DNA of 64,000 bases from Lachnospiraceae bacterium (lineage in GTDB: Bacteria > Bacillota > Clostridia > Lachnospirales > Lachnospiraceae), in the NCBI GenBank assembly GCA_017553505.1, contig JAFZLD010000010.1, positions 124,001-188,000 of the forward strand, written 5' to 3'. Position 1 is the first letter of the stretch. Each line of letters opens with the position of its first letter. The notes under the pieces were generated by a model. It ran no database searches, was not told the origin of the DNA, and saw only the letters and a program-made list of their open reading frames with translations. Of this stretch, positions 1-64,000 are shown one piece after another. The position numbers and the translations under genes were made by a program.

Positions 1-1
1 T

Positions 2-1507
2 CTTGCAGCTGATAAGAAGACCGTACTTAACGGATTCGCAGTTAACCAGACTGAACTCGGTGCAACCACCGAAATCAGCTTTGAATATCCTCAGAGACTC
101 TTCTACATCCTTGTTGTGGACTACGCAGGCAACACTCAGAGATATCGTGTAAATGCAAGCGGTGAGCCCGACGCAACAATTGCAGACAGCATTGAACTCA
201 GCGCTGAACACCTTACAATGGTTAAGGGCGGCACTGCTAAGCTTGAAGCAACTGTAGGACCTGAAACAATTATTGACGATTCAGTTACATGGGTATCTCT
301 TGATGAGAGCGTTGTAACAATCGATGAGAACGGTGTACTTACCGCAGTCGGCGAAGGCCGTGCTATCGTAGGCGCACTTACCAACGTACCCGGCGCAGAC
401 GGCGAACCTCTCGCTGCAGCTTGTGTGGTAGATGTTATTACAATCGAAGCAGACCTTAATACAACCCTTTGGGACGAAGAAGGCGGCGTATACTTCGGAA
501 GCTTCAACAGTGCAGATCTTACACTTAAGAAGATTTCCGCTAAACAGGCAGCACCTTTCCTTTCTGCAGTAGTCATCGACGGTACCCTTTATTCCGGAAC
601 CGCTGAGGGTGAATTGTATAAGGTTAACCCGAACACCTTCGAGAGCGAGTTTGTAGGCGAACTTGCAGCAGTCAATACTGACTTTGCATACGGTGTAGGC
701 AACGGTAAGCTCTATGGTACATACTCTAAGTACTTACTTATTCAGGACTTAGAAGGTAACCTTGAAGACGCTTATGACCTCACAAGATACACAGAAGGCA
801 ACTACGTAAGCGGTATTGCTTATCTTGGATCTGTATACAACAGAAATTACGGATGCTACATTGACGTATGCTACGTAATCGACGAAGCAGGTATTGTTTA
901 CAACCTCCTTATTGTAGGTAACCTCGGTATTGTATGCCAGCCTATCGGTGAGAGCGGAATCAGCACCAACGGAGAATGGAAGTACAGCTCACTTTACTAC
1001 GACGCTGATACCGGATTCATCTTCTACAGCTGCTACGACGGAACTGATGATGTATCCTTCTACGCAATCGCTGATTACTACAACAGCCAGACCGATGAGG
1101 AATGGATTGAAGCATACAGACTTGGCCAGTTCACTACCAAGGTATGGCCTGTATCAGGTTTGTACCAGTGGGCATCCGAGAACGCTGCAGTTCCCGAAAG
1201 CGTAACCAAGTTACTTGATACGGTACCTGCTCTTAACACAGATAAGCTTACTTCCGTAGAGAAGATTGACTTCAACAGCAAGAAGACACCTGTCCTTGCA
1301 GAAGACAAAGAAGAAACTACTGAAGAAGCACCTGCAGAAGAAGCAGAAGATGTATCGGACAATGACGCAGCACCTGCTGAAGATGTTTCTGAAAATGAAG
1401 CATCTGAAGAGGCTCCTGCTGAAGACGCAGCTCCCGCAGAAGAAGCTCCCGCTGAGGAAGCTCCTGCCACCGAGCCTGTAACCGATACTTCAGCAAATGA
1501 TGATTGA
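2..1507 (+). CDS. Surface protein with BIG2 domain and acidic tail, 5'-truncated
   Basis: The reading frame is open from the first bases of the window, so this is the C-terminal end of a larger protein and the GTG at 116 is internal. The first 45 or so residues resemble the Fn3-like segment that follows the catalytic domain of cell-envelope subtilases (ending in DYAGN), which is only a hint of a protease upstream. Next comes a BIG2-type immunoglobulin domain (the stretch around IELSAEHLTMVKGG, then VTWVSLDESVVTI and GVLTAVGEG). About 270 residues without a recognised domain follow, rich in Tyr and Gly and beta-propeller-like in pattern. The protein ends in a roughly 65-residue low-complexity tail of Glu, Ala and Pro with repeated EEAPAE units. 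There is no LPxTG or membrane anchor at the end. It is probably secreted or cell-surface. The next gene starts 18 bases downstream, so the two are likely co-transcribed. Confidence 0.75.
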   Translation, partial: LAADKKTVLNGFAVNQTELGATTEISFEYPQRLFYILVVDYAGNTQRYRVNASGEPDATIADSIELSAEHLTMVKGGTAKLEATVGPETIIDDSVTWVSLDESVVTIDENGVLTAVGEGRAIVGALTNVPGADGEPLAAACVVDVITIEADLNTTLWDEEGGVYFGSFNSADLTLKKISAKQAAPFLSAVVIDGTLYSGTAEGELYKVNPNTFESEFVGELAAVNTDFAYGVGNGKLYGTYSKYLLIQDLEGNLEDAYDLTRYTEGNYVSGIAYLGSVYNRNYGCYIDVCYVIDEAGIVYNLLIVGNLGIVCQPIGESGISTNGEWKYSSLYYDADTGFIFYSCYDGTDDVSFYAIADYYNSQTDEEWIEAYRLGQFTTKVWPVSGLYQWASENAAVPESVTKLLDTVPALNTDKLTSVEKIDFNSKKTPVLAEDKEETTEEAPAEEAEDVSDNDAAPAEDVSENEASEEAPAEDAAPAEEAPAEEAPATEPVTDTSANDD

Positions 1508-1525
1508 AAGGAATGGAGCTAAAAG

Positions 1526-2098
1526 ATGAAAAAAATATCAACATCGCTGGCTGCTATTGCGCTTAGCTTAGTATTGGCCCTTAGCTCTATGAGCGCCTAC
1601 GCAGCAGGCAAAGCAAAGAAGTCTAACGACTATTTTAAGACATATGTTTCAACCACACGTGAATACGTTACGGTTGATATCGAACTTGACAGAAGAAGCA
1701 GCTTAACAAGCGGACAGGTAGTATTGTTCTACGATCCCGAGGTTATGGATTTCCAGTGGGGTTACGACAACTCCTTCTTCGACATTGTTGACGTTAATGC
1801 CAATTACGGTAAGGGAGCTATCTCCTTTGCATGGGCATCCGACGAGGCAGCTTACTTCTCAGAGAGCCTAATGAGCCTTACCTTCAAGGTTAAGAACGCT
1901 CAGAACGGTCAGAAGGTTTCTTTTGTCACAGACGTTGTAGAAGCTTATCAGAACTTTGAAGCTTTGGAAAACGGCGAAGACAAGACCTCTACCGCCACTT
2001 TAAGACTTCCCAGAATCGGTGGTCGCTACTACAGATGGGAAGACACCAGAAATGAAATCAACAGATTCATCTGCAGTATCTTAAGATACTTCTGGTAA
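1526..2098 (+). CDS. Secreted cohesin-like domain protein
   Basis: This 190-residue protein begins with a clear signal peptide (Lys-rich start, hydrophobic core, then SAYAAG as a likely cleavage region). The body resembles a single cohesin-type beta-sandwich: VTVDIELDRRSS, then VVLFYDPEVMDFQ, GAISFAWAS and LMSLTFKVK follow the usual cohesin order of strands. It is about one cohesin module long, with no dockerin, anchor or second domain. The C-terminal 25 residues are aromatic and basic and may fold back on the surface. It lies 18 bases after the BIG2 protein and before a strong terminator, so the two form the end of one transcript. The role is unknown: it could bind a dockerin-like partner or be a stand-alone adhesion module. 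The cohesin call is by motif only. Confidence 0.65.
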   Translation: MKKISTSLAAIALSLVLALSSMSAYAAGKAKKSNDYFKTYVSTTREYVTVDIELDRRSSLTSGQVVLFYDPEVMDFQWGYDNSFFDIVDVNANYGKGAISFAWASDEAAYFSESLMSLTFKVKNAQNGQKVSFVTDVVEAYQNFEALENGEDKTSTATLRLPRIGGRYYRWEDTRNEINRFICSILRYFW

Positions 2099-2108
2099 GA
2101 AACACTAA

Positions 2109-2141
2109 GGCCCGTCCGGTTAACTCCGGGCGGGCTTTTTT
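2109..2141 (+). terminator. Rho-independent terminator
   Basis: GCCCGTCCGG pairs with CCGGGCGGGC (one G-T pair) around a six-base loop, followed by six T. It ends the transcript of the cohesin-like gene. Confidence 0.9.
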
Positions 2142-2142
2142 A

Positions 2143-2170
2143 TTGCAGGCTAATCCCCGTATGCTATCAT
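2143..2170 (+). promoter_or_regulatory. Candidate promoter of the diguanylate cyclase gene
   Basis: TTGCAG at 2143 and TATCAT at 2165 are separated by 16 bases, directly after the preceding terminator and about 55 bases before the start codon. Confidence 0.45.
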
Positions 2171-2224
2171 ATTAGGGCATAATCGGTTTGGGGTAAAAGA
2201 AACATACTCTGCGGAGGAAACCGA

Positions 2225-3361
2225 ATGCTTTCAAAAATGCGTTATTATGGCTTTTCCAAAAAGTCGTATCTGAGCGTCAAATCACATTGCGATGAGACAA
2301 ATATCCGTCACGCGGAGATAGCGATGACGTTGTTTCTTGCTGTGATGATTGTTGCGTACGCGATGAGCATTTTTAACGTAATCCCTTATGCCCAAAGAAA
2401 TCTGTATTTAATGTTCGCAGGCTTTTCCGCAGTGCCGGTAATACTTATATTTGTGTTCAAAAGGCGCATAGTGCGTTTCAATCGCATACTCATGTATGCC
2501 GTCATGCTTATTCTTCTTGGATTATCCATAGCTTTCAATAAGGAAGAACCGTTTTTGATTTCTGCGGTTTATCCTGTATATATGTTCATAGGCGGTGTGG
2601 CGTTTATCGATAATATGCTTAACTCCGTTGTATTTACTTTTGCGGAAACCTTTGTATTCTGTTATACCTCGCATTATTTTAAGCCACCGTCAATAGCAAG
2701 ATACGATACGATTTATGCGATTATATTCATGGTGCTTACTTTGGTGTTCCATTACCGTTTCCAGCGGGGCTTGATAAAGCAGTTTTTAAACTACGAAAGG
2801 ACTCTTGAGATTCAGCAGGACCTTGAGGTGAAGTCAAGTTTTGATGCACTTTCCGGATTGCTTGTAAGAGGCAGATTCTTTTCCCTTGCCGATACCGTAA
2901 TGCGAAGTGGCGAAAGAGAAGACTTTGTAGCGCTGTGTATTCTCGATCTTGATTCGTTTAAGCAGATTAACGACCGATTCGGCCACCAGATAGGTGACAA
3001 AGCGATTCAGATTGCGGCAGACACTATTTGGAGTGAACTGGGCTCCGACCTTACTAAGCGGTGGGAGTTCTGTGAACGTGCAATGAAGGAAAAAGAAAGT
3101 TTCGCCGGAAGACTCGGCGGAGATGAATTTGTCATTTTCTTTAGAACAAACGGTACCTGGGAAGATGTGGAGAAGCAGCTTCGCCACCTTCTTGATACAC
3201 TTAATGCTGTAGAGCTTGGAGAATTAAAAGGTATCCACGCTTCTTTCGGCGTGACCGAAATAAAGCCGGATGACATAGATATCGACGCGGTTTATGCCCG
3301 CGCCGACGGTGCTTTGTATGAAGCCAAAACTCTCGGAAAGAATCGCATTATCAAAGGATAA
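2225..3361 (+). CDS. Membrane-bound diguanylate cyclase (GGDEF)
   Basis: This 378-residue protein has about six membrane helices in the first 185 residues, for example the stretches near IAMTLFLAVMIVAY, LYLMFAGFSAVPVILIF and TIYAIIFMVLTLVF. A short linker leads to a complete GGDEF domain. The signature GGDEF is intact at residues 298-302, preceded by the nucleotide-binding stretch ILDLDSFKQINDRFGH. It should make cyclic di-GMP from two GTP at the membrane. The RxxD inhibitory site expected a few residues before GGDEF is absent (KESFAGRL), so product feedback is not evident. The ATG at 2225 follows a GGAGG-like ribosome site. The gene is convergent with the HD-GYP gene and their 3' ends overlap by 11 bases, so synthesis and a possible degradation function sit tail to tail. 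The input signal of the membrane part is unknown. Confidence 0.9.
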   Translation: MLSKMRYYGFSKKSYLSVKSHCDETNIRHAEIAMTLFLAVMIVAYAMSIFNVIPYAQRNLYLMFAGFSAVPVILIFVFKRRIVRFNRILMYAVMLILLGLSIAFNKEEPFLISAVYPVYMFIGGVAFIDNMLNSVVFTFAETFVFCYTSHYFKPPSIARYDTIYAIIFMVLTLVFHYRFQRGLIKQFLNYERTLEIQQDLEVKSSFDALSGLLVRGRFFSLADTVMRSGEREDFVALCILDLDSFKQINDRFGHQIGDKAIQIAADTIWSELGSDLTKRWEFCERAMKEKESFAGRLGGDEFVIFFRTNGTWEDVEKQLRHLLDTLNAVELGELKGIHASFGVTEIKPDDIDIDAVYARADGALYEAKTLGKNRIIKG

Positions 3362-3995
3362 TACCTTTATCTTCGAGGCTCTTGATATTTTCTTCCACTT
3401 CGGAAAAACATTCCATTACACGAGATCTGGGAATTGATAAGAATATATCTACCAATTCCTCATCAAACTGACTGCCGCTTCCGAGCTTGAGCGTGCTTAT
3501 GCCGTCTTCATAGGTTCGGGTGGGTTTGTACGTCCTAAGAACGGTTACCGCGGAGAACGTGTCGAGAATCGCCAGTATGCGCGCTATAAGGGGGATTTCG
3601 TGCCCCTTAAGGCCGTAGTAGCCTCTTCCGTCCATCCTTTCATGATGGTACTTAACGCCTTCGAGAATTTTGTCATATCCGCTCATGCATTCAAGGAGGG
3701 ACACCGATGCGTCGGGGTGCTGCTTAATGCGTTCTTTTTCCGAAGGCGTGAGCTTGCCTGCCTTGCCGAGAGTGTCGGAAGGGACACAGCTTTGACCTAT
3801 GTCGTGAAGAAGTGCGGCCAGACGAAGGTTGTTTCTTTTTACCTTAAAGTGATATCTAAGGGGCAGAACCTCGAAAAACGCGTCTGCGAGCTTCTCGATG
3901 TGCAGACTGTGACCGCTCAAATTTTCGTCGCGTGTCTCAAGAATCGATATCAGAACCGCTATTGTTTTAATGAGGCGTTCATCTTTTCGAGACAT
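3351..3995 (-). CDS. HD-GYP-type phosphodiesterase
   Basis: This 214-residue protein is almost only an HD-GYP domain. Visible metal and catalytic residues are His29 (GHSLHI), the HD pair at 64-65 (LLHDIG), HHE at 117-119, and DGRGYYG at 122-128, where the usual GYP is GYY. A conserved Asp in LDTFSAVT follows. The family hydrolyses cyclic di-GMP, and GYY variants exist, so activity is likely but not certain. The start at 3995 is chosen because AAGGAGG lies six bases upstream, while the longer start at 4043 has no ribosome site and lies inside the upstream gene. It begins one base after the stop of the substrate-binding protein gene, so the two are translationally linked. No receiver or other sensor domain is fused, so the lipoprotein may supply the link to the outside. 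Confidence 0.88.
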   Translation of the reverse strand: MSRKDERLIKTIAVLISILETRDENLSGHSLHIEKLADAFFEVLPLRYHFKVKRNNLRLAALLHDIGQSCVPSDTLGKAGKLTPSEKERIKQHPDASVSLLECMSGYDKILEGVKYHHERMDGRGYYGLKGHEIPLIARILAILDTFSAVTVLRTYKPTRTYEDGISTLKLGSGSQFDEELVDIFLSIPRSRVMECFSEVEENIKSLEDKGIIL

Positions 3996-3996
3996 A

Positions 3997-4980
3997 TCAA
4001 TCCTCCTTGTAGAAGCTTCGGTCAACGGATTCGGAAATGTCATAATCCTTGCGGAAAATCTTGTTATCGTTAAGGAAGCGGATAGTGTCGTTTAAGGCGG
4101 CAATGTCCTCGTCGGTGATGGTAATGGTGTATTTGAATTTGGCGATGATTCGCTTCATCTGACCGGGCGTAACCTTTAACTCGTCTGACAAAGCTGTCAG
4201 TGTCGCGGCATCCATTTTTGGCAGCCCATCGACGGCGCGCTTGTACTGAGCCAGAATGGCAGTTACTATTTCGGGATGATCCTTGCCGTACTTATCGCGG
4301 ACGACAATGGCATTGGTACCCGCAAGACCGCATTCCGAGCCGCTTGCCAGAATTCTGATGTCGCCGGTGCCCGCAAGTCTAGTTACATTCGGCTCCCATA
4401 TGGAAATCGCGTCCGCAAGTCCTTTTTCGAGAATTGCCTGAGTGTCACCGACGGTGGTGTTCACAAGCTCGATATCATTTATGGTAAGGCCGGCTGTATT
4501 AAGGTACTTCTCAATCATGTTGTGAGCGGTGGAACCGTAGGTGGTGGCAACTTTCTTGCCTTTTAAATCTTCGGCCTTGCGAATCTTGGATTCATAAGGC
4601 ACAAGAATAGCATATGAATCGGCTGCCTGGGCAGCAATCGCTATGACTGAAACATCATTACCGGGTGCGCACACAGTTACGGTGGGAACGTCGCCTATTA
4701 CGCCTATATCGGAGTCACCTGCGAGAAGGGAATCTGTCATAGGGGGTCCTGATTCAAATTCCTGCCAGACTACTTTAATGTTGTATTCTTTAAGCGCTTC
4801 TTCAATCCAGCCTTTTTCTTTGGCAATATAAAGCGGCACAAAAGCGGCGGAGGGCTGAATGGCTATATGAACTTCTTTGTCATCATGCTTACCTACACCT
4901 TGAAAGCTGCAGGCGCATAGGCAGAGACAGAAGATGATTATAGAAAAAAGGAATATGGTTACGACGGTATTTCTGCGCAT
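3997..4980 (-). CDS. Orphan ABC substrate-binding lipoprotein (SsuA/NrtA/TauA type)
   Basis: This 327-residue protein starts with a lipoprotein signal peptide: a basic start, a hydrophobic core and a lipobox LCAC near residue 24. The rest is a type 2 periplasmic-binding-protein fold of the nitrate/sulfonate/taurine group, seen in VHIAIQPSAAFVPLYIAKEKGW at the start, then GDSDIGVIGDVPT, KGKKVATTYGSTAH and GLADAISIWEPNV. No permease or ATPase gene is next to it. Instead it is followed with no gap by an HD-GYP gene, which suggests a sensing role, as in other solute-binding proteins wired to signalling. The ligand cannot be read from sequence. ATG at 4980 follows AAAGGAG. The transport alternative would need permease and ATPase genes elsewhere in the genome. 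Confidence 0.82.
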   Translation of the reverse strand: MRRNTVVTIFLFSIIIFCLCLCACSFQGVGKHDDKEVHIAIQPSAAFVPLYIAKEKGWIEEALKEYNIKVVWQEFESGPPMTDSLLAGDSDIGVIGDVPTVTVCAPGNDVSVIAIAAQAADSYAILVPYESKIRKAEDLKGKKVATTYGSTAHNMIEKYLNTAGLTINDIELVNTTVGDTQAILEKGLADAISIWEPNVTRLAGTGDIRILASGSECGLAGTNAIVVRDKYGKDHPEIVTAILAQYKRAVDGLPKMDAATLTALSDELKVTPGQMKRIIAKFKYTITITDEDIAALNDTIRFLNDNKIFRKDYDISESVDRSFYKED

Positions 4981-5070
4981 AAGGGCTCCTTTACAAAAAA
5001 ATAACAGCCTATGTGAGAACAGTGTAACAAATTTATATTAACGGCAAGTGTCTGTAAAGCGAGAGACTAC

Positions 5071-5099
5071 TTGACATTTCTTTCTTTTAAGAATAATAT
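5071..5099 (+). promoter_or_regulatory. Strong housekeeping promoter of the thrS leader
   Basis: TTGACA at 5071 and TAATAT at 5094 have an exact 17-base spacing. Transcription should start near 5106, at the beginning of the T-box leader. Confidence 0.85.
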
Positions 5100-5105
5100 T
5101 TCCTT

Positions 5106-5329
5106 AACAACAGCAATGACGGAAACACGTCGTAAGAGATAAATCACTCAGAGAAAGAAGCATTTTGGTGTGAGCTTCTGTGTATAAGACTTACGGTACC
5201 ATTCCCGAGCTGCCCTTTTGAAATTTAGTATAAAGGGCCGTGTCCCGCGTTAAGGGTTTGAGTGAAAGTTAAGGTGGAACCGTGTGAGCAGCACCCTTGC
5301 ATGTCAGTTGACGTGCGAGGGTTTTTTTA
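5106..5329 (+). promoter_or_regulatory. T-box leader (tRNA-sensing riboswitch), presumably threonine
   Basis: The conserved T-box core AAGGTGGAACCGTG lies at 5271-5284. Its flank GCACCCTT can pair with AAGGGT at 5252-5257 to form the antiterminator, or enter the terminator downstream. A stem of CGTAAG near 5131 with CTTACG near 5191 fits the base of stem I, and GCCCTTT/AAAGGGC around 5212-5237 forms another stem. Uncharged tRNA should favour the antiterminator and allow thrS transcription. The specifier codon could not be fixed by eye: ACT at 5189-5191 and ACC at 5198-5200 are candidates. Threonine specificity is inferred from the downstream gene. Confidence 0.85.
5293..5329 (+). terminator. 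T-box attenuator terminator
   Basis: ACCCTTGCATGTC pairs with GACGTGCGAGGGT (two G-T pairs) over an AGTT loop, followed by seven T. Its 5' arm contains sequence needed by the antiterminator, so the two structures exclude each other. Confidence 0.88.
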
Positions 5330-5390
5330 TTTTTCCGAGAGAGAAGTTAGCGCGGCCGAGACTTTCTATCATACGAAAGGAGATTTTCCT

Positions 5391-7355
5391 ATGAAAATCA
5401 CATTAAAAGATGGCTCCTTCAAGGAGTATTCAGAAGCAAAGAGCGTATACGACATCGCGCTCGACATTTCAGAAGGACTTGCAAGAGTAGCCTGCGCCGG
5501 TGAAGTTGACGGCAAGGTAGTGGATTTAAGAACAGTCCTTGACAAAGATGCAACTTTAAACATTATCACAGCCAACGATCCTGCGGCATTACCCATCATT
5601 CGTCATACCGCATCACACGTACTTGCCGAGGCTGTTAAGAGACTTCGTCCCGATGCTAAGGTTACTATCGGACCTGCAGTTGAAGACGGATTCTATTACG
5701 ACTTCTTAACCGAGCCTTTTTCAAGAGAAGATTTGGACGCTCTTGAAGCCGAGATGAAGAAGATTATCAAAGAAGGCCACGAGATTAAGAGATTTACTCT
5801 TTCAAGAGCTGAGGCTGTTAAGTTCATGCAGGAGCGAAACGAGCCTTTCAAGGTTGAACTTATCAATGACCTTCCTGAAGACGCAGAGATTTCTTTCTAC
5901 GACCAGGGTGGTTTTGTAGACCTTTGCGCAGGCCCTCACCTTATGAGCACAAAGGGTGTTAAGGCATTCAAGCTTACATCCTCATCCATGGCATACTGGA
6001 GAGGCGATTCCAACAGAGACAGACTTCAGAGAATCTACGGTTCCGCTTTCAATAAGAAAGAAGAACTCGAAGAGTACCTTGCAAAGCTTGAAGACGCTAA
6101 GATGCGTGACCACAATAAGCTCGGCCGTGAAATGAAGCTTTTCCTTACGGCTGATGTTATCGGTCAGGGACTTCCCCTCTTCACACCCAAGGGCACGAAG
6201 ATGATTATGAAGCTCCAGCGCTGGATTGAGGACCTCGAGGACAAAGAATGGGGCTACGTTCGTACACGTACACCTTTAATGGCCAAGTCCGACCTCTACA
6301 AGATTTCCGGTCACTGGGATCACTACATGGACGGCATGTTTATCCTTAACAAGGATGCAGAAGACGGCAAAGAAGTTATGGCCCTTCGTCCCATGACATG
6401 TCCTTTCCAGTACTACGTATACATGAACGATCAGAAGTCCTACAGAGACCTTCCTTACAGAATGTCCGAGACTTCCACACTTTTCAGAAACGAAGATTCC
6501 GGTGAAATGCACGGTCTTACAAGAGTTCGTCAGTTCACGATTACAGAGGCTCACATCGTTCTTACTCCCGAACAGGCTGAGGAAGAACTTACACGTTGCG
6601 TAGACCTTGCTCATTACGTTATGAAGACACTCGGTATCGACGGAGACGTAACATATCGTCTTTCCAAGTGGGATCCCGAGAATAAGACAAAGTACGAAGG
6701 AGATGAGGAGTATTGGAACTCCACACAGCAGTTCCTTCGCGACGTTATGAACAAGAACGGTATCAAGTACACAGAGGCTGACGGCGAAGCTGCTTTCTAC
6801 GGCCCCAAGATTGATATCCAGGCCAAGAACGTTTACGGCAAAGAAGACACAATGGTAACGATTCAGCTCGACTGCTCCGCTGCCAAGAAGTTCGGCATGT
6901 ACTACATCGACGAACAGGGTAACAAAGCTACTCCCTGGATTATCCACAGAACATCCATGGGTTGCTACGAAAGAACTCTTGCATGGCTCATTGAGCACTA
7001 CGCAGGCAAGTTCCCTACATGGCTTTGCCCCGAGCAGGTTCGTATCCTTCCTATTTCTGAGAAGTACGAAGAGTACGCTCAGAAGGTATGCGCCGAGCTT
7101 AAGAAGAATGATGTGGACGTAACTGTTGATAACCGTTCCGAAAAGATCGGTTACAAGATCAGAGAAGCACGTCTCGACAGAATTCCTTACATGCTTGTAG
7201 TCGGCGCCGATGAAGAAGCTGCCGGCAACGTATCCGTAAGAAGCCGTTTTGCGGGCGATGAAGGCGTTAAGTCAATTCAGGAATTCATCAATCAGATTTG
7301 TGAAGAAATCAGAACTAAGGCAATAAGGGAAGAACTCCCTCAGGAACAAAAGTAA
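5391..7355 (+). CDS. thrS: Threonyl-tRNA synthetase
   Basis: This 654-residue cytoplasmic enzyme charges tRNA-Thr with threonine. The order is standard: TGS domain (residues 1-62), the second additional (editing) domain with the HxxxH motif in RHTASHVLAEA, the class II catalytic core (RPMTCPFQYYVY, then FRNEDSGEMHGLTRVRQFT, and WIIHRTSMGCYERTLAWLIEH), and the C-terminal anticodon-binding domain (VRILPISEKY, VDNRSEKIGYKIREA). Length matches bacterial ThrRS. The frame stays open upstream to 5262, but that part encodes the T-box terminator. The ATG at 5391 is preceded by AAAGGAG and gives the normal TGS start MKITLKDGS. It is controlled by the T-box leader and followed 34 bases later by the antiporter gene, probably in the same transcript. 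Confidence 0.97.
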   Translation: MKITLKDGSFKEYSEAKSVYDIALDISEGLARVACAGEVDGKVVDLRTVLDKDATLNIITANDPAALPIIRHTASHVLAEAVKRLRPDAKVTIGPAVEDGFYYDFLTEPFSREDLDALEAEMKKIIKEGHEIKRFTLSRAEAVKFMQERNEPFKVELINDLPEDAEISFYDQGGFVDLCAGPHLMSTKGVKAFKLTSSSMAYWRGDSNRDRLQRIYGSAFNKKEELEEYLAKLEDAKMRDHNKLGREMKLFLTADVIGQGLPLFTPKGTKMIMKLQRWIEDLEDKEWGYVRTRTPLMAKSDLYKISGHWDHYMDGMFILNKDAEDGKEVMALRPMTCPFQYYVYMNDQKSYRDLPYRMSETSTLFRNEDSGEMHGLTRVRQFTITEAHIVLTPEQAEEELTRCVDLAHYVMKTLGIDGDVTYRLSKWDPENKTKYEGDEEYWNSTQQFLRDVMNKNGIKYTEADGEAAFYGPKIDIQAKNVYGKEDTMVTIQLDCSAAKKFGMYYIDEQGNKATPWIIHRTSMGCYERTLAWLIEHYAGKFPTWLCPEQVRILPISEKYEEYAQKVCAELKKNDVDVTVDNRSEKIGYKIREARLDRIPYMLVVGADEEAAGNVSVRSRFAGDEGVKSIQEFINQICEEIRTKAIREELPQEQK

Positions 7356-7389
7356 ATAATAAACCTCTTACAAAGAAGGAGATGAAGCT

Positions 7390-9009
7390 ATGAAAAAGAA
7401 ACCCGCTCTAACCGTTGCGGTGATTTTCGCGGCGGTGGTTGCAGTCATTGCAATCGTTCATGCTAACGGACGAAGCTTTGCAGGAACCGCTTGGGCGTTA
7501 CTTCCGCCCATGGTAGCCATCATTCTGGCTTTAGTAACAAAGGAAGCTTACTCATCTTTGTTTATCGGAGTGTTCCTCGGAGCATTCATGGCCGCCGACT
7601 GTAACATACTCGGCACTGTGGATACTGTTACCGAAGACGCACTTATCGCTGCAGTTACGGATACTGCGGGAATCTTTATTTTCCTGGTAATTTTGGGCAT
7701 CATCGTGGCGCTCGTCAACAAGTCGGGCGCTTCGAGGGCCTTTGGCGAATGGGCTCAGAAGCATATCAAGACTCGTGCCGGCGCCATGCTTGCTACCTTC
7801 GCGCTCGGCGTACTCATCTTTATCGATGACTACTTTAACTGCCTTACAGTAGGCTCGGTTATGGCTCCTGTTACGGATGCCAAGAAGATAAGCCGTGTTA
7901 AGCTTGCATACTTAATCGATGCCACAGCTGCACCGATTTGTATGATAGCACCGGTTTCGTCCTGGGCAGCTGCGGTTTCGGGTTGCGTGGAAAGTGAGAC
8001 CTACACAGGCTTCGATCTTTTCGTAAGAGCAATTCCTTACAACTTCTATTCAATACTTACTCTTGTATTTATCATCGGGCTTGCCGTTCTTGGCTATGAC
8101 TACGGTAAGATGGCTGATTTTGAAATCAAGGCTCAGAAGACCGGCGACTTAAGTATCTTAAGTGTCACCAATGAGAAACAGGAACGCAAGATGGAAGAGA
8201 ACGGTCCCGCTACTCCTCACAGAGGTAAGCTTTTTGACCTTATCATTCCTATCGTAGTACTTATTGTAATCTGTATCTGGGCGCTCATCAGAAACGGTAT
8301 GAACGCACTCGGCGGAAACGCATCCATCAGAGAGGCATTCTCAGAGACTGATGCAACAGCCGGACTTCCTTGGGGAAGTATCATAGCGCTTGTACTTATA
8401 GCAGTATATCTTATCGCAAGAAAGGTTGTAACCTTCCAAGAAGCAATGGAGTGCATCCCTCAGGGATTCGTTGCCATGGTACCTGCTATTACGATTCTTA
8501 CACTTGCTACAGCGCTTAAGAATATGACTAACGGAGCTCTTGATGCAGCTACCTTTGTTAAGGGAATGATGGAAGGCATCGGCGATATGAGCTTCGCACT
8601 TCCCGCAATAGTATTCCTTATTGCGTGTGTGATTGCTTTTGCTACCGGAACATCGTGGGGAACATTCGGTATATTGATTCCTATCGTGTCGGTTATCTTC
8701 CCTGAGACTTCGGGACTCTTCTTCGTAGGAATCTCCGCTTGTCTTGCAGGTGCTGTATGCGGCGACCACTGCTCGCCTATTTCGGATACCACTATCATGT
8801 CCAGCGCGGGAGCTCACTGCAATCATATCGATCACGTAGAGACACAGCTTCCCTACGCGTTGTCGGTAGCAGGTATTTCGTTCCTGTGTTACTTGAGCGC
8901 AGGCTTGCTTGAAAAAGTAGGACTTACATGGGTATCGATTCTTATCGGTATTACCATTACGATAGTGTTCCTGTATGTAATGAAACTGTTAACTCGTAAG
9001 AAAGCATAA
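7390..9009 (+). CDS. NhaC-family Na+/H+ antiporter-like transporter
   Basis: This 539-residue integral membrane protein has about 11-12 hydrophobic segments and the layout of the NhaC/ion transporter superfamily. Typical stretches are FIDDYFNCLTVGSVMAPVTD, ATAAPICMIAPVSSWAAAVS and, near the end, CGDHCSPISDTTIMSSAGA. Members exchange Na+ or organic substrates such as malate/lactate for protons, and the substrate here cannot be told. The start ATG follows AAGGAG with good spacing. It lies 34 bases after thrS without an intervening terminator, so it probably shares the T-box transcript, and it ends at a strong terminator. The coupling to thrS has no obvious functional logic. Confidence 0.85.
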   Translation: MKKKPALTVAVIFAAVVAVIAIVHANGRSFAGTAWALLPPMVAIILALVTKEAYSSLFIGVFLGAFMAADCNILGTVDTVTEDALIAAVTDTAGIFIFLVILGIIVALVNKSGASRAFGEWAQKHIKTRAGAMLATFALGVLIFIDDYFNCLTVGSVMAPVTDAKKISRVKLAYLIDATAAPICMIAPVSSWAAAVSGCVESETYTGFDLFVRAIPYNFYSILTLVFIIGLAVLGYDYGKMADFEIKAQKTGDLSILSVTNEKQERKMEENGPATPHRGKLFDLIIPIVVLIVICIWALIRNGMNALGGNASIREAFSETDATAGLPWGSIIALVLIAVYLIARKVVTFQEAMECIPQGFVAMVPAITILTLATALKNMTNGALDAATFVKGMMEGIGDMSFALPAIVFLIACVIAFATGTSWGTFGILIPIVSVIFPETSGLFFVGISACLAGAVCGDHCSPISDTTIMSSAGAHCNHIDHVETQLPYALSVAGISFLCYLSAGLLEKVGLTWVSILIGITITIVFLYVMKLLTRKKA

Positions 9010-9018
9010 AGAAAAATG

Positions 9019-9045
9019 GGGCGGAGAGAAATCTCCGCCCTTTTT
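9019..9045 (+). terminator. Rho-independent terminator
   Basis: GGGCGGAGA and TCTCCGCCC form a perfect nine-base stem with a GAAA tetraloop and five T. It ends the thrS-antiporter transcript. Confidence 0.93.
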
Positions 9046-9120
9046 ACGCCCTTTTTTGAAGTTCGTACTTGACATTTTTTGAAAAAATCTTAAAAATATA
9101 TCATAATCCCAACAATCTCA

Positions 9121-9176
9121 GAAAAAGTTTCCATTTACTTTATTCACTTTTTTTGAGGATACATGTACAATGTAGT
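9121..9176 (+). promoter_or_regulatory. Operator copy 1 and promoter of peptide gene 1
   Basis: This is the most degenerate of five related operator sites. The half-site TTTCCATTTAC is intact at 9128-9138, while the left arm is only AGAAAAAG. Candidate -10 hexamers are TACAAT at 9166 (38 bases after TTTCCA) and TGTAGT at 9171 (43 bases after). No -35 box is seen at the right distance. A small hairpin, GTGATT with AATCAC, follows at 9191-9208 in the 5' leader. Confidence 0.55.
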
Positions 9177-9231
9177 TGTTGTAGGAAATAGTGATTTGAG
9201 ATAATCACAGAAATAGGAGGCACTTTGGGGT

Positions 9232-9420
9232 ATGGGAAACCGTAATCTTTTTAAAATGGCCAAGACAGTGCTTGCAGTAGTCCTGGCCATCATGGTTATT
9301 CTTCCTCCCACCTTGGGAAGACCCCTCGGGGGTAAGCCCGTAGGCGGAAGCACAATCGGTGGTACACCTATCGTCTATAGCGTCAATGGTGACGACGGAG
9401 ATGAATACAATTACCACTGA
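9232..9420 (+). CDS. Short secreted peptide 1, candidate signalling peptide precursor
   Basis: This 62-residue peptide has a Sec-type leader: a basic start, then TVLAVVLAIMVILPPTLG. The remainder is Gly-rich (GG at three places between residues 32 and 45) and ends in an acidic, Tyr-containing tail (VNGDDGDEYNYH). The leader core KTxLxxxxxxMVxLPxTxG is shared with peptide 2 at 12906, although the tails differ, so the two are likely diverged copies. AGGAGG lies 11 bases before the ATG, the same distance as in peptide 2. The gene faces the double-HTH regulator at 9497-11389 and is preceded by operator copy 1. It has no Cys and no modification enzyme nearby, so a lanthipeptide is unlikely. By analogy with RRNPP systems (PlcR-PapR, Rgg-SHP) a processed C-terminal piece may bind the regulator. 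That role is inferred. Confidence 0.75.
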   Translation: MGNRNLFKMAKTVLAVVLAIMVILPPTLGRPLGGKPVGGSTIGGTPIVYSVNGDDGDEYNYH

Positions 9421-9439
9421 TTTCTTCAACGAGAATCTG

Positions 9440-9475
9440 AAAGAAGGTGAGTCGTCGCAGCTCACCTTCTTTTAG
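9440..9475 (+). terminator. Terminator of peptide gene 1
   Basis: AAAGAAGGTGAG pairs with CTCACCTTCTTT (12 bases) around a nine-base loop and runs into TTTTA. It lies between the convergent peptide and regulator genes and may serve both strands. Confidence 0.85.
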
Positions 9476-9496
9476 TTTGTTCCTATAAATTACAAA

Positions 9497-11389
9497 TTAA
9501 ACTTCAACGTCAAACTGGCGTTTAATCTCTGAGAGCAAATAGTCTCTTCTTGTATAAAGCCCCATCAGCATAAAATAACCGGCTGCTATTCTGGCGTGAA
9601 TAGTCATCTCACGATACTTATGCAACTCTCCGCATGCTTGTGATGTGTAGAAAAAGAAATCGGCAGCAGAGCCGGAACTCTTCAGCATAAATTCATCCTT
9701 AATTCTCGAGAACTCTTCAATAATCGTATCGAATTTGTCTAAATTGTAAAGATACTTAAAATGCATTCTGAAAGACAAAAGTAAGGAGTTACTTTTGTAC
9801 CTAGGGGTAATAAAAGGTTGCTCGGCATAAGCGCACAAAATGTCGTTTATTTCTTTGGCATCATCAAAACGTTTAGCTTTGATCGCATTCATACAGATAC
9901 CGTTGAGAATTGAAATCTCAATCCATGAAAACCGCTTTTGAGGTAGTGTCTTAATGTCAAAATCGGGAATGGAAATTTTAATTGAGTCAAGTAATGCTTT
10001 GTCACGCTCATAAGAGGTGTAGTTGGGGTTGTTCAAAAACGACAAGCATAACTGTCTTATCGCGGGTTCATCGGATTTAATACCTTCATTAATGATGTTG
10101 GTGGCCTCTTTGTCTGTAATGGCCCCCTGCAGTTGCTTAGCAATAAGGAAATTCTTATGGCGCCAATAGTCCGATTCGGAAGTGTCTCCATAGAATACAA
10201 AATCTCTCTCGGAATATCCCAAACGGTTAAGTAATGCCTCGGCAAGATATATGCTGGGCGCTTGCTTTTTGTTCTCTATCTTGGACAGCTTGGAAACGCT
10301 GCACAATCCATCACACAATACACTCATGGGAACGCGCTGCTCAAATCTTAACGCACCGATGAGCGAACCAAGCGTGATAGCATCCTCGTCATCCGGGTCG
10401 ATGGTTCCGTCTGACAAACGCCACAAATCAGCCTCCATGCTGAAAGGAGTCAGTTCAATCTTCCCAGGATCCTCGACATCAAGCAAATTCGCGGGAACAT
10501 TCAGGCTATGGAGCATTCCCTTTAATATGGGCACATAATTGCACTCAAGATGCGATGCCAGAGAAAGCAAATATAGCAACTCATTTCCGACATTTGAGTT
10601 ATCGACACAAAAATCATTAATGGCCTTTAAAATCACGATTTCCAGCTTGAAAGGCTCGATATAATACTCATACGCTATGGCGGAGGCAATATCAGACTGT
10701 TCCTTGGCCTTGATATACTCCTTATTGCAAAAGAAAAACTTTGAAGACGTAAAATGCCACAACGCTTTGATATAAGCGGTATATGAGTCATCAATCAAAC
10801 TGTCGTCTATGATCATTTGAAGCCCGTTTATAAGCTTTTCGGCTTCTTCAAATCTTTCGGTATTGATGTAGATGTGAGCCATCAAAAAGATGATTTCACA
10901 ATCAACCGATGATAAAAAGGTATTTTCCAGATTGGCGGGATCAAATTCGGGCTGGGTCAAATCGAGGGCTGAGGTCAGCACATCCAACAGCTCGGAATAG
11001 TCGCCTGCATAAGTCAAATATTTGATACGTGCGTAGAAATACAATGCCTCCTGATAATAGAGCTTGTTACCGCCGTAGTTGCATTGCTTAAGCTTAAAAA
11101 GCTCATCGTATGCAAGCAATAAGCAGTTTTTCTCTGTATAAAGACGCACATTCTTAAGAAGCATGTATGCATCGAAGTCTTTACGGTTCTTAAAAAGAGG
11201 GTATGCGGCACTGGGCTCCCCGGCTCTTTTCATTAAAGCCTGGAAGGTAGAAGAGCTCACACCGAGCTTGCCGTTCTCGATATTGCACAAAGAAACCAGG
11301 GAACAAATACCAAAGGACATCTGTTCCTGCGTAAGACCTGCCCGAAGACGGGCTTCTTTAATTATAGTTCCTGCGTTTCTTATGCCCAT
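9497..11389 (-). CDS. Double-HTH, TPR-like peptide-responsive regulator 1 (RRNPP-like)
   Basis: This 630-residue cytoplasmic regulator has an XRE-type helix-turn-helix at residues 5-60 (IIKEARLRAGLTQEQMSFG, then LCNIENGKLG). About 270 residues of paired helices with TPR-like spacing follow. A second XRE-like HTH sits near residues 330-385 (GALRFEQRVPMSVLCDGL, then LSKIENKKQAP), and more helical repeats run to the end. One DNA-binding domain plus TPR is the norm for RRNPP receptors (PlcR, Rgg, PrgX), and two HTH domains in one chain is unusual. It is a close paralogue of the protein at 13306-15195, with long identical runs such as LAEALLNRLGYSERDF. It converges on peptide gene 1 and is transcribed from operator copy 2, so autoregulation is likely. 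No Opp importer is in the window. Confidence 0.85.
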   Translation of the reverse strand: MGIRNAGTIIKEARLRAGLTQEQMSFGICSLVSLCNIENGKLGVSSSTFQALMKRAGEPSAAYPLFKNRKDFDAYMLLKNVRLYTEKNCLLLAYDELFKLKQCNYGGNKLYYQEALYFYARIKYLTYAGDYSELLDVLTSALDLTQPEFDPANLENTFLSSVDCEIIFLMAHIYINTERFEEAEKLINGLQMIIDDSLIDDSYTAYIKALWHFTSSKFFFCNKEYIKAKEQSDIASAIAYEYYIEPFKLEIVILKAINDFCVDNSNVGNELLYLLSLASHLECNYVPILKGMLHSLNVPANLLDVEDPGKIELTPFSMEADLWRLSDGTIDPDDEDAITLGSLIGALRFEQRVPMSVLCDGLCSVSKLSKIENKKQAPSIYLAEALLNRLGYSERDFVFYGDTSESDYWRHKNFLIAKQLQGAITDKEATNIINEGIKSDEPAIRQLCLSFLNNPNYTSYERDKALLDSIKISIPDFDIKTLPQKRFSWIEISILNGICMNAIKAKRFDDAKEINDILCAYAEQPFITPRYKSNSLLLSFRMHFKYLYNLDKFDTIIEEFSRIKDEFMLKSSGSAADFFFYTSQACGELHKYREMTIHARIAAGYFMLMGLYTRRDYLLSEIKRQFDVEV

Positions 11390-11422
11390 AGTTCCCTCTA
11401 CAATTCATTCCCCTGTGAAAAA

Positions 11423-11530
11423 ATAATATCATAAAAACCCGATTTGTGCGACAAATTTAATGTAAATGGAAAGAAAATTTTCCATTTAGCGGGGTTCAAA
11501 AAATAATCAAACTGTAATCTAATTATAGTA
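11423..11530. promoter_or_regulatory. Operator copy 2 with divergent promoters
   Basis: The inverted repeat TAAATGGAAA-N6-TTTCCATTTA spans 11463-11488. On the plus strand GGGTTC starts 13 bases after the first T of TTTCCA, and a -10-like TATAGT lies at 11524 (45 bases after). On the minus strand a -10-like TATTAT lies exactly 44 bases after the opposite TTTCCA (11428 down to 11423), leading to regulator 1. No -35 box is visible on either side, which fits activator-dependent divergent promoters. Confidence 0.8.
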
Positions 11531-11569
11531 TAGAAAGTATCGGAATAGGAATACAGGAGGGGAATAAAT

Positions 11570-11893
11570 ATGTTGGCAGTCATCAGTTTGAGCGCAAGCT
11601 GTTTGCTGTGCGCGTTGGTCTTTTTCTTCATGACGGTTATCGGCGAAAAATACGGCAAGCCTATATGCTTCCGGCGCGGCGACGGTTCGCTTGGCGACAA
11701 GATTAAAGACATACCTTGCTACAATGCCGACATGTCGGTCCTTTACAGAGTGTGGGCAGCGGCGTGGATGATTATAGCTTTGCTTGCATTGTTTTTCCCG
11801 AGAGTCGGGTTGGTGCTTGCTTTGACTAACCTTTTCGCCGGACTGTATATCATATATCACTTCTACAAGAGAATAGTAAGAAAATATTCGTAA
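11570..11893 (+). CDS. Small membrane protein (DUF3784-like)
   Basis: This 107-residue protein has an N-terminal membrane helix (LSASCLLCALVFFFMTVIG), a short polar loop of about 40 residues, and two closely spaced hydrophobic stretches (AAAWMIIALLALFFPRVG and LVLALTNLFAGLYIIYHF) before a basic end. The pattern recalls DUF3784-type small membrane proteins of Firmicutes, whose function is unknown. AGGAGGGG precedes the ATG. It is transcribed away from regulator 1 under operator copy 2 and is closed by a terminator, so it should be a direct member of the same regulon. An accessory role in peptide processing or immunity is possible, but nothing in the sequence shows it. Confidence 0.7.
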   Translation: MLAVISLSASCLLCALVFFFMTVIGEKYGKPICFRRGDGSLGDKIKDIPCYNADMSVLYRVWAAAWMIIALLALFFPRVGLVLALTNLFAGLYIIYHFYKRIVRKYS

Positions 11894-11934
11894 ATCAGCG
11901 TAAGATTATATTTATAAATCATTAATTTCGAAAG

Positions 11935-11965
11935 ATACTCCTTGTTAACCGGGGAGTATTTTTTT
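11935..11965 (+). terminator. Rho-independent terminator
   Basis: ATACTCC and GGAGTAT form a seven-base stem with an 11-base loop and a run of seven T, after the small membrane protein gene. Confidence 0.8.
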
Positions 11966-12004
11966 AGAATGTAAGTACAATGTAACATAAGGGGTAATCA
12001 ATCT

Positions 12005-12658
12005 ATGGCTTACACAATGACGCATATCTATATAGCCGAGGCGGTAGCCGAGCGACTTGGGGGGATTAAGGACTATCCTACCTACATTCTCGGATCGATC
12101 GCCCCCGACGCGGTTCACGCAAGCGACACCTACGTAGTCTCGGACAAAGAAAGGAGCCATCTCTTTGTTGAAGGCCTGCACTGGGGCAAGGTATCAAACT
12201 CCGGACACGTAGATTTGTGGGAGAACAGCATAAAAGCGTTCAAGGAGTCGGTCGGAGACAAGTATGATAAGGACTTTGTGCTGGGATACCTGGTACATCT
12301 ATATACAGACGTATACAGCAGCATGAATTTCTTCTATCCTTTCATGCGCTCCATAAAGGGAGATTTTGACAAGGAGCGGGAACACTTTCTCAAAGAAAAC
12401 TTTGGCTATAACTATTATCTGTATCGCGAATTTAATAAGAGAGACAATCTCAAAGTAATACTAAACTCAGCCAAAGCAATAACATTGGATGGCATAATTG
12501 ATAAAGAAATAATAGAAAGCAGGATAAAGAAGCTCTTTGAACAGGAATTTGTTGAAAGAGACATTTCAGATATAGATGAATACACAATCTGCACCCATGA
12601 AGCGATGGATAAACTGATAAAAAGTGGGAGCGATTATGTAATAGAAAAGTTGTGTTAA
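12005..12658 (+). CDS. Zinc-dependent phospholipase C-like protein
   Basis: This 217-residue protein has the pattern of the Zn_dep_PLPC family: an N-terminal MTHIYIAEAVAERLG, then YILGSIAPDAVHAS, an RSHLF motif, and a central FVLGYLVHLYTDVY with the His and Asp expected as metal ligands. Members are metal-dependent hydrolases, but many are of unknown substrate. There is no signal peptide, so it is probably cytoplasmic. The start ATG lies after AAGGGGTAATC, a modest ribosome site. It follows the terminator of the previous gene and has its own terminator, so it seems to be a single-gene transcript caught between the two regulatory modules. A link to the peptide system is not shown. Confidence 0.72.
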   Translation: MAYTMTHIYIAEAVAERLGGIKDYPTYILGSIAPDAVHASDTYVVSDKERSHLFVEGLHWGKVSNSGHVDLWENSIKAFKESVGDKYDKDFVLGYLVHLYTDVYSSMNFFYPFMRSIKGDFDKEREHFLKENFGYNYYLYREFNKRDNLKVILNSAKAITLDGIIDKEIIESRIKKLFEQEFVERDISDIDEYTICTHEAMDKLIKSGSDYVIEKLC

Positions 12659-12687
12659 TAATTTCATTAATTGTAATTGTTTAAAAT

Positions 12688-12721
12688 AACTGTGTGGCTG
12701 AAAAAGTTGCACAGTTTTTTT
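12688..12721 (+). terminator. Rho-independent terminator
   Basis: AACTGTG and CACAGTT form the stem, followed by eight T, after the hydrolase gene. Confidence 0.78.
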
Positions 12722-12783
12722 GTCGGAAAAAGAAGTTTTTTGTCAAAATCGCATAGTTGTATACAATAGTCGCAACATATTGT

Positions 12784-12840
12784 GATTTATTTTCCAATTA
12801 CTATGGTTCTTATTTGTGCCTCTTTTTTGTAAGATAAAAT
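12784..12840 (+). promoter_or_regulatory. Operator copy 3 and promoter of peptide gene 2
   Basis: The half-site TTTCCAATTAC begins at 12791. GGTTC follows at 12805 in the same register as in copies 2, 4 and 5. TAAAAT at 12835 starts exactly 44 bases after TTTCCA and is the likely -10. The left arm of the inverted repeat is degenerate (GATTTAT), as in copy 1. A small hairpin (GAATGA/TCATTC) lies at 12854-12869 in the leader. Confidence 0.7.
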
Positions 12841-12905
12841 TGTCAAAAGGAACGAATGAATAATCATTCAAAAAATGCATAAACCTAAAGGAGGTACATT
12901 AAGTT

Positions 12906-13121
12906 ATGAAAAACACACGCACACCAAAAACGGTCAAGACAGCCCTGACAGCCATTATGACCGTAATGGTAACTCTTCCCCTTACATTCGGCAATCTCGG
13001 CCCCATTACACCCTTAGGTGATGAGGATGTGGGCTACTCAGCTGAGAGCGTTATACCCGGAACAGGTGCCGGATACGCTGAACCCAACGGCGATGAAGAC
13101 GTGGGCTACGCTGCTGAGTAA
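12906..13121 (+). CDS. Short secreted peptide 2, candidate signalling peptide precursor
   Basis: This 71-residue peptide has a basic start and a Sec-like hydrophobic stretch (TALTAIMTVMVTLPLTFG) closely matching peptide 1. The mature part holds an internal repeat: GDEDVGYSAE at about residues 38-47 and GDEDVGYAAE at the very C-terminus, separated by a Gly/Pro-rich linker. Two copies of a decapeptide in one precursor would be consistent with a pheromone released twice. AAGGAGG lies 11 bases upstream of the ATG. The gene faces regulator 2 (13306-15195) and is preceded by operator copy 3. There is no Cys, and no modification enzyme is near. The signalling role is inferred from arrangement and analogy to RRNPP peptides. 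Confidence 0.78.
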   Translation: MKNTRTPKTVKTALTAIMTVMVTLPLTFGNLGPITPLGDEDVGYSAESVIPGTGAGYAEPNGDEDVGYAAE

Positions 13122-13269
13122 TTATACTCGGAACCAATGATTAAAAATATCGGCCAGGATATTTTATACATCATGCGAGTATAAATATACACTCCGAGGA
13201 GCTCTCAATCAGTGGATGAAGACTGAATGACAGAGCGAATTCGGAAGAATCCAAATAAAAACAGTTAGA

Positions 13270-13297
13270 TGGTGAGGCCAAAAGCCTCGCCATTTTT
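13270..13297 (+). terminator. Terminator of peptide gene 2
   Basis: TGGTGAGGC pairs with GCCTCGCCA (one G-T pair) over a five-base loop, followed by five T. It implies an unusually long 3' tail of about 150 bases after the peptide stop codon, in which no gene is seen. Confidence 0.85.
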
Positions 13298-13305
13298 AAT
13301 GTATG

Positions 13306-15195
13306 TTATACATCAACATTGAATTGTTCATGTATTTCTGACAATAAGTAATCTTTCCTTCTTGTGAATCCCATTATCATGAAATACCCTGCAGCGATAC
13401 GTGCGTGAGCAATCATCTTATCATAATCATGAAGCTCGCCGTAGGCTTGAGAAGAGTAGAAGAACAGATCTGCGGCAGAACCGACGCTCTTAAGCAAGAA
13501 CTCGTCATTTATCTCTTCAAGCTCTTTGATAATGTCGTGGAACCGGTTGAAGTTATACAAGTATCTGAAACGAAGCCTTTCCGATAGGAACAATGTCGCG
13601 CTCATGTACTTGGGAGTAATGAACGGCTTCTTGGCATAGGCGCGCAGGGCGTCATTTATTGCCGCGGCTTCTTTGTATTTCTTAAGTCTTATGTAGTTAG
13701 TGCAGATGCAGTTAAGAATCGTTATCTCGTTCCAGGAAAGTCTGCGCTGGCCGATAGTGGCAACGCTGAAATCGGGAATCGATATCTTAAGTGCTTCAAT
13801 AAGCGCTTCACAATTCTGCTCGGAGAAGTCGGCGCTGTTCTTAAAGAACAGACATACCTGTCGCATGGAAGGCTCATCGGATTTAAGCCCCAAATTCATT
13901 ACGGCTACAACTTCCTCGGAAGAGTGATCTCCTTGACGGTGCTTGCTGAGCAAGAAGTTCTTTTGCTTCCAGCACTCGGACTCGACGGTGTTGCCGTAGA
14001 AGATAAAGTCGCGCTCTGAATATCCCAGTCGGTTAAGTAATGCCTCCGCAAGGAAGATGTTCGGTTCCTGCTTGCGATTCTCGATCTTGGAAAGCTTGGA
14101 TACGCTGCACAGGCCGTCGCACAGGACGTTAAGCGACAAACGCTGCTCTTTTCTAAGGACGCCGATTAATGCGCCGATTGTAAGCAAATCGTCATCGAAT
14201 ATATCAAACGATCCGTCGGATAAAGCTTCGGCAGAGACTTCAAAAGAAAACTCCGACAACTTAAGCTTCTCCGGAATCGTTACATCCAAATACTTGTCGG
14301 GAACGTTCAAAGACTTTAGCAGTTCAATCAATTCGCCGAGGAATCCGCACTCGAGGTGAGATGCCAGCGAAAGCATATAGAGTAAGTCGTTCCCGTGAAG
14401 CGGTTCGCCCGCGCAATACTCATTAATTATATCGAGAAGAATAAGCTCGGTCTTGTAGGCCTCGATGTAAAACTTCTCGGAAAGGTCCTTGGCCAGTGAG
14501 GAATGTTCTTTGGCTTCGGAATACTTCTTCTGACAGAAGAGGCATTTGGAGTAAGTGAAATGGTAGAGCATTCTGACATAAGCGGTGTACTTATCATCCG
14601 CGAGAGACTTGCTTAGAGTCTTCTCGGTCTGGCGACAAATATTCTCAGCCAAATCAATCTTCCCTATATTAATGTAAACGCTCGCCATGAGCATGATGAT
14701 TTCGTAGTCAACAAACGACAAGAACTCGTTACTGAAGTTCGAAATGTCGAAATCGGGATGGGTGATTACGATGGCTTTGTTAAGCGTGTCAAGAATCGAA
14801 TCGTACTGCCCGTCATAGGTTAAGTACTTAATCCTGGCGTAGAGATACAAAGCCTCCTTGTAATAAAGCCTGATGTTACCGTAATTGGACAGCCTAAGCT
14901 GAATCAGGTCGTTGTAGGCGTGTTTCAAGCAACTCTTATCGGTATAGAGGCGAATGTTCTTAAGAAGCATGAACGCGTCGAAATCCTTGCGGTTCAAAAA
15001 AAGCGGGTATGCTTCATTGGGAGTACCGGCTTTTTTCATCAAGGCTTGGAAAGTAGAGGGGCTGACGCCCATCTTGCCAGTCTCTATATTGCATAAAGAT
15101 GCAAGAGAACATACCCCAAACGATAGCTGTTCCTGAGTAAGACCCGCTTGTAATCGGGCCTCTTTGATTATGGTTCCCGAATCTCTGATACCCAT
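13306..15195 (-). CDS. Double-HTH, TPR-like peptide-responsive regulator 2 (RRNPP-like)
   Basis: This 629-residue paralogue of the protein at 9497-11389 has the same layout: an N-terminal XRE helix-turn-helix (IIKEARLQAGLTQEQLSFG, LCNIETGKMG), TPR-like helices, a second XRE-like HTH near residues 330-385 (GVLRKEQRLSLNVLCDGL, LSKIENRKQEP), then further helical repeats. The two HTH domains are the best conserved parts between the copies. The helical regions differ more, as expected if each recognises its own peptide. It converges on peptide gene 2 and is read from the minus-side promoter of operator copy 4. GGAGGGCG lies just before the ATG. Alternative readings, such as a phage-type regulator, are less likely given the paired peptide and shared operator. 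Confidence 0.85.
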   Translation of the reverse strand: MGIRDSGTIIKEARLQAGLTQEQLSFGVCSLASLCNIETGKMGVSPSTFQALMKKAGTPNEAYPLFLNRKDFDAFMLLKNIRLYTDKSCLKHAYNDLIQLRLSNYGNIRLYYKEALYLYARIKYLTYDGQYDSILDTLNKAIVITHPDFDISNFSNEFLSFVDYEIIMLMASVYINIGKIDLAENICRQTEKTLSKSLADDKYTAYVRMLYHFTYSKCLFCQKKYSEAKEHSSLAKDLSEKFYIEAYKTELILLDIINEYCAGEPLHGNDLLYMLSLASHLECGFLGELIELLKSLNVPDKYLDVTIPEKLKLSEFSFEVSAEALSDGSFDIFDDDLLTIGALIGVLRKEQRLSLNVLCDGLCSVSKLSKIENRKQEPNIFLAEALLNRLGYSERDFIFYGNTVESECWKQKNFLLSKHRQGDHSSEEVVAVMNLGLKSDEPSMRQVCLFFKNSADFSEQNCEALIEALKISIPDFSVATIGQRRLSWNEITILNCICTNYIRLKKYKEAAAINDALRAYAKKPFITPKYMSATLFLSERLRFRYLYNFNRFHDIIKELEEINDEFLLKSVGSAADLFFYSSQAYGELHDYDKMIAHARIAAGYFMIMGFTRRKDYLLSEIHEQFNVDV

Positions 15196-15225
15196 AACGC
15201 CCTCCTAATATCACTCCACAGAAAG

Positions 15226-15331
15226 AATATATCACATTCTCGCACAAATAGCCACAAATTTGAGGTAATTGGAAAAAAACTTTCCAAATAACAGGGTTCT
15301 GAATGAAGCGGATTTATCGAATAATTATATC
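15226..15331. promoter_or_regulatory. Operator copy 4 with divergent promoters
   Basis: TGGAAA-N5-TTTCCA lies at 15270-15286 within TAATTGGAAA and TTTCCAAATA. GGGTTC follows at 15294 on the plus strand. The plus-side -10 candidate is TATATC at 15326, 45 bases after TTTCCA. The minus-side -10 is TATATT (15231 down to 15226), exactly 44 bases after the opposite TTTCCA, leading to regulator 2. No -35 boxes are visible. Confidence 0.82.
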
Positions 15332-15427
15332 AGAATCCAACAACAATATAAGAAGCACATACATAGTAAGAACAATAGTCACTATTTAAAGAGTTGGATG
15401 AAACGTCACAGGAAGGAGAAGAGAAAA

Positions 15428-16309
15428 ATGGATAAAAATAAGAAGAAAATCAGAATAGCGGATTTACATACACATACAACTGCCTCAAGCGGCAACTTAA
15501 CTCCCGGCGAACTCGTTAAGCTTGCGAAGAAAAACGGATTATACGCTTTGGCAATTACCGACAACGATACGCTTAAGGGAATCAAGGAACTCATGGACGC
15601 GGGTGAGGATTTCGGAATCGAGTTAATCCCCGGTGTGGAGATGTCAGTTTCATCCGACCCCGATATGCAAATCCTCGGATTGTTCGTAGACCCGAACAAT
15701 GAAGAACTTAACAGAATCCTCGACAACACACAGGATCAAAAGCAGAGGTTCCTCGCAAGAGCGATTAAGCAGCTTGAGAAGCACGAAGTAAGAGTCGACA
15801 TGGCAGAGATTATAAAAAGAAAGATTTCTTCCATAAATGAATTGATCGACTACCTTACCGAGATAAAAGTATTCGCAACGGCAAGCGAAGGAAGAGCATT
15901 CTTCGGAAGACTCTACTTCGAATGGAAATGCGAACTGCCGAGTCCCCAGAAGTGCTTCGAGACAATCCACAGAGCAGACGGCCTCGCGATTCTTGCATAT
16001 CCCCTGGTACTCGGATTAAACGACGATGATCTTAAGAACCTTCTTTTGCAGCTTAAGAAAAAAGGACTCGACGGAATCGAAGTCAACCATCCGGGACATT
16101 CGGAAGAATACAAAGAAATGCTTGTGGGATACGCCAAAGAGCTTGACCTCCTCGTAAGCGGAGGAAGCGACTTCGGAAGAAAGCCTTACATAGACGAGCT
16201 TCCCGTAGCGGATATCAAAACCGGAGTTGCATACGAACTGGTTGAAGAAATGAAGAGACAAATAGCCGGTTACAAAAACGACATGGATGCAATGAGAACG
16301 TTTGATTAG
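15428..16309 (+). CDS. PHP-domain phosphoesterase
   Basis: This 293-residue protein of the PHP superfamily belongs to the TrpH/YciV-like group. The N-terminal DLHTHTTASSG gives the first metal-binding His pair. It is followed by LAITDNDTL, GIELIPGVEMS, a C-terminal GIEVNHPGHSEE and VSGGSDFG, together a full PHP metal centre. Relatives act on nucleotides or RNA 5' ends, and the substrate here is unknown. The frame is open back to 15269, but GGAAGGAG sits nine bases before the ATG at 15428 and the PHP fold starts right there, so the short start is chosen. It is transcribed from operator copy 4, divergent from regulator 2, and lies directly upstream of the biosynthetic operon. It may act on a signalling or precursor molecule. 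Confidence 0.85.
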   Translation: MDKNKKKIRIADLHTHTTASSGNLTPGELVKLAKKNGLYALAITDNDTLKGIKELMDAGEDFGIELIPGVEMSVSSDPDMQILGLFVDPNNEELNRILDNTQDQKQRFLARAIKQLEKHEVRVDMAEIIKRKISSINELIDYLTEIKVFATASEGRAFFGRLYFEWKCELPSPQKCFETIHRADGLAILAYPLVLGLNDDDLKNLLLQLKKKGLDGIEVNHPGHSEEYKEMLVGYAKELDLLVSGGSDFGRKPYIDELPVADIKTGVAYELVEEMKRQIAGYKNDMDAMRTFD

Positions 16310-16324
16310 AATACATAGTATTTA

Positions 16325-16350
16325 GGGGCTTGCAGCCATAAGCGAGCCCC
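16325..16350 (+). terminator. Hairpin after the PHP gene, weak terminator
   Basis: GGGGCTTGC pairs with GCGAGCCCC (one G-T pair) over an eight-base loop. It is followed by GACCTCCC rather than a T run, so termination may be incomplete and read-through into the biosynthetic operon is possible. Confidence 0.45.
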
Positions 16351-16374
16351 GACCTCCCTCCTTAAAGAACTTGA

Positions 16375-16441
16375 GGTAAATGGAAAAAATGTTTCCACTT
16401 AGTGGGGTTAAGAAAGGGAGCACAAAATTTTAACATATAAG
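16375..16441 (+). promoter_or_regulatory. Operator copy 5 and promoter of the polyketide/NRPS operon
   Basis: TAAATGGAAA-N5-TTTCCACTTA spans 16377-16401. GGGGTT follows at 16404-16409 in the same register as in the other copies. TATAAG at 16436 starts exactly 44 bases after TTTCCA and is the likely -10. No -35 box is visible. Unlike copies 2 and 4, the minus side has no -10-like hexamer at 44 bases, which fits a one-way promoter. This site ties the biosynthetic genes to the two peptide-regulator modules. Confidence 0.8.
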
Positions 16442-16503
16442 TATAAAGCAGATCTGTAAAAACAAATACAAAGAAACAACAAAAATAAAAAGAGGAAATG
16501 GCT

Positions 16504-18132
16504 ATGAGCGAAGAATTCAGAATATGCGGAAAATGCAAAGCAGAGATTGCAAACTCCGTACTCGAGAAAAACGGCTCGATCTGTCCCGAGTGCGGTAACT
16601 ACTTAAGCCTGGATGCATTCAAAAGAATAGAGATGATTGCCGATGAAGATTCCTTTAAGAGATGGAGCAACGATGAGAACTTCTCAAATCCTTTGAATGA
16701 CGAGTTATACGAGCAGGTTTTCAACAAAGCAAGAAATAAGCATTCATTAAACGATGCAATCATTGACGGCGAAATCACCATCGGAGGAGTGAGAACGGCA
16801 ATCGGCGTCATGGACACAAGATTTATGATGGCCAGCATGGGACACATCGTGGGAGAAAGGGTAACAAGAATATTTGAGACAGCTACCAGAAAGAAACTCC
16901 CGGTTATCCTCTTCTGTTGCTCGGGTGGAGCAAGAATGCAGGAAGGCATGATAGCCCTCATGCAGATGGAGAAGACGGCAGCGGCGGTTAAACGCCACAG
17001 CGACGCAGGACTTCTTTACATCTCGGTACTTACCAATCCCACCATGGGAGGCGTAACCGCAAGCTTTGCGACACTTGCAGACGTAATACTTGCTGAGAAA
17101 GGCGCGATGATCGGATTTGCCGGAGCAAGAGTAATTGAACAGAACACCGGCAAGAAGCTTCCTTCGGGATTCCAGACAGCGCAGTTCCAGAGAGATCACG
17201 GCTTCGTGGATATGGTGGTCGACAGATACGACATGAAGGAGACACTTAACAGAATCATCAAGCTCCATCAGAAGCCTCACAAGATTTATTACATGGTCCA
17301 GGGAAGAATCATTACCGAAGACGACATCAGAGTTAAGAAATACGTCGAAAGAACACCCTGGGAAAGAGTTCAGATAGCAAGATCCATCAACAGACCCACC
17401 AGCATGGATTACATCAACAATCTGTTCTCTGAATTTATAGAACTCAGCGGAGACAGAGCAGGTAGCGACGATCACGCGGTAATCGGCGGACTTGCTTCGA
17501 TAAACGGATTTCCGGTGACGGTCATAGGTCATCAAAAAGGCAAAGAATCAATGGAAGATGCAACCTACCGAAACTGGGGAATGCCTTCACCGCAGGGATA
17601 CAGAAAGGCTATGAGACTTGCAAAGCAGGCAGAAAAGTTCAAACGCCCAATTATATTCTTTATTGATACAATCGGGGCCGCCTGTGGGCAGGAAGCCGAA
17701 GAAGACGGGCAGGGAACGGCAATCGCCGAGCTCCTTATGGAGATGAGTACATTAAAGACTCCCACCCTCTCAATTGTAATCGGTGAAGGCGGAAGCGGCG
17801 GCGCACTTGCTTTAGGTATTGCCAACGAGGTCTGGATGCTTGAAAACTCGGTTTACTCAGTAATTACTCCCGAAAGTTACGCAAGCATTCTTTGGAAGGA
17901 CAACTCCAAGTTCGAGCAGGCAGCCAACCAGATGAAGCTTGAGGCGAGAGACTTGTTTAACTTAAAGGTCATCGACAAGATCATCTACGAAGATGAACCT
18001 GTAACCAAAAGCAACATGGCAACCATTTGCGCAGAACTTAAATACGAAATAATGGGATTTTTGAATAAATACCGCAAGAAGAACGTAAACACAGTAGTTA
18101 AAGAGCGATATCAGAAGTTCAGGCAGTACTGA
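16504..18132 (+). CDS. Fused acetyl-CoA carboxylase carboxyltransferase (AccD-AccA)
   Basis: This 542-residue protein joins the beta and alpha carboxyltransferase subunits, which are usually separate. Residues 1-265 are AccD-like, with the zinc ribbon Cys8, Cys11, Cys27, Cys30 and the oxyanion stretch LFCCSGGARMQEGM. Residues 270-542 are AccA-like (GGLASINGFPVTVIGHQKG, FIDTIGAACGQEAEEDGQG, IGEGGSGGALALGIANEVWM). It should transfer CO2 from carboxybiotin to acetyl-CoA, giving malonyl-CoA for the operon's own synthase. Biotin carboxylase and biotin carrier genes are not in the cluster and must come from elsewhere. The start at 16504 is preferred over 16498 because AGAGGAAA then has proper spacing. 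It is the first gene after operator copy 5. Confidence 0.92.
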   Translation: MSEEFRICGKCKAEIANSVLEKNGSICPECGNYLSLDAFKRIEMIADEDSFKRWSNDENFSNPLNDELYEQVFNKARNKHSLNDAIIDGEITIGGVRTAIGVMDTRFMMASMGHIVGERVTRIFETATRKKLPVILFCCSGGARMQEGMIALMQMEKTAAAVKRHSDAGLLYISVLTNPTMGGVTASFATLADVILAEKGAMIGFAGARVIEQNTGKKLPSGFQTAQFQRDHGFVDMVVDRYDMKETLNRIIKLHQKPHKIYYMVQGRIITEDDIRVKKYVERTPWERVQIARSINRPTSMDYINNLFSEFIELSGDRAGSDDHAVIGGLASINGFPVTVIGHQKGKESMEDATYRNWGMPSPQGYRKAMRLAKQAEKFKRPIIFFIDTIGAACGQEAEEDGQGTAIAELLMEMSTLKTPTLSIVIGEGGSGGALALGIANEVWMLENSVYSVITPESYASILWKDNSKFEQAANQMKLEARDLFNLKVIDKIIYEDEPVTKSNMATICAELKYEIMGFLNKYRKKNVNTVVKERYQKFRQY

Positions 18133-18136
18133 GCTG

Positions 18137-18198
18137 GAATAAGTCCAAGGGACTTATTCGAAAGCGACCGATAATAAAGCGCTTTGGCGGTTTATTAT
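18137..18198 (+). other. Two back-to-back hairpins between accDA and the PPTase gene
   Basis: GAATAAGTCC/GGACTTATTC (18137-18159, three-base loop) is a perfect ten-base stem without a T run. Then ATAATAAA/TTTATTAT (18171-18198) encloses an inner CGC-TTTG-GCG. They may process or stabilise the mRNA or lower downstream expression. Confidence 0.6.
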
Positions 18199-18237
18199 AA
18201 ACAGGCTTCCAGACTTATGAAACTAAAGGCTCACCGG

Positions 18238-18915
18238 GTGAATATCTTGAACATAAAGTATTTGAATATTAAAGAAATGGACAGTATTACATACGAGTTG
18301 CTGAAAAGTGAGGCATCAAAAGAAAGGAGAGAAAAAGCCTCTAGATACGTGCATATCGAAGACGCATATCGATGTATCTGTGCCGAACAGTTGATCAGAG
18401 TATGTTACGAAGAATTCACCCGGGAGGGCTTGGTACCAAAGATTTTATACGAAAGGTATGGAAAACCTTATTTGGAGAATACGGATTGCTTCCATTTCAA
18501 CATATCACATTCCGGAGAATGGGTGGTTATAGCGTACGGAGATAAGAAAGTAGGAATTGATGTGGAAAAAGTAAGCGATGAAATGGAGGAAATCGCACCT
18601 GTTTTTTTGACCAAAGAAGAATTTAGGAAGATAGAAAATCTTGAAGCGGTCAGAAAGAACGCGCGACTGACCAAGCTTTGGACGTTAAAAGAAAGCTACT
18701 TAAAGTACAGAGGTACGGGGTTATACACGGCAATGAAAGCTTTCGGCGTCATGGATGACTTGGAGCAGTCGCAGGAACTGGGTGTGGTATTTCATACCGA
18801 AAAACTTCCCGGAAATTATTACTTATCGGTTTGCTCGGAAGATGAGCACATAGATATGCAGGAGGTAAGGCTTAAGGATCTTACAGGAAGCATCTTACAG
18901 AAGAGAGGGGCATGA
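18238..18915 (+). CDS. 4'-phosphopantetheinyl transferase, Sfp type
   Basis: About 225 residues with all Sfp-type motifs: a KPYLENTDCFHFNISHSG stretch, VGIDVEKV (Mg2+ and CoA binding), and LWTLKESYLKYRGTGL carrying the Trp and the Lys-Glu pair. It should move phosphopantetheine from CoA onto the conserved Ser of the ACP and NRPS carrier domains in this operon. The start is uncertain. GTG at 18238 has AAAGG upstream and gives the usual family N-terminus (NILNIKYLNIKEMD), whereas the frame can extend back to 18184 over the hairpin region. It sits between the carboxylase and the glycosyltransferase, and a shorter second PPTase-like protein is encoded at 20913. Confidence 0.9.
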   Translation: MNILNIKYLNIKEMDSITYELLKSEASKERREKASRYVHIEDAYRCICAEQLIRVCYEEFTREGLVPKILYERYGKPYLENTDCFHFNISHSGEWVVIAYGDKKVGIDVEKVSDEMEEIAPVFLTKEEFRKIENLEAVRKNARLTKLWTLKESYLKYRGTGLYTAMKAFGVMDDLEQSQELGVVFHTEKLPGNYYLSVCSEDEHIDMQEVRLKDLTGSILQKRGA

Positions 18916-18916
18916 A

Positions 18917-20185
18917 GTGAAGACGATTATAGTGGCATCTGCGCTTTATAACTGGGGCGAGACTCACAGGATGGTCGGTATAGGCGAAGAGCTTGAGAAA
19001 AGAGGATACAAGGTCGTATACCTCGGAGAAGGTAAATACGATTTCATGGTGGACGAAGCAAAGTTTGAACGAGCCAAGGTCCCGGGAGACGAAGAGTGGT
19101 TCACTCCCGAGCGCATCGAAAAGATGATGGACATGGACACCTACGTTAACAACTACGCTACCGCCGAGGAAATCAACCGAACCGTCAGCGCAGAAGTAGA
19201 AGTAATGAAGAAGTACAACCCCGTTATGGTGGTTACGGGCTACAGAACAACACTAAGTATATCCGCAAGGATACTTAAAGTCCCTCTGGTGTGGGTACTT
19301 TCCTCGGTAGTATCCAAGAACTTCTTTTTACGTAAGATAGATTCCTTACCTGAGAACAGCATATTAAACCGATATTTCGATAAAAACAAGATGAACCAAA
19401 ACAAAGAGGTCATGCTTGATTTCGTTAAAAAGATGTTTTCGATTTACAACGAATCATCGGCCGAATGGAACAAGGTCAACGAAATGTACGGACTTAAGAA
19501 ATTCGAAAGCGACCTGGACATTTTCGAAGGCGAATTAAACATAGCTTCCGACCCGCCGGAATTCGGCGAGAAGGGTGACGGATACAAGTACTGCGGACCG
19601 ATTTTCCATAAGAAAAAGATAGAGATGCCGGAAGTTACGGCAGATATGGATGAGAAGCCAAAGAAAAAAATCTTTATCGTTATGGGATCCTCGGGAACAA
19701 GCGAAGATTTCGAAAGAGTATTAAAAGCTCTTAAAGATCTTGACTATGAGTACTACATATCCACCACCAGGATGACAGACGACGAGAAAAAGAAATATCC
19801 CGACAACTTCCACTTTGCGGACGCCTATCCGGTATACGAGATGGCAGGCAAAGTTGACGCATGTATCACACACGGAGGCCAAGGCACCATCTACTCGGTA
19901 ATAGCGGCAGGTAAGCCCTTCGTGGGAATCCCGCTTTTCATGGAGCAGCAGTACAACTTAGAGACAATGCAAAAGAAACACTACGGCGTACTGATTCCCA
20001 AAGAGAAGGTTTCAACCGAGAGTATCAAAGAGGCGCTTGAAAAAGCCTGGAGCGACCCGGAATTTATCGAAGGCGCGAAGGCAGGCGGAGAAATCGTCAG
20101 GAAGTATTTAATCGACCCGGCATATTCGGCAGAAAGCAAGGCAGCAGACATTATTAAGGAATACCTGGATGAAAAAACTGATTGA
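18917..20185 (+). CDS. UDP-glycosyltransferase-like (GT-B, MGT family)
   Basis: This 422-residue GT-B enzyme has an N-terminal acceptor domain starting TIIVASALYNWGETHRM and a C-terminal nucleotide-sugar domain with ACITHGGQGTIYSVIAAGKP and GIPLFMEQQYN, the antibiotic-macrolide glycosyltransferase signature. It has no signal peptide or membrane segment, so it should act in the cytoplasm on the lipid or peptide intermediate or final product. The GTG start lies one base after the PPTase stop with GAGGGG in front. Its 3' end overlaps the next gene by 17 bases. Polyene clusters often carry a glycosyltransferase, and the sugar and acceptor here are unknown. A related enzyme is encoded in cluster 2 at 54157. 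Confidence 0.85.
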   Translation: MKTIIVASALYNWGETHRMVGIGEELEKRGYKVVYLGEGKYDFMVDEAKFERAKVPGDEEWFTPERIEKMMDMDTYVNNYATAEEINRTVSAEVEVMKKYNPVMVVTGYRTTLSISARILKVPLVWVLSSVVSKNFFLRKIDSLPENSILNRYFDKNKMNQNKEVMLDFVKKMFSIYNESSAEWNKVNEMYGLKKFESDLDIFEGELNIASDPPEFGEKGDGYKYCGPIFHKKKIEMPEVTADMDEKPKKKIFIVMGSSGTSEDFERVLKALKDLDYEYYISTTRMTDDEKKKYPDNFHFADAYPVYEMAGKVDACITHGGQGTIYSVIAAGKPFVGIPLFMEQQYNLETMQKKHYGVLIPKEKVSTESIKEALEKAWSDPEFIEGAKAGGEIVRKYLIDPAYSAESKAADIIKEYLDEKTD

Positions 20186-20591
20186 GAATGTAGAACTTTT
20201 CTTTTGCGACTTTGACCGAATGTCGTTGTTTAAACCCGGACGGGCTATGAGATATTTCGAAAAGGCCAGATTTGAAGTGGCCGATGCGTTAAACATATAT
20301 GAATTCTATGACCCCGAGGACGAAGTTCAGTTCCTCGTGGCCAAGATCAAATGTGAGAACAAAATACCCATAAGCTTAGATGACAGAAACGTCAGTATCG
20401 AGACGGAGATAGAAACTCCGGATGTGGGAAAGATAGTTTTTAACCAAGCGATAGTTCAGGACGGGGTAAGCAAGTTAAGTGCAAGATTCGACATTGCGGT
20501 GTGCTCAAAAAAGAAAGGCGTGCAGTACCGCTTCAACCCCGAACTTGTGGAAAGAATACGTAACTACAACATGGAAAGGAAGACGGTATAG
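20169..20591 (+). CDS. Hotdog-fold thioesterase-like protein A
   Basis: This 140-residue protein looks like the YbgC/4HBT branch of hotdog enzymes: an N-terminal FFCDFDRMSLFKPGRAMRYFEKAR corresponds to the substrate-binding helix region, and strands such as VSIETEIETPDVGKIVF follow. The catalytic Asp-x-x-Gly-x-Val pattern of classical members is altered (FDRMSLFKPG), so activity is uncertain. The gene overlaps the glycosyltransferase by 17 bases and is followed six bases later by a second hotdog gene. Both may release acyl chains from the ACP, or form a heteromer. The family call rests on pattern only. Confidence 0.6.
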   Translation: MKKLIENVELFFCDFDRMSLFKPGRAMRYFEKARFEVADALNIYEFYDPEDEVQFLVAKIKCENKIPISLDDRNVSIETEIETPDVGKIVFNQAIVQDGVSKLSARFDIAVCSKKKGVQYRFNPELVERIRNYNMERKTV

Positions 20592-20596
20592 AAAAA

Positions 20597-20923
20597 ATGG
20601 TGACCAGTGAAGAAATAGTGAACATCGATGACATCGATCCTTACGGAATGGTGCATCACTCAATTTATTTTAGATTTTACGAGCACGGAATATTTAAGTA
20701 TCTGTGCAAGGAAAAGAATCGGGACAATGTGTCATTTGTTATCAGGGAAGCGGATATGAAGTACATCTCTTCTACATTCACAGGCAACTCCCTAAAGGTA
20801 ATTACGGAGTGCAAGGGAAGCAAGGATAACAGGTACACATTCAAACAATCGATAGAAAGAAATGACAAGACAGTCAACAGTGCAAAGATTGTGGTGGATT
20901 TAGTACCAAGTTATGGAACATGA
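20597..20923 (+). CDS. Hotdog-fold thioesterase-like protein B
   Basis: This 108-residue protein carries a better thioesterase signature than its neighbour: DIDPYGMVHHSIYFRFYEHG matches the YbgC-type D-x-x-G-x-V-x-H core, with Asp as the likely catalytic residue. It is somewhat short for the family (about 130), lacking part of the last strands. The ribosome site is weak. Its end overlaps the next gene by 11 bases, so translational coupling is expected. It could hydrolyse stalled or finished acyl-ACP, or hand the chain on. Confidence 0.65.
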   Translation: MVTSEEIVNIDDIDPYGMVHHSIYFRFYEHGIFKYLCKEKNRDNVSFVIREADMKYISSTFTGNSLKVITECKGSKDNRYTFKQSIERNDKTVNSAKIVVDLVPSYGT

Positions 20924-21404
20924 ATTTGACGCAAAAGTCCGGCTGGTCAGCGTAGATTACGGAGACGAAAAAGTACCCCGGTCGGAGAAGAGTAAGAGAA
21001 TCAGAGAAAAAATAGGACCGTTAACCGATATACGATACTCGATTTCACATACGGACAAGTATTCGGTGGCTGCGATATCAAGGGACCCGGAGGTCGGCGT
21101 TGATATCGAGCATAAGAATAAGCTTAGCGGAAGAAAAGACGCCATGGACATTCTTTTTCCGAAGGATTGCAAGATACGGGACGAAGTCAGGTGGTGTCTG
21201 CACGAAGCCATAGGAAAAATGGAAGGCGACGGATTACACACGTATTACCCCATAGTGTCGACTGAGGAGTGCGAAGACGAAACGCTCCTGGCGGGATACA
21301 AAAAGGGCGACACGATATGCGAAGCAAAAGTCAAGGTACGGGAAAGCGACAAATATATGTTGGTATGGGGATACAAAAATAAACAGGAAAGGAGAAAAAC
21401 ATGA
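20913..21404 (+). CDS. Short, divergent phosphopantetheinyl transferase-like protein
   Basis: This 163-residue protein keeps the PPTase core in order: IRYSISHTDKYSVAAIS, then VGVDIEHKNKLSGR, then VRWCLHEAIGKMEGDGL. The Asp and Glu of VGVDIE are present. The usual Trp-x-x-Lys-Glu is Trp-x-Leu-His-Glu, and the N-terminal third found in Sfp is reduced. It may be a minimal AcpS-like enzyme with narrow specificity or an inactive relative. It overlaps both neighbours (11 and 4 bases), so all are made together. Two PPTase-type genes within 3 kb suggest separate carrier targets, for example the free ACP and the NRPS domains. Confidence 0.65.
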   Translation: MEHEFDAKVRLVSVDYGDEKVPRSEKSKRIREKIGPLTDIRYSISHTDKYSVAAISRDPEVGVDIEHKNKLSGRKDAMDILFPKDCKIRDEVRWCLHEAIGKMEGDGLHTYYPIVSTEECEDETLLAGYKKGDTICEAKVKVRESDKYMLVWGYKNKQERRKT

Positions 21405-22330
21405 TTTCATGCGATGCATATTACATCTCGGAGCTGGTTCCGGAAGTTTCATATGATGACGCAATCTGCACCATCGGCTTATGCAACGGAGTGTTCTGCT
21501 TAAACTACGACGGCAACAACGTATACATGGTGAAGTCAAGATACGTATCGAGTCAGGAAGAATTGCTTGAGAAGCTGGGAATCACATACGAGAAGCTCAC
21601 AATAGACGACATTTTTAAACCCGGTGTCAATTTGGAGAAAGTACTTCTTTTTCTTCCAAAGATCCTTCTTGAAAACATCGACATGCTTCACAAGGATACC
21701 AAGCAGGTGGCAATTTCACTCTCGGCATTTAAGGCAAGCGTTAAGGATGAGGACACTTTGATACTTAAGGGAATGGAGCCCGACGAAACCGAGTACGAGA
21801 TGGAAGTCACCAAGGAGCAGCTTGAAAAACTTAAGAGCTTCGAGATGAAGCCGAGCGTAGACAGCGTTTTGATAGTAAGACTTCTCGGCAGCAACTTAAA
21901 TAAAGACAAAATCAGCGAGAACATTAAAGAAAGCATGGACAACTGCCTCGCCGATTACGACGAATACGATACGGGCGACCTTCTTTGGAACGGCGGAAAG
22001 TTCGGATACACGAAGGTTTTACATATCCTTAAGAACTTCAAATCTCTTGACGAGACCGCTCAGAAGATATTCTTAGGCACACTCGTATCGGGAAGCAACT
22101 TCCTCTACAGAAAAGAGTACTGGGAAGCACTGCAAAAGAAAGATTACCTCGACCCCAAAGAAGTCAACAACCTTCGCGTGGCCGGCGGCCTCTGGAGAAA
22201 GGTAATCAGATCCGTAGTTAACTTCGTATGTTTCCATCAGGAAATCAACTGCGAAGAACTTGAAAACGTAATAGAAAGAATAGCTTCGATTGAATCGGAA
22301 GTCTTTTCTTATATTAAAAACAACATTTAA
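21401..22330 (+). CDS. Unknown protein, possibly distant BtrH/DUF4872 type
   Basis: This 309-residue cytoplasmic protein has no confident family. The N-terminal half shows alternating strands (GVFCLNYDGNNVYMV, TKQVAISLSAFKASV, DTLILKGMEP). The C-terminal third is helical, with LWRKVIRSVVNFVCF followed by ELENVIERIASIESEVF. That last pattern resembles the tail of the BtrH-like protein at 55372 (EWNVISCLLIKAAY then ISGRIESVFAKE), so a distant acyltransferase relation is possible. No catalytic Cys-His pair can be placed. It starts four bases before the stop of the PPTase-like gene and stops 23 bases before the ACP gene, so it is firmly part of the operon and may work on the ACP-bound chain. Confidence 0.5.
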   Translation: MISCDAYYISELVPEVSYDDAICTIGLCNGVFCLNYDGNNVYMVKSRYVSSQEELLEKLGITYEKLTIDDIFKPGVNLEKVLLFLPKILLENIDMLHKDTKQVAISLSAFKASVKDEDTLILKGMEPDETEYEMEVTKEQLEKLKSFEMKPSVDSVLIVRLLGSNLNKDKISENIKESMDNCLADYDEYDTGDLLWNGGKFGYTKVLHILKNFKSLDETAQKIFLGTLVSGSNFLYRKEYWEALQKKDYLDPKEVNNLRVAGGLWRKVIRSVVNFVCFHQEINCEELENVIERIASIESEVFSYIKNNI

Positions 22331-22353
22331 ACAAATTTTAGGAGGAAAACAAA

Positions 22354-22650
22354 ATGGAAAAAACACTTGAAAGGCAGATTCTTGAAATGATTATCGACAG
22401 ACTTGATCTTGAGGACGTAGACGTTGAGAACTTCGACTACGATCAGCAGATCTTCGCCACCGAAGATTGTGAAGGCCTCGGACTTGATTCCGTAGACTCA
22501 CTTGAAATCGTGGTAGGTCTTAAGAAGGACTTCGACGTAGTGGTAGACGAAGACGAAATGGATGCATTCAAGAGCATCAACACCCTTGCAGAGTACGTAA
22601 GACAGAAGCAGGCAGAGGGCAAGGAACTTGTAGGTGCAGGCGTAGAGTAA
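22354..22650 (+). CDS. Acyl carrier protein of the polyketide synthase
   Basis: This 98-residue acidic carrier has the phosphopantetheine motif GLGLDSVDSLEIVV with Ser46 as the attachment site. The LGLDSVDSLE form is typical of type II polyene and aryl-polyene ACPs rather than the housekeeping fatty-acid ACP. AGGAGG precedes the ATG with good spacing, predicting high translation. It lies just upstream of the KS pair, so it should hold the growing chain for the KS, KR, DH and transacylase of this operon and pass it to the NRPS or glycosyltransferase. Confidence 0.93.
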   Translation: MEKTLERQILEMIIDRLDLEDVDVENFDYDQQIFATEDCEGLGLDSVDSLEIVVGLKKDFDVVVDEDEMDAFKSINTLAEYVRQKQAEGKELVGAGVE

Positions 22651-22671
22651 TCGACCCGGGGGTAACAAAGA

Positions 22672-23883
22672 GTGGAAAGTAACAAACAGAGAGTAGTAAT
22701 CACAGGCCTTGGCATCACATGTGCCATCGGCAACAACAAAGAAGAAGTGCTTAAGTCCCTTTACGAAGGCAAGACCGGCGTCGGCAAGATCACACTTTTT
22801 GAAGCAGAGAAGCTTACAAGCGACATGTTCGGCGAAGTAAAGGCAGACATCCCCTACAGAGTAAGAGAGCTCGACAAGCCTTCCAGAATGGAAATCCTTA
22901 CAGACAGACTTATCGACCAGCTCCTTGAAGACTCAGGCATTACAGCCGAGGAAATCGACTCGCTCGATGAAAGAGCAATCATGTCGATGGCGACTTCCGT
23001 AGGCAGCAACACACACCTTATCGAGTACACAAGCGATATCGCGGAAGGAAAGTACATCCCTCAGAGATTTGCGGACTATCCCAAGTACATGGTTAAGCCC
23101 TTCCAGGACAAGCTTAGAATCGGCGGACAGTACTTCATCAACAACTCAGCATGTTCCGCAGGCACTACCGCAATCTGTACAGCATTTTCAAAGATCAGAA
23201 GCGGCGAATGCGACCTCGCGGTTGTAGTGGGAATCGACCCCGCAACAGAGTTCTCCACATACGGATTCAACTCCATGAAGAACATGAACAAGGGCGTATG
23301 TACTCCCTTCGATAAGAACAGAACAGGAATCAACCTTGGCGAAGGCGGAGCCATTCTTTTGCTCGAATCTTACGAACATGCCAAAGAAAGAAACGCTAAC
23401 ATTCTCGCAGAAGTATACGGATACGGAATCGGTAACGACGCTTACCACAGAACCAGCCCCGATCCTACCGGCGAAGGCGCATACCGCACCATGAAGATGG
23501 CTCTTAAGGATGCAGGTCTTGAGCCCGAAGATATCGACTACGTAAACGCTCACGGAACAGGAACCGAGCACAACGACGCAATGGAACTTAAGGCAATGGA
23601 GATGCTTTTCGAAGGCAACAAAGAAAAGCCCGTTGTAGGTTCTACCAAGGATTTGACAGGTCACTGCCTGGCAGCGGCCGGAATGGTGGAAGCAGCCTTC
23701 TGTGTAATGGCAATCAACGACAAAAAGGTGTGGGGTAACAACCACTTAACCGAAGCAGAGGACACAGAGAACGCAGAATTACTTAACAAGCCCTATCGCG
23801 ACAAGAACGTCAGATATGCAATGTCCAACTCATTTGCTTTTGCCGGACATTCATCATCAATCATCATCGGGCAGTGCGGCTGA
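22672..23883 (+). CDS. Beta-ketoacyl-ACP synthase (FabF-type KS alpha)
   Basis: This 403-residue condensing enzyme has an intact Cys-His-His triad: Cys161 (NNSACSAG), His294 (NAHGTGTEHND) and His331 (DLTGHCLAAAG). It should elongate ACP-bound chains with malonyl-ACP in the cytoplasm. It starts at GTG 22672 with GGGGGT in front. It is followed 12 bases later by a second, Cys-less KS-like gene, the arrangement of a KS/chain-length-factor heterodimer in type II polyketide synthases. It is unlikely to be the housekeeping FabF, because that gene normally lies in a fab operon with fabH, fabK and accBC, which are absent here. Confidence 0.93.
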   Translation: MESNKQRVVITGLGITCAIGNNKEEVLKSLYEGKTGVGKITLFEAEKLTSDMFGEVKADIPYRVRELDKPSRMEILTDRLIDQLLEDSGITAEEIDSLDERAIMSMATSVGSNTHLIEYTSDIAEGKYIPQRFADYPKYMVKPFQDKLRIGGQYFINNSACSAGTTAICTAFSKIRSGECDLAVVVGIDPATEFSTYGFNSMKNMNKGVCTPFDKNRTGINLGEGGAILLLESYEHAKERNANILAEVYGYGIGNDAYHRTSPDPTGEGAYRTMKMALKDAGLEPEDIDYVNAHGTGTEHNDAMELKAMEMLFEGNKEKPVVGSTKDLTGHCLAAAGMVEAAFCVMAINDKKVWGNNHLTEAEDTENAELLNKPYRDKNVRYAMSNSFAFAGHSSSIIIGQCG

Positions 23884-23895
23884 AAGGAGTAGAGA

Positions 23896-24915
23896 ATGAA
23901 AGACTTATATATTTTGGATGCGGGCTGCATCAGCTCCCTCGGCGATTCGATGGATTCCTGCTGGGAGAATATCGGAAGCGAAGTTGAACTTGAGAAGAAT
24001 TACGACTTCGAAGTAAACATGCCTCCCAAGCTTAAGAGAAGCTCAGACAGATTTTCGAAGATGTACATGTCGGTTCTTGAGAAGCTTGTTAACAACAATA
24101 AAGAAACACTTGAGAAGTACCCCGCTGAGAGAATCGGAACCATCTTTTCTTCGGAATACGGTCCGGTGACCACGAACCTTCTTTTTGCAAGAGAAGTACT
24201 GGAAAAAGAACCTGAGATCTGCAGCCCGGCTAAGTTCTCCAACACCGTAGCAAATGCGTGCGTCGGAATCGCATGTATCGATCACGGCTACAAGGGCGTA
24301 AGCACAATGCTTCAGGGAAGCAACAGCTTAAGCTTCTCGGAAGACTTAATCAAAGAAGACAAGGCAGACTTAATCTTCAGTGCTTTTGCGGACGAGTACA
24401 GCGAAGAAGTTGTTAAGGCATTACACGACGCAGGCGATGAGCCCAGAAATTACTCGGAGAACTGCTCAATCTTTCTGGTAGGTAACGAGAACTTTAAAGA
24501 TCAGAGCATCTGCTCCATCAAGAAGATGGTCAACATGAATCTCGGCAGCAACACCAAGGAAAATGAAGCTACCAACGAAAGACGAATCAGAAAGTGCATT
24601 GAAAGATGCTTATCGGACGGAAAGCCCGTAGATGCGGTATTACATACATCAACCGATGACAGAATCGGCAGGCTTGAAACAAGAATTATGAAGGATATGT
24701 TCCCGGAAGTTCCGGTATCCGGCAAGGCCAACAAACTCGTCGGCGACATCATGGGAAGCAGCATCAACATGAACCTGGTACTCGGCACCATGTGCCTTAA
24801 GAAGAAGGAACTTAACGATAAGTTATTTGACGGAGTGAAGGCTTCTTGCAAGAGAATTCTTGTAACCGGTTACGACATCCTCGGCAATTATTCATGTGTA
24901 TTATTGGAGGCTTAA
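23896..24915 (+). CDS. Non-catalytic ketosynthase partner (chain-length-factor-like)
   Basis: This 339-residue protein aligns along the KS fold (NTVANACVGIACIDHGYKG, then LHTSTDDRIGRLETRIM, then VPVSGKANKLVGDIMGSS) but lacks the nucleophile: the Cys position falls in TMLQGSNSL with no Cys, and the second catalytic His (usually Gly-His) is Gly-Asp. Only the first His (LHTST) remains. It is 60 residues shorter than KS alpha. Known CLFs lack the Cys and set chain length as a heterodimer with KS. The gene directly follows KS alpha and precedes FabG with no gap, supporting that role. It may alternatively serve as a malonyl-ACP decarboxylase-like primer factor. Confidence 0.82.
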   Translation: MKDLYILDAGCISSLGDSMDSCWENIGSEVELEKNYDFEVNMPPKLKRSSDRFSKMYMSVLEKLVNNNKETLEKYPAERIGTIFSSEYGPVTTNLLFAREVLEKEPEICSPAKFSNTVANACVGIACIDHGYKGVSTMLQGSNSLSFSEDLIKEDKADLIFSAFADEYSEEVVKALHDAGDEPRNYSENCSIFLVGNENFKDQSICSIKKMVNMNLGSNTKENEATNERRIRKCIERCLSDGKPVDAVLHTSTDDRIGRLETRIMKDMFPEVPVSGKANKLVGDIMGSSINMNLVLGTMCLKKKELNDKLFDGVKASCKRILVTGYDILGNYSCVLLEA

Positions 24916-25626
24916 ATGGGAAGATTTGCAGGTAAAAAAGTATTGGTAACAGGCGCATCGAGAGGAATCGGTGCAGCCATCGTGGATGAATTTGTAAATG
25001 AAGGCGCAACCGTAGCGGCAACATACAACAGCCGTCCCGTAGAGAGCGACAAGTGCAAGTTCTATCACTTAAACGTAAGCGATGCCGAAGAGGTTAAGCA
25101 GGTTATCGGAAGCGTTAAAGAAGACCTCGGCGGAATTGACATTCTTGTCAACAACGCCGGCGTCACAAGCGACGGATTGCTCATGTTAATGACCGACGAA
25201 AACTGGGACAAGGTAATCCAGACCAACCTCTACGGATGCTTCAACGCAACTAAGGCAATCTTACCCGTAATGCTGGAGCAAAAGGGCGGCGTAATCGTCA
25301 ATGTAAGCTCCGTAGCAGGATTAAGACCCGGCGCAGGACAGGCCAACTACTCGGCATCCAAAGCCGGCATCGTAAGCCTTACACAGACCGCAGCCAAGGA
25401 AATGGGAAGAAGAAGGATCAGAGTTAACGCAGTAGCTCCCGGCTTCATCGAAACCGAAATGACAGCCAACATGAACCAGATGGAGCTCAAAGAAAGAGCC
25501 AAGACCATCCCCATGAGACGTCTCGGCCAGGCAAGAGAAATTGCCAAGACCGTTGCCTTCCTTGCAAGCGACGACGCTTCATATATTACCGGACAGACGA
25601 TAGTGGTTGACGGAGGATTGATTTAA
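24916..25626 (+). CDS. 3-oxoacyl-ACP reductase (FabG-type KR)
   Basis: This 236-residue short-chain dehydrogenase has [13 protein letters not shown] (NADPH binding), NNAGVTSDG, a catalytic Ser in VNVSSVAG and the YSASK motif with Tyr and Lys, then PGFIETEM. It should reduce the beta-keto group left by the KS pair to a hydroxyl, preparing for the dehydratases at 37540 and 37964. It begins directly after the KS-like gene stop, so the KS-CLF-KR trio is translationally coupled. Length and motifs are standard. Confidence 0.93.
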
Positions 25627-25630
25627 AGGA

Positions 25631-26272
25631 ATGAGTGCATTGGAAACTATATATACACGAAGCAGCTGCAGATGCTTTCAGGACAAGCCCCTTGAAGATA
25701 AGGATATAAGAACCATTCTTGAGGCAGGCGTAGCTGCTCCGACTGCACACAACACGCAGGGTTACAAAATCGTAGTAATTAAAGATGAAAAGGTTAAGGA
25801 AGCTTCGGAAGCAATTCTTTCCGAGATGAACCAGTACTCCAAATGGGGTATCCCGATGGGAAGCGGCAAAAGAAGCGCAAGAATCTTAAGAGACGCTCCC
25901 GTAAACTTCTTCCTTTTCGTAAAGAAGAACACATTTTTTAAAGCAGAAAGACTTCCGATGGAAGTACCCGAAAGCTATTTGGAATACATAGAGCATCAGA
26001 ACCAAATGCAATCCGTAATTTCGGTAGGAACAGTAATTGAGAATATGCTTCTTGCGGCGGAAGAACTTAAACTCGGAGCCGTTTGTATTTCGGAAATATC
26101 TTACGCCATGAACTTCTGCAAATCATATTTCGAAGACGTAATCGATCTTGACGAATATGAATTCGCTTCTTCCCTGGCACTTGGATACAAAGAAGATGTC
26201 CCTTACGGCAGGGCAAGAAAGAAAACGGTAGAAGAACTGGTAGTAATGCATGATAAACAATTGGTAATGTAA
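25631..26272 (+). CDS. Nitroreductase-family flavoprotein
   Basis: This 213-residue FMN enzyme of the nitroreductase fold has TRSSCRCFQDKPLEDKDI at the start (family signature for FMN phosphate binding), AAPTAHNTQGYKIVVI, and ENMLLAAEELKLGAV with the conserved Gly. Within NRPS and RiPP clusters such proteins often oxidise thiazoline or oxazoline rings or reduce double bonds. No cyclisation domain is seen in the NRPS here, so reduction or oxidation of the polyene, or generation of an unsaturated amino acid, are equally possible. It lies between FabG and the NRPS, five bases after FabG. Confidence 0.83.
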   Translation: MSALETIYTRSSCRCFQDKPLEDKDIRTILEAGVAAPTAHNTQGYKIVVIKDEKVKEASEAILSEMNQYSKWGIPMGSGKRSARILRDAPVNFFLFVKKNTFFKAERLPMEVPESYLEYIEHQNQMQSVISVGTVIENMLLAAEELKLGAVCISEISYAMNFCKSYFEDVIDLDEYEFASSLALGYKEDVPYGRARKKTVEELVVMHDKQLVM

Positions 26273-26295
26273 CAGACAATAATGGGTGAGGAAAC

Positions 26296-29200
26296 ATGAA
26301 AGAAAGCTATGACGAATTAAGTAAGCTGTTTGATACGGTTTTAAAGAGCAACAAGGGCGCTTCATCGGCAGACGGAAAAAATTTCTTGGAAATGGGCGGT
26401 GATTCCGTAAAGGCCATGCACTTGGTTGCCGAAGCCAGAAAACTTGGATATGACATCTCCATGGAAGACATTCTGTCAAACAGCTCGATTGAAAAACTGA
26501 TCGAAAAAGGAAAGAAAAAGAACCTTGAGCTCTGGGCACCTTACAACGCAGGAACCCACGAATTAAGCTTCGATGCGGCAGACGGTTACAACACTCTTTC
26601 TTTCGACATAAACGGTTTTGACACAGAAACATATGAAAAGACTCTCAAGGCATTAATCGAGACCAACAGCATTTTGAGAGCGGTAAGAGAAGATAGCAGC
26701 GTAACGATCTTATCTTACGACGAATATTTGGAAAGCGACAACAAGAGCTTCACATTTGCGACGGAAGAAGCTGAAAACGGAACAAAGATTACAGTTACGG
26801 CAGACGTTAACTTAAGCGACTTCCATTCACTTAATGTAATTTACGAAAGATTTACAAAGCTTTACACCACAATCAAAGAACAGGGCGAGAGCGGCGAAAT
26901 CGAAGCGGCAGCACCTTTCTTTTACTGGGACAGCTTAAGAGAAAAGCTTAGCGAGAACTACAAGTTCTTTAACGAGATTTCGGACAAAGAAAGTGCTCCG
27001 GTTAAGCCTCGCGAGACGACTTCCGAGCGGGAAAAGATCGGTAAGGAAAAATCCGTATCCGACATCTTCAGAGCCTTCCAGGAAATCATGGCAGAGAACT
27101 TTGACTCGGACGATATCACTCTTCACTTCTACAATTCAAACAGAGTATATCCCGACGATCTTGCGGATTTTTCTAACACCATAGGCAATTTTGAAGCACC
27201 TTCAACATACACATTCGGGAAAGAGGAATATTTAAACTATGAAGAAGTTTCGGCGCAGAATAACCACTACTGTGAATATAACGACGATTCTTGCAGCTGC
27301 GGCTTTGAGTATATACCGGGTAGTAAGGCAGCAGAATCGGAAGATTTCTCGGCTCCCGAAGTAACTTGCGAGCGAGAGATTAAAGAGCAGGTATTCTTAG
27401 AGGTTTCGGAAGAAGCTGACGGATACGGCCTCAAGTTAAGCCGCGAAGAGGGAACTCCCGAACTTATGGGCGAACTCATTACGGCAATCAACAATCCCGA
27501 GATTAAGACAGACAAAAACTACGGTAACGCCGGCGGCACCGCCAAGGACAAGGCAGCCATCATCGAAAAGTTCGGCGCAGACAACGTAGAAAGAATTTAC
27601 CGCCTCCAGGACGTTCAGAAGGGTATGCTATACCACTCCCTCGAGAAGGCGGGCAACAACGAATATAAGATGCAGTACCGTATCCACATGGGATTCTATA
27701 TGGATGCAGAACTTGCAGAAGAAGCAATAAATGTAGTTTCCGACAAGTATGCGGCTCTTCGTACATCAATCGTGTACAAGAAAGTCACAGAGCCCATGCA
27801 GGTAGTGCTTAAGAACAGAAAACCCATCGTTGAGGTGGTAGAAGTTAACGGCGACATCACAGAGGAACTTGTTAACGAATACGTGGAAAGAGATCTTAAC
27901 AGAGCTCTCGACCTCGAGGACAGCCCTCTCTTCGCGGTAACGATTCTTAACAACTACAAGACAATGGAAATGATTTGGAACTTCCACCACATCCTTATGG
28001 ATGGCTGGAGCCTTCCGGTAGTATTTGGTGACTTCCATCAGTATTACGAGAACCTTCTCTACGGCGAAGACATCGACTACAGACCCACAGACAGTTACGA
28101 GCGTCACATCAATAAGCTCTATACAAGAGACATCAAGGCCGGCATGAAGTTCTGGAGCGAGTACCTTTCAGACTACGACGACGATACTTACATCACTCCC
28201 ATCAATCCCGCGAAGGATCAGGGAAATGCCAAAGAAAGATTCACGAAAGTATTGTCCGACAAGGTTCAGAAATCCGTTCAGAAGCTTGCAAACAGCCTCG
28301 GCACAACGGTTAACACCATCATCGAAGCTACACTCGGTATCGTACTTCAGAAGTATAATTGCAGCGACGACGTGGTATTCGGTAAGGTTACCTCAGGACG
28401 AGACCTTACGGTAGACGGAGTGGAGCGCGAAGTAGGTTTATTCGTAAACACTCTTCCCGTACGAGTTAAGAACGAAGGCTACACCGTAAGAGAACTCCTT
28501 GAGAAGGTCAAAGAAAACGACATCAACAGCAACAAGTACGAGTATTGTTCTTTGTCCCAGATCATCAGAGAGATTGGCAATAACCCCATCAGAATCATCT
28601 ACGCTTACGAAAACTTCATGAACGCGGATGCACTCATGGACAACCTTGACGGAATCGAATCCAAGAACTTAAGAGACGATACCAACTACGATATCAGCTT
28701 TGTAATCAATAATACCAATAAGCTTGAGTGGAACATTACTTACAACACAAGCATCTACGGCGAGGAAGAAATCGCCCGCCTGGCTGATTGTATCGAAAGA
28801 GTAATGACTGAGCTTCCCAAGAACCTCAATAAGCCGGTAGCGGAAGTCGGCATGGTATCCAAGAAAGATACCGCTATCATCACCAAGAAGTTCAACGACA
28901 CCTTAAGGGATTACCCCGGTGACAAGACCGTCAGCGAACTCTTCAAGGAAGCGGTTGATAAGTACCCTGACAACATAGCTCTTCGTTACTACGACGAAAG
29001 CTACACATATACAGAACTCGATAAGTTATCCGACGAATATGCGACGGAACTTAAGAGTCACGGAATCAGCGAAGGACACAACGTATGCTTCATGGCTTAC
29101 AAGGAAGTCAAGACGATTGCTTACATCATCGCAATCCTTAAGCTCGGCGGAGTATACATCCCCCTCGATCCTCACAACCCTCCGGAGCGTATCAAGTACA

Positions 29201-32200
29201 TTATCGAGAACTCCGATGCGGTAGCAGTGCTCGATCCCAAGGGCGAGAACAAGTTCTTTGACGAAAAGATATTACCCAACAAGAAGGAAAACCGCGAGGT
29301 GGCATACATGATGTACACTTCCGGAACCTCAGGCGAACCCAAGGCTTGCGTGGTACTTCAGAAGGGTATCGTAAGACTTGTCAAGAACACCAATTACATG
29401 CAGCTTGACGAGACCACAAGAATGATGTCCGGAAGCTCAATGGCCTTCGACGCATCAACACTTGAAATCTGGGGCACACTCCTTAACGGCGGAACACTTG
29501 CTTTAATGGACACCGACGACATGATGACGGCTCAGAAACTTGAAGAGTTTACAAGACGCTACGACATCAACACGATGTTCATCACAACAGCTTTGTTCAA
29601 CCAGCTTATGGACAGCGATCCCACCATTCTCGGCACACTTCGTGAGCTTGCAACAGGCGGCGAAAAAATGTCCGAGAAGCACGCAAAGTTATTTATGGAC
29701 AACCATCCGAATACAAAGTTTATGAACGTGTACGGACCTACCGAGAACACAACATTTACAACCTTCGGAGAAGTTGACCTTAACAGAATTACACTCGGAA
29801 AACCTATTACCAACAGTACTGTATACATCATGAACGGTGGCGAACTTGCCCCCATCGGAGTATACGGCGAGCTTGTTACCGGCGGTGAAGGCGTAGCAAG
29901 AGGCTACTACAAGAATGAGGAGCTTACCAAAAAGGTCTTTGTTAAGAATCCTTTCGGAGCGGGAGTATTATATCGCACCGGTGACAAAGCAAGATTTTTA
30001 CCAAACGGTGAAATCGAATTCGCAGGACGAATCGATCACCAGGTTAAGATAAGAGGCTTCAGAATCGAGCCCGAAGAGATTTCCAAGAAAGTACAGGAAA
30101 TCGACAGCATCGTATCATGCGTAACCGTTATCGACGGCGAGAAGAAGATCAAAGCATATTACGTAGCATCCAAAGAAATGGATAACACCGAAATCTTCGA
30201 TCTTCTCAAGGAAAAGCTTCCGGACTACATGGTACCCAGATATTACATGCAGCTTGACGAAATCCCCGTTAACATCAACGGAAAGACCGATTACAAGAGA
30301 CTGCCCGATATCGCGGAACCCATCAAGAGACAGTACGTAGCACCCGTAAGCGACGACGACAAGAAAATCGTAAACGCATTTGAACGAATTCTGGACATTG
30401 ACAACATAGGTATGGAAGATGACTTCATCGAACTTGGCGGCAACTCCCTCATGGCAGTTAGACTTGCCAACGAAATCGAAGAGGTATTCGGGCAGAGAAT
30501 CGAACTTCGCCACATCATGGAAGAGAGAACACCTGCCAAGATCTTAGGCATCATCAAGACCGAAGGTCGTGCGGTTGTAGCAATTCCCAAGGCAGAAGTT
30601 AAGGACGAATACGAAATGTCTTCCGTACAGAAGCGAATGTTTATCCTTCAGAAGACCAACCCCGAGACAACTCAGTACAACATCCCCATCGTACTCAGCT
30701 TTAAGGAGAAGATGGACATCGAGAAGCTCACCGGTGCGGTCAAAGAATTAGTCAGAAGACACGAAGCATTAAGAACCAAATTCTATATCAAGGACGAAGC
30801 ATTTTTCCAAAACGTTACCGATGAAAACATCGAGGTAACAGTTTATGCAAACACACCTTTTGACGAAGTATGGGAAAAATTCCTGGCACCCTTCGACCTT
30901 GAGAAAGAATTACCTTTCCGAGCTGCGATTCTTGTGGACAAATCCGCTACTTACCTCCTTATGGATATGCACCACAGCATCGCAGACGGTGCTTCGACTA
31001 CCATAATCATGAAAGACCTTCTCACACTGTACAGAGGCGGCGAACTTCCCGAGCAGAAGTTCCAGTACAAGGACTACAGCGAATGGCTTAAGACCTACGA
31101 TTTTGAGAAGGAAAAAGAATACTGGTTAAAAGAATTTGCCGACGAAGTCACACCTCTTGATTTACCTTACGACTTCGAACGAGGCAAAAGAAAAACATAC
31201 GCAGGCAACACCATTAAAAAGAGCATTACTTCCGAAGATATCAAGTATATCGCAGAGAAGTGTCACGTAACCGAATATGCAGTACTCATGGCAGCGTGGT
31301 TCATGCTTCTTAAGATGTACACCAGACAGGAAGATATGACAGTGGGCACCCCGGTTGTGGGACGCGTTCACTCAGAGATTAACGATACGGTCGGAATGTT
31401 CGTAAATACGATCCCCGTAAGAGTATCTCAGGTTGAAGGCCTTACCCTCGAAGAGTTCATTAAGAGTCTCGGCGAGAAGACCATTAAGGCATTCGAGAAT
31501 CAGGAGTATCCTCTCTACGAAATGATCGACGCACTCGGAATTCCGAGAAACACAGACAGAGAGCCTTTATTCGATGTACTGTTCGCAGTCAGAGACCAGA
31601 GAGAAGAAAGCATCCTTACTCAGTTTGGCGCAGAGAACGTTGAACTTACCGGCGACACCGCCAAGTTCGACCTCACAATGGAAGTTCAGGTCAACAAAGA
31701 AAATTACGTACTCGGACTTGAGTACAGCACAGACCTCTTCTTACAGGACACCGCCGAACGCATCCTTAACAACTATGCATGCGCATTAAGCGTAATGAAA
31801 GATAACCTGCAGTCACTGACAGAAGACATCGAAATCATCGATGCAGAGGAAAAAGAAACAATCCTCACAAAGTTTAACGACACATTCGTTCCTTATGAGA
31901 ACAATGTATGCGTCGACGAAGTCTTCGACAGATATGCAAGAAAGAACCCCGACAAGATCGCCATAGGTGACGAGAACAAGGAAGTAACCTACAAAGAAGC
32001 TTCCGAGATTACCGACAGAGTGGCGGCAGAGCTTAGAAAGCTCGGTGTAAGACATAACGATGCGGTAGCGATTGAGGCTGAAAGATCGGCAGACACCATC
32101 TTACTCTTCATAGCAACATTAAAGGCCGGAGCGGTTTATGTACCGATTGAATCGGACATGCCGGCCGAGAAAATTAAGTACATGCTTGATAACTGTAACG

Positions 32201-34704
32201 CAAAAGTTATCATTGCCGGAAGCAAGGACAAGTTTAAGAGCGCAGGCGTCAGATACATCGACAGAGACGGCCTCTTAAACGGAACCGAAGACATCAGATT
32301 CGTCACTCCTGCCGGAAGAACCTCAGTAGATTGTATGTATTACCTCTACACATCCGGCACCACGGGCAATCCCAAGGCTACGATGATTACTCACCGTAAC
32401 ATCATGAGAACCGTTCAGGACAGAGTCGGCGGACAATACGACGAAGACGATGTGGCACTTCTTTCCTGCTCGCTTGCTTTTGACGGATCCGCACACAGCA
32501 TCTGGGGAACACTTCTTAACGGAGCAACATTACGAATCATCCCTGTGGATGTAATCGTAGACCACAAGAAGTTCCACGACAGAATCGTTAAGTACGGCGT
32601 AAACTCACTCCTTATGACAACGGCACTGTTCAACAAATTCGTGGAAGACGACCCGACGATGTTTGCTCAGATCAAGCACTTAAGAGTAGGCGGAGAAAAG
32701 CTTTCGGATAAGCACGTAAGACGATTCCAGGAAGTCAACAAAGAAACAGTACTCCTTAACGTCTACGGACCTACCGAGAACACCATATTTACATCTGTTT
32801 ACGAAGTTCCGGTCGGCTTTGAAAAAATGACAATCGGTAAGCCGATCGACAACACACAGGTATACATCCTTCAGAAGAATTCCATGGTCGGCATCGGAGT
32901 GTACGGAGAATTATGTACCACCGGTGAAGGCGTAGGAAAAGGATACTTAAACAACGAGAAACTCACCAAAGAAAAATTCGTGCCCAATCCTTACGGCGGC
33001 GGCACAATGTATCGAACCGGAGACCTCGCAAGATTCCTTCCCGACGGAAACATCGATTTCCTCGGCAGAATTGACTCGCAGGTTAAGATAAGAGGCTTCA
33101 GAATCGAGCTTACGGGCATCGAAAGCGTCTTAAGAGAATATCCGGGAATCAGCCAGGCAGCAGTAGTTGCTTACCAGGGCAAGGAATTAAAGGCATACTT
33201 CGCATCCGACGAAGAAATCGACATCTACGAACTCTTCAACTGGATGAAGACGAAGCTTCCCAGCTACATGGTTCCTTCCTACTACATGAGGGTGGAATCA
33301 TTCCCGCTCACCATGAACGGTAAGCTCGACTACAGAAAGCTCCCCGAGAACAACGAAGTGGTTAAGACCAAATACGTTGCACCCGAGACCGAGACAGAGA
33401 AGGCGATTGCAGCAATGTTCGCAGAACTTCTCGAACTCGAGGAAGTCGGAGCCGAGGACAACTACTTTGAAGTAGGCGGTAACTCACTTAAGGCAACGCT
33501 TCTTTGCAACAAGATCGGTGAGAGACTCCATAAGGCAGTTAACGTAGGCGACATCTTCGCATGTCCCACCGTAAGGCAGCTTGCTGAACTTACAGATCAG
33601 GCTCCCGAACTTACGGAAGAAGACATGACTGCCGATGCGGACAAAGAATACGTAGAATTCTACACCCAGCCTTACCAGTACAACGCATTTGCCGACTACG
33701 TAATCCAGGCACATCCCGATTACGAAGACTGGACCCAGAACAACTACATCCAGTTAATCGGTAACGCAGAAGTGGATGCAGCGGCGAACTCCACAATCGA
33801 GTACTTCACCGGCACTGTATTCGGAAAGCTCCCGATGCTTAAGATTCAGGACATTGCAAAGCGCAAGAAGAAAGCATTGAAGCTCGATACACCGGAAGTA
33901 AAAGAAGAACTGGCGGATTACATCCTTGGCGCAGTAAGCAAGGGCAAGAAATCATACCTTTTCTTTGACCACTACTACATCAAGAGCTCAGAGGCATACT
34001 TAAAGGCTCATCAGAAGCACGATGTAATGATTATCGATTACGCAGACGACAAGGTTTCATACTTTGAGAACGTCGGCGGTATGTATACAAAGTTTGTGAT
34101 AGACAAAGAAGAATTCATGGCAGCGTACTTTGGTACGAACGACGCATGTACATTCATCTTAAGTCCCAACAAGAAGTTCAGTTACAAGTTCGACATGGAC
34201 AGATTCATCACGATGCTTGAGGACTACACATATGCAAGAGACTCAAGAGTCAATGAAGACATGTACCTTACTTACGACGGCTTCGTATCCAAGGACTTCT
34301 ACGGTCCCAAGGACAAGGGCATCAAGAACTTTGGTATCAAGACATACGAGACTGTTAAGAAATATTCTTTGGCATACAAAGAAACATCAATCGGCTTCGA
34401 CTACAGAATGTACTACTTGCTGTTCGAGCACGATCGCAGAATGGTAGAGAAACTCAATTACTGCTGCGAACATGGCTACGCAGATTACAGAACCATAGGC
34501 AAAGAAATCAGCGAACTCGGCGAACTTACGGATACCCTTTACCAGATTCTTACAAAGGCCATCCAGTTCAACTACGTAACACCTACCGATGAGCAGGTGG
34601 AAGAGATTACCGACCGCCTGATGGAAGCCTACAAGAGAGAAAAAGTATTGTACGAAGAGCTGCTTAACAAGCTCTGTGAAAGTCAGAATCAGAAGACAGC
34701 TTAG
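26296..34704 (+). CDS. Two-module NRPS with degenerate condensation domain and BtrH-like C-terminus
   Basis: Domain order over 2802 residues: PCP (Ser37 in MGGDSVKAM); a degenerate condensation-like domain (about 80-330) where HHxxxDG aligns with DVNLSDF at 170-176; a full C domain (HHILMDG at 564-570); A domain 1 (about 875-1335, FDAS at 1051); PCP (Ser1384); a second full C (HHSIADG at 1559-1565); A domain 2 (about 1870-2330, FDGS near 2061); PCP (Ser2397); then about 360 residues resembling the BtrH acyltransferase fold (FFDHYYI, HDVMIIDYADDK) but without an obvious Cys. There is no thioesterase or reductase domain. Specificity residues read by eye are D-A-L-F-A-G-V-T-F for A1 (aliphatic, possibly Val-like) and D-G-H-L-R-G-V-I-F for A2 (unassigned). 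The N-terminal PCP and dead C domain suggest it receives a starter, perhaps the polyketide chain, in trans. Confidence 0.93.
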   Translation: MKESYDELSKLFDTVLKSNKGASSADGKNFLEMGGDSVKAMHLVAEARKLGYDISMEDILSNSSIEKLIEKGKKKNLELWAPYNAGTHELSFDAADGYNTLSFDINGFDTETYEKTLKALIETNSILRAVREDSSVTILSYDEYLESDNKSFTFATEEAENGTKITVTADVNLSDFHSLNVIYERFTKLYTTIKEQGESGEIEAAAPFFYWDSLREKLSENYKFFNEISDKESAPVKPRETTSEREKIGKEKSVSDIFRAFQEIMAENFDSDDITLHFYNSNRVYPDDLADFSNTIGNFEAPSTYTFGKEEYLNYEEVSAQNNHYCEYNDDSCSCGFEYIPGSKAAESEDFSAPEVTCEREIKEQVFLEVSEEADGYGLKLSREEGTPELMGELITAINNPEIKTDKNYGNAGGTAKDKAAIIEKFGADNVERIYRLQDVQKGMLYHSLEKAGNNEYKMQYRIHMGFYMDAELAEEAINVVSDKYAALRTSIVYKKVTEPMQVVLKNRKPIVEVVEVNGDITEELVNEYVERDLNRALDLEDSPLFAVTILNNYKTMEMIWNFHHILMDGWSLPVVFGDFHQYYENLLYGEDIDYRPTDSYERHINKLYTRDIKAGMKFWSEYLSDYDDDTYITPINPAKDQGNAKERFTKVLSDKVQKSVQKLANSLGTTVNTIIEATLGIVLQKYNCSDDVVFGKVTSGRDLTVDGVEREVGLFVNTLPVRVKNEGYTVRELLEKVKENDINSNKYEYCSLSQIIREIGNNPIRIIYAYENFMNADALMDNLDGIESKNLRDDTNYDISFVINNTNKLEWNITYNTSIYGEEEIARLADCIERVMTELPKNLNKPVAEVGMVSKKDTAIITKKFNDTLRDYPGDKTVSELFKEAVDKYPDNIALRYYDESYTYTELDKLSDEYATELKSHGISEGHNVCFMAYKEVKTIAYIIAILKLGGVYIPLDPHNPPERIKYIIENSDAVAVLDPKGENKFFDEKILPNKKENREVAYMMYTSGTSGEPKACVVLQKGIVRLVKNTNYMQLDETTRMMSGSSMAFDASTLEIWGTLLNGGTLALMDTDDMMTAQKLEEFTRRYDINTMFITTALFNQLMDSDPTILGTLRELATGGEKMSEKHAKLFMDNHPNTKFMNVYGPTENTTFTTFGEVDLNRITLGKPITNSTVYIMNGGELAPIGVYGELVTGGEGVARGYYKNEELTKKVFVKNPFGAGVLYRTGDKARFLPNGEIEFAGRIDHQVKIRGFRIEPEEISKKVQEIDSIVSCVTVIDGEKKIKAYYVASKEMDNTEIFDLLKEKLPDYMVPRYYMQLDEIPVNINGKTDYKRLPDIAEPIKRQYVAPVSDDDKKIVNAFERILDIDNIGMEDDFIELGGNSLMAVRLANEIEEVFGQRIELRHIMEERTPAKILGIIKTEGRAVVAIPKAEVKDEYEMSSVQKRMFILQKTNPETTQYNIPIVLSFKEKMDIEKLTGAVKELVRRHEALRTKFYIKDEAFFQNVTDENIEVTVYANTPFDEVWEKFLAPFDLEKELPFRAAILVDKSATYLLMDMHHSIADGASTTIIMKDLLTLYRGGELPEQKFQYKDYSEWLKTYDFEKEKEYWLKEFADEVTPLDLPYDFERGKRKTYAGNTIKKSITSEDIKYIAEKCHVTEYAVLMAAWFMLLKMYTRQEDMTVGTPVVGRVHSEINDTVGMFVNTIPVRVSQVEGLTLEEFIKSLGEKTIKAFENQEYPLYEMIDALGIPRNTDREPLFDVLFAVRDQREESILTQFGAENVELTGDTAKFDLTMEVQVNKENYVLGLEYSTDLFLQDTAERILNNYACALSVMKDNLQSLTEDIEIIDAEEKETILTKFNDTFVPYENNVCVDEVFDRYARKNPDKIAIGDENKEVTYKEASEITDRVAAELRKLGVRHNDAVAIEAERSADTILLFIATLKAGAVYVPIESDMPAEKIKYMLDNCNAKVIIAGSKDKFKSAGVRYIDRDGLLNGTEDIRFVTPAGRTSVDCMYYLYTSGTTGNPKATMITHRNIMRTVQDRVGGQYDEDDVALLSCSLAFDGSAHSIWGTLLNGATLRIIPVDVIVDHKKFHDRIVKYGVNSLLMTTALFNKFVEDDPTMFAQIKHLRVGGEKLSDKHVRRFQEVNKETVLLNVYGPTENTIFTSVYEVPVGFEKMTIGKPIDNTQVYILQKNSMVGIGVYGELCTTGEGVGKGYLNNEKLTKEKFVPNPYGGGTMYRTGDLARFLPDGNIDFLGRIDSQVKIRGFRIELTGIESVLREYPGISQAAVVAYQGKELKAYFASDEEIDIYELFNWMKTKLPSYMVPSYYMRVESFPLTMNGKLDYRKLPENNEVVKTKYVAPETETEKAIAAMFAELLELEEVGAEDNYFEVGGNSLKATLLCNKIGERLHKAVNVGDIFACPTVRQLAELTDQAPELTEEDMTADADKEYVEFYTQPYQYNAFADYVIQAHPDYEDWTQNNYIQLIGNAEVDAAANSTIEYFTGTVFGKLPMLKIQDIAKRKKKALKLDTPEVKEELADYILGAVSKGKKSYLFFDHYYIKSSEAYLKAHQKHDVMIIDYADDKVSYFENVGGMYTKFVIDKEEFMAAYFGTNDACTFILSPNKKFSYKFDMDRFITMLEDYTYARDSRVNEDMYLTYDGFVSKDFYGPKDKGIKNFGIKTYETVKKYSLAYKETSIGFDYRMYYLLFEHDRRMVEKLNYCCEHGYADYRTIGKEISELGELTDTLYQILTKAIQFNYVTPTDEQVEEITDRLMEAYKREKVLYEELLNKLCESQNQKTA

Positions 34705-34719
34705 AAACAGGAGGAACCA

Positions 34720-35616
34720 ATGAAAGCGATATCAGTAAACGGACTGACAAAAAAGTATAAAGAACATCTTGCGGTAGACCATATTTCCTTTGATGTCGAG
34801 CAGGGCGAATTCTTTACCTTCCTTGGTGAGAACGGCGCCGGCAAGTCAACAACCATCAATATGCTTTGTACTACTCTTTCCAAGACTGACGGAGATGTCA
34901 CCCTCTTAGGCTACAAGCTGGGCAAGGAAGACGACGAAATCAGAAACAGAGTGGGCATAGTATTCCAGAACTCGGTTTTGGATGCAAAGCTTACGGTCAA
35001 AGAAAACCTTCTTACAAGAGCTTCATACTACGGACTTACCAAGAAGCAGGCAATGGAGAGATTAGAGCCTTTTATGGATTCTTTTGAACTTAAAGACATC
35101 TGGAACAGGAACTACGAAAAGCTCTCCGGCGGCCAAAGAAGGCGCGTGGACATAGTCAGAGCACTCATCAATCATCCGCAGATTCTTTTCCTGGATGAGC
35201 CCACTACCGGACTTGATCCGAAGTCAAGACAGATAGTGTGGAACTACATTGAGGAGCTTAGAAAAAAAGAAAAGATAACCCTATTCCTTACCACCCATTA
35301 TATGGAAGAGACGAGAGACGCAGATCATGTGGTTATCCTGGACAAAGGCAAGATCATTGCCCAGGATACTCCCGTCAACCTTAAGACCAAATACGCAAAG
35401 AGCCGCGTGATGTGGTACACCCCGAGGGTAGAAAACATCGAGGCTATATGCGGAGGACTTAAGTACGAATACGTGGCGGATCATTACAACATTTTCTTTG
35501 ACGAGGGTATAAACGAGTTCTTATGCAGGAACAAGGACTTCGTAAGAGACTTTGAAGTATTGAAAGGCAGCATGGACGACGTGTTCTTAAACCTTACCGG
35601 AAAGGAGCTTGAATAA
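34720..35616 (+). CDS. ABC transporter ATP-binding protein (DrrA-like exporter)
   Basis: This 298-residue ATPase has Walker A GENGAGKST, signature LSGGQRRRVDI, Walker B ILFLDEPTTGLDP and the His switch in LTTHYMEE. The layout matches CcmA/DrrA-type exporters of drugs and natural products. It starts 15 bases after the NRPS with AGGAGG in front and its stop overlaps the permease start. Together with the permease it should export the cluster product across the membrane and may provide self-protection. Confidence 0.93.
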   Translation: MKAISVNGLTKKYKEHLAVDHISFDVEQGEFFTFLGENGAGKSTTINMLCTTLSKTDGDVTLLGYKLGKEDDEIRNRVGIVFQNSVLDAKLTVKENLLTRASYYGLTKKQAMERLEPFMDSFELKDIWNRNYEKLSGGQRRRVDIVRALINHPQILFLDEPTTGLDPKSRQIVWNYIEELRKKEKITLFLTTHYMEETRDADHVVILDKGKIIAQDTPVNLKTKYAKSRVMWYTPRVENIEAICGGLKYEYVADHYNIFFDEGINEFLCRNKDFVRDFEVLKGSMDDVFLNLTGKELE

Positions 35617-36533
35617 TGAAATTCAGAAGATACTGGGGATTAACAAGAAGAAACTTACTCGTATATTTCAAGGATAAGCAGGCGATTTTCTTCTCGATGC
35701 TTACACCGATTATAGTGTTCATTCTTTATCTTTTGTTCTTAAAGAACAGTTATGTGGCTCCTATCATGGACGCGGCCAAGGAACTCGGCGACCTGGTTAA
35801 AAGTTCGGATGTGGACATGTTCGTAAGCGGCCTGTTACTTACAAGCTTGCTCGGAACATCAATGATAACCGTACCTTACCAAAGCCTCATAACCATAGTT
35901 AAGGATAAGGAAAACAAAGTGGACAGCGACATATGCTCAACACCCATGAGCCGTGTGGAAATCATACTTGCTTACTTCACGGCATCGGCAATCTCGGCGT
36001 TTATCATGACGTCGGCGGTTATGACGATTGGACTCGTAATAATGTTTGGCCAGGGCGCAACATACCTGACTGCGGTGGGAGTGCTTAAGCTCTACGCTAT
36101 AGCCTTCCTCGGTACCCTTTCAAGCACATCGCTCTTTATGATAATCATTATTTTCTTAAAGACTACGACGGCAACGGGAGCATTTATGGGTATCCTTTGT
36201 GCGGCAACCGGATTTATCACCGGCGCATACATACCGCTTTCCACATTCTCACCCGGAGTACAGACGGTTTGTAACCTCTTCCCCGGCAACGGAATAACCG
36301 TTTTGTTCAGAAACGGAGTTTTAAATCCGGTACTCGATCACATCGACGCGGGCATCGGAGGAGTGGATGAAGGTTCATTCGCTCAGACAATAAGAGATCT
36401 CTTCGGCTTCACATCAAAGATGTTCGGTAAAGAGGTCGGTACCTACGGCATAATTCTTGGAATAGTAGCGGTCGCAGTAGTGACGACAATTGCAATATCC
36501 GTTATTTATCCTAAGGTTTATCAGAAAAAATAA
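35616..36533 (+). CDS. ABC-2-type exporter permease
   Basis: This 305-residue integral membrane protein has about six hydrophobic segments (AIFFSMLTPIIVFILYLLFL, then AFIMTSAVMTIGLVIMFG, TGAFMGILCAATGFITGAYI, and the C-terminal IILGIVAVAVVTTIAISVI). The central YIPLSTFSPGVQTVCNLFPGN is the usual ABC-2 core motif. It forms the exporter with the ATPase just upstream (one-base overlap), presumably for the glycolipopeptide product. After it the operon has its only gap above 60 bases, a GC-rich stretch with partial self-complementarity, before the transacylase gene. Confidence 0.9.
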   Translation: MKFRRYWGLTRRNLLVYFKDKQAIFFSMLTPIIVFILYLLFLKNSYVAPIMDAAKELGDLVKSSDVDMFVSGLLLTSLLGTSMITVPYQSLITIVKDKENKVDSDICSTPMSRVEIILAYFTASAISAFIMTSAVMTIGLVIMFGQGATYLTAVGVLKLYAIAFLGTLSSTSLFMIIIIFLKTTTATGAFMGILCAATGFITGAYIPLSTFSPGVQTVCNLFPGNGITVLFRNGVLNPVLDHIDAGIGGVDEGSFAQTIRDLFGFTSKMFGKEVGTYGIILGIVAVAVVTTIAISVIYPKVYQKK

Positions 36534-36602
36534 CATAAATGTGGTGCGGGGGGCCACTCCGGAGGGCCTCTTGCGGCACGACAAAAAGGAGAGAAACATG
36601 AT

Positions 36603-37523
36603 ATGATAGCTTACTTATTTCCCGGGCAAGGCAGCCAGAAAGAGGGAATGTACAATCTGATAAAAGAAAACGAAGCAGATGTTTCGGAAGTATTTGATGA
36701 AGCGAGCGAAGTTACGGGGCGGGACATAAGAGCCCTATGCAGGGACGCAACAGAAGAAGAACTTAAACAGACGCTAAATACGCAGATAAGCGTAACCACC
36801 ATGAACATGGCATACGCGAAACTGCTTGAGAAAAGAGGCATAAAGCCGGACGTGGTAGCCGGTCACAGCCTTGGGCAGCTGTCAGCCATAGCGGCGGCAG
36901 GTGTGATATCGACAGTGGACTTATTCAGACTTGTCAAAAAGAGAGCCGAGCTTATGAGCGGCATAAACGAATCGGGTAAACTTGCAACAGCTGTGGGACT
37001 TGACCGTGAGACGGTTCAAAGAATCTGCGACGAAGTCAATGAGGCTTCGGGCAAGGTCAGCATAGCACTTGAAAATTCACCCATACAATATGTGATAGGA
37101 GGTAAAGAAGAGGACGTAAACTTAGCGGTTCAAAAACTTAAAGATGCGGGCGCAATGAAGGTCGTTGAGATTAAAGTAAGCAACGCTTTCCATACATACA
37201 TGATGGCACCCATGGTAGATGCCTTTAAGGAATTTGTAGATTCACTTGAGTTTAAGAAGCCTGAATGCAAGATACTTTTAAATTGCAAGGGCGGATACAG
37301 CGACGACCCGGAAGAAATCAGGGAAGACGTAATTAACCAGTGTGTAAACACCGTCAAGTGGGTCGATTGCATGAAACAGTTACTGAGTAATGAAGACGTT
37401 AAGATTGCCGAAGTCGGAGTAAACAAGATTATGGCAAGTCTCATCAAGGGCTTCGATCGAAAGAAAAAAGTCTGGCTCATGAGTAACTCCGAAGATTTCG
37501 GACAATTCGTAAACGGAGCATAG
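36603..37523 (+). CDS. Malonyl-CoA:ACP transacylase (FabD-type)
   Basis: This 306-residue enzyme loads malonyl units onto the cluster ACP. Visible are LFPGQGSQKEGM at the N-terminus, the nucleophile Ser89 in AGHSLGQLSAIAAAG, a conserved Arg in KKRAELM, and the catalytic His in NAFHTYMM. AAAGGAG precedes the start. The start is ATG 36603. A second ATG at 36598 opens a two-codon frame (ATG ATA TGA) that overlaps it. With AccDA upstream this makes the operon independent of the housekeeping malonyl supply. Confidence 0.93.
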   Translation: MIAYLFPGQGSQKEGMYNLIKENEADVSEVFDEASEVTGRDIRALCRDATEEELKQTLNTQISVTTMNMAYAKLLEKRGIKPDVVAGHSLGQLSAIAAAGVISTVDLFRLVKKRAELMSGINESGKLATAVGLDRETVQRICDEVNEASGKVSIALENSPIQYVIGGKEEDVNLAVQKLKDAGAMKVVEIKVSNAFHTYMMAPMVDAFKEFVDSLEFKKPECKILLNCKGGYSDDPEEIREDVINQCVNTVKWVDCMKQLLSNEDVKIAEVGVNKIMASLIKGFDRKKKVWLMSNSEDFGQFVNGA

Positions 37524-37539
37524 GGAGGATAAAATTATT

Positions 37540-37971
37540 ATGTTAAAGATTCGAGATATATATGGCATATTGCCACACAGGTTTCCTTTTCTTATGGTCG
37601 ATAGAATAGTCAGCCTTGAGAAGGAAAACAAGGTGGTCGGATTAAAGAATGTTACTGTTAATGAACCCTATTTCCAGGGACACTTCCCTGACGAACCCGT
37701 AATGCCGGCGGTCATGATAATAGAGACCATGGCCCAGATAGGCGGATTCCTATTTGATATGCCCGGCAAGCGCGGATTTGTAATAAGTGTCAATAAGGCT
37801 AAGTTTAAAAGAATGGTTATACCCGGCGATCAGCTCATAATAGAGTGCAGCGTAGTGGTACACCTTGGTAACAAAGCAACTATAAACGCAGTGGCCAAAG
37901 TAGACGACAAAGTGGTCGCAAGCGCAGAACTGGCATACAATTTTGTGGACGTAAACGAGAGCGATGAATGA
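37540..37971 (+). CDS. 3-hydroxyacyl-ACP dehydratase (FabZ-type)
   Basis: This 143-residue hotdog dehydratase has the full signature: PHRFPFLMVDRI, then YFQGHFPDEPVMPAVMIIET with catalytic His and Glu, followed by AQIGGF. It removes water from the beta-hydroxyacyl-ACP made by FabG, leaving a trans double bond. Because no enoyl reductase is encoded, repeated rounds would leave conjugated double bonds. Its last eight bases overlap the next, degenerate dehydratase gene, which suggests a paired assembly. Confidence 0.93.
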   Translation: MLKIRDIYGILPHRFPFLMVDRIVSLEKENKVVGLKNVTVNEPYFQGHFPDEPVMPAVMIIETMAQIGGFLFDMPGKRGFVISVNKAKFKRMVIPGDQLIIECSVVVHLGNKATINAVAKVDDKVVASAELAYNFVDVNESDE

Positions 37972-38365
37972 TACAACGATTTTAAATCAAACGCAGTCTT
38001 ATCCCATGAAAATGAGCGTCTCTGACGTAGACGCAGATGCAACTAAAGGCGAATTCACGGCGAACTTTTCGGCCGACGATTACTACAGAGAGGAGGGCGG
38101 ATTTATACCGCCACTGGTCTTCATGGAACTCCTGGGACAGACGGCGGAGAAATTCTACATAACAAGCGACGGAGAGTGCAAACGGTATTTGGCTTCAATA
38201 GAAGACTTCAGTCTCAATGAAGATATATACGACAATCTTGACCGGGACTTTTCCGTTAAAGTCAACTTAATAGAGAAATTCGGCAAACTGTACCGAGGCC
38301 ACGTTTCGCTGGTACTGGACAACACAGTATACTGCGAAGGGACATACGTACACTGTAATGCCTGA
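37964..38365 (+). CDS. Dehydratase-like hotdog protein without catalytic His
   Basis: This 133-residue protein aligns with FabZ around YYREEGGFIPPLVFMELLGQ, where the usual GHFPxxPVMPGVLxxEAxAQ has lost the GHF His but keeps the central-helix Glu. It is a likely structural partner of the FabZ at 37540: polyene clusters often carry two dehydratase-like genes that work as a heterodimer, though that analogy is inference here. It is the last gene of the operon, overlapping the FabZ by eight bases, and is followed by a bidirectional terminator. The alternative of a thioesterase-like function cannot be excluded. Confidence 0.72.
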   Translation: MNDTTILNQTQSYPMKMSVSDVDADATKGEFTANFSADDYYREEGGFIPPLVFMELLGQTAEKFYITSDGECKRYLASIEDFSLNEDIYDNLDRDFSVKVNLIEKFGKLYRGHVSLVLDNTVYCEGTYVHCNA

Positions 38366-38366
38366 T

Positions 38367-38405
38367 AAAAAAGCCTTCAACCGAGAGAGTCGGATGAAGG
38401 CTTTT
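38367..38405. terminator. Terminator at the end of biosynthetic cluster 1
   Basis: AAAAGCCTTCA pairs with TGAAGGCTTTT, with an inner CCGA/TCGG stem. A/T runs on both sides suit both the operon and the convergent AraC gene. Confidence 0.85.
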
Positions 38406-38434
38406 GTCGTGTGCGCTAAAAGAAAGTGCACCGA

Positions 38435-39298
38435 TTATTTGCCGCCACGGCTGGACATCTGCATCTGCTTCGGTGATTTGCCCACTTGTTTGGCAAAGGT
38501 GCGGGAGAAATTTGAATAATTGTTGAAACCTGACATGAAGCAGGCATCACTCGGTGTATAGCCTTCGCGCAGTAATCTGCATGCGAGGGCTATTCTTTTG
38601 GCAATAATGTATTGCTGAAGGGAAAGCCCCGATATTTTTTTGACGCTTCGGGAAATATAGGTGCCGTTATGGTGTATCTCGCGCTCCAGTAACGACAAGG
38701 TAATATCTTCGGTTAAGTGTTTGTCTATAAATTCAAAGGTCTTGCTTACAAGAGGCGGCATGATGTTGGGATAGTGTTCAACAGGGTCGTCTGTATATTT
38801 GGAAGTAAGCTTCACCAATATAAGCTTAAGATAAGCATCTGTAAGAATGCCCGAGCCCGGATTGGAGCGGGACAGGTTCTTTTGCAATTCTATGGAATAC
38901 TTCTTGATTTCTTCAAGCTCATCGTCTTCTAAATGAATACTGTGAAGATACGTGTCGTTATAAGGCTCAAAGCAGGCGCGAAGGTCCATTTTCGGAGATG
39001 AGGCGCGCTTTAATACGTCGTCTGTCACGTTGATAATTACGCGATCGTATTTGTCGGGATTGTAGATGTCTGCAGTGTGGAAGATGTACTGCGGTACAAA
39101 ACATACATCGCCGCGTTTCATCTCGCGACCCGAGTATTCGGTATAAAGCCTTATGTCGCCGTCTAAGAGAATAACAATTTCGTGGCATGCGTGATTGTGC
39201 ATGTCGTCTGAGTAGTCGAAAGGAGCATCAATCGACTTAACTTCGCACTGAATGTCGGCGTTAATCGCCGTGTATTTCTTGTAACCTTTGCAATTCAT
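38435..39298 (-). CDS. AraC-family regulator 1
   Basis: This 287-residue regulator has an N-terminal cupin sensor (HACHEIVILLDGDIRLYT, KRGDVCFVPQYIFHTADI) and a C-terminal AraC DNA-binding region with two HTH motifs (LSLLEREIHHNGTYISRSVK and DACFMSGFNNYSNFSRTFAK, ending VGKSPKQ). The frame extends to 39367, but GGGGG lies just upstream of the ATG at 39298 and the longer start has no ribosome site. It is divergent from the LplB-type ABC operon at 39603 and likely controls it in response to a sugar or sugar acid. Confidence 0.9.
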   Translation of the reverse strand: MNCKGYKKYTAINADIQCEVKSIDAPFDYSDDMHNHACHEIVILLDGDIRLYTEYSGREMKRGDVCFVPQYIFHTADIYNPDKYDRVIINVTDDVLKRASSPKMDLRACFEPYNDTYLHSIHLEDDELEEIKKYSIELQKNLSRSNPGSGILTDAYLKLILVKLTSKYTDDPVEHYPNIMPPLVSKTFEFIDKHLTEDITLSLLEREIHHNGTYISRSVKKISGLSLQQYIIAKRIALACRLLREGYTPSDACFMSGFNNYSNFSRTFAKQVGKSPKQMQMSSRGGK

Positions 39299-39602
39299 GA
39301 AAACCCCCGCTTTCGTAACTTGAATGCATATACTCCTCTGCATATAAGGTAAAACACCCTCATACAAAGGTCAATAGAAAAACTTTGCGCAATCCGACTT
39401 CAATATGCAAGAATCTGCATCAATCAGATGCAAAAAACGCCTATTGAGCGAAAAAACATGACAATTCGCCATAATTATCAAGTCATTTTGCGCAAATTTT
39501 TACTCAATCAAATGTCAGAGTTTGCGTGTTTTGAATGCTATATTCGGATTATAAGGTGGCTTTGAAAAAGAGTTTCATAAAAGCCCGGCGGAGGTATGGA
39601 AA
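39299..39602. promoter_or_regulatory. AraC/ABC operon intergenic region with repeated motifs
   Basis: About 300 bases hold no gene. The palindrome TTGCGCAA occurs at 39385 and again at 39489 (104 bases apart). ATGCA/TGCAT arms lie at 39405-39420 with a further GATGCA at 39427. These are reasonable candidate AraC operators. A -10-like TATATT lies near 39539. GGCGGAGG stands seven bases before the GTG start of the first permease. Confidence 0.5.
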
Positions 39603-40553
39603 GTGAAGAATAGTGTTGGGGCGGTTCCAAAGGCTCCCTTGGGAATAAGGGTTAAAAAAACCGCTATTAAAATCTGGAATTATAAGTGGGTGTATCTGAT
39701 GCTTGTGCCGGTGCTGGCATATTACATCGTATTTAAATACATTCCCATGTACGGAATCACGATTGCCTTTAAGAACTACAACGTTTTTAAAGGAATTACC
39801 GCAAGTCCCTGGGTGGGATTTGATGTATTTGAAAAGATATTTAAAAGTAAGAATTTCTGGAATGCCATAAGAAATACGCTGGTGCTTAATTTCACCACGT
39901 TACTCGTAAGTTTCCCTCTTACGATAATTGTGTCTTTGATGCTTAACGAAGTACGCAGCAGCAAGTTTAAGAGAGTGACGCAGTCGGTATTATACCTCCC
40001 TCACTTCGTATCGTGGGTGGTTGTTGCGGGTATTGCCAATAACCTCTTCCTCAGTACGGGTACAATCAATCGAATCATAACGGGATTCGGAGGCGAGACG
40101 ATTCCCTTTATGAGCAGTAACGGCTGGTGGATCTTTACTTATGTGGTCTGCAACGTATGGAAAGAAATCGGATGGGGCACGATTATCTACCTTGCAGCCC
40201 TTACAGGGGTCGATGAATCCCTGTATGAAGCTGCATATCTTGACGGCGCCACCAAGTTTCAAAGACTGATTTACATTACGCTTCCCTCAATCAAGTCGGT
40301 TATTGTAACAATGCTGATTCTACAGATTTCGAAGATGATGTCCATCGGACTCGATGCACCGCTTCTTATCGGTAACAAGAAGGTGCTTGAGGTTTCGGAA
40401 GTTATCAGTACTTATACATACCGAATAGGTATTGAGCGAGCCAAGTACAGCGATTCAACCGCCATCGGATTATTCCAATCGGTAATCAATATAATTATTC
40501 TTTTTGCTGCGGACAAGTTTGCCAAGTCCATAGGCGAAGACGGAATTATCTAG
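39603..40553 (+). CDS. Sugar ABC transporter permease (LplB type)
   Basis: This 316-residue membrane protein has six predicted helices and the permease EAA loop (YLAALTGVDESLYEAAYLDG, ATKFQRLIYITLPSI). It is typical of LplB permeases that import oligosaccharides or uronates with a partner permease and a lipoprotein, all present downstream. No ATPase gene is in the locus, as usual for this family, which borrows a shared MsmK-type ATPase. The GTG start is supported by GGCGGAGG. Confidence 0.93.
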   Translation: MKNSVGAVPKAPLGIRVKKTAIKIWNYKWVYLMLVPVLAYYIVFKYIPMYGITIAFKNYNVFKGITASPWVGFDVFEKIFKSKNFWNAIRNTLVLNFTTLLVSFPLTIIVSLMLNEVRSSKFKRVTQSVLYLPHFVSWVVVAGIANNLFLSTGTINRIITGFGGETIPFMSSNGWWIFTYVVCNVWKEIGWGTIIYLAALTGVDESLYEAAYLDGATKFQRLIYITLPSIKSVIVTMLILQISKMMSIGLDAPLLIGNKKVLEVSEVISTYTYRIGIERAKYSDSTAIGLFQSVINIIILFAADKFAKSIGEDGII

Positions 40554-40565
40554 GGGGTAGAAATC

Positions 40566-41432
40566 ATGAGAAACAAATTCAGTTGGGGACGATTAATAAA
40601 CGGGTTGCTCCTTGGCATTCTTGCTTTTGCCTGCCTATATCCGTTTTTGAATGTGCTTGCTTACTCGGTGAGCGGATATAATGCGGTACTTTCGGGAAGA
40701 GTAACCTTTTTCCCTATAGATTTCAATGTAGATGCATATAAGCAGATTTTGGGGAAGACGCAAATCTGGATGGCTATGAGAAGTACGGTCATCGTAACCT
40801 TGGCAGGTACGGCTTTAAGTCTGTTTCTTACAATTCTGGCAGCCTTTGCTCTGTCAAGAAAGGACCTTCCGGGAAAGTCGTTTTTTACCGCAGTCATTCT
40901 TTTTACGATGTACTTTAGCGGCGGTATGATTCCTACATTCCTCGTGGTTAAGAACGTGGGACTGTTCGATTCTCTTCCCGCACTGTTCGTGCCTCAGGCG
41001 ATTAATGTGTTCAACTTTATCGTTATGAGAACGTTCTTTAAGAACATTCCGGAGAGCCTTGAGGAAGCGGCAAGAATCGACGGCGCGTCATATATGAAGG
41101 TATTGATTAAGATGATTCTTCCGCTGTCGGTACCGATTATTGCGACCATCGGACTGTTCTATGCGGTGGGTTACTGGAATACATACTTTGATGCGTTGCT
41201 TTACATTCAGAAGCCTGAGCTTTACACCCTTCAGTTAAGGCTTCGAAGCCTTCTTTTCGGAGAAGAATTGAATAACTCCAATGCCAACGCTGAAGGCATC
41301 GGAACGCAGGTTATGACTCAGTCACTTAAGATGGCCACGGTGGCAATCTCCACTATCCCGATTCTGGTGATTTACCCCTGGCTGCAGAAGTACTTCGTCA
41401 AAGGTGTAATGATAGGTTCCGTGAAGGGTTAA
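40566..41432 (+). CDS. Sugar ABC transporter permease (LplC/YtcP type)
   Basis: This 288-residue partner permease has six helices and the EAA loop SLEEAARIDGASYMKVLIKM. It starts with NKFSWGRLINGLLLGILAF and ends in PWLQKYFVKGVMIGSVKG, standard for the LplC/CarB group. It lies 12 bases after the LplB gene and precedes the lipoprotein gene, so the three form the importer. Confidence 0.93.
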   Translation: MRNKFSWGRLINGLLLGILAFACLYPFLNVLAYSVSGYNAVLSGRVTFFPIDFNVDAYKQILGKTQIWMAMRSTVIVTLAGTALSLFLTILAAFALSRKDLPGKSFFTAVILFTMYFSGGMIPTFLVVKNVGLFDSLPALFVPQAINVFNFIVMRTFFKNIPESLEEAARIDGASYMKVLIKMILPLSVPIIATIGLFYAVGYWNTYFDALLYIQKPELYTLQLRLRSLLFGEELNNSNANAEGIGTQVMTQSLKMATVAISTIPILVIYPWLQKYFVKGVMIGSVKG

Positions 41433-41503
41433 CAACAGGTATCAATCAATTTTGCATGAATTGATGGGTATAGACAACAAAACTTTATTATGGAGGAAAT
41501 GTT

Positions 41504-43156
41504 ATGAAAAAGAAAGTATTGGCAAGCTTAACGGCAATGTTGCTTGCAACTTCGATGCTTTTTGGCTGTGGCAAAGAAGCGGCCGAGACACCCGCAAGCG
41601 CAAGCAAGTCTGAAACGGTTGCTTCATCGGAAGAAAAGTCCGGTGGCGAGACTCAGACTACAGCAAGCAAGTATCAGACAACTTACGGCTCCAAGCAGTT
41701 TGACAACGTAACCATTAAGGTTGAGCTCTTCGACAGAAGTAACGCTCCCGACGGTTCCACCATCACAGACAACAAGTGGACCAAGTACGTTAACGAGCAG
41801 ATGAACAAGGTAGGTATTACCGTTGAGTTCGTTCCTGTTCCCAGATGGGACGAAGTTACCAAGATGCAGGCTATGGTTGCATCTCAGACAGCTCCCGACT
41901 TAACGCTTACTTACACCTACGCATACGCTGAAGATTATTTCAATCAGGGCGGTACATGGGATCTTTCCGAGTTCATCGACGGCGACGACCAGGCTCTTAA
42001 CATGAAAGAGTACATCGGAAACGACGTTCTTAACATCGGCAGAAACTTAAGCGGTAACCTCTACGGTATCGTTGCTAAGCGTGCTACCACAGCTAAGAGT
42101 AACTTCTTTATTCGTAAAGACTGGCTCGATAAACTCGGCCTTGGTATTCCTACCAACCCCGATGAACTCTACACCGCTCTTGACAAGATGGTTCATGAGA
42201 ACCCCAACGGCTTAAACGGTGTTGCAGGCGCAATCATCTGGAACGGCTGGAACTTAAAGCAGGTATTCTCCAAGATCGCAGGCGACCCTGTAGCAGTGCA
42301 GGTATGCGGCGGCGGTGAAGACGTAATCCAGGATTACTACGATCCCGGTATGTATGACTACTACAAGTACCTCAACAAGCTCTACAATGCAGGCATTCTT
42401 CATCAGGAATACTACAGCCTTGCAGAAGATGACTTCAAGAGCCAGATTGTTACAGGTAACTTGGGATTCTGCGAATACAGCGTTAACGGTAACGTAGACG
42501 TTCTCCGTGGTTCCCTTCTTAAGACGTTAAAAGAAAACGTTCCGGATGCAGACTTTGTATCCATTCCTCAGTTTGCCAACGTTAATGACGGCAAGGTATA
42601 CACCGCAGGTTACGGCGCAGGCGGACTTATCGCTTTCTGCCCCAAGACCGCAAGCGAAGAAGTTGTTGAAGCTTGTATGACATACCTTGACTGGATGTGC
42701 ACAGACCAGGGCGGTTTTGTCCTCTATCACGGTTTTGAAGGCGAGCACTACAACATGATCGACGGCGTTCCCACTGTTATCGATGCCGAATACAACTCTC
42801 AGGACAAGGACTGGATCAGAACCGATATCTTCCTTGTAGGTAACCAGGGCTACTTCGCAACAGTTGATGATTTCAACAAGTGTACTTCCAAAGAGGCTCC
42901 CGGCTTCGAGCAGTACGTTATCCAGAACTACGAGTACTCGCTTCAGGGAACCGTTAACCATGATACTGCTTACACTTCACCTTCCACGCCTGACTTAATC
43001 ACCGACTTAAACATTGCCAAGGATGACTACCAGGTTAAGATGATTACCTGCAAGCCCGGCGAGTTTGACGATATGTACAACGAATACATGGCTGAACTTA
43101 AGGATGTGGGAATCGATACAATCATCTCCGAAAGAGAAGAGTACTACGGTAAATAA
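41504..43156 (+). CDS. Sugar ABC transporter substrate-binding lipoprotein (LplA type)
   Basis: This 550-residue lipoprotein has lipobox LFGC near residue 22, then a Ser/Thr/Ala-rich linker and a large type 1 solute-binding domain (around ITVEFVPVPRWDEVTKMQAM, TAPDLTLTYTYAYAEDYFNQ, GAGGLIAFCPKTASEE). Its size matches the LplA/YtcQ group that binds oligosaccharides. It is the most strongly translated gene by its ribosome site (GGAGGAAA). A hairpin follows its stop, which often keeps binding-protein mRNA more abundant than that of downstream genes. The ligand is likely a plant-derived sugar or uronide, given uxuA/uxuB nearby. Confidence 0.93.
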   Translation: MKKKVLASLTAMLLATSMLFGCGKEAAETPASASKSETVASSEEKSGGETQTTASKYQTTYGSKQFDNVTIKVELFDRSNAPDGSTITDNKWTKYVNEQMNKVGITVEFVPVPRWDEVTKMQAMVASQTAPDLTLTYTYAYAEDYFNQGGTWDLSEFIDGDDQALNMKEYIGNDVLNIGRNLSGNLYGIVAKRATTAKSNFFIRKDWLDKLGLGIPTNPDELYTALDKMVHENPNGLNGVAGAIIWNGWNLKQVFSKIAGDPVAVQVCGGGEDVIQDYYDPGMYDYYKYLNKLYNAGILHQEYYSLAEDDFKSQIVTGNLGFCEYSVNGNVDVLRGSLLKTLKENVPDADFVSIPQFANVNDGKVYTAGYGAGGLIAFCPKTASEEVVEACMTYLDWMCTDQGGFVLYHGFEGEHYNMIDGVPTVIDAEYNSQDKDWIRTDIFLVGNQGYFATVDDFNKCTSKEAPGFEQYVIQNYEYSLQGTVNHDTAYTSPSTPDLITDLNIAKDDYQVKMITCKPGEFDDMYNEYMAELKDVGIDTIISEREEYYGK

Positions 43157-43179
43157 ACCGGTTTAAAGAAACACCCATT

Positions 43180-43212
43180 GGGGAATCGGGTTATCCCGGT
43201 TCCCCTATTTTA
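43180..43212 (+). terminator. Intercistronic hairpin after the binding-protein gene
   Basis: GGGGAATCGGG pairs with CCCGGTTCCCC over TTAT, followed by TATTTT. It is a partial terminator or mRNA-stabilising stem between the importer and the oxidoreductases. Confidence 0.7.
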
Positions 43213-43233
43213 AAAGAAAAGACGGTATGAAAA

Positions 43234-44313
43234 ATGGACAGAAAAGACGGTATGAACTACGCCCCCAAGGGTAAGCCCGCACCGGTTGTAAATCCCGGGG
43301 AATTCGTTATCGCGGCAATCGCTCTCGACCATGGGCACATATACGGAATGTGCAACGGACTCATCGAAGCCGGCGCAACACTCAAATGGGTATACGACAG
43401 GGACATCAAGAAGGCGGAAGCTTTTAAGAATGCCTACCCGCAGGTGACGATTGCGGCAAGCGAAGAAGAGATTTTAAACGACCCGGAAGTTAAACTCGTA
43501 TGCGGCGCGGCAGAGACCTGGAAACGCTGCGAGCTCGGAATCAGAGTCATGGAGCACGGTAAAGATTATTTTACCGACAAAGCACCTCTTACCACTCTGG
43601 AGCAGCTTAACGCAGCCAAAGAAACCGTTAAGAAAACCGGCAGAAAATACATGGTCTATTACAGCGAAAGAATCCATGTCGAGTCTGCGGTATTTGCAGG
43701 ACAACTTATCAATGAAGGCGCGATAGGAACCCCTATTCACGTGGACGGCTTCGGCCCTCACAGACTGGGAGCCCCCGAGTCTCGCCCGGACTGGTTTTTT
43801 GAGAAAGAAAAATACGGCGGAATATTGTGCGATATAGGAAGCCATCAGATAGAGCAGTTTTTGTATTATTGCAACGTTAAAGACGCTTACGTGGCGTACA
43901 GTCAGGCGGGTAACTACAATCATCCCGACCACCCCGGTCTCGAGGACCTTGGCGATGCCGTGATAGTAGGCGATAACGGTGCGACACAGCATTTCAGAGT
44001 GGACTGGTTCACTCCCGACGGATTATCTACATGGGGTGACGGAAGAACAGTAATTATCGGCACCGAAGGCTACATAGAAATCAGAAAATACGTCAACGTG
44101 GGCATGAACGACGGCACAACCGATCACGTATTCCTGGTAAATGCCGAGGGTGAAAAGCACTTTGAGGTAGCGGGCAAGGTGGGTTTCCCTTTCTTTGGAC
44201 AGCTTATCCTTGACTGCATTAACAGAACAGAGAACGCTATGACGCAGGAGCATGCTTTCAAAGCGGCAGAGCTGTGTGTAAAGGCCGAAATGCAGGCCAA
44301 AATTATTAAGTAA
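43234..44313 (+). CDS. Gfo/Idh/MocA-family oxidoreductase 1
   Basis: This 359-residue protein is of the NAD(P)-dependent sugar dehydrogenase family. The nucleotide-binding part is atypical (VIAAIALDHGHIYGMCNGL), and the family CEKP motif is replaced by TDKAPL. The C-terminal alpha/beta domain includes YGGILCDIGSHQIEQFLYY, the GxxxDxGxH motif. The altered cofactor motif suggests a specialised or weak dehydrogenase. The start is uncertain: a 17-base direct repeat (43215-43231 and 43240-43256) each contains an ATG, and 43234 has the better-placed GACGG. It lies in a run of three Gfo/Idh genes after the importer. Confidence 0.82.
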   Translation: MDRKDGMNYAPKGKPAPVVNPGEFVIAAIALDHGHIYGMCNGLIEAGATLKWVYDRDIKKAEAFKNAYPQVTIAASEEEILNDPEVKLVCGAAETWKRCELGIRVMEHGKDYFTDKAPLTTLEQLNAAKETVKKTGRKYMVYYSERIHVESAVFAGQLINEGAIGTPIHVDGFGPHRLGAPESRPDWFFEKEKYGGILCDIGSHQIEQFLYYCNVKDAYVAYSQAGNYNHPDHPGLEDLGDAVIVGDNGATQHFRVDWFTPDGLSTWGDGRTVIIGTEGYIEIRKYVNVGMNDGTTDHVFLVNAEGEKHFEVAGKVGFPFFGQLILDCINRTENAMTQEHAFKAAELCVKAEMQAKIIK

Positions 44314-44327
44314 CGGAGATAACCAAA

Positions 44328-45503
44328 ATGATAAACGTAGCAATAGTAGGAACCGGCGGAATAGCCAATTTGCATGTTCAGGGACTTCTTGAATTCAAGG
44401 ACAGATGCAGAATCGTCGCACTTTGCGACATTTACCCCGAAAAGGCTCAGGCCATGAAGGAAAAATATGGGCTTGACGGCGCGACGGTATTTGCCAATCA
44501 CGAAGACATGCTTTCTTCGGGAGTAAAGATTGATGTGGTACATGTGTGCACACCTCCTTATGTACACGCTTCCATTAGTATTGACTGTATGAATGCGGGA
44601 CTGAACGTACTCTGTGAGAAGCCCATGGCTGCAAGCCTTGAGGAATGCGACCGAATGCTAGAGGCGGAGAAAAAGAATAAAGTAACTCTCGGTATCATTG
44701 CACAGAATCGTTTCAGAAACGGAGTATATAAGCTTAAAAAACTCGCTGATTCCGGCCTTGCGGGCAAGATTTGTCTCGTACGCGTCAACTCCGAATGGTG
44801 GAGAGGACATTCCTACTACGATCTTTGGTGGAGAGGTACCTGGGAAAAAGAAGGCGGCGGGCCCACCCTTAATCACGCCGTGCACCACATCGATATGCTC
44901 AATTGGATCGAAGGCCGCTCCCCCATTGAAGCAACGGCGGTACTTGCCAACGTTATGCATGACAATGCAGAAGTGGAAGACTTATCGCTTGCATGCCTTA
45001 AGTACGAGGACGGAACCGTAGCAGAAGTGCTTTCTTCGGTAATCAGCCACGGAGAGGAACAGGGCATCATACTTCAGTGTGCCGACGCCAAGATTTCCAT
45101 GCCTTGGGACGTTAAGGCAGAGGTTGCCATGGAGAACGGCTTCCCGAGAGACGAACGCAATACCGAGCTTCTTAAGAAGATTAACGAGTATTACGACAAT
45201 ATCCCTGACCTTAGATACGAAGGTCACACCGGTGAAATCGACAACTACCTTACCGCCATCGAAAAGGGGGAGAAGCCTCTTATTACAGGCGTTGACGGTA
45301 GACGCACCATCGAGCTCATCACATCGATTTTTGCGGCAGGATTCGAGAAGAAGACCATCAGCCTTCCGATTGATGAAAAATCCAAGTATTACAAGGCAGA
45401 AGGCATCCTTGAGAATGCGGTACATTTCTACGAGAAGAGTTCTTTTGTCGAGAACTTCTCCGAACAAAAAATAACAGTGGGAAATTACGAAGACAAAAAA
45501 TGA
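44328..45503 (+). CDS. Gfo/Idh/MocA-family oxidoreductase 2
   Basis: This 391-residue protein has a classical Rossmann start (VAIVGTGGIANLHVQGLLE), then the catalytic-region motif NVLCEKPMAASLEECD, and a C-terminal GGPTLNHAVHHIDMLNWI. It probably oxidises or epimerises a sugar or inositol derivative taken up by the importer. It follows oxidoreductase 1 by 14 bases and overlaps the next oxidoreductase by four bases (ATGA), so the latter two are coupled. Confidence 0.9.
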   Translation: MINVAIVGTGGIANLHVQGLLEFKDRCRIVALCDIYPEKAQAMKEKYGLDGATVFANHEDMLSSGVKIDVVHVCTPPYVHASISIDCMNAGLNVLCEKPMAASLEECDRMLEAEKKNKVTLGIIAQNRFRNGVYKLKKLADSGLAGKICLVRVNSEWWRGHSYYDLWWRGTWEKEGGGPTLNHAVHHIDMLNWIEGRSPIEATAVLANVMHDNAEVEDLSLACLKYEDGTVAEVLSSVISHGEEQGIILQCADAKISMPWDVKAEVAMENGFPRDERNTELLKKINEYYDNIPDLRYEGHTGEIDNYLTAIEKGEKPLITGVDGRRTIELITSIFAAGFEKKTISLPIDEKSKYYKAEGILENAVHFYEKSSFVENFSEQKITVGNYEDKK

Positions 45504-46690
45504 AAAAGATACGATACGGGGTCATTGGAATAGGAAATATGGGAAGTGCGCACGCCAAGGCGCTTTATGACGGAATGGTCGACGGAGCTATGCTCGCGGC
45601 TGTGGCCGATTTAGAGGAAAGCAGGCTTGAGTGGGCACGCAAGAACTTCGGGCAGAAGGTTGAAGTCTGCACCGACTATCGCGAGCTTCTTACAACCGAT
45701 AAAGTGGACGTCGTCCTTGTGGCTACGCCCCACTATACCCACCCCGTAATAGCCAAAGAAGCCTTCGCGGCGGGCCTCAACGTACTTATCGAGAAGCCCG
45801 CGGGCGTGGACGCAGCGGACGTAAAGTGCATGAACAAGATAGCCGAGAAAAGCGGACTCGCCTTCGGCATCATGTTTAACCAGCGCACCAATCCGCTCTT
45901 TCAGACCTTGAAATATTACGTGGATATCGGCCTCTTAGGCGAGATTAAGCGATTCAACTGGATTATCAATAACTGGTATCGCAGTCAGGCATACTACGAT
46001 TCCGCAGGCTGGCGTGCCACCTGGAACGGTGAGGGCGGCGGAGTGCTGCTCAATCAGTGCCCGCACAATCTCGACATCTGGCAGTGGATAATGGGTATGC
46101 CGAGCAAATTGAGGGCTTTCTGTAAACAAGGTCATTTTCACAGAATAGCGGTGGAAGACGACGTAACCATTTATGCCGAATACAGAAGCGGTGCATCGGC
46201 GACCTTCATAACTTCCACGGGTGAATACCCCGGCACCAACAGACTTGAAATCAGCGGCACCTACGGTAAAGCCGTAGCGGAAGAGGGTGTGCTTAAACTC
46301 TTTCTTTTACACGAAGATGAGCGTGATATATGCTTTAATACTCCCGAGGCGATGCCGCATGAGAAGGTTACCGAGATGGTTCTCAATTTCGAGGAAAAAG
46401 AAGACGGTCACGTCCTGATATTGAGAAATTTCACCAATCACCTGCTTAACGGCGAGAAACTTATTTCGCCGGGACTTGAAGGCATTAACAGCTTAAGAAT
46501 CAGTAACGCGGCATACGTATCCTCCTGGACTCATGAAACTGTGGATGTTCCCGCGGATGAGAAGATATTCTCAGGCCTTCTTTTTGAAAAAAGAAAGCGC
46601 GAGAAAGAAAGAAAAGCAGCCCCGGAGCCTCCGGTTTCCCTTAAGGAAAAGGCGGGAGAATACGACAGCAGGTGGTCTGTTCGCTGGTAA
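45500..46690 (+). CDS. Gfo/Idh/MocA-family oxidoreductase 3
   Basis: This 396-residue protein has a Rossmann start (YGVIGIGNMGSAHAKALYDG), a VLIEKPAGVDAADVK motif, then GGVLLNQCPHNLDIWQWIMG in the substrate domain, and a basic C-terminal extension of about 45 residues. Three different members in a row suggest stepwise oxidation and reduction of one substrate, as in keto-sugar pathways. It ends at a strong bidirectional terminator facing the second AraC gene. Confidence 0.9.
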   Translation: MKKIRYGVIGIGNMGSAHAKALYDGMVDGAMLAAVADLEESRLEWARKNFGQKVEVCTDYRELLTTDKVDVVLVATPHYTHPVIAKEAFAAGLNVLIEKPAGVDAADVKCMNKIAEKSGLAFGIMFNQRTNPLFQTLKYYVDIGLLGEIKRFNWIINNWYRSQAYYDSAGWRATWNGEGGGVLLNQCPHNLDIWQWIMGMPSKLRAFCKQGHFHRIAVEDDVTIYAEYRSGASATFITSTGEYPGTNRLEISGTYGKAVAEEGVLKLFLLHEDERDICFNTPEAMPHEKVTEMVLNFEEKEDGHVLILRNFTNHLLNGEKLISPGLEGINSLRISNAAYVSSWTHETVDVPADEKIFSGLLFEKRKREKERKAAPEPPVSLKEKAGEYDSRWSVRW

Positions 46691-46694
46691 AAGA

Positions 46695-46740
46695 AAAGGA
46701 CTTAAGGAGAGATGTAAACCGACCTTAAGTCCTTTATATT
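46695..46740. terminator. Bidirectional terminator
   Basis: AAAGGACTTAAGG and CCTTAAGTCCTTT form a perfect 13-base stem between the convergent oxidoreductase and AraC genes. Confidence 0.88.
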
Positions 46741-46748
46741 TCGAATAG

Positions 46749-47615
46749 TTAACGCTGCACCATCTGGTATTCCTTGGGGCTCATGCCGAATTCTTTCTTG
46801 AAAGCTCTGAAGAATACGGAGTAGTCGTTGAAGCCGTACAAGGGGAAGGTCTCCTGAATGGGCTTGCCGCTTCCGATGGCGTCGCGGCAGGCGTAGAGAC
46901 GTTTCATCTGGATGAACTTGTGAAGGGAGATGCCGTAGTCTTCTTTGAATACGTGCTCGATGTGGTACTTGCTTACAAAGAACTCGCGCTCGAGGCGTTC
47001 GAGGGACAAGTCCTCGTCAAGGTGGAACATTACGTAGTCGTTGATGATGTTGGAAAGTCTTCCCTTGGTACCCGATACGCCGACGGTGACCTTTTCGTAG
47101 GTCATGCGGTTAAGGGTAAGGAGGAGATCGTTAATCTGCAGAGATACCTTGGCATCCTTGCCGAAACGGTTGCCCTTGACTTCGGCAGTGATATTAAAGA
47201 GCGCCGAACGTATCTCGTTAAAAGCAAGTACGTCGTTAGCAAAACGGTAAGAGTGCGTAGTCTTCACGGTATCGACTATGTAACCGTAGTCGGGTGATGC
47301 GGCGAGAAGCTTATTGTAGTAATCGGCGCTTATCCATAAGACGAAACGCTTGTAGGGAGTCACGTCGTCGAGGTACTCGGGACAATGCTCCACTCCGGGC
47401 GGAATAAGGATTAAGTCGCCGGGCTTAAGCTTGATGGGCTTGCCGGAGACGTTTATGTTGATATTACCCTCGAGAAAGAAATAGAACTCGTAATAGTCGT
47501 GACTGTGCTTATTGACTGTTGTACCGGGCATGTCGCTGTAGTAGTATATTTCATAGTCACGGGAGAACATGTATTGTCTTGTGGAAAAGGGGGTAATAAG
47601 CTCTTGCTTTTTCAT
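46749..47615 (-). CDS. AraC-family regulator 2
   Basis: This 288-residue regulator has an N-terminal cupin (HSHDYYEFYFFLEGNININV, LKPGDLILIPPGVEHCPEY) and a C-terminal pair of HTH motifs (LERLEREFFVSKYHIEHVFK and ETFPLYGFNDYSVFFRAFKK, ending MSPKEYQ). It is divergent from uxuA-uxuB and probably activates them in the presence of uronates. AAAGGAGA precedes the start codon. Confidence 0.92.
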   Translation of the reverse strand: MKKQELITPFSTRQYMFSRDYEIYYYSDMPGTTVNKHSHDYYEFYFFLEGNININVSGKPIKLKPGDLILIPPGVEHCPEYLDDVTPYKRFVLWISADYYNKLLAASPDYGYIVDTVKTTHSYRFANDVLAFNEIRSALFNITAEVKGNRFGKDAKVSLQINDLLLTLNRMTYEKVTVGVSGTKGRLSNIINDYVMFHLDEDLSLERLEREFFVSKYHIEHVFKEDYGISLHKFIQMKRLYACRDAIGSGKPIQETFPLYGFNDYSVFFRAFKKEFGMSPKEYQMVQR

Positions 47616-47801
47616 CTCTAAATCTCCTTTGGGATGATTATATTACAATACAGCAACTTTTACAATGTTAACAACAAAACTTATGCTTTAAGTTTTTTCG
47701 GGCTGAAATTACAATTAATACGAAATAGAGGATTAACAGCGCGCAAAGGGGTACGCGCTATTATGATAGTCAAGGCAGCAGTCATATGGAGGATATAAGA
47801 T

Positions 47802-48872
47802 ATGCAGATGACATTAAGATGGTTCGGAAGCAAGCACGATTCCGTAACCCTTGAACAGATAAGACAGGTACCCGGCGTTAAGGGAGTTATCACCACCCTT
47901 TACGACACCGTTCCCGGTGAAGCTTGGGAGCTTGAAGATATTCGTGCACTTAAGAAAGAAGTAGAAGACGCAGGTCTTAAGATTGCGGGTATCGAGAGCG
48001 TTAACATTTCCGATGCCATCAAGATCGGCTCTCCCGAGAGAGAAGAGCACATTGAGAATTACATCAAGACTTTGGAGCGTCTCGGTCAGGAAGACATTCA
48101 CATGGTATGCTACAACTTCATGCCCGTCTTCGACTGGACCAGAACCGAGCTTGCTAGAAAGCGTCCCGACGGTTCCACCGTTCTTGCTTACAATCAGGCA
48201 GCTATCGACGCTATCAAGCCCGAGCAGATGTTCGACAGTATTAAGAATGATTCCAACGGCCATGTAATGCCCGGTTGGGAGCCTGAGAGAATGGCTAAGA
48301 TTAAGGAACTCTTCGAGATGTACAAGGACATCGACAATGAAAAGCTCTTTGAGAATCTTAAGTACTTCCTCGAGCGCATCATGCCCGTATGTGACAAGTA
48401 CGACATCAATATGGCGATTCATCCCGACGATCCCGCATGGAGCGTATTCGGACTTCCCCGTATTATCATTAATAAAGAGAACATTCAGCGTATGATGAAG
48501 ATGGTTGACAACCCTCACAACGGTGTCACATTCTGCTCCGGTTCATACGGTACCAATCTTGAGAATGATCTTCCCGACATGATTCGTTCTCTTAAGGGAC
48601 GTATTCATTTTGCACATGTAAGAAACCTTAAGTTCAACTCTCCCACAGACTTCGAGGAGTCCGCACATCTTTCTTCGGACGGAACCTTCGATATGTATGA
48701 GATTATGAAGGCACTTTACGATATCGGCTTCGACGGCCCCATCAGACCCGACCACGGTCGTATGATTTGGGGTGAGGTTGCACTTCCCGGCTACGGTCTT
48801 TACGACAGAGCCCTCGGTGCAACATACTTAAACGGACTTTGGGAAGCTATTGAAAAGAGCAATAAGAGGTAA
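47802..48872 (+). CDS. uxuA: Mannonate dehydratase
   Basis: This 356-residue enzyme converts D-mannonate to 2-keto-3-deoxygluconate in glucuronate catabolism. It starts MTLRWFGSKHDSVTLEQIRQ with the usual VPGVKGVITTLYD, followed by the metal-ligand regions (DINMAIHPDDPAW, GSYGTNLENDLPDM, RIHFAHVRNLK, RPDHGRMIWGE). TGGAGG precedes the ATG. It is followed six bases later by uxuB. The AraC gene upstream is divergent, and the 186-base gap contains a small AGCGCG/CGCGCT stem but no clear -35/-10 pair. Confidence 0.96.
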   Translation: MQMTLRWFGSKHDSVTLEQIRQVPGVKGVITTLYDTVPGEAWELEDIRALKKEVEDAGLKIAGIESVNISDAIKIGSPEREEHIENYIKTLERLGQEDIHMVCYNFMPVFDWTRTELARKRPDGSTVLAYNQAAIDAIKPEQMFDSIKNDSNGHVMPGWEPERMAKIKELFEMYKDIDNEKLFENLKYFLERIMPVCDKYDINMAIHPDDPAWSVFGLPRIIINKENIQRMMKMVDNPHNGVTFCSGSYGTNLENDLPDMIRSLKGRIHFAHVRNLKFNSPTDFEESAHLSSDGTFDMYEIMKALYDIGFDGPIRPDHGRMIWGEVALPGYGLYDRALGATYLNGLWEAIEKSNKR

Positions 48873-48877
48873 GAGAC

Positions 48878-50497
48878 GTGGCAGAACTTAAATTATCGCA
48901 GCAAAGCGTATTGGACAATAAAAAAGCCTGGCAGGACAAGGGCTACAGAGTATGGAATTATGACCGCGAAACGGTTAAGAAAGCTACCCTGGCTAAGCCC
49001 GAGTGGATTCACTTCGGAGCCGGCAATATTTTCAGAGCATTTCAGGCAGCCCTTCAGGATGAACTTCTTGACAAGGGGATCGAGACCACAGGCCTTATCG
49101 CCGCAGAAGGCTTTGACTATGAAATTATCGATAAGATGTATCGTCCTCATGACGGTATCGGCATTGACATTACTTTGAAGGCTAACGGAACTGTTGACAA
49201 GGCAGTAATCGGAAGCATTGTTGAGTACTTAACCGTAGATCCCGACAATAAGGATGACTACAGCAGACTTTACGAGATATTTGAAAGCCCTTCACTTAAG
49301 ATGGTAAGCTTCACCATTACCGAGAAGGGTTACAGCCTTAAGAACGCTACAGGTCAGGTTGCCCTCGGTGTTGCGGCTGATTTTAAGAACGGCCCCGAGA
49401 AGGCTGAGAGCTATATGGGTAAGGTAAGCGCCCTTCTTTACAGAAGATTCAAGGCAGGACAGCTTCCCGTAGCTATGGTCAGCATGGACAACTGCTCTCA
49501 TAACGGAGACAAGCTTTTTGACGCGGTTTCTTCTTTTGCCAAGGCATGGGCAGAGAACGGGCTGGTAAGCGAGGACTTTGTTAAGTACGTTGAGGACAAG
49601 TCCAAGGTTTCCTTCCCCTGGTCCATGATTGATAAGATTACACCCAGACCCGACGCGTCTGTTGAAAAGATTTTGATTGATGACGGTATTCAGGAGCTTG
49701 AGCCCGCCATCACTTCCAAGAACACTTATGTGGCGCCTTTTGTTAACGCTGAGGAGTGCCAGTATCTTGTAATCGAAGATGCATTTCCTAACGGCAAGGT
49801 TGCACTCGATAAGGTAGGCGTTATCTACACCGAGCGCGAGACCGTTGACCGAGTTGAGAAGATGAAGGTATGTACCTGCCTCAATCCTCTTCACACCGCT
49901 CTTGCAGTATACGGATGCTTACTCGACTATCAGCTCATCTCTAAGGAAATGGAGAATCCGGTGCTTAAGAAACTCGTAGAGCGCATCGGTTACGAAGAAG
50001 GCCTTCCGGTAGTAGTTAATCCCGGAGTACTCGATCCAAAGAAGTTTATCGACGAGGTTGTAAAGCTTCGTATTCCTAACCCCTTCATGCCCGACTCACC
50101 CTGGAGAATCGCTACGGATACTTCGCAGAAGGTTGGTATCCGCTTCGGCGAGACCATCAAGGCATACGAGAAGCGCGATGACTTAAAGGCATCCGACCTT
50201 AAGATGATTCCTCTCGTATTCGCAGGCTGGTTAAGATACTTAATGGGCATTAACGATGAGGGCAAGGCATTTGAGCCCAGTTCCGATCCCTTACTTGAGA
50301 AGCTTCGCCCTTACGTAGCGGACATCAAGTTCGGCAACACAGACATTCACGAGAAGGTTGCACCTATTCTTTCGGATGCTACCATCTTCGGTTCCGACCT
50401 TTACAAGGTAGGTCTCGGCGAGCAGGTTGAATCTTACTTCAAAGAGCTCATCGCAGGACCCGGAGCAATCATTGCAACACTGAAGAAATACGTTTAA
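48878..50497 (+). CDS. uxuB: Fructuronate reductase (D-mannonate oxidoreductase)
   Basis: This 539-residue long-chain mannitol-dehydrogenase-family enzyme has IHFGAGNIFRAFQAALQDEL (Rossmann), VSMDNCSHNGDKL (family motif) and a catalytic Lys region. It should interconvert D-fructuronate and D-mannonate with NADH, supplying uxuA. The GTG start follows AAGAGG. It ends with a strong terminator. The other uronate genes (uxaC, kdgK, kdgA) are not in the window. Confidence 0.93.
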   Translation: MAELKLSQQSVLDNKKAWQDKGYRVWNYDRETVKKATLAKPEWIHFGAGNIFRAFQAALQDELLDKGIETTGLIAAEGFDYEIIDKMYRPHDGIGIDITLKANGTVDKAVIGSIVEYLTVDPDNKDDYSRLYEIFESPSLKMVSFTITEKGYSLKNATGQVALGVAADFKNGPEKAESYMGKVSALLYRRFKAGQLPVAMVSMDNCSHNGDKLFDAVSSFAKAWAENGLVSEDFVKYVEDKSKVSFPWSMIDKITPRPDASVEKILIDDGIQELEPAITSKNTYVAPFVNAEECQYLVIEDAFPNGKVALDKVGVIYTERETVDRVEKMKVCTCLNPLHTALAVYGCLLDYQLISKEMENPVLKKLVERIGYEEGLPVVVNPGVLDPKKFIDEVVKLRIPNPFMPDSPWRIATDTSQKVGIRFGETIKAYEKRDDLKASDLKMIPLVFAGWLRYLMGINDEGKAFEPSSDPLLEKLRPYVADIKFGNTDIHEKVAPILSDATIFGSDLYKVGLGEQVESYFKELIAGPGAIIATLKKYV

Positions 50498-50519
50498 TTC
50501 ATAGATACCCTTCATCGAA

Positions 50520-50547
50520 GCGCAGGCATAATGCCTGCGCTTTTTTT
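50520..50547 (+). terminator. Rho-independent terminator
   Basis: GCGCAGGCA and TGCCTGCGC form a perfect nine-base stem with a TAA loop and seven T, ending uxuA-uxuB. Confidence 0.93.
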
Positions 50548-50949
50548 GTGTTTTAGCACCATATCATACAAATTGATAACAATGCACGAGAAAACATCAC
50601 TATGAAGCGTCAATATATATGAACGGGCTATAGTATGCCATATAAGGAGAAACGATTTACAAGCAAATATTTTACATTTCCAATCAATATTTTGCGTATT
50701 TGTGCAATCTTACTTGAAAATATCTGATATAGATAATAATATGTAATTCAACGGGCAAAGTGCACAATAATGGACGGATATCGCGCAACAATGTAATACA
50801 TAATCATACATAGCAAATAGAATAGCTATATAGAATATGTCATTATGTTCAATTGCATGATACTATCGCACAATCAATGTACAACAATCCACAAATATGA
50901 CACATAAGAATATTACTGCAAAACAGCATAAGATATAAGGACGTAAATC
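50548..50949. other. Non-coding AT-rich region before biosynthetic cluster 2
   Basis: About 400 bases hold no gene. A promoter lies in the middle (see 50714-50742), leaving a leader of about 200 bases. No strong stem, T-box or riboswitch motif was recognised in the leader. Confidence 0.5.
50714..50742 (+). promoter_or_regulatory. Promoter of biosynthetic cluster 2
   Basis: TTGAAA at 50714 and TAATAT at 50737 have a 17-base spacer. Unlike the promoter of cluster 1 it has a recognisable -35 box and no full TGGAAA/TTTCCA operator. Confidence 0.7.
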
Positions 50950-51912
50950 ATGTTCAAATGGGGAATAATGGGGGCTTCCAATATTGCCGGTAAATTTTAC
51001 GATGCAATAGGACGAACTGCCGATTGCAAGGTGGTTGCAATAAGCAGTCATTCCGGCGAAGCTGCAAGACTATTTGCAGACAAGAACAAGATTCAAAATG
51101 CATACGGAAGTTATGAAGAAATGCTTGAGGCGGAAGAACTCGATGCAGTATATATCGCGACGGTAACAAGCAATCATTATTATGCATGCAAACTTTGCGT
51201 CAAGTATGACATCCCCTTTTTATGCGAGAAGACCATGTGCATTGACAGTAAGCAAGTCGCCGACGTTTTTAGTGAAGCTGAGAAAAGAAAGCTCTTTTGC
51301 ATGGAAGCAATGTGGAGCAGATTCCTTCCGACTGTTAAGAAAGTCAAAGAGTGGATAGATGAGCATAAAATCGGCGATGTTAAGTACGCGGAAATAAGTC
51401 TTGGATTTTGCGCAGAAAAGAATCCGGGTAACAGATTCTGGAATCCGGGACTGGGAGGGGGCGCAGCATATGACTTGCTGGTGTACGGGTATGAAATACT
51501 GCGACTTTTGATTGATAAGCCTGTTTTGAGTTACAAGCTTTCGGTAATACGCAGCAAAACCGGTGTAGATGCATCGGATGTGCTGGTGGTTGAGTACGAA
51601 GATATGTCAGCGGTTTTGACGGCAAGCCTTGAAACCTTTATGAGCCAAAGTGTTGTGGTAAGAGGAACCGAGGGTAGCATAATAATCCCCAATGTACTGT
51701 TTGGCAATGAATCATTGCGTTATGACAACGAAGGGCGACGGAAAGAACAATATAGGGACGATGTCACGACAAACGGCTTTGTATATGAGATAGAAGAAAC
51801 TGTCAAATGCATAGGCGAGGGACGTTGCGAGAGTGAAACAGTTCCGCATTCTTTGACTGTGGAATTTGCAAAAATATGTGACGAAATATCAGAAGAAATA
51901 AAGGGTATGTAG
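50950..51912 (+). CDS. Gfo/Idh/MocA-family oxidoreductase 4
   Basis: This 320-residue member has WGIMGASNIAGKFYDAIGR at the start and FLCEKTMCIDSKQV in place of the common CEKP motif, then GLGGGAAYDLLVYGYEILRL in the C-terminal domain. It is closest in pattern to the dihydrodiol dehydrogenase-like branch. As first gene of cluster 2 it may oxidise or reduce a sugar or cyclitol that becomes the scaffold. The next gene begins one base after its stop. Confidence 0.87.
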   Translation: MFKWGIMGASNIAGKFYDAIGRTADCKVVAISSHSGEAARLFADKNKIQNAYGSYEEMLEAEELDAVYIATVTSNHYYACKLCVKYDIPFLCEKTMCIDSKQVADVFSEAEKRKLFCMEAMWSRFLPTVKKVKEWIDEHKIGDVKYAEISLGFCAEKNPGNRFWNPGLGGGAAYDLLVYGYEILRLLIDKPVLSYKLSVIRSKTGVDASDVLVVEYEDMSAVLTASLETFMSQSVVVRGTEGSIIIPNVLFGNESLRYDNEGRRKEQYRDDVTTNGFVYEIEETVKCIGEGRCESETVPHSLTVEFAKICDEISEEIKGM

Positions 51913-51913
51913 C

Positions 51914-53197
51914 GTGAAAAGATTATTGTGTAAAGAAAATCCGGTGATTAACGGTTATCCGGAATATGGCTTCATTTTTTCGCTGATTGATGATGTGACA
52001 GTACCTTGGGTAATGAACAATTTTATTGAGTTTGAAGTCATTCCCGAGTGGGAACTGTTTATATCCTACGTTAATCATAATTCGATTTTGCAGGACTGCC
52101 CTTATATCAATAATGCAATGGTTAAAAGAAATGAATTGTTGCAAGAGGGGGTAGATATAGCAAGGTACGCTGCCGAATCTATAGCGGCAGATACCTGTCT
52201 TTTTCTTTATCTGGATCGGTTTTATCTAAGCGGGACGGAAGAATACCGGCTTAAGCACTATATTCACAATTCTTTCGTGGTAGGGTGCGACACGGACAAA
52301 GAAATTATTTATCTGGCCGACAACTTCAACGGTGGCAAATATTCAATAATCGAGTGTTCATACGATGATTTCAGGAATGCGTTTCGGCGAAATTCGGAAA
52401 GCATAGTGTATAACAGCGTTTTGCAGAGTGATTACAAGGGAGATGTCGCCAAGTATCTTACGGATATCATCGACAAAACCGGCGAGGCTTATATCTTTGC
52501 GGAAAAATCTGATATTAAGGCTTTCAAAACCTGTTATCCGATGGCTCATGATTTAAAGATTGTGGGATATGACAACGCCAAGAAGAGATTTCGTATTGAA
52601 AGCTATTTTGCGAAGAAACCGGTTGTTTCGTGTTCTTTTGACGAAATCAGAAAGGCATACAGATGCTATCCCAAGCAGGATGAAATAGATGAGATTGTAT
52701 TGCTTAAAAAGGTCTTGCCCGAAAGACCCGAGAGAATTGATTTAAAGAAGATAGTTACGTCGTTAGAAGAATACATTTCTCCCTCAAAAGGAGAAACGAA
52801 AAGGGACGGCTATACCGTGGGTCACAACATGTTTGTGCTCGACTACATTCATGACAAAATCCGGATAATCGAAGGAACCAGATATCGTTTCTGGCAATTC
52901 CTATATGAACGGGCCATGTTAATGGAATTCCGGGTTAAGAAGCTGGAAGACATGGGCGTACTTCCGAAGGATGATACTTTTAGCGGACAGTTTGTACGAA
53001 TCAAGAAGGGGTATCTTCTCCTGAGGAATTTATTTATTAAGGCAGATATTGACGGAGACCGCCTTGAGCCTTCTTTTGCAGACATTATGGCGCAGCTGAT
53101 TTCGGGGGAAAAAGAAAGCATAAGGCGCCTTACGGAATTATTAAAGGCTTACATAGACACAACGGGTAACGGCGAGTTACCGCTTGAGGGGGAGTAA
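51914..53197 (+). CDS. BtrH-like protein with internal duplication
   Basis: This 427-residue protein has no single named family by eye, but its core repeats a BtrH-type strand-turn-strand unit twice: HNSFVVGCDTDKEIIYLADN followed by YDDFRNAFRR, and HDLKIVGYDNAKKRFRIESY followed by FDEIRKAYR. The same unit ends the NRPS at 26296 and the protein at 58224. The N-terminal segment where BtrH has its catalytic Cys (ENPVINGYPEYGFIFSLIDD) has none, so it is probably not a Cys acyltransferase. A helical C-terminus (KKIVTSLEEYIS, RFWQFLYERAMLMEFRVKKL) matches the NRPS tail. It starts at GTG with AAAGGG in front. It may be a binding or partner subunit for carrier-bound acyl groups. Confidence 0.62.
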   Translation: MKRLLCKENPVINGYPEYGFIFSLIDDVTVPWVMNNFIEFEVIPEWELFISYVNHNSILQDCPYINNAMVKRNELLQEGVDIARYAAESIAADTCLFLYLDRFYLSGTEEYRLKHYIHNSFVVGCDTDKEIIYLADNFNGGKYSIIECSYDDFRNAFRRNSESIVYNSVLQSDYKGDVAKYLTDIIDKTGEAYIFAEKSDIKAFKTCYPMAHDLKIVGYDNAKKRFRIESYFAKKPVVSCSFDEIRKAYRCYPKQDEIDEIVLLKKVLPERPERIDLKKIVTSLEEYISPSKGETKRDGYTVGHNMFVLDYIHDKIRIIEGTRYRFWQFLYERAMLMEFRVKKLEDMGVLPKDDTFSGQFVRIKKGYLLLRNLFIKADIDGDRLEPSFADIMAQLISGEKESIRRLTELLKAYIDTTGNGELPLEGE

Positions 53198-53200
53198 AAA

Positions 53201-54160
53201 ATGAGCAAAGAGTGCAAATGTTCTTTTGTAATACCGTTTAAGATAGCGGTCGACAATAAAAGCAGACTTTCGTATTTCAAACAATGCATCGGAAGTGTGC
53301 TTAATCAAACCGATGACTCCTGGACGGCGGTTCTGGTAGACGATGCTTCCGACAATCAGGAATTGGATGATTTTATCAAGGAAGTTACAGACAGTCACCC
53401 GGGGAAAATAATATGCCATAAAAATAATGTCAACGTAGGCGCCGGAGTCTCCAGAAACATTGGCGTGGACATTGCAGCAGAAGAGTTCGGCGCAGACGTC
53501 GTCATGTTTCTTGATTCGGACGATCTTTCACATCCTAAGCGTACCGAGAAAGTGGCGCGTGCTTTTGCCACCAAAGACGCAGATGTAATCTATTCTCCGT
53601 TCATTCCAATTGATGAAAAAGGACTTGAGATACCGGAGGATAAATTTCCTGTAAACATCAGAAAAATCATGAATAATAACAGACACCCGAGCATCGGAAA
53701 AGAGGTGTGGAAGTCTATAGTCAGCAAGGAAATGTATATCAACCTGACGTCTGCTACAAACGTCAGGACTAGGCTTGCCAAAAGGATTCCGTTTCCGAAT
53801 TTACGCTCTTCCGAAGACTCTATTACTTGGATGTTATATTCGGCGTGCGGAGGAATCTTTGATTTTATCGGTGATATACCGAGCAAATACAGGATTCCGC
53901 AAAATGTTAAGAATAATTCTTTAAGTACCGAATTCGGTAAAGAAAATTTCTATTCGGACTTTGCGGAGGCGCATGTCAAAGCGTATAGCGAGTGTCTCAG
54001 ATATGCCAAAGAAAGAAAAGCCATATCCGCCGAGGAAATAAAGCCCCTTACGGAACTGGTCTTTGAAAATCTGGTCGAAGAATTGAGAATCGGCGGAATG
54101 CATGAAATGGCGGACCGCTTTTTGAAACAAAAATATGTATTTGAGGAGGAAATGATATGA
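53201..54160 (+). CDS. Glycosyltransferase family 2
   Basis: This 319-residue GT-A enzyme has SFVIPFKIAVDNKSRLSYF at the start, VLVDDASDNQELDDF and the metal-binding DSD in MFLDSDDLSHP, followed by a helical tail. It should transfer a sugar from a nucleotide donor in the cytoplasm. No membrane segment is seen. Its stop overlaps the start of the MGT-type glycosyltransferase by four bases (ATGA), so the two are coupled and probably act in sequence on the same scaffold. Confidence 0.9.
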   Translation: MSKECKCSFVIPFKIAVDNKSRLSYFKQCIGSVLNQTDDSWTAVLVDDASDNQELDDFIKEVTDSHPGKIICHKNNVNVGAGVSRNIGVDIAAEEFGADVVMFLDSDDLSHPKRTEKVARAFATKDADVIYSPFIPIDEKGLEIPEDKFPVNIRKIMNNNRHPSIGKEVWKSIVSKEMYINLTSATNVRTRLAKRIPFPNLRSSEDSITWMLYSACGGIFDFIGDIPSKYRIPQNVKNNSLSTEFGKENFYSDFAEAHVKAYSECLRYAKERKAISAEEIKPLTELVFENLVEELRIGGMHEMADRFLKQKYVFEEEMI

Positions 54161-55350
54161 AAGTTTTGGTAGTAACTATGCCTTGTTTCGGAGATAATGT
54201 TCCGTTTGCCGGTTTCGTGGAAGAGCTTGGCAAGAGAGGACATAAGGTGGATGTCATATCCAGCTCCGCCAATATTCCCGGCATCAAAGAGTTATTTGAG
54301 AAAGAAAACGTCAACTTCATAGACTTTGACATTGAGCGTCTGGAAGGGTACAAGCCCGGAAGAAAGATAACCATCGAAGACGATGCCGAGATTTTTGCCC
54401 TTCAGATAGAAGAGGCATTTAACCGTGCGGGCGACTATGATGTGGTTATTTATGATTATTTCGCGTTCCCTATGTATTACCTCAACGGACGTAAAGATAT
54501 CAAGCTTATAAGATATTTCCCCAATTTTGCTTTTGACGAAAACATCAGCAAAAGAATATTTGAAAGTGACGAAAAGAACCTTGCTCAAACGGCCCATGCC
54601 ATTGAGCTTGGAGACGATATCATAAGCAGACTGACCGAGAAGGGCTACAACTTCAAGTATTCCGATATGGGAAAGGAAGTTCTCAATAATGTTCCCGAAC
54701 TGACCATAGTTCATACCCTTCGCCAGATGCAGCCTTTTGAAGAGAACTTTGACGAAAGATTTGAATTTGTGGGTGCCAATACAACACCTCCGTCAACCAA
54801 TGACAGTGATATTCCTTTTGGAGAAATGAAAGGAAAAATAATCTATGTTTCCTTCGGAACTATCCAGACAGAAATAGGAGACAGGAGACTCGGTGCCTTC
54901 AAAGCCGCCATAGAAGCTTTTAAAGGTGAAGATGTCAGCGTAATTATGTCTATCGGTGCACATAACAAGAAAGAAGATTTTGATGAAATCCCTGACAATT
55001 TCTACGTTTACGACTATGTTCCGCAGACCGAAGTTTTAAAGAGGGCTGACCTGTTTATTACTCACTGCGGTATGAACAGCGTTAACGACTCAATATACAG
55101 CGGAGTTCCCATGATAGGTATTCCCGGCGCATACGACCAGATGCTTACGGCAGAAACGCTTGAAAACAGAAAAATCGGGCGCGAGATCAGAATAGAGAAT
55201 CTTACTCCGGAAGTGCTGAAAGAAACTGCTTTTGCAATATTGGACGGCGAGGAAGAATACTCTAATGTCAGAACGCTTGGAGACATCATGAAGGGTTTAA
55301 ACTGCGATCAGAAGACGGCAGACATTATTGAGAGATATGCTATGGCATAA
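54157..55350 (+). CDS. UDP-glycosyltransferase-like (GT-B, MGT family)
   Basis: This 397-residue enzyme has KVLVVTMPCFGDNVPFAGF at the N-terminus and LFITHCGMNSVNDSIYSGVP with MIGIPGAYDQMLTAE in the donor domain. It is the same broad family as the enzyme at 18917 in cluster 1 but is clearly diverged. It starts within the stop of the GT2 gene. It probably adds a second sugar or glycosylates the acyl/peptide product. Confidence 0.9.
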   Translation: MKVLVVTMPCFGDNVPFAGFVEELGKRGHKVDVISSSANIPGIKELFEKENVNFIDFDIERLEGYKPGRKITIEDDAEIFALQIEEAFNRAGDYDVVIYDYFAFPMYYLNGRKDIKLIRYFPNFAFDENISKRIFESDEKNLAQTAHAIELGDDIISRLTEKGYNFKYSDMGKEVLNNVPELTIVHTLRQMQPFEENFDERFEFVGANTTPPSTNDSDIPFGEMKGKIIYVSFGTIQTEIGDRRLGAFKAAIEAFKGEDVSVIMSIGAHNKKEDFDEIPDNFYVYDYVPQTEVLKRADLFITHCGMNSVNDSIYSGVPMIGIPGAYDQMLTAETLENRKIGREIRIENLTPEVLKETAFAILDGEEEYSNVRTLGDIMKGLNCDQKTADIIERYAMA

Positions 55351-55371
55351 CATGTTGAGAGGAATGGCAAA

Positions 55372-56316
55372 ATGATTTTTGAGAAGGGCTATGCTACACA
55401 AAGGGGGTCTCAGTGTATTCTCGGTTGTCTGGAGAATTACCTGGTTTATCGGAAAATAGATATAAGCGAAGCGGAACTGTTTTTCAGAATGAAGGGTTAT
55501 GAATTAAAACCCAGTAAGTGGGGGGTAATGATTTATACCATTTCTATCTTCGAAAATCCCGAAGATTTGGATGTGCCATACACAATTATTACCTCCGCAA
55601 ACAGAGAAGAAGCCAAGCAGTCGCTGATTAAGTGTGTTGAAGATGAATCCAATGTTGCGATTCTTATGGTTGCCAACAAACTTAAGTATAACAGTGCATT
55701 TAAATATGCCGAGGATGTTGTTATCCATTGTGTTAACGTAATCGGATATGACGGCGGAGACAAATTCTTTTTCAGCGATGGCTACATTGCAAGCTTTAAG
55801 GGCGATATGTTCGAAGGCTACATAGCGTTTGATGATTTCGTCGATGCCTGGGAAGGGTATAACTTCATGCACGTCATTACCGACACCGACAAATTGGCAG
55901 AGGACGGGTATGAAAATTTCAAGCCCGATTTGCGGGAAATTTCCAAAAAGCAAAAAGATAATAACAAAATCTTGAAAGATTACTTTGTAAGTAATTTGAA
56001 AAATGCAGAAGCTCTGTTAAACACCGACGAGTATGAAAAGAGCATCATGTCATTGAATTCCTACATAAGACTGTCAGGATTGCTTACTGTAAGAAGTTAT
56101 TTCCGTGAATATATGGAACAGTATTTCCCTCAAACGGGCTTGGCGGTCGAATACGCGGATATATGCAAAGAGTGGAACGTTATAAGCTGCCTACTCATTA
56201 AAGCGGCATACAGCGACGATGTATCTGAAATCGAAGATATATCCGGGCGGATTGAGAGTGTATTTGCCAAAGAAAGTGTAATTATAGATCGCATGGCGAA
56301 ATTGCATTACGAATAA
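55372..56316 (+). CDS. BtrH-like acyltransferase, Cys-containing
   Basis: This 314-residue protein has a BtrH-type cysteine-protease-like fold. A candidate nucleophile Cys sits in QRGSQCILGCLENYLV near residue 17, followed by the family-typical ISEAELFFRMKGYEL. A candidate His sits in VVIHCVNVIGYDGGDKFFF, then GYIAFDDFVDAW. The C-terminal half is helical (KEWNVISCLLIKAAY, ISGRIESVFAKE). BtrH moves an acyl group from a carrier protein to an aminoglycoside amine, and a similar step is inferred here, using the carriers encoded downstream and the sugar built upstream. AGAGGAA precedes the ATG. Alternatives are a C39-like peptidase or inactive fold. Confidence 0.7.
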   Translation: MIFEKGYATQRGSQCILGCLENYLVYRKIDISEAELFFRMKGYELKPSKWGVMIYTISIFENPEDLDVPYTIITSANREEAKQSLIKCVEDESNVAILMVANKLKYNSAFKYAEDVVIHCVNVIGYDGGDKFFFSDGYIASFKGDMFEGYIAFDDFVDAWEGYNFMHVITDTDKLAEDGYENFKPDLREISKKQKDNNKILKDYFVSNLKNAEALLNTDEYEKSIMSLNSYIRLSGLLTVRSYFREYMEQYFPQTGLAVEYADICKEWNVISCLLIKAAYSDDVSEIEDISGRIESVFAKESVIIDRMAKLHYE

Positions 56317-56330
56317 GGAGAATCGGTGGG

Positions 56331-58190
56331 ATGTGTGGGATTTGTGGCTATTTAAATGCAGATATGCCGGATGCTCATAAAAGTCTCGTGATAGAAAAGA
56401 TGTTAAAGGCTATTGCGCATCGCGGAGTAAACGGGACCGATTATATAACTGACGGGCCTGTCACGCTTGGGTTTAACAGACTGAGCATTATCGGTGTAAA
56501 TAACGGTATGCAACCTATTACCAGTGAAGACGGAAGTCTCATATTGGTATGCAACGGAGAAATATATAACTACAAAGAAATAAAGAAAGATTTGATTGAA
56601 CGCGGACATAAGTTTAAGACAGAGTCCGACGTGGAGGTAATTCTTCATCTTTACGAAGAAAAAGGGCTTGAAGTGTTGGATATCATCAACGGCCAGTTTG
56701 CTTTTGCACTCTATGACAAGAATCGCAGAGAATTGTTCTGTGCGCGCGATCATGTAGGAGTTGCGCCCTTTTTCTATACTTCGGTAAACGGTACTTTTGT
56801 GTTTGGTTCCGAGATTAAAGCGATATTTGAGTTCCCGGGAATAAAGCGTGTTATTAACCCTGTGGCACTCGATCAGATTATGACTTTTCCGAGCGTAGTG
56901 TGCCCCGAAACGATGTTTAAGGGGATTAACAGTCTGGAAACGGGACACTATCTGGTAATCCATGAAAACGGAAGCGTTACCAACCGAAAATACTGGGATC
57001 TTGATTACCCTAAATGCGATGAAGATTATCCGAGAACAGAAGAGGAATACATAGAAGGACTTAACGATGTCCTGACTAAGGCTGTGGAACTCAGATTGCA
57101 GGCTGAAGTTCCGGTAGGCTTCTACATCAGCGGGGGTCTGGATTCATCGATTATTGCGTGCAAGATTCACGATATAAGCAATGAATACAGGCATTCTTTT
57201 TCCGTTAATTTTGAAGGCGACAATCGTCCTGAAAAGCCGTTTCAGGAGATGATGGCCGACCATGTCAATTCGATTCATCATGAAAGACTGATAACCATCG
57301 ATGATATAGCAGATTACCTGCCCAAAGCCGTATATCATTCGGAAAGCACCTTAAAAGAAACATATAACACCGCTTCACTGATTCTTTCGGAAATGGCTCA
57401 CAAAGAAGGAATCAAGGTGGTTCTTACGGGTGAAGGAGCGGATGAATTATTCGCGGGCTATGTGGGATATCAGTTCGATGCAATGCGCGCGGGAAATGCG
57501 AAGAACAACGAATTGAGAGACAAGACGGAAAAAGAAATCTGCAACAGAATCTGGGGAGATCCTTTCTTTTTCTATGAGAAGGATTACGGAAAACTGCGAG
57601 AGTATAAGAGCGGTATATATTCGTCGAAGTTTCTTATGCAGGATGATTTCGATTGCTTAAATCATAAGGTTATTGATACGGAGCAGGTTAAAGATGTCGC
57701 GCTTGTGCATAAAAGGTCATATATAGACATCAAACTCAGGCTAAGCGAGCATTTGCTTGCCGGACACGGAGACAGAGCGGGACTTGCCAATTCCGTCGAG
57801 GCCAGGTATCCGTTCCTTGACAGAAAGGTTATGGAATACGCAAGAAAGATTCCGCCGGATTTGAAATTAAGAAATTTCAAGGAAAAGTACATTTTGAAGA
57901 AGATGGCTTCGGCATTTGTTCCAAGCAAAATAATCAATCGCCCGAAGTACGCGTTTGTAGCGCCGGGCAGTGCGGAGATTATACGAAAGAACAAAGAATA
58001 TGTAACCGATATTCTGTCGTATGAAAGGATAAAACGCCAGGGCTTCTTTAACCCCGATGAGGTGGAACGCCTCAAAAAAGCGTATCTTGAGCCGGGCTTT
58101 AAGCTTAACCTGCCCTACGACAATGACACGCTTATCATAATTCTGACTTTTGGTATTTTGCTGGATACATTTAAAGCTGACACATTATAG
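56331..58190 (+). CDS. asnB: Asparagine synthase (glutamine-hydrolysing)
   Basis: This 619-residue protein has the two domains of AsnB: an N-terminal Ntn glutaminase with Cys2 (MCGICGYLN) and GFNRLSIIGVNNGMQPI, and a C-terminal ATP-pyrophosphatase synthetase with YISGGLDSSIIACKIH and LTGEGADELFAGYVGY. It should amidate a carboxylate using glutamine and ATP. Within a natural-product cluster the substrate is often not aspartate but a pathway acid or a sugar carboxylate. It starts 14 bases after the BtrH-like gene and ends 33 bases before the adenylation protein, so it is part of the operon. Confidence 0.93.
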   Translation: MCGICGYLNADMPDAHKSLVIEKMLKAIAHRGVNGTDYITDGPVTLGFNRLSIIGVNNGMQPITSEDGSLILVCNGEIYNYKEIKKDLIERGHKFKTESDVEVILHLYEEKGLEVLDIINGQFAFALYDKNRRELFCARDHVGVAPFFYTSVNGTFVFGSEIKAIFEFPGIKRVINPVALDQIMTFPSVVCPETMFKGINSLETGHYLVIHENGSVTNRKYWDLDYPKCDEDYPRTEEEYIEGLNDVLTKAVELRLQAEVPVGFYISGGLDSSIIACKIHDISNEYRHSFSVNFEGDNRPEKPFQEMMADHVNSIHHERLITIDDIADYLPKAVYHSESTLKETYNTASLILSEMAHKEGIKVVLTGEGADELFAGYVGYQFDAMRAGNAKNNELRDKTEKEICNRIWGDPFFFYEKDYGKLREYKSGIYSSKFLMQDDFDCLNHKVIDTEQVKDVALVHKRSYIDIKLRLSEHLLAGHGDRAGLANSVEARYPFLDRKVMEYARKIPPDLKLRNFKEKYILKKMASAFVPSKIINRPKYAFVAPGSAEIIRKNKEYVTDILSYERIKRQGFFNPDEVERLKKAYLEPGFKLNLPYDNDTLIIILTFGILLDTFKADTL

Positions 58191-58223
58191 CCGGGCAAAC
58201 AGAATTTAGGGAGGTACAGAAGG

Positions 58224-61082
58224 GTGCGGACTATACAAGATTTGATAAATAGAGGCTTGAGCGCTGTTTCCGACGACCATGTCTTTCTGGAGCAAAAGGA
58301 TAGGAAGATTACGGCACTTGAGTTAAAAAAAGATATTGGCGCCATAGCCGGTAAGCTGAATACAATCGGGGCGAATAACGGGGATGCGATTGCGGTATTT
58401 GCCTATGACAGAATTGCAATGATTGAAGGGATGCTCGGTGTCTTGAAGGCTGCTTGTATCTTTGTACCGATTGAAGGCGATTATCCGCCGGAAATGGTAC
58501 AGGATATGCTTGAAATAGCTAAGGTCAAGTACATCATTACAGATGAGCAATGTCACGAAAAGGCACGTGAAATAGCGGGGGATAGCTGCAAAGTAATAAA
58601 GACTGAAGAAGCGGTTACGGGTGCAGAAGAGTACAGTGTCGGCGAAGGAGAAGGTAACGTCTATAACGCCGATGACCCGATATATGTATATTTTACCTCT
58701 GGTACTACAGGTAAACCCAAGGCGATACTGGGGAAGAATAAAGGACTGGTTCACTTTATAGAGTGGGAAGGTCGCAAGGTTAATCAAACCGGTATAAACG
58801 TCAGTCAGATAACATCCCCATGCCACGATCCTTTTTTGAGAGACATTTTTTTGCCTATTCTTCTTAGCGGAAAAATATGCATACCGGCGGATCAAAATGT
58901 GATACTCGACGGCAAAAGGCTGGCCGAATGGGTAAAAGAAGCGGGAGTAAACGTTTTTCATTGCACACCGAGTATTGTAAATCACTTGCTGAGCGGCATT
59001 TCGGGATACATGGATTACCCGGACTTGAAATACGTGTTTATGGCAGGCGAGAAAATCAGTCCGAAGTTATTGTCCAAATGGTATGACTTAACATCGAGCC
59101 ATGCAAATTTGGTGAGTTTGTACGGACCTACCGAAACTACGCTTGCCAAGCTTTGCTACGACATAACTCCCGGCGATTGCAATACAGAAATTATTCCGCT
59201 CGGAAAGCCTATAGATGATACGGATGTCTATATTTGCAACGACAATATGGAAGAGTGTTGTCCGCAAGAGGAAGGCGAGATTGTTATATCTACAGAGTAT
59301 GCAACATACGGATATCTGTGCAATGACGAACTCAATGCGCGTTCTTTTGCCAAAGATGCGAAAGCACCCGGGAAGACCATGTATAAGACGGGTGATCTGG
59401 GCAGGATAAAGCCCGACGGCAACATTGAATTCCTCGGAAGAAAAGACAGTCAGGTCAAAATCAGGGGAAACAGAGTTGAATTAAACTACGTGGAAGCAAA
59501 GATTCTTGAAATGCAGGACGTTAAAGAATGTGTACTTACGTTTAATGACGAAACGCTTGGTAAGGAATATATTGCGGCTTATGTAGTGGCCGGGGAAAAC
59601 TGCTCGAAATCCGACATTATTGAATGGCTTAAGTCCAAAGTTCCGGTTTATATGTTCCCGACTTACATTGTTTTCATGGACAAACTGCCTCTTAACAAAA
59701 ACATGAAAGTCGATAAAAAGAGTTTGCCCGACCCTACTGCAGGAATAGAGGCGGAAGATGCGAACGTCAGTGAAACGGAAGGAAAACTTATCGAAGCATT
59801 CAAGGAGATTTTGGATGCAGAAGCGGTATCGACATCTGACAGCTTTTTTGCGTTGGGAGGTTCATCGTTAAATGTAATGACTCTTATCAGCAGAATTTAT
59901 GATGATTTTCAGGTGGAAATCTCCCTTGCGGAAATATTTGACAGTTTTTCTTTGAGTGACCTTGCCGGTGTAATTGATGAAAAACTCGCTGCTGATGCAG
60001 GCGATACGGATACAGATGCGCAGACGTTCTCACGATCTGAGTATTTGGAAAAGAAAAACAAGGGCTATATCTACGATGTCCGGGGCGCAGGGAATACAAC
60101 CAAGGTTATTGAGGGCATTGTTCCTTTCAATGATATTTTCTACAGAAACTGCATATATAACTCGATTTTTTCGGTAGTAAATTACTACGGAGCAGAAATT
60201 CTTCCGATTCTTACCAACGATATAGTCATGTATCGGCCGGTGGATAAGCTGACGCTTTATGAAAAGATGGATTTTGCGGAGGATGAAACATTAGAATCCG
60301 TAGTCGGTGAATTGGGTGTAGAGCTAAAGCAATATGAAGTTAAGGAAAATGTAATCCAAAGGATTATTGCGGCTATTGACGCTGATAGGCCCGTCATAAT
60401 CGGAGTGGATTGTTTCTATGAATCGATAAGACCGGATTTTTATCTGAAAGAGAATTGGCCTCACAATATTCTGGTATACGGATATGACAATGCCAAGCAG
60501 GAGATGATAGTAATGGAGCATACCGGAGTAAACAATCTGGACTATCAGGAGCAAAGGCTTAGCTATCTCGACTTGGAATATGCATATCACAGCAACAGAA
60601 TCAAATACGCCAAGACCGAGTCCAAAAGGTATTATCTGGAATGCGCCAAAATCCCTGTGAGTGCCGGTGCCGAGGCGGGTAACTGCTATGGTGAATACCG
60701 AAGCAGAATAAAGGCGCACATGGAGGATATCACCAAAAATCTTGAGGAACTCCCGACTCTTCTTGAATACATAGAAGGAAATGTTTCGTCAAGTGAGAGG
60801 ATAAAGGATAATCCGGCATGGATAGCGAAGCTTCTTGATGCGATTGTGGAAGCCAAGAAGGCTCAGAGCTATCTTTTGGACCATATAGACGGCACGGCTT
60901 CTTCCGAACCTACCACAGTTATTGAGGCTATTCTCAAAAAATGGAAATTTATCAGAAATGCCTTGTACAAGTATCTTTATACCGAAGAATATGATTCGGA
61001 ACTTATGAATGCTGCGATAAGCGGCCTGAAAGAAATTCAGGGCTTGGAATTTGATTTTTATAACAGCATAGTATGCCCATAG
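58224..61082 (+). CDS. Adenylation-carrier protein with BtrH-like C-terminal domain
   Basis: This 952-residue protein has an NRPS A domain (residues 1-505; VYFTSGTTGKPKAI, SLYGPTETT, TGDLGRIKPDGNIEF, and a core A4 of HDPFLRD). A carrier domain follows (Ser548 in ALGGSSLNVM). The last roughly 330 residues are a BtrH-like domain with Cys in FYRNCIYNSIFSVVNYYG and His in NWPHNILVYGYDNAKQE. Specificity residues read by eye are D-P-R-H-F-A-L-L-A, which match no code I know. A single protein that activates, carries and possibly transfers one acyl or amino acid is unusual, since the termini of NRPS proteins are normally TE, C or R domains. Start GTG 58224 has GGGAGG upstream. Confidence 0.87.
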   Translation: MRTIQDLINRGLSAVSDDHVFLEQKDRKITALELKKDIGAIAGKLNTIGANNGDAIAVFAYDRIAMIEGMLGVLKAACIFVPIEGDYPPEMVQDMLEIAKVKYIITDEQCHEKAREIAGDSCKVIKTEEAVTGAEEYSVGEGEGNVYNADDPIYVYFTSGTTGKPKAILGKNKGLVHFIEWEGRKVNQTGINVSQITSPCHDPFLRDIFLPILLSGKICIPADQNVILDGKRLAEWVKEAGVNVFHCTPSIVNHLLSGISGYMDYPDLKYVFMAGEKISPKLLSKWYDLTSSHANLVSLYGPTETTLAKLCYDITPGDCNTEIIPLGKPIDDTDVYICNDNMEECCPQEEGEIVISTEYATYGYLCNDELNARSFAKDAKAPGKTMYKTGDLGRIKPDGNIEFLGRKDSQVKIRGNRVELNYVEAKILEMQDVKECVLTFNDETLGKEYIAAYVVAGENCSKSDIIEWLKSKVPVYMFPTYIVFMDKLPLNKNMKVDKKSLPDPTAGIEAEDANVSETEGKLIEAFKEILDAEAVSTSDSFFALGGSSLNVMTLISRIYDDFQVEISLAEIFDSFSLSDLAGVIDEKLAADAGDTDTDAQTFSRSEYLEKKNKGYIYDVRGAGNTTKVIEGIVPFNDIFYRNCIYNSIFSVVNYYGAEILPILTNDIVMYRPVDKLTLYEKMDFAEDETLESVVGELGVELKQYEVKENVIQRIIAAIDADRPVIIGVDCFYESIRPDFYLKENWPHNILVYGYDNAKQEMIVMEHTGVNNLDYQEQRLSYLDLEYAYHSNRIKYAKTESKRYYLECAKIPVSAGAEAGNCYGEYRSRIKAHMEDITKNLEELPTLLEYIEGNVSSSERIKDNPAWIAKLLDAIVEAKKAQSYLLDHIDGTASSEPTTVIEAILKKWKFIRNALYKYLYTEEYDSELMNAAISGLKEIQGLEFDFYNSIVCP

Positions 61083-61100
61083 TGTAGAAAGGAAAAATAT

Positions 61101-61349
61101 ATGAAAAGCGTTAAAGAGGAAATGTATAAACTGATTGTGGAATATGCGCAAAGCGATGAAAAAATTGAGGATGATACCGAGCTTAAAGCGTTAAACATCG
61201 ATTCTCTCGTATTTATAAAAATGGTGGTGGGAATAGAGAAAAAATTCGGAATTAAAGTCAACGGAGCAATGCTTGATGTTGCCGAATTTGAGAAGGTAAG
61301 CGATTTGATTGAATATGTGCAAAAGATTAAAGGCGAAGCTACAGCCTAG
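61101..61349 (+). CDS. Free acyl carrier protein
   Basis: This 82-residue acidic carrier has the attachment motif LKALNIDSLVFIKMVV, the Ser lying near residue 35. AAAGGA precedes the ATG. It lies between two adenylation proteins, so it may take a substrate from the AMP ligase at 61372 and deliver it to the BtrH-like transferase, as BtrI does in butirosin. A PPTase is encoded only in cluster 1. Confidence 0.92.
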   Translation: MKSVKEEMYKLIVEYAQSDEKIEDDTELKALNIDSLVFIKMVVGIEKKFGIKVNGAMLDVAEFEKVSDLIEYVQKIKGEATA

Positions 61350-61371
61350 TCAAACGTAAGCGGAGGTTATC

Positions 61372-63093
61372 ATGGATCATTGTATTAAAGAATTTCTGGT
61401 ACAAGCGATTAAATATCACGGGGATACGCATTTTTGTATCAGTCAGGAAAAAAGCGGAGAGGTATTTCATACATATTCCGATCTTATGAATGATATATGC
61501 AGGTGCATGAAACTTTATGATGAGTTAAAGGACGAAGGCAACATAGGCCTGTGGGCGGAGACGGGATATGAAGCTGTGGTGGCTGTTTTTGCTGCCTTCC
61601 TGAAGGGGAGATTTATTGCGATAATTGACCCTTCTTTATCATGGGAAGATGCATCCGCTCTTATGAAGAAGGCAGATGTAAGTACTGTAGTATACGGAAA
61701 AACTGCAGTGAAAAGCGAGGGGTTTGGCAAAGATGAAACTTATCGCAAGGTAAGCAGTGAGAGTTACAAAGCCTATGCGCCATTCCCGATAGAGCAGTTT
61801 CCGGATGTAAGCATGAAGGCGCCTGCGTTGCTTCTTTTTACGTCGGGTACGACGGGTACAAGCAAGGGAGTGGTACTTTCTTTTTACAGCTTATATAAGC
61901 AGTCGGATCTGGGCGCGGGGAAAAACCCGGACTCTGTGCTTTCAATACTTCCGTGCTATCACATTTACTTTTTTATCCAGCTGTGTTACGTGCTTAAAAC
62001 CGGTTCCATCATGATTTTCAGTAAGGGTGTCGCCTCTGTGCTTGAAGAGATGCAGAAGTTTCAGCCTACCTTTATGTGTGTGGTTCCGATAATGTTGGTA
62101 AATGTATTTGAGTCTGCGAAACGTATAGCAAACGGCGATATGGAAAAACTGCCGGAGGTTATTAAAAGGCTGACGGGCGGACGTTTCAGGATAATGATAT
62201 CCGGTGGCGCGGGAACAGACCGTTCCATTTTTGAATACTATGAGAAAGCGGGAATTATCATCGCCGAAGGATACGGAATGACGGAGTTCGGCGGAGCGCT
62301 TGCCACCAATCGTTCCGATTCAAACGTAAAGGGTTCGGTAGGTGAATTGGTTCCTTTTCAGCAGTGCAAAATTGTGGACGGGGAAGTGTATATAAAGAGT
62401 GAAGCTTTGTTCCTTGGCTACTACAAGGACAAAGAGGCTACCGACGAGGTTATGAAGGACGGTTGGTTTGCTACCGGAGATTTGGGTTATATTGAGGATA
62501 ATCATCTTTTCCTGACGGGAAGAAAGAAGAATCTTATTATTCTTGAAAACGGTGAAAATGTTTCGCCGGAGGAATTGGAGAGACTTATCATTGCGAGCCC
62601 TGACGTGGATGAGGTGCTGGTCAAAGAAGATAACAACGTAATCTGTGCGGAAATCTATTCGCGTTTATACGGAACGGTTCCCGATGCGGAACTTGTTGAA
62701 AGAATAAACGATTCTGTCAATGAAATAAATACAGAGCTTCCATCATACAAGAAAATTGCCAAGACGAAAATTCGAAAAGTGCCTTTTACAAAGAGCAATA
62801 TAGGTAAGATAATAAGAGGCGCGAAAGAGGAGCCGGGAATCTACATCGAAAGAGGTTATGTGGCTCCCGCAACGGAAATTGAAGAGGCCGTCTGCAGGAT
62901 GGCGCAGGAAATTCTCGAGGTAGAGAAGGTGGGTGTGGACGACGATTTTCTTGAATTGGGTATTCATTCGATATCCTTTGTCAGATTCAATCAAGCTTTG
63001 GAGGAAGCGGGATATAAGATTGATATTTCCAAGATGTTTGATTGCACGACTCCGAGAAAACTTGCGGCAATGATTGAATCAATGAAACAGTAA
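61372..63093 (+). CDS. AMP-dependent acyl ligase fused to a carrier domain
   Basis: This 573-residue protein has an ANL-family ligase (LLLFTSGTTGTSKGVVLSFY, a GYGMTEFGG motif typical of fatty-acid rather than amino-acid activation, ATGDLGYIEDNHLF, LTGRKKNLIILENGENVSPE). It ends in a carrier domain (DDDFLELGIHSISFVRF with the Ser in GIHS). It should activate a carboxylic acid with ATP and load it onto its own carrier or the neighbouring ACP. Last gene of cluster 2, followed by a hairpin. It could feed an acyl chain, so cluster 2 may also make an acylated product. Confidence 0.9.
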   Translation: MDHCIKEFLVQAIKYHGDTHFCISQEKSGEVFHTYSDLMNDICRCMKLYDELKDEGNIGLWAETGYEAVVAVFAAFLKGRFIAIIDPSLSWEDASALMKKADVSTVVYGKTAVKSEGFGKDETYRKVSSESYKAYAPFPIEQFPDVSMKAPALLLFTSGTTGTSKGVVLSFYSLYKQSDLGAGKNPDSVLSILPCYHIYFFIQLCYVLKTGSIMIFSKGVASVLEEMQKFQPTFMCVVPIMLVNVFESAKRIANGDMEKLPEVIKRLTGGRFRIMISGGAGTDRSIFEYYEKAGIIIAEGYGMTEFGGALATNRSDSNVKGSVGELVPFQQCKIVDGEVYIKSEALFLGYYKDKEATDEVMKDGWFATGDLGYIEDNHLFLTGRKKNLIILENGENVSPEELERLIIASPDVDEVLVKEDNNVICAEIYSRLYGTVPDAELVERINDSVNEINTELPSYKKIAKTKIRKVPFTKSNIGKIIRGAKEEPGIYIERGYVAPATEIEEAVCRMAQEILEVEKVGVDDDFLELGIHSISFVRFNQALEEAGYKIDISKMFDCTTPRKLAAMIESMKQ

Positions 63094-63110
63094 TCAATCA
63101 AAATTATATT

Positions 63111-63143
63111 GGGCACGCGGGTTGAAAGTTAATCCGCGTGCCC
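63111..63143 (+). terminator. Terminator-like hairpin after cluster 2
   Basis: GGGCACGCGG and CCGCGTGCCC form a perfect ten-base stem. The following T run is weak (GTACTTT). Confidence 0.7.
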
Positions 63144-63192
63144 GTACTTTAGCATTTTCTTATCAAAATTGTAACAATCCCGTTAATAATTA

Positions 63193-63221
63193 TTGAAATA
63201 GAACCACCCTGACGATATAAT
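63193..63221 (+). promoter_or_regulatory. Promoter of the last gene
   Basis: TTGAAA at 63193 and TATAAT at 63216 have an exact 17-base spacer. Confidence 0.82.
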
Positions 63222-63275
63222 TAAACTCTATCAGTTTGTTGTGATATGGCCTTTAAAGAGGCAAGGGGTACCGTG

Positions 63276-64000
63276 ATGAAAAAATGGAGAAGCAGGATTC
63301 TTCATATGCTTCTTTTTGTATTCGCAATGACACTTTTTGCGGCAGGTTATACGGCTGCGATTAAGAGCCGCGATAATGAGTACAACAGGAAGCTTATCGA
63401 CGGATGGAATATACAGATTAATAAAGATATCTACGAGGCCGTTAATCTGGCTGAGTTTAAGTTTCCGGTGACTCAGAAGGGTGACTGGGTTTCTTTTTGG
63501 GGCGAATTGCCCTCCGACATTCCCGATAATGTAACTTTGCGTATTAATATGGTGCACTGTGCCACCAGAGTTGTGCTCAATGATGAGATTGTGTACGACT
63601 ATGGTTGGGACGATTACGAGGCCGGTAAGATGCTCGGATTCGGTTCGAGATTTATAAGTCTTCCCGACGGATCTCAGGGCGGTAAGATTAAGATTATTAT
63701 GTTTGTCACCGAGAACAATGCATTTTCGTCTCTTACCATTCCGGAGCTTTATTCCGAGAGTACGGGATATGCGGTGTACTACGGCAAGTACATGATTCCG
63801 TTTGTGGTAGCGGTTACGCTTACTGTGGCGGGACTTTGTATTTCGCTTGTTACGTTCTGCCTGTACTTTAAGTCTTATCATATGGAGAAGCTTTTCTGCA
63901 TCGGTATTTTTTCTTTGTGTATAGGCTTTTGGACACTTTGCAATTATAACCTTGACTATATCTTTACCGACAATCTGGCGGTTAAGACTTATATAGAGTA
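63276..64000 (+). CDS. Membrane sensor-like protein, 3'-truncated
   Basis: The gene runs off the window end. The visible 241 residues show an uncleaved N-terminal membrane helix (ILHMLLFVFAMTLFAAGY), about 150 extracellular residues with a jelly-roll look resembling 7TMR-DISM sensor ectodomains (WVSFWGELPSDIPDNVTLRI, RVVLNDEIVYDYGWDDYEAG), then the first two or three membrane helices (MIPFVVAVTLTVAGLCISLV, LFCIGIFSLCIGFWTLCN). Such proteins usually end in a GGDEF or histidine-kinase domain. The effector is outside the window. The ATG at 63276 has GGGGTACC upstream, a weak ribosome site, and a GTG at 63273 is adjacent. Confidence 0.75.
   Translation, partial: MKKWRSRILHMLLFVFAMTLFAAGYTAAIKSRDNEYNRKLIDGWNIQINKDIYEAVNLAEFKFPVTQKGDWVSFWGELPSDIPDNVTLRINMVHCATRVVLNDEIVYDYGWDDYEAGKMLGFGSRFISLPDGSQGGKIKIIMFVTENNAFSSLTIPELYSESTGYAVYYGKYMIPFVVAVTLTVAGLCISLVTFCLYFKSYHMEKLFCIGIFSLCIGFWTLCNYNLDYIFTDNLAVKTYIE

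Follow-up and report, generated by a model that had tools for sequence, protein, structure and literature searches.

A recurrent operator at a PKS/NRPS-type locus of a Lachnospiraceae bacterium, probably read by tandem HTH-TPR-like regulators

The operator and its association with a regulator family

The window (the whole stretch of 64,000 nucleotides analysed) contains five copies of a repeat motif that is real and specific and that, judged by sequence analysis alone, is very probably the landing site of an unusual double-length regulator in an anaerobic bacterium. We consider it likely that the repeat is the site of the regulators R1 and R2, which as RRNPP/PlcR-like receptors of P1 and P2 peptides would activate the peptide genes, a 107-aa gene and a biosynthetic cluster (Table 1). 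The three palindromes and two half-sites listed in an earlier note on this DNA are all present, copy 4 starting at 15266 and not at 15267. Copies 2-5, and no other place in the window, carry TTTCCANWTANNNNGGTT (four occurrences; 0 in 100 shuffles). Copies 1 and 3 carry TTTCCA at 9128 and 12791, respectively. Since the bare hexamer (TTTCCA/TGGAAA) is also found no more than 250 bp upstream of 36 of the 127 other ORFs, the case for these two copies is built on their longer match, on the spacing of the promoter and on their recurring in front of small ORFs.

In 60 Lachnospiraceae genomes TTTCCANWTANNNGGGTT has 13 matches, 12 of which adjoin genes of the R1/R2-type regulator family; the remaining match lies within an unrelated gene. 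The palindrome precedes nine of the 11 regulators of this family (27-64% identity to R1); these 11 loci were counted without YSD2013 (G015), which is close to the window, and without G736, the contig of which duplicates the one in G783. The element conserved across the family is TAAATGGAAA-N5-8-TTTCCATTTA, and its arm spacing tracks the regulator group. This co-occurrence supports well the earlier proposals that a single operator is common to the promoters of the locus, that its probable readers are the adjacent regulators and that it probably serves activation. The wider regulator family to which the operator belongs and the small ORFs downstream of copies 1 and 3 had not been part of that note. 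A comparison with YSD2013 was uninformative, its five intergenic regions being 95-99.5% identical to those of the window, and a reading of the palindrome as an RNA hairpin was set aside because the predicted target-side starts come downstream of it. Among the matches listed in the open-licence literature, all unrelated by title, no published operator with these letters was found.

Table 1 Features of the operator locus (positions in the window; offsets from the first T of TTTCCA)
Feature	Position	Strand	Remarks
Operator copy 1	9128..9137	+	half-site TTTCCATTTA before P1; left arm 4/10
-35-like TTCACT, P1 promoter	9143..9148	+	offset 15
-10-like TACAAT, P1 promoter	9166..9171	+	offset 38
P1	9232..9420	+	putative 62-aa signal precursor
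R1	9497..11389	-	630-aa tandem HTH-TPR-like regulator
Extended -10 TGA-TATTAT, R1 side of copy 2	11423..11428	-	offset 44
Operator copy 2	11463..11488	.	perfect palindrome, N6 spacer; 0 in 100 shuffles
GGGTTCAAA	11492..11500	+	contains -35-like TTCAAA (11495-11500)
-10-like TCTAAT, copy 2 target side	11518..11523	+	offset 39
107-aa gene, probable target	11570..11893	+	divergent from R1; beside R1 homologue in RGIG6987 too
Operator copy 3	12791..12800	+	half-site TTTCCAATTA before P2; left arm 5/10
-35-like TTCTTA, P2 promoter	12807..12812	+	offset 16
-10-like TAAGAT, P2 promoter	12830..12835	+	offset 39
P2	12906..13121	+	putative 71-aa signal precursor, GDEDVGY twice
R2	13306..15195	-	629-aa tandem HTH-TPR-like regulator
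Extended -10 TGA-TATATT, R2 side of copy 4	15226..15231	-	offset 44
Operator copy 4	15266..15290	.	near-palindrome, N5, 3 mismatches; 0 in 100 shuffles
-35-like TTCTGA, copy 4	15297..15302	+	overlaps GGGTTC; offset 16
-10-like AATAAT, copy 4	15320..15325	+	offset 39
PHP-domain phosphoesterase gene, probable target	15428..16309	+	
Operator copy 5	16377..16401	.	near-palindrome, N5, 1 mismatch; 0 in 100 shuffles
-35-like TTAAGA, copy 5	16408..16413	+	overlaps GGGTTA; offset 16
-10-like TAACAT, copy 5	16431..16436	+	offset 39
Biosynthetic genes	16498..38365	+	PKS/NRPS-type

Regulators, small ORFs and target genes

In R1 and R2 two HTH-TPR-like units are fused in tandem. R1, R2 and R3 each match HTH_3, the XRE-type HTH of RRNPP(A) members, above cut-off and over two stretches; TPR Pfam matches stayed below cut-off, and nothing in NCBIfam came near its cut-offs. 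The C-terminal half matches the PlcR profile weakly (E 0.008, positions 340-623). Its structural model (pLDDT 61) resembles PlcR, Rap and Rgg2, but reaches a similar Z with unrelated TPR proteins, and a Foldseek search with it returned no match at E <= 0.001; as RRNPP receptors are mixed with other TPR proteins among the structural matches, the fold is supporting evidence only. Full-length R1, modelled from five sequences, reached pLDDT 53; the structure search used the C-terminal half. Family members measure about 627-637 aa (654 in G783, longest start). The genera of G064 (1/1 genomes) and G306 (1/2) held no members beyond those already known. Contig C9 of the bacterium's own genome carries four single-HTH genes that are distant relatives; they were not counted as family members, and scanning this stretch revealed no palindrome of the operator type. 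Against R1, a plasmid collection gave one partial, weak match (covering 31%) and a phage collection three (the best covering 51%).

In nine of the 11 loci the regulator gene faces, tail-to-tail, a small ORF whose start is hydrophobic; seven of these nine ORFs are preceded by an operator arm. Four SBP_bac_5 matches above cut-off in the own genome indicate that a candidate oligopeptide importer is available. The biosynthetic genes comprise a fused carboxyltransferase, PPTase, glycosyltransferase, ketosynthase, nitroreductase and 2802-aa NRPS, followed by genes that by eye are of ABC transporter and FabD/FabZ-like type.

Promoter geometry

Promoter spacing was pooled from four genomes (G000, G007, G064 and G666), which contribute 14 target-side sites, two of them G007 orthologues of window sites; the YSD2013 copies were kept out of this pool and three later-found sites were scored apart. 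Approximate textbook values were used to score -10 and -35 elements. The -10 score peaks at offset 38/39 with 3.50, a value reached in none of 2000 shuffles (shuffle maximum: mean -0.06, sd 0.37), and the peak stays in place at 3.42 for the 12 sites without the G007 orthologues (0/2000). At the same sites a plain count of TATAAT matches gave 4.57, against a Markov null of 3.32 (sd 0.15; 0/3000). In 13 of the 14 the best promoter pair places a -35-like hexamer at +15/16, in overlap with GGGTTC where this is present, and a -10 at 37-40, with 16-18 bp between them.

The earlier note had described an activator-dependent arrangement without -35 boxes, with the target-side -10 at +44/45 and the repeat centre near -59, a geometry to which we now assign a low probability. 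It finds some support, as window copies 2-5 alone average 4.75 TATAAT matches at 44/45 versus 4.5 at 38/39, the two positions being indistinguishable, and half of the regulator-side sites (5/10) have their -10 at 44/45. The pooled target sites, with 0.54 at 44/45, nevertheless move the plus-side -10 to +38 to +40, preceded by about 17 bp by a weak -35-like hexamer, and the nine sites outside the window set average 3.22 matches at 44/45 versus 4.56 at 38/39. On the minus side of copies 2 and 4 the -10 at +44 is supported, and three of eight further regulator-side sites have one at 44/45. On this regulator side the highest mean score, at offset 12 (2.01), is the operator's own tail, and 44/45 comes second (1.65). 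A repeat centre near -59 would hold for the regulator side, and one near -54 for the target side.

Taken singly, several sites offer other hexamers: TATAGT at offset 45 of copy 2, the choice of the earlier note, outscores TCTAAT, TAAAAT at offset 44 of the P2 promoter outscores TAAGAT, and in copy 5 TATAAG (44) and TATAAA (50) score about equal to TAACAT. Copy 1, which had been given no spacing, fits the target-side geometry with TTCACT-17-TACAAT.

Proposed mechanism and alternatives

In the mechanism that we favour, export of P1 and P2 would be followed by trimming to a short acidic peptide (GDEDxGY-like) and by re-import, and the TPR part of R1/R2 would bind this peptide. The peptide-loaded regulator would then bind TAAATGGAAA-N5/6-TTTCCATTTA, or the TTTCCATTTA half, directly upstream of the weak -35 and help RNA polymerase to start from the -10 located 17 bp downstream of it. 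Expression of the peptide genes would rise in a positive feedback, as would that of the divergent 107-aa gene and of the biosynthetic cluster.

The opposite sign of control, in which peptide-free R1/R2 on the operator block transcription until the peptide releases them, is known from Rgg3 and PrgX. Here the operator abuts the target -35 and lies near the extended -10 on the regulator side, so that interference is possible, and autorepression of R1/R2 would suit the divergent layout; yet on the target side about 6 bp separate the end of the palindrome from the -35-like hexamer downstream of it, leaving both core elements uncovered, and weak -35 elements suit activation, which makes repression improbable in our estimate. 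There is perhaps somewhat more room for a version in which operator and activation hold but the ligand is not P1/P2, the small ORFs being products or precursors (e.g. RiPP-like) or due to chance. Radical-SAM genes near several family members make a modified precursor conceivable, and two of the 11 loci lack a small ORF. Against this rather unlikely version stand the tail-to-tail small ORFs of the other nine loci, seven of them with an operator arm, the P1 frame, which is kept in RGIG6987 (22 of 40 differences at third positions, C-terminus changed), and the PKS/NRPS-type cluster of the window. Binding of the palindrome by an unrelated protein, or a repeat devoid of regulatory role, seems very improbable: seven of the 11 TGGAAA-N3-9-TTTCCA in the own genome do lie away from regulators, but the longer operator pattern is found almost only beside the R1/R2-type family, and its arm spacing follows the regulator group.

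Activation by peptide-loaded R1/R2 would represent a variant of RRNPP/PlcR-type signalling that has an operator of its own and in which both HTHs sit on a single chain. More tentatively, and on balance doubtfully, the regulators may form a new peptide-receptor class in which a dimer has become one chain, the unequal HTH-TPR units reading both arms of the palindrome, maybe with two peptide pockets, and R1/P1 and R2/P2 being cross-wired around a transferable biosynthetic cassette. Two different pockets per chain could let one molecule integrate two signals, and R1 and R2, if they respond to different peptides but share one operator, would form such a cross-wired circuit. A single-chain receptor also lets one ask how the work of a quorum sensor that is normally a dimer is divided between its halves.

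Relation to known peptide-receptor systems

Like PlcR-PapR of the Bacillus cereus group, the locus combines a regulator of HTH and TPR-like make-up, an adjoining small putative peptide gene and a palindromic operator before the probable targets. In contrast to PlcR (one unit, 293 aa), R1 and R2 consist of two fused units (about 630 aa), and the putative peptide gene stands tail-to-tail with the regulator. The PlcR box reads TATGNAN4TNCATA; the operator described here has a different sequence, which sets it apart from the PlcR subfamily. Rgg-SHP and ComR-ComS of streptococci rely on cytoplasmic peptide receptors, as is proposed for R1 and R2, but have a single HTH and short hydrophobic peptides, whereas the putative precursors here have acidic tails. 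In Clostridium acetobutylicum the RRNPP receptor is a single-unit protein. PMC7376267 describes this RRNPP-type system of a clostridial species, with outputs, solvent formation and sporulation, unlike those proposed here.

The candidates of RRNPP_detector resemble the arrangement proposed here in pairing a receptor with an adjoining small precursor, and passages of the same source infer 196 biosynthetic clusters under RRNPP-type control (PMC10075063). Its passage listing families with such clusters does not include Lachnospiraceae, and 'lachnospir' is absent from its main text. The detector limits receptors to 250-500 aa (PMC10075063); the regulators, which through their fused length fall outside this single-unit range, are accordingly not filed as canonical RRNPP(A) members. 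Fused receptors would be missed under the 500-aa limit, and more may be hidden. None of the literature matches listed described, by title or start of abstract, a double-HTH receptor of this kind, and our literature searches found no described RRNPP system for Lachnospiraceae natural-product clusters, to which operator, receptor and peptide together would offer a testable key. PMC8092268 and PMC13361665 link Rgg systems to radical-SAM RiPPs. Radical-SAM genes lie near several members of the present family in other genomes, and the whole looks like peptide quorum sensing over a PKS/NRPS-type cluster here and over radical-SAM clusters elsewhere.

The R1/R2 regulator family

The window spans bases 124001-188000 of contig 14 in a 3.13-Mb genome. 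R1 and R2, two regulators of ~630 amino acid residues in the window, share 59% identity, and their paralog R3, located on contig 22 of the same genome, is 44% identical to R1. Two HTH_3 stretches were found in each of R1, R2 and R3. The N-terminal half matched the C-terminal half in a profile comparison (probability 99.7, E 1.3e-25), so the regulator consists of two related units in tandem. A match to PlcR of Bacillus was also obtained for the C-terminal half (profile positions 340-623), with a weak E of 0.008.

PlcR, Rgg and NprR are RRNPP receptors, established peptide-receptor systems that serve here as the model for analogy. Receptors of 250-500 aa are taken by RRNPP_detector, with a validated set of 285-473 aa (PMC10075063), in contrast to the ~630 aa and two units of R1/R2. 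The passage of that paper on families with RRNPP-linked clusters does not name Lachnospiraceae, double-HTH terms do not occur in the excerpts of PMC12700828 and PMC9765709, and a literature search for RRNPP together with Lachnospiraceae found no paper. R1 and R2 were not assigned to a named subfamily.

The family is rare. Within the genus, 3 of 18 genomes had members, as did 4/397 in the family sample, 4/392 in the order sample (all four within the same family) and 5/79 in genus g207, these samples overlapping and the first three containing our own genome. R1 is 94% identical to a close relative from Lachnospiraceae bacterium YSD2013 and 64% identical to one from the sheep-rumen MAG RGIG6987 (G007), a genome with a single regulator of this family.

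Two further genomes, G783 and G736, carry a family regulator on contigs of 16-19 kb that share most genes, including a MobA-type relaxase gene and, by eye, a ParA-like gene; these contigs are probably a mobilizable plasmid. Contig C9 of our own genome holds four single-HTH genes (~300 aa) in two divergent pairs, together with a gene that looks radical-SAM-like by eye and a small ORF whose last residues are DDETDQYAE. This stretch, in which a scan found no operator-type palindrome, is perhaps an unfused form of the R1/R2-type system.

Features of the window and of related stretches, with the acidic stretches near the ends of the small ORFs
Feature	Position	Description or acidic stretch
Operator copy 1	9128	half-site
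R1	9497-11389	regulator
Operator copy 2	11463-11488	palindrome
Phospholipase C match	12005-12658	Zn-dependent phospholipase C domain
Segment missing in G007	12425-38435	P2, R2, cluster
Operator copy 3	12791	half-site
R2	13306-15195	regulator
Operator copy 4	15266-15290	palindrome
Operator copy 5	16377-16401	palindrome
Second stretch	53201-63093	biosynthetic-looking
Single-HTH genes, contig C9	L009:587-5981	own genome
MFS pair	L029:8473-16776	G681
P1		NGDDGDEYNYH
P2		GDEDVGY, twice
P3 (beside R3)		GDENDG
G007 small ORF		GDEDDGYHVE
G666 small ORF		GDENIGSS
G306 small ORF		DNDTELGYS

Operator distribution

The five operator copies listed in the earlier note were recovered, three as palindromes and two as half-sites, in numbers reached by 0 of 100 shuffles. 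Eleven loci, with regulators 27-64% identical to R1, were compared: R1, R2, R3 and those of genomes G007, G666, G306, G064, G173, G783, G681 and G771. GGAAA-N5-10-TTTCC lies at most 250 bp upstream of the regulator in nine of them. The G783 regulator is preceded by a half-site and no palindrome; neither form was found within 250 bp upstream of the G306 regulator, the palindrome of this locus being located before an M16-peptidase gene. These stretches contain 127 other ORFs of 150 aa or more. The palindrome preceded 9 of them, of which seven were taken to be neighbours or targets within the same clusters, and the bare hexamer preceded 36.

The strict pattern TTTCCANWTANNNGGGTT gave 13 matches in 60 genomes (11 with a regulator) versus 6 for the reversed pattern. 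Twelve lie next to a regulator gene (three each in our genome, YSD2013 and G064, two in G666, one in G007), and the remaining one, in G021, falls within a frame resembling hypA by eye; in six of the 11 genomes with a regulator the strict form was not matched. A looser form yielded five matches in our genome and YSD2013, all at regulator loci, against one for the control. TGGAAA-N3-9-TTTCCA occurs 11 times in our genome versus 5 for the reversed pattern, and regulator loci hold four of these sites, three in the window and one before R3. The arm spacer is 5-6 at R1, R2, R3, G007 and G666, and 7-8 at G064, G173, G306, G681 and G771, a grouping as expected if operator and regulator had co-evolved. 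From these sequence comparisons the operator is assigned to the R1/R2 regulator family.

Promoter geometry

For fourteen target-side sites from four genomes, offsets were counted from the first T of TTTCCA. Over these sites the -10 score reached its maximum of 3.50 at offset 38/39 (shuffles: mean maximum -0.06, sd 0.37; 0/2000 reaching 3.50) versus 0.54 at 44/45, the plus-side offset proposed in the earlier note, which the pooled sites do not support; window copies 2-5 taken alone do not separate the two offsets, nor do three sites found later. In all sites except the small-ORF promoter of G064 (13/14), the best pair places the -35 at 15/16 and the -10 at 37-40, with 16-18 bp between them. The -35 forms are degenerate (TTCACT, TTCACA, TTCAAA and weaker ones). 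The GGGTTC described in the earlier note, which saw no -35 boxes, thus extends into this degenerate -35 at 15/16.

Of 10 regulator-side sites, 5 (R1, R2, G007, G666 and G783) carry an extended -10 at 44/45, in agreement with the minus-side offset formerly suggested for copies 2 and 4; G064 has an ordinary TTGACT-17-TATAAT farther downstream. With the -10 at 38/39 on one side and 44/45 on the other, the two sides are offset from each other by roughly half a helical turn.

Small ORFs and proposed mechanism

An ORF of 43-71 aa with a hydrophobic start reads toward the regulator stop in 9/11 loci (R1, R2, R3, G007, G666, G306, G064, G173 and G681); none of this kind was found at G783 and G771. The ORFs of G064, G173 and G681 fit the acidic-tail pattern more poorly. 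An operator arm precedes seven of the nine (exceptions G306 and G681), as a half-site only at P1, P2, P3, G007 and G666 and as a full palindrome at G064 and G173. P1 has an intact frame in both the window and G007, and third codon positions account for 22 of the 40 differences; the N-terminus is conserved and the C-terminus has changed, a pattern as for a putative signal precursor changing its code.

By analogy with RRNPP receptors, we infer the binding of R1/R2, the sign of regulation and the identity of the peptide: once taken back into the cell, the peptide would activate R1 or R2 to bind adjacent to the -35 and recruit polymerase, also at the peptide genes themselves. With its two HTHs, a single chain may match both arms of a palindrome.

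Probable target genes and possible cassette

Other genes behind window operators are a 107-aa gene, a PHP-domain gene and a carboxyltransferase, the first gene of a PKS/NRPS-type cluster. The R3 palindrome faces a radical-SAM/PqqD operon, and that of G064 an M16 peptidase, a radical-SAM protein and MFS transporters. G007 lacks the ~12.4-38.4 kb segment at the corresponding place, where the two flanks lie close together, and keeps homologues of R1, P1 and the 107-aa gene. R2/P2 therefore look like components of a cassette that was acquired or lost whole, and R1/P1 can exist without this cassette.

A second biosynthetic-looking stretch of the window, with glycosyltransferase-, asparagine-synthase- and AMP-binding-like proteins (by eye), contained no full operator palindrome in the window scan. 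The protein with the phospholipase C domain match has a counterpart next to the R1 homologue of RGIG6987 too. In G681, two 429-aa MFS genes, nearly identical over the 70 residues compared, lie on either side of a block with the regulator and a radical-SAM gene, which suggests a partial duplication of this region.
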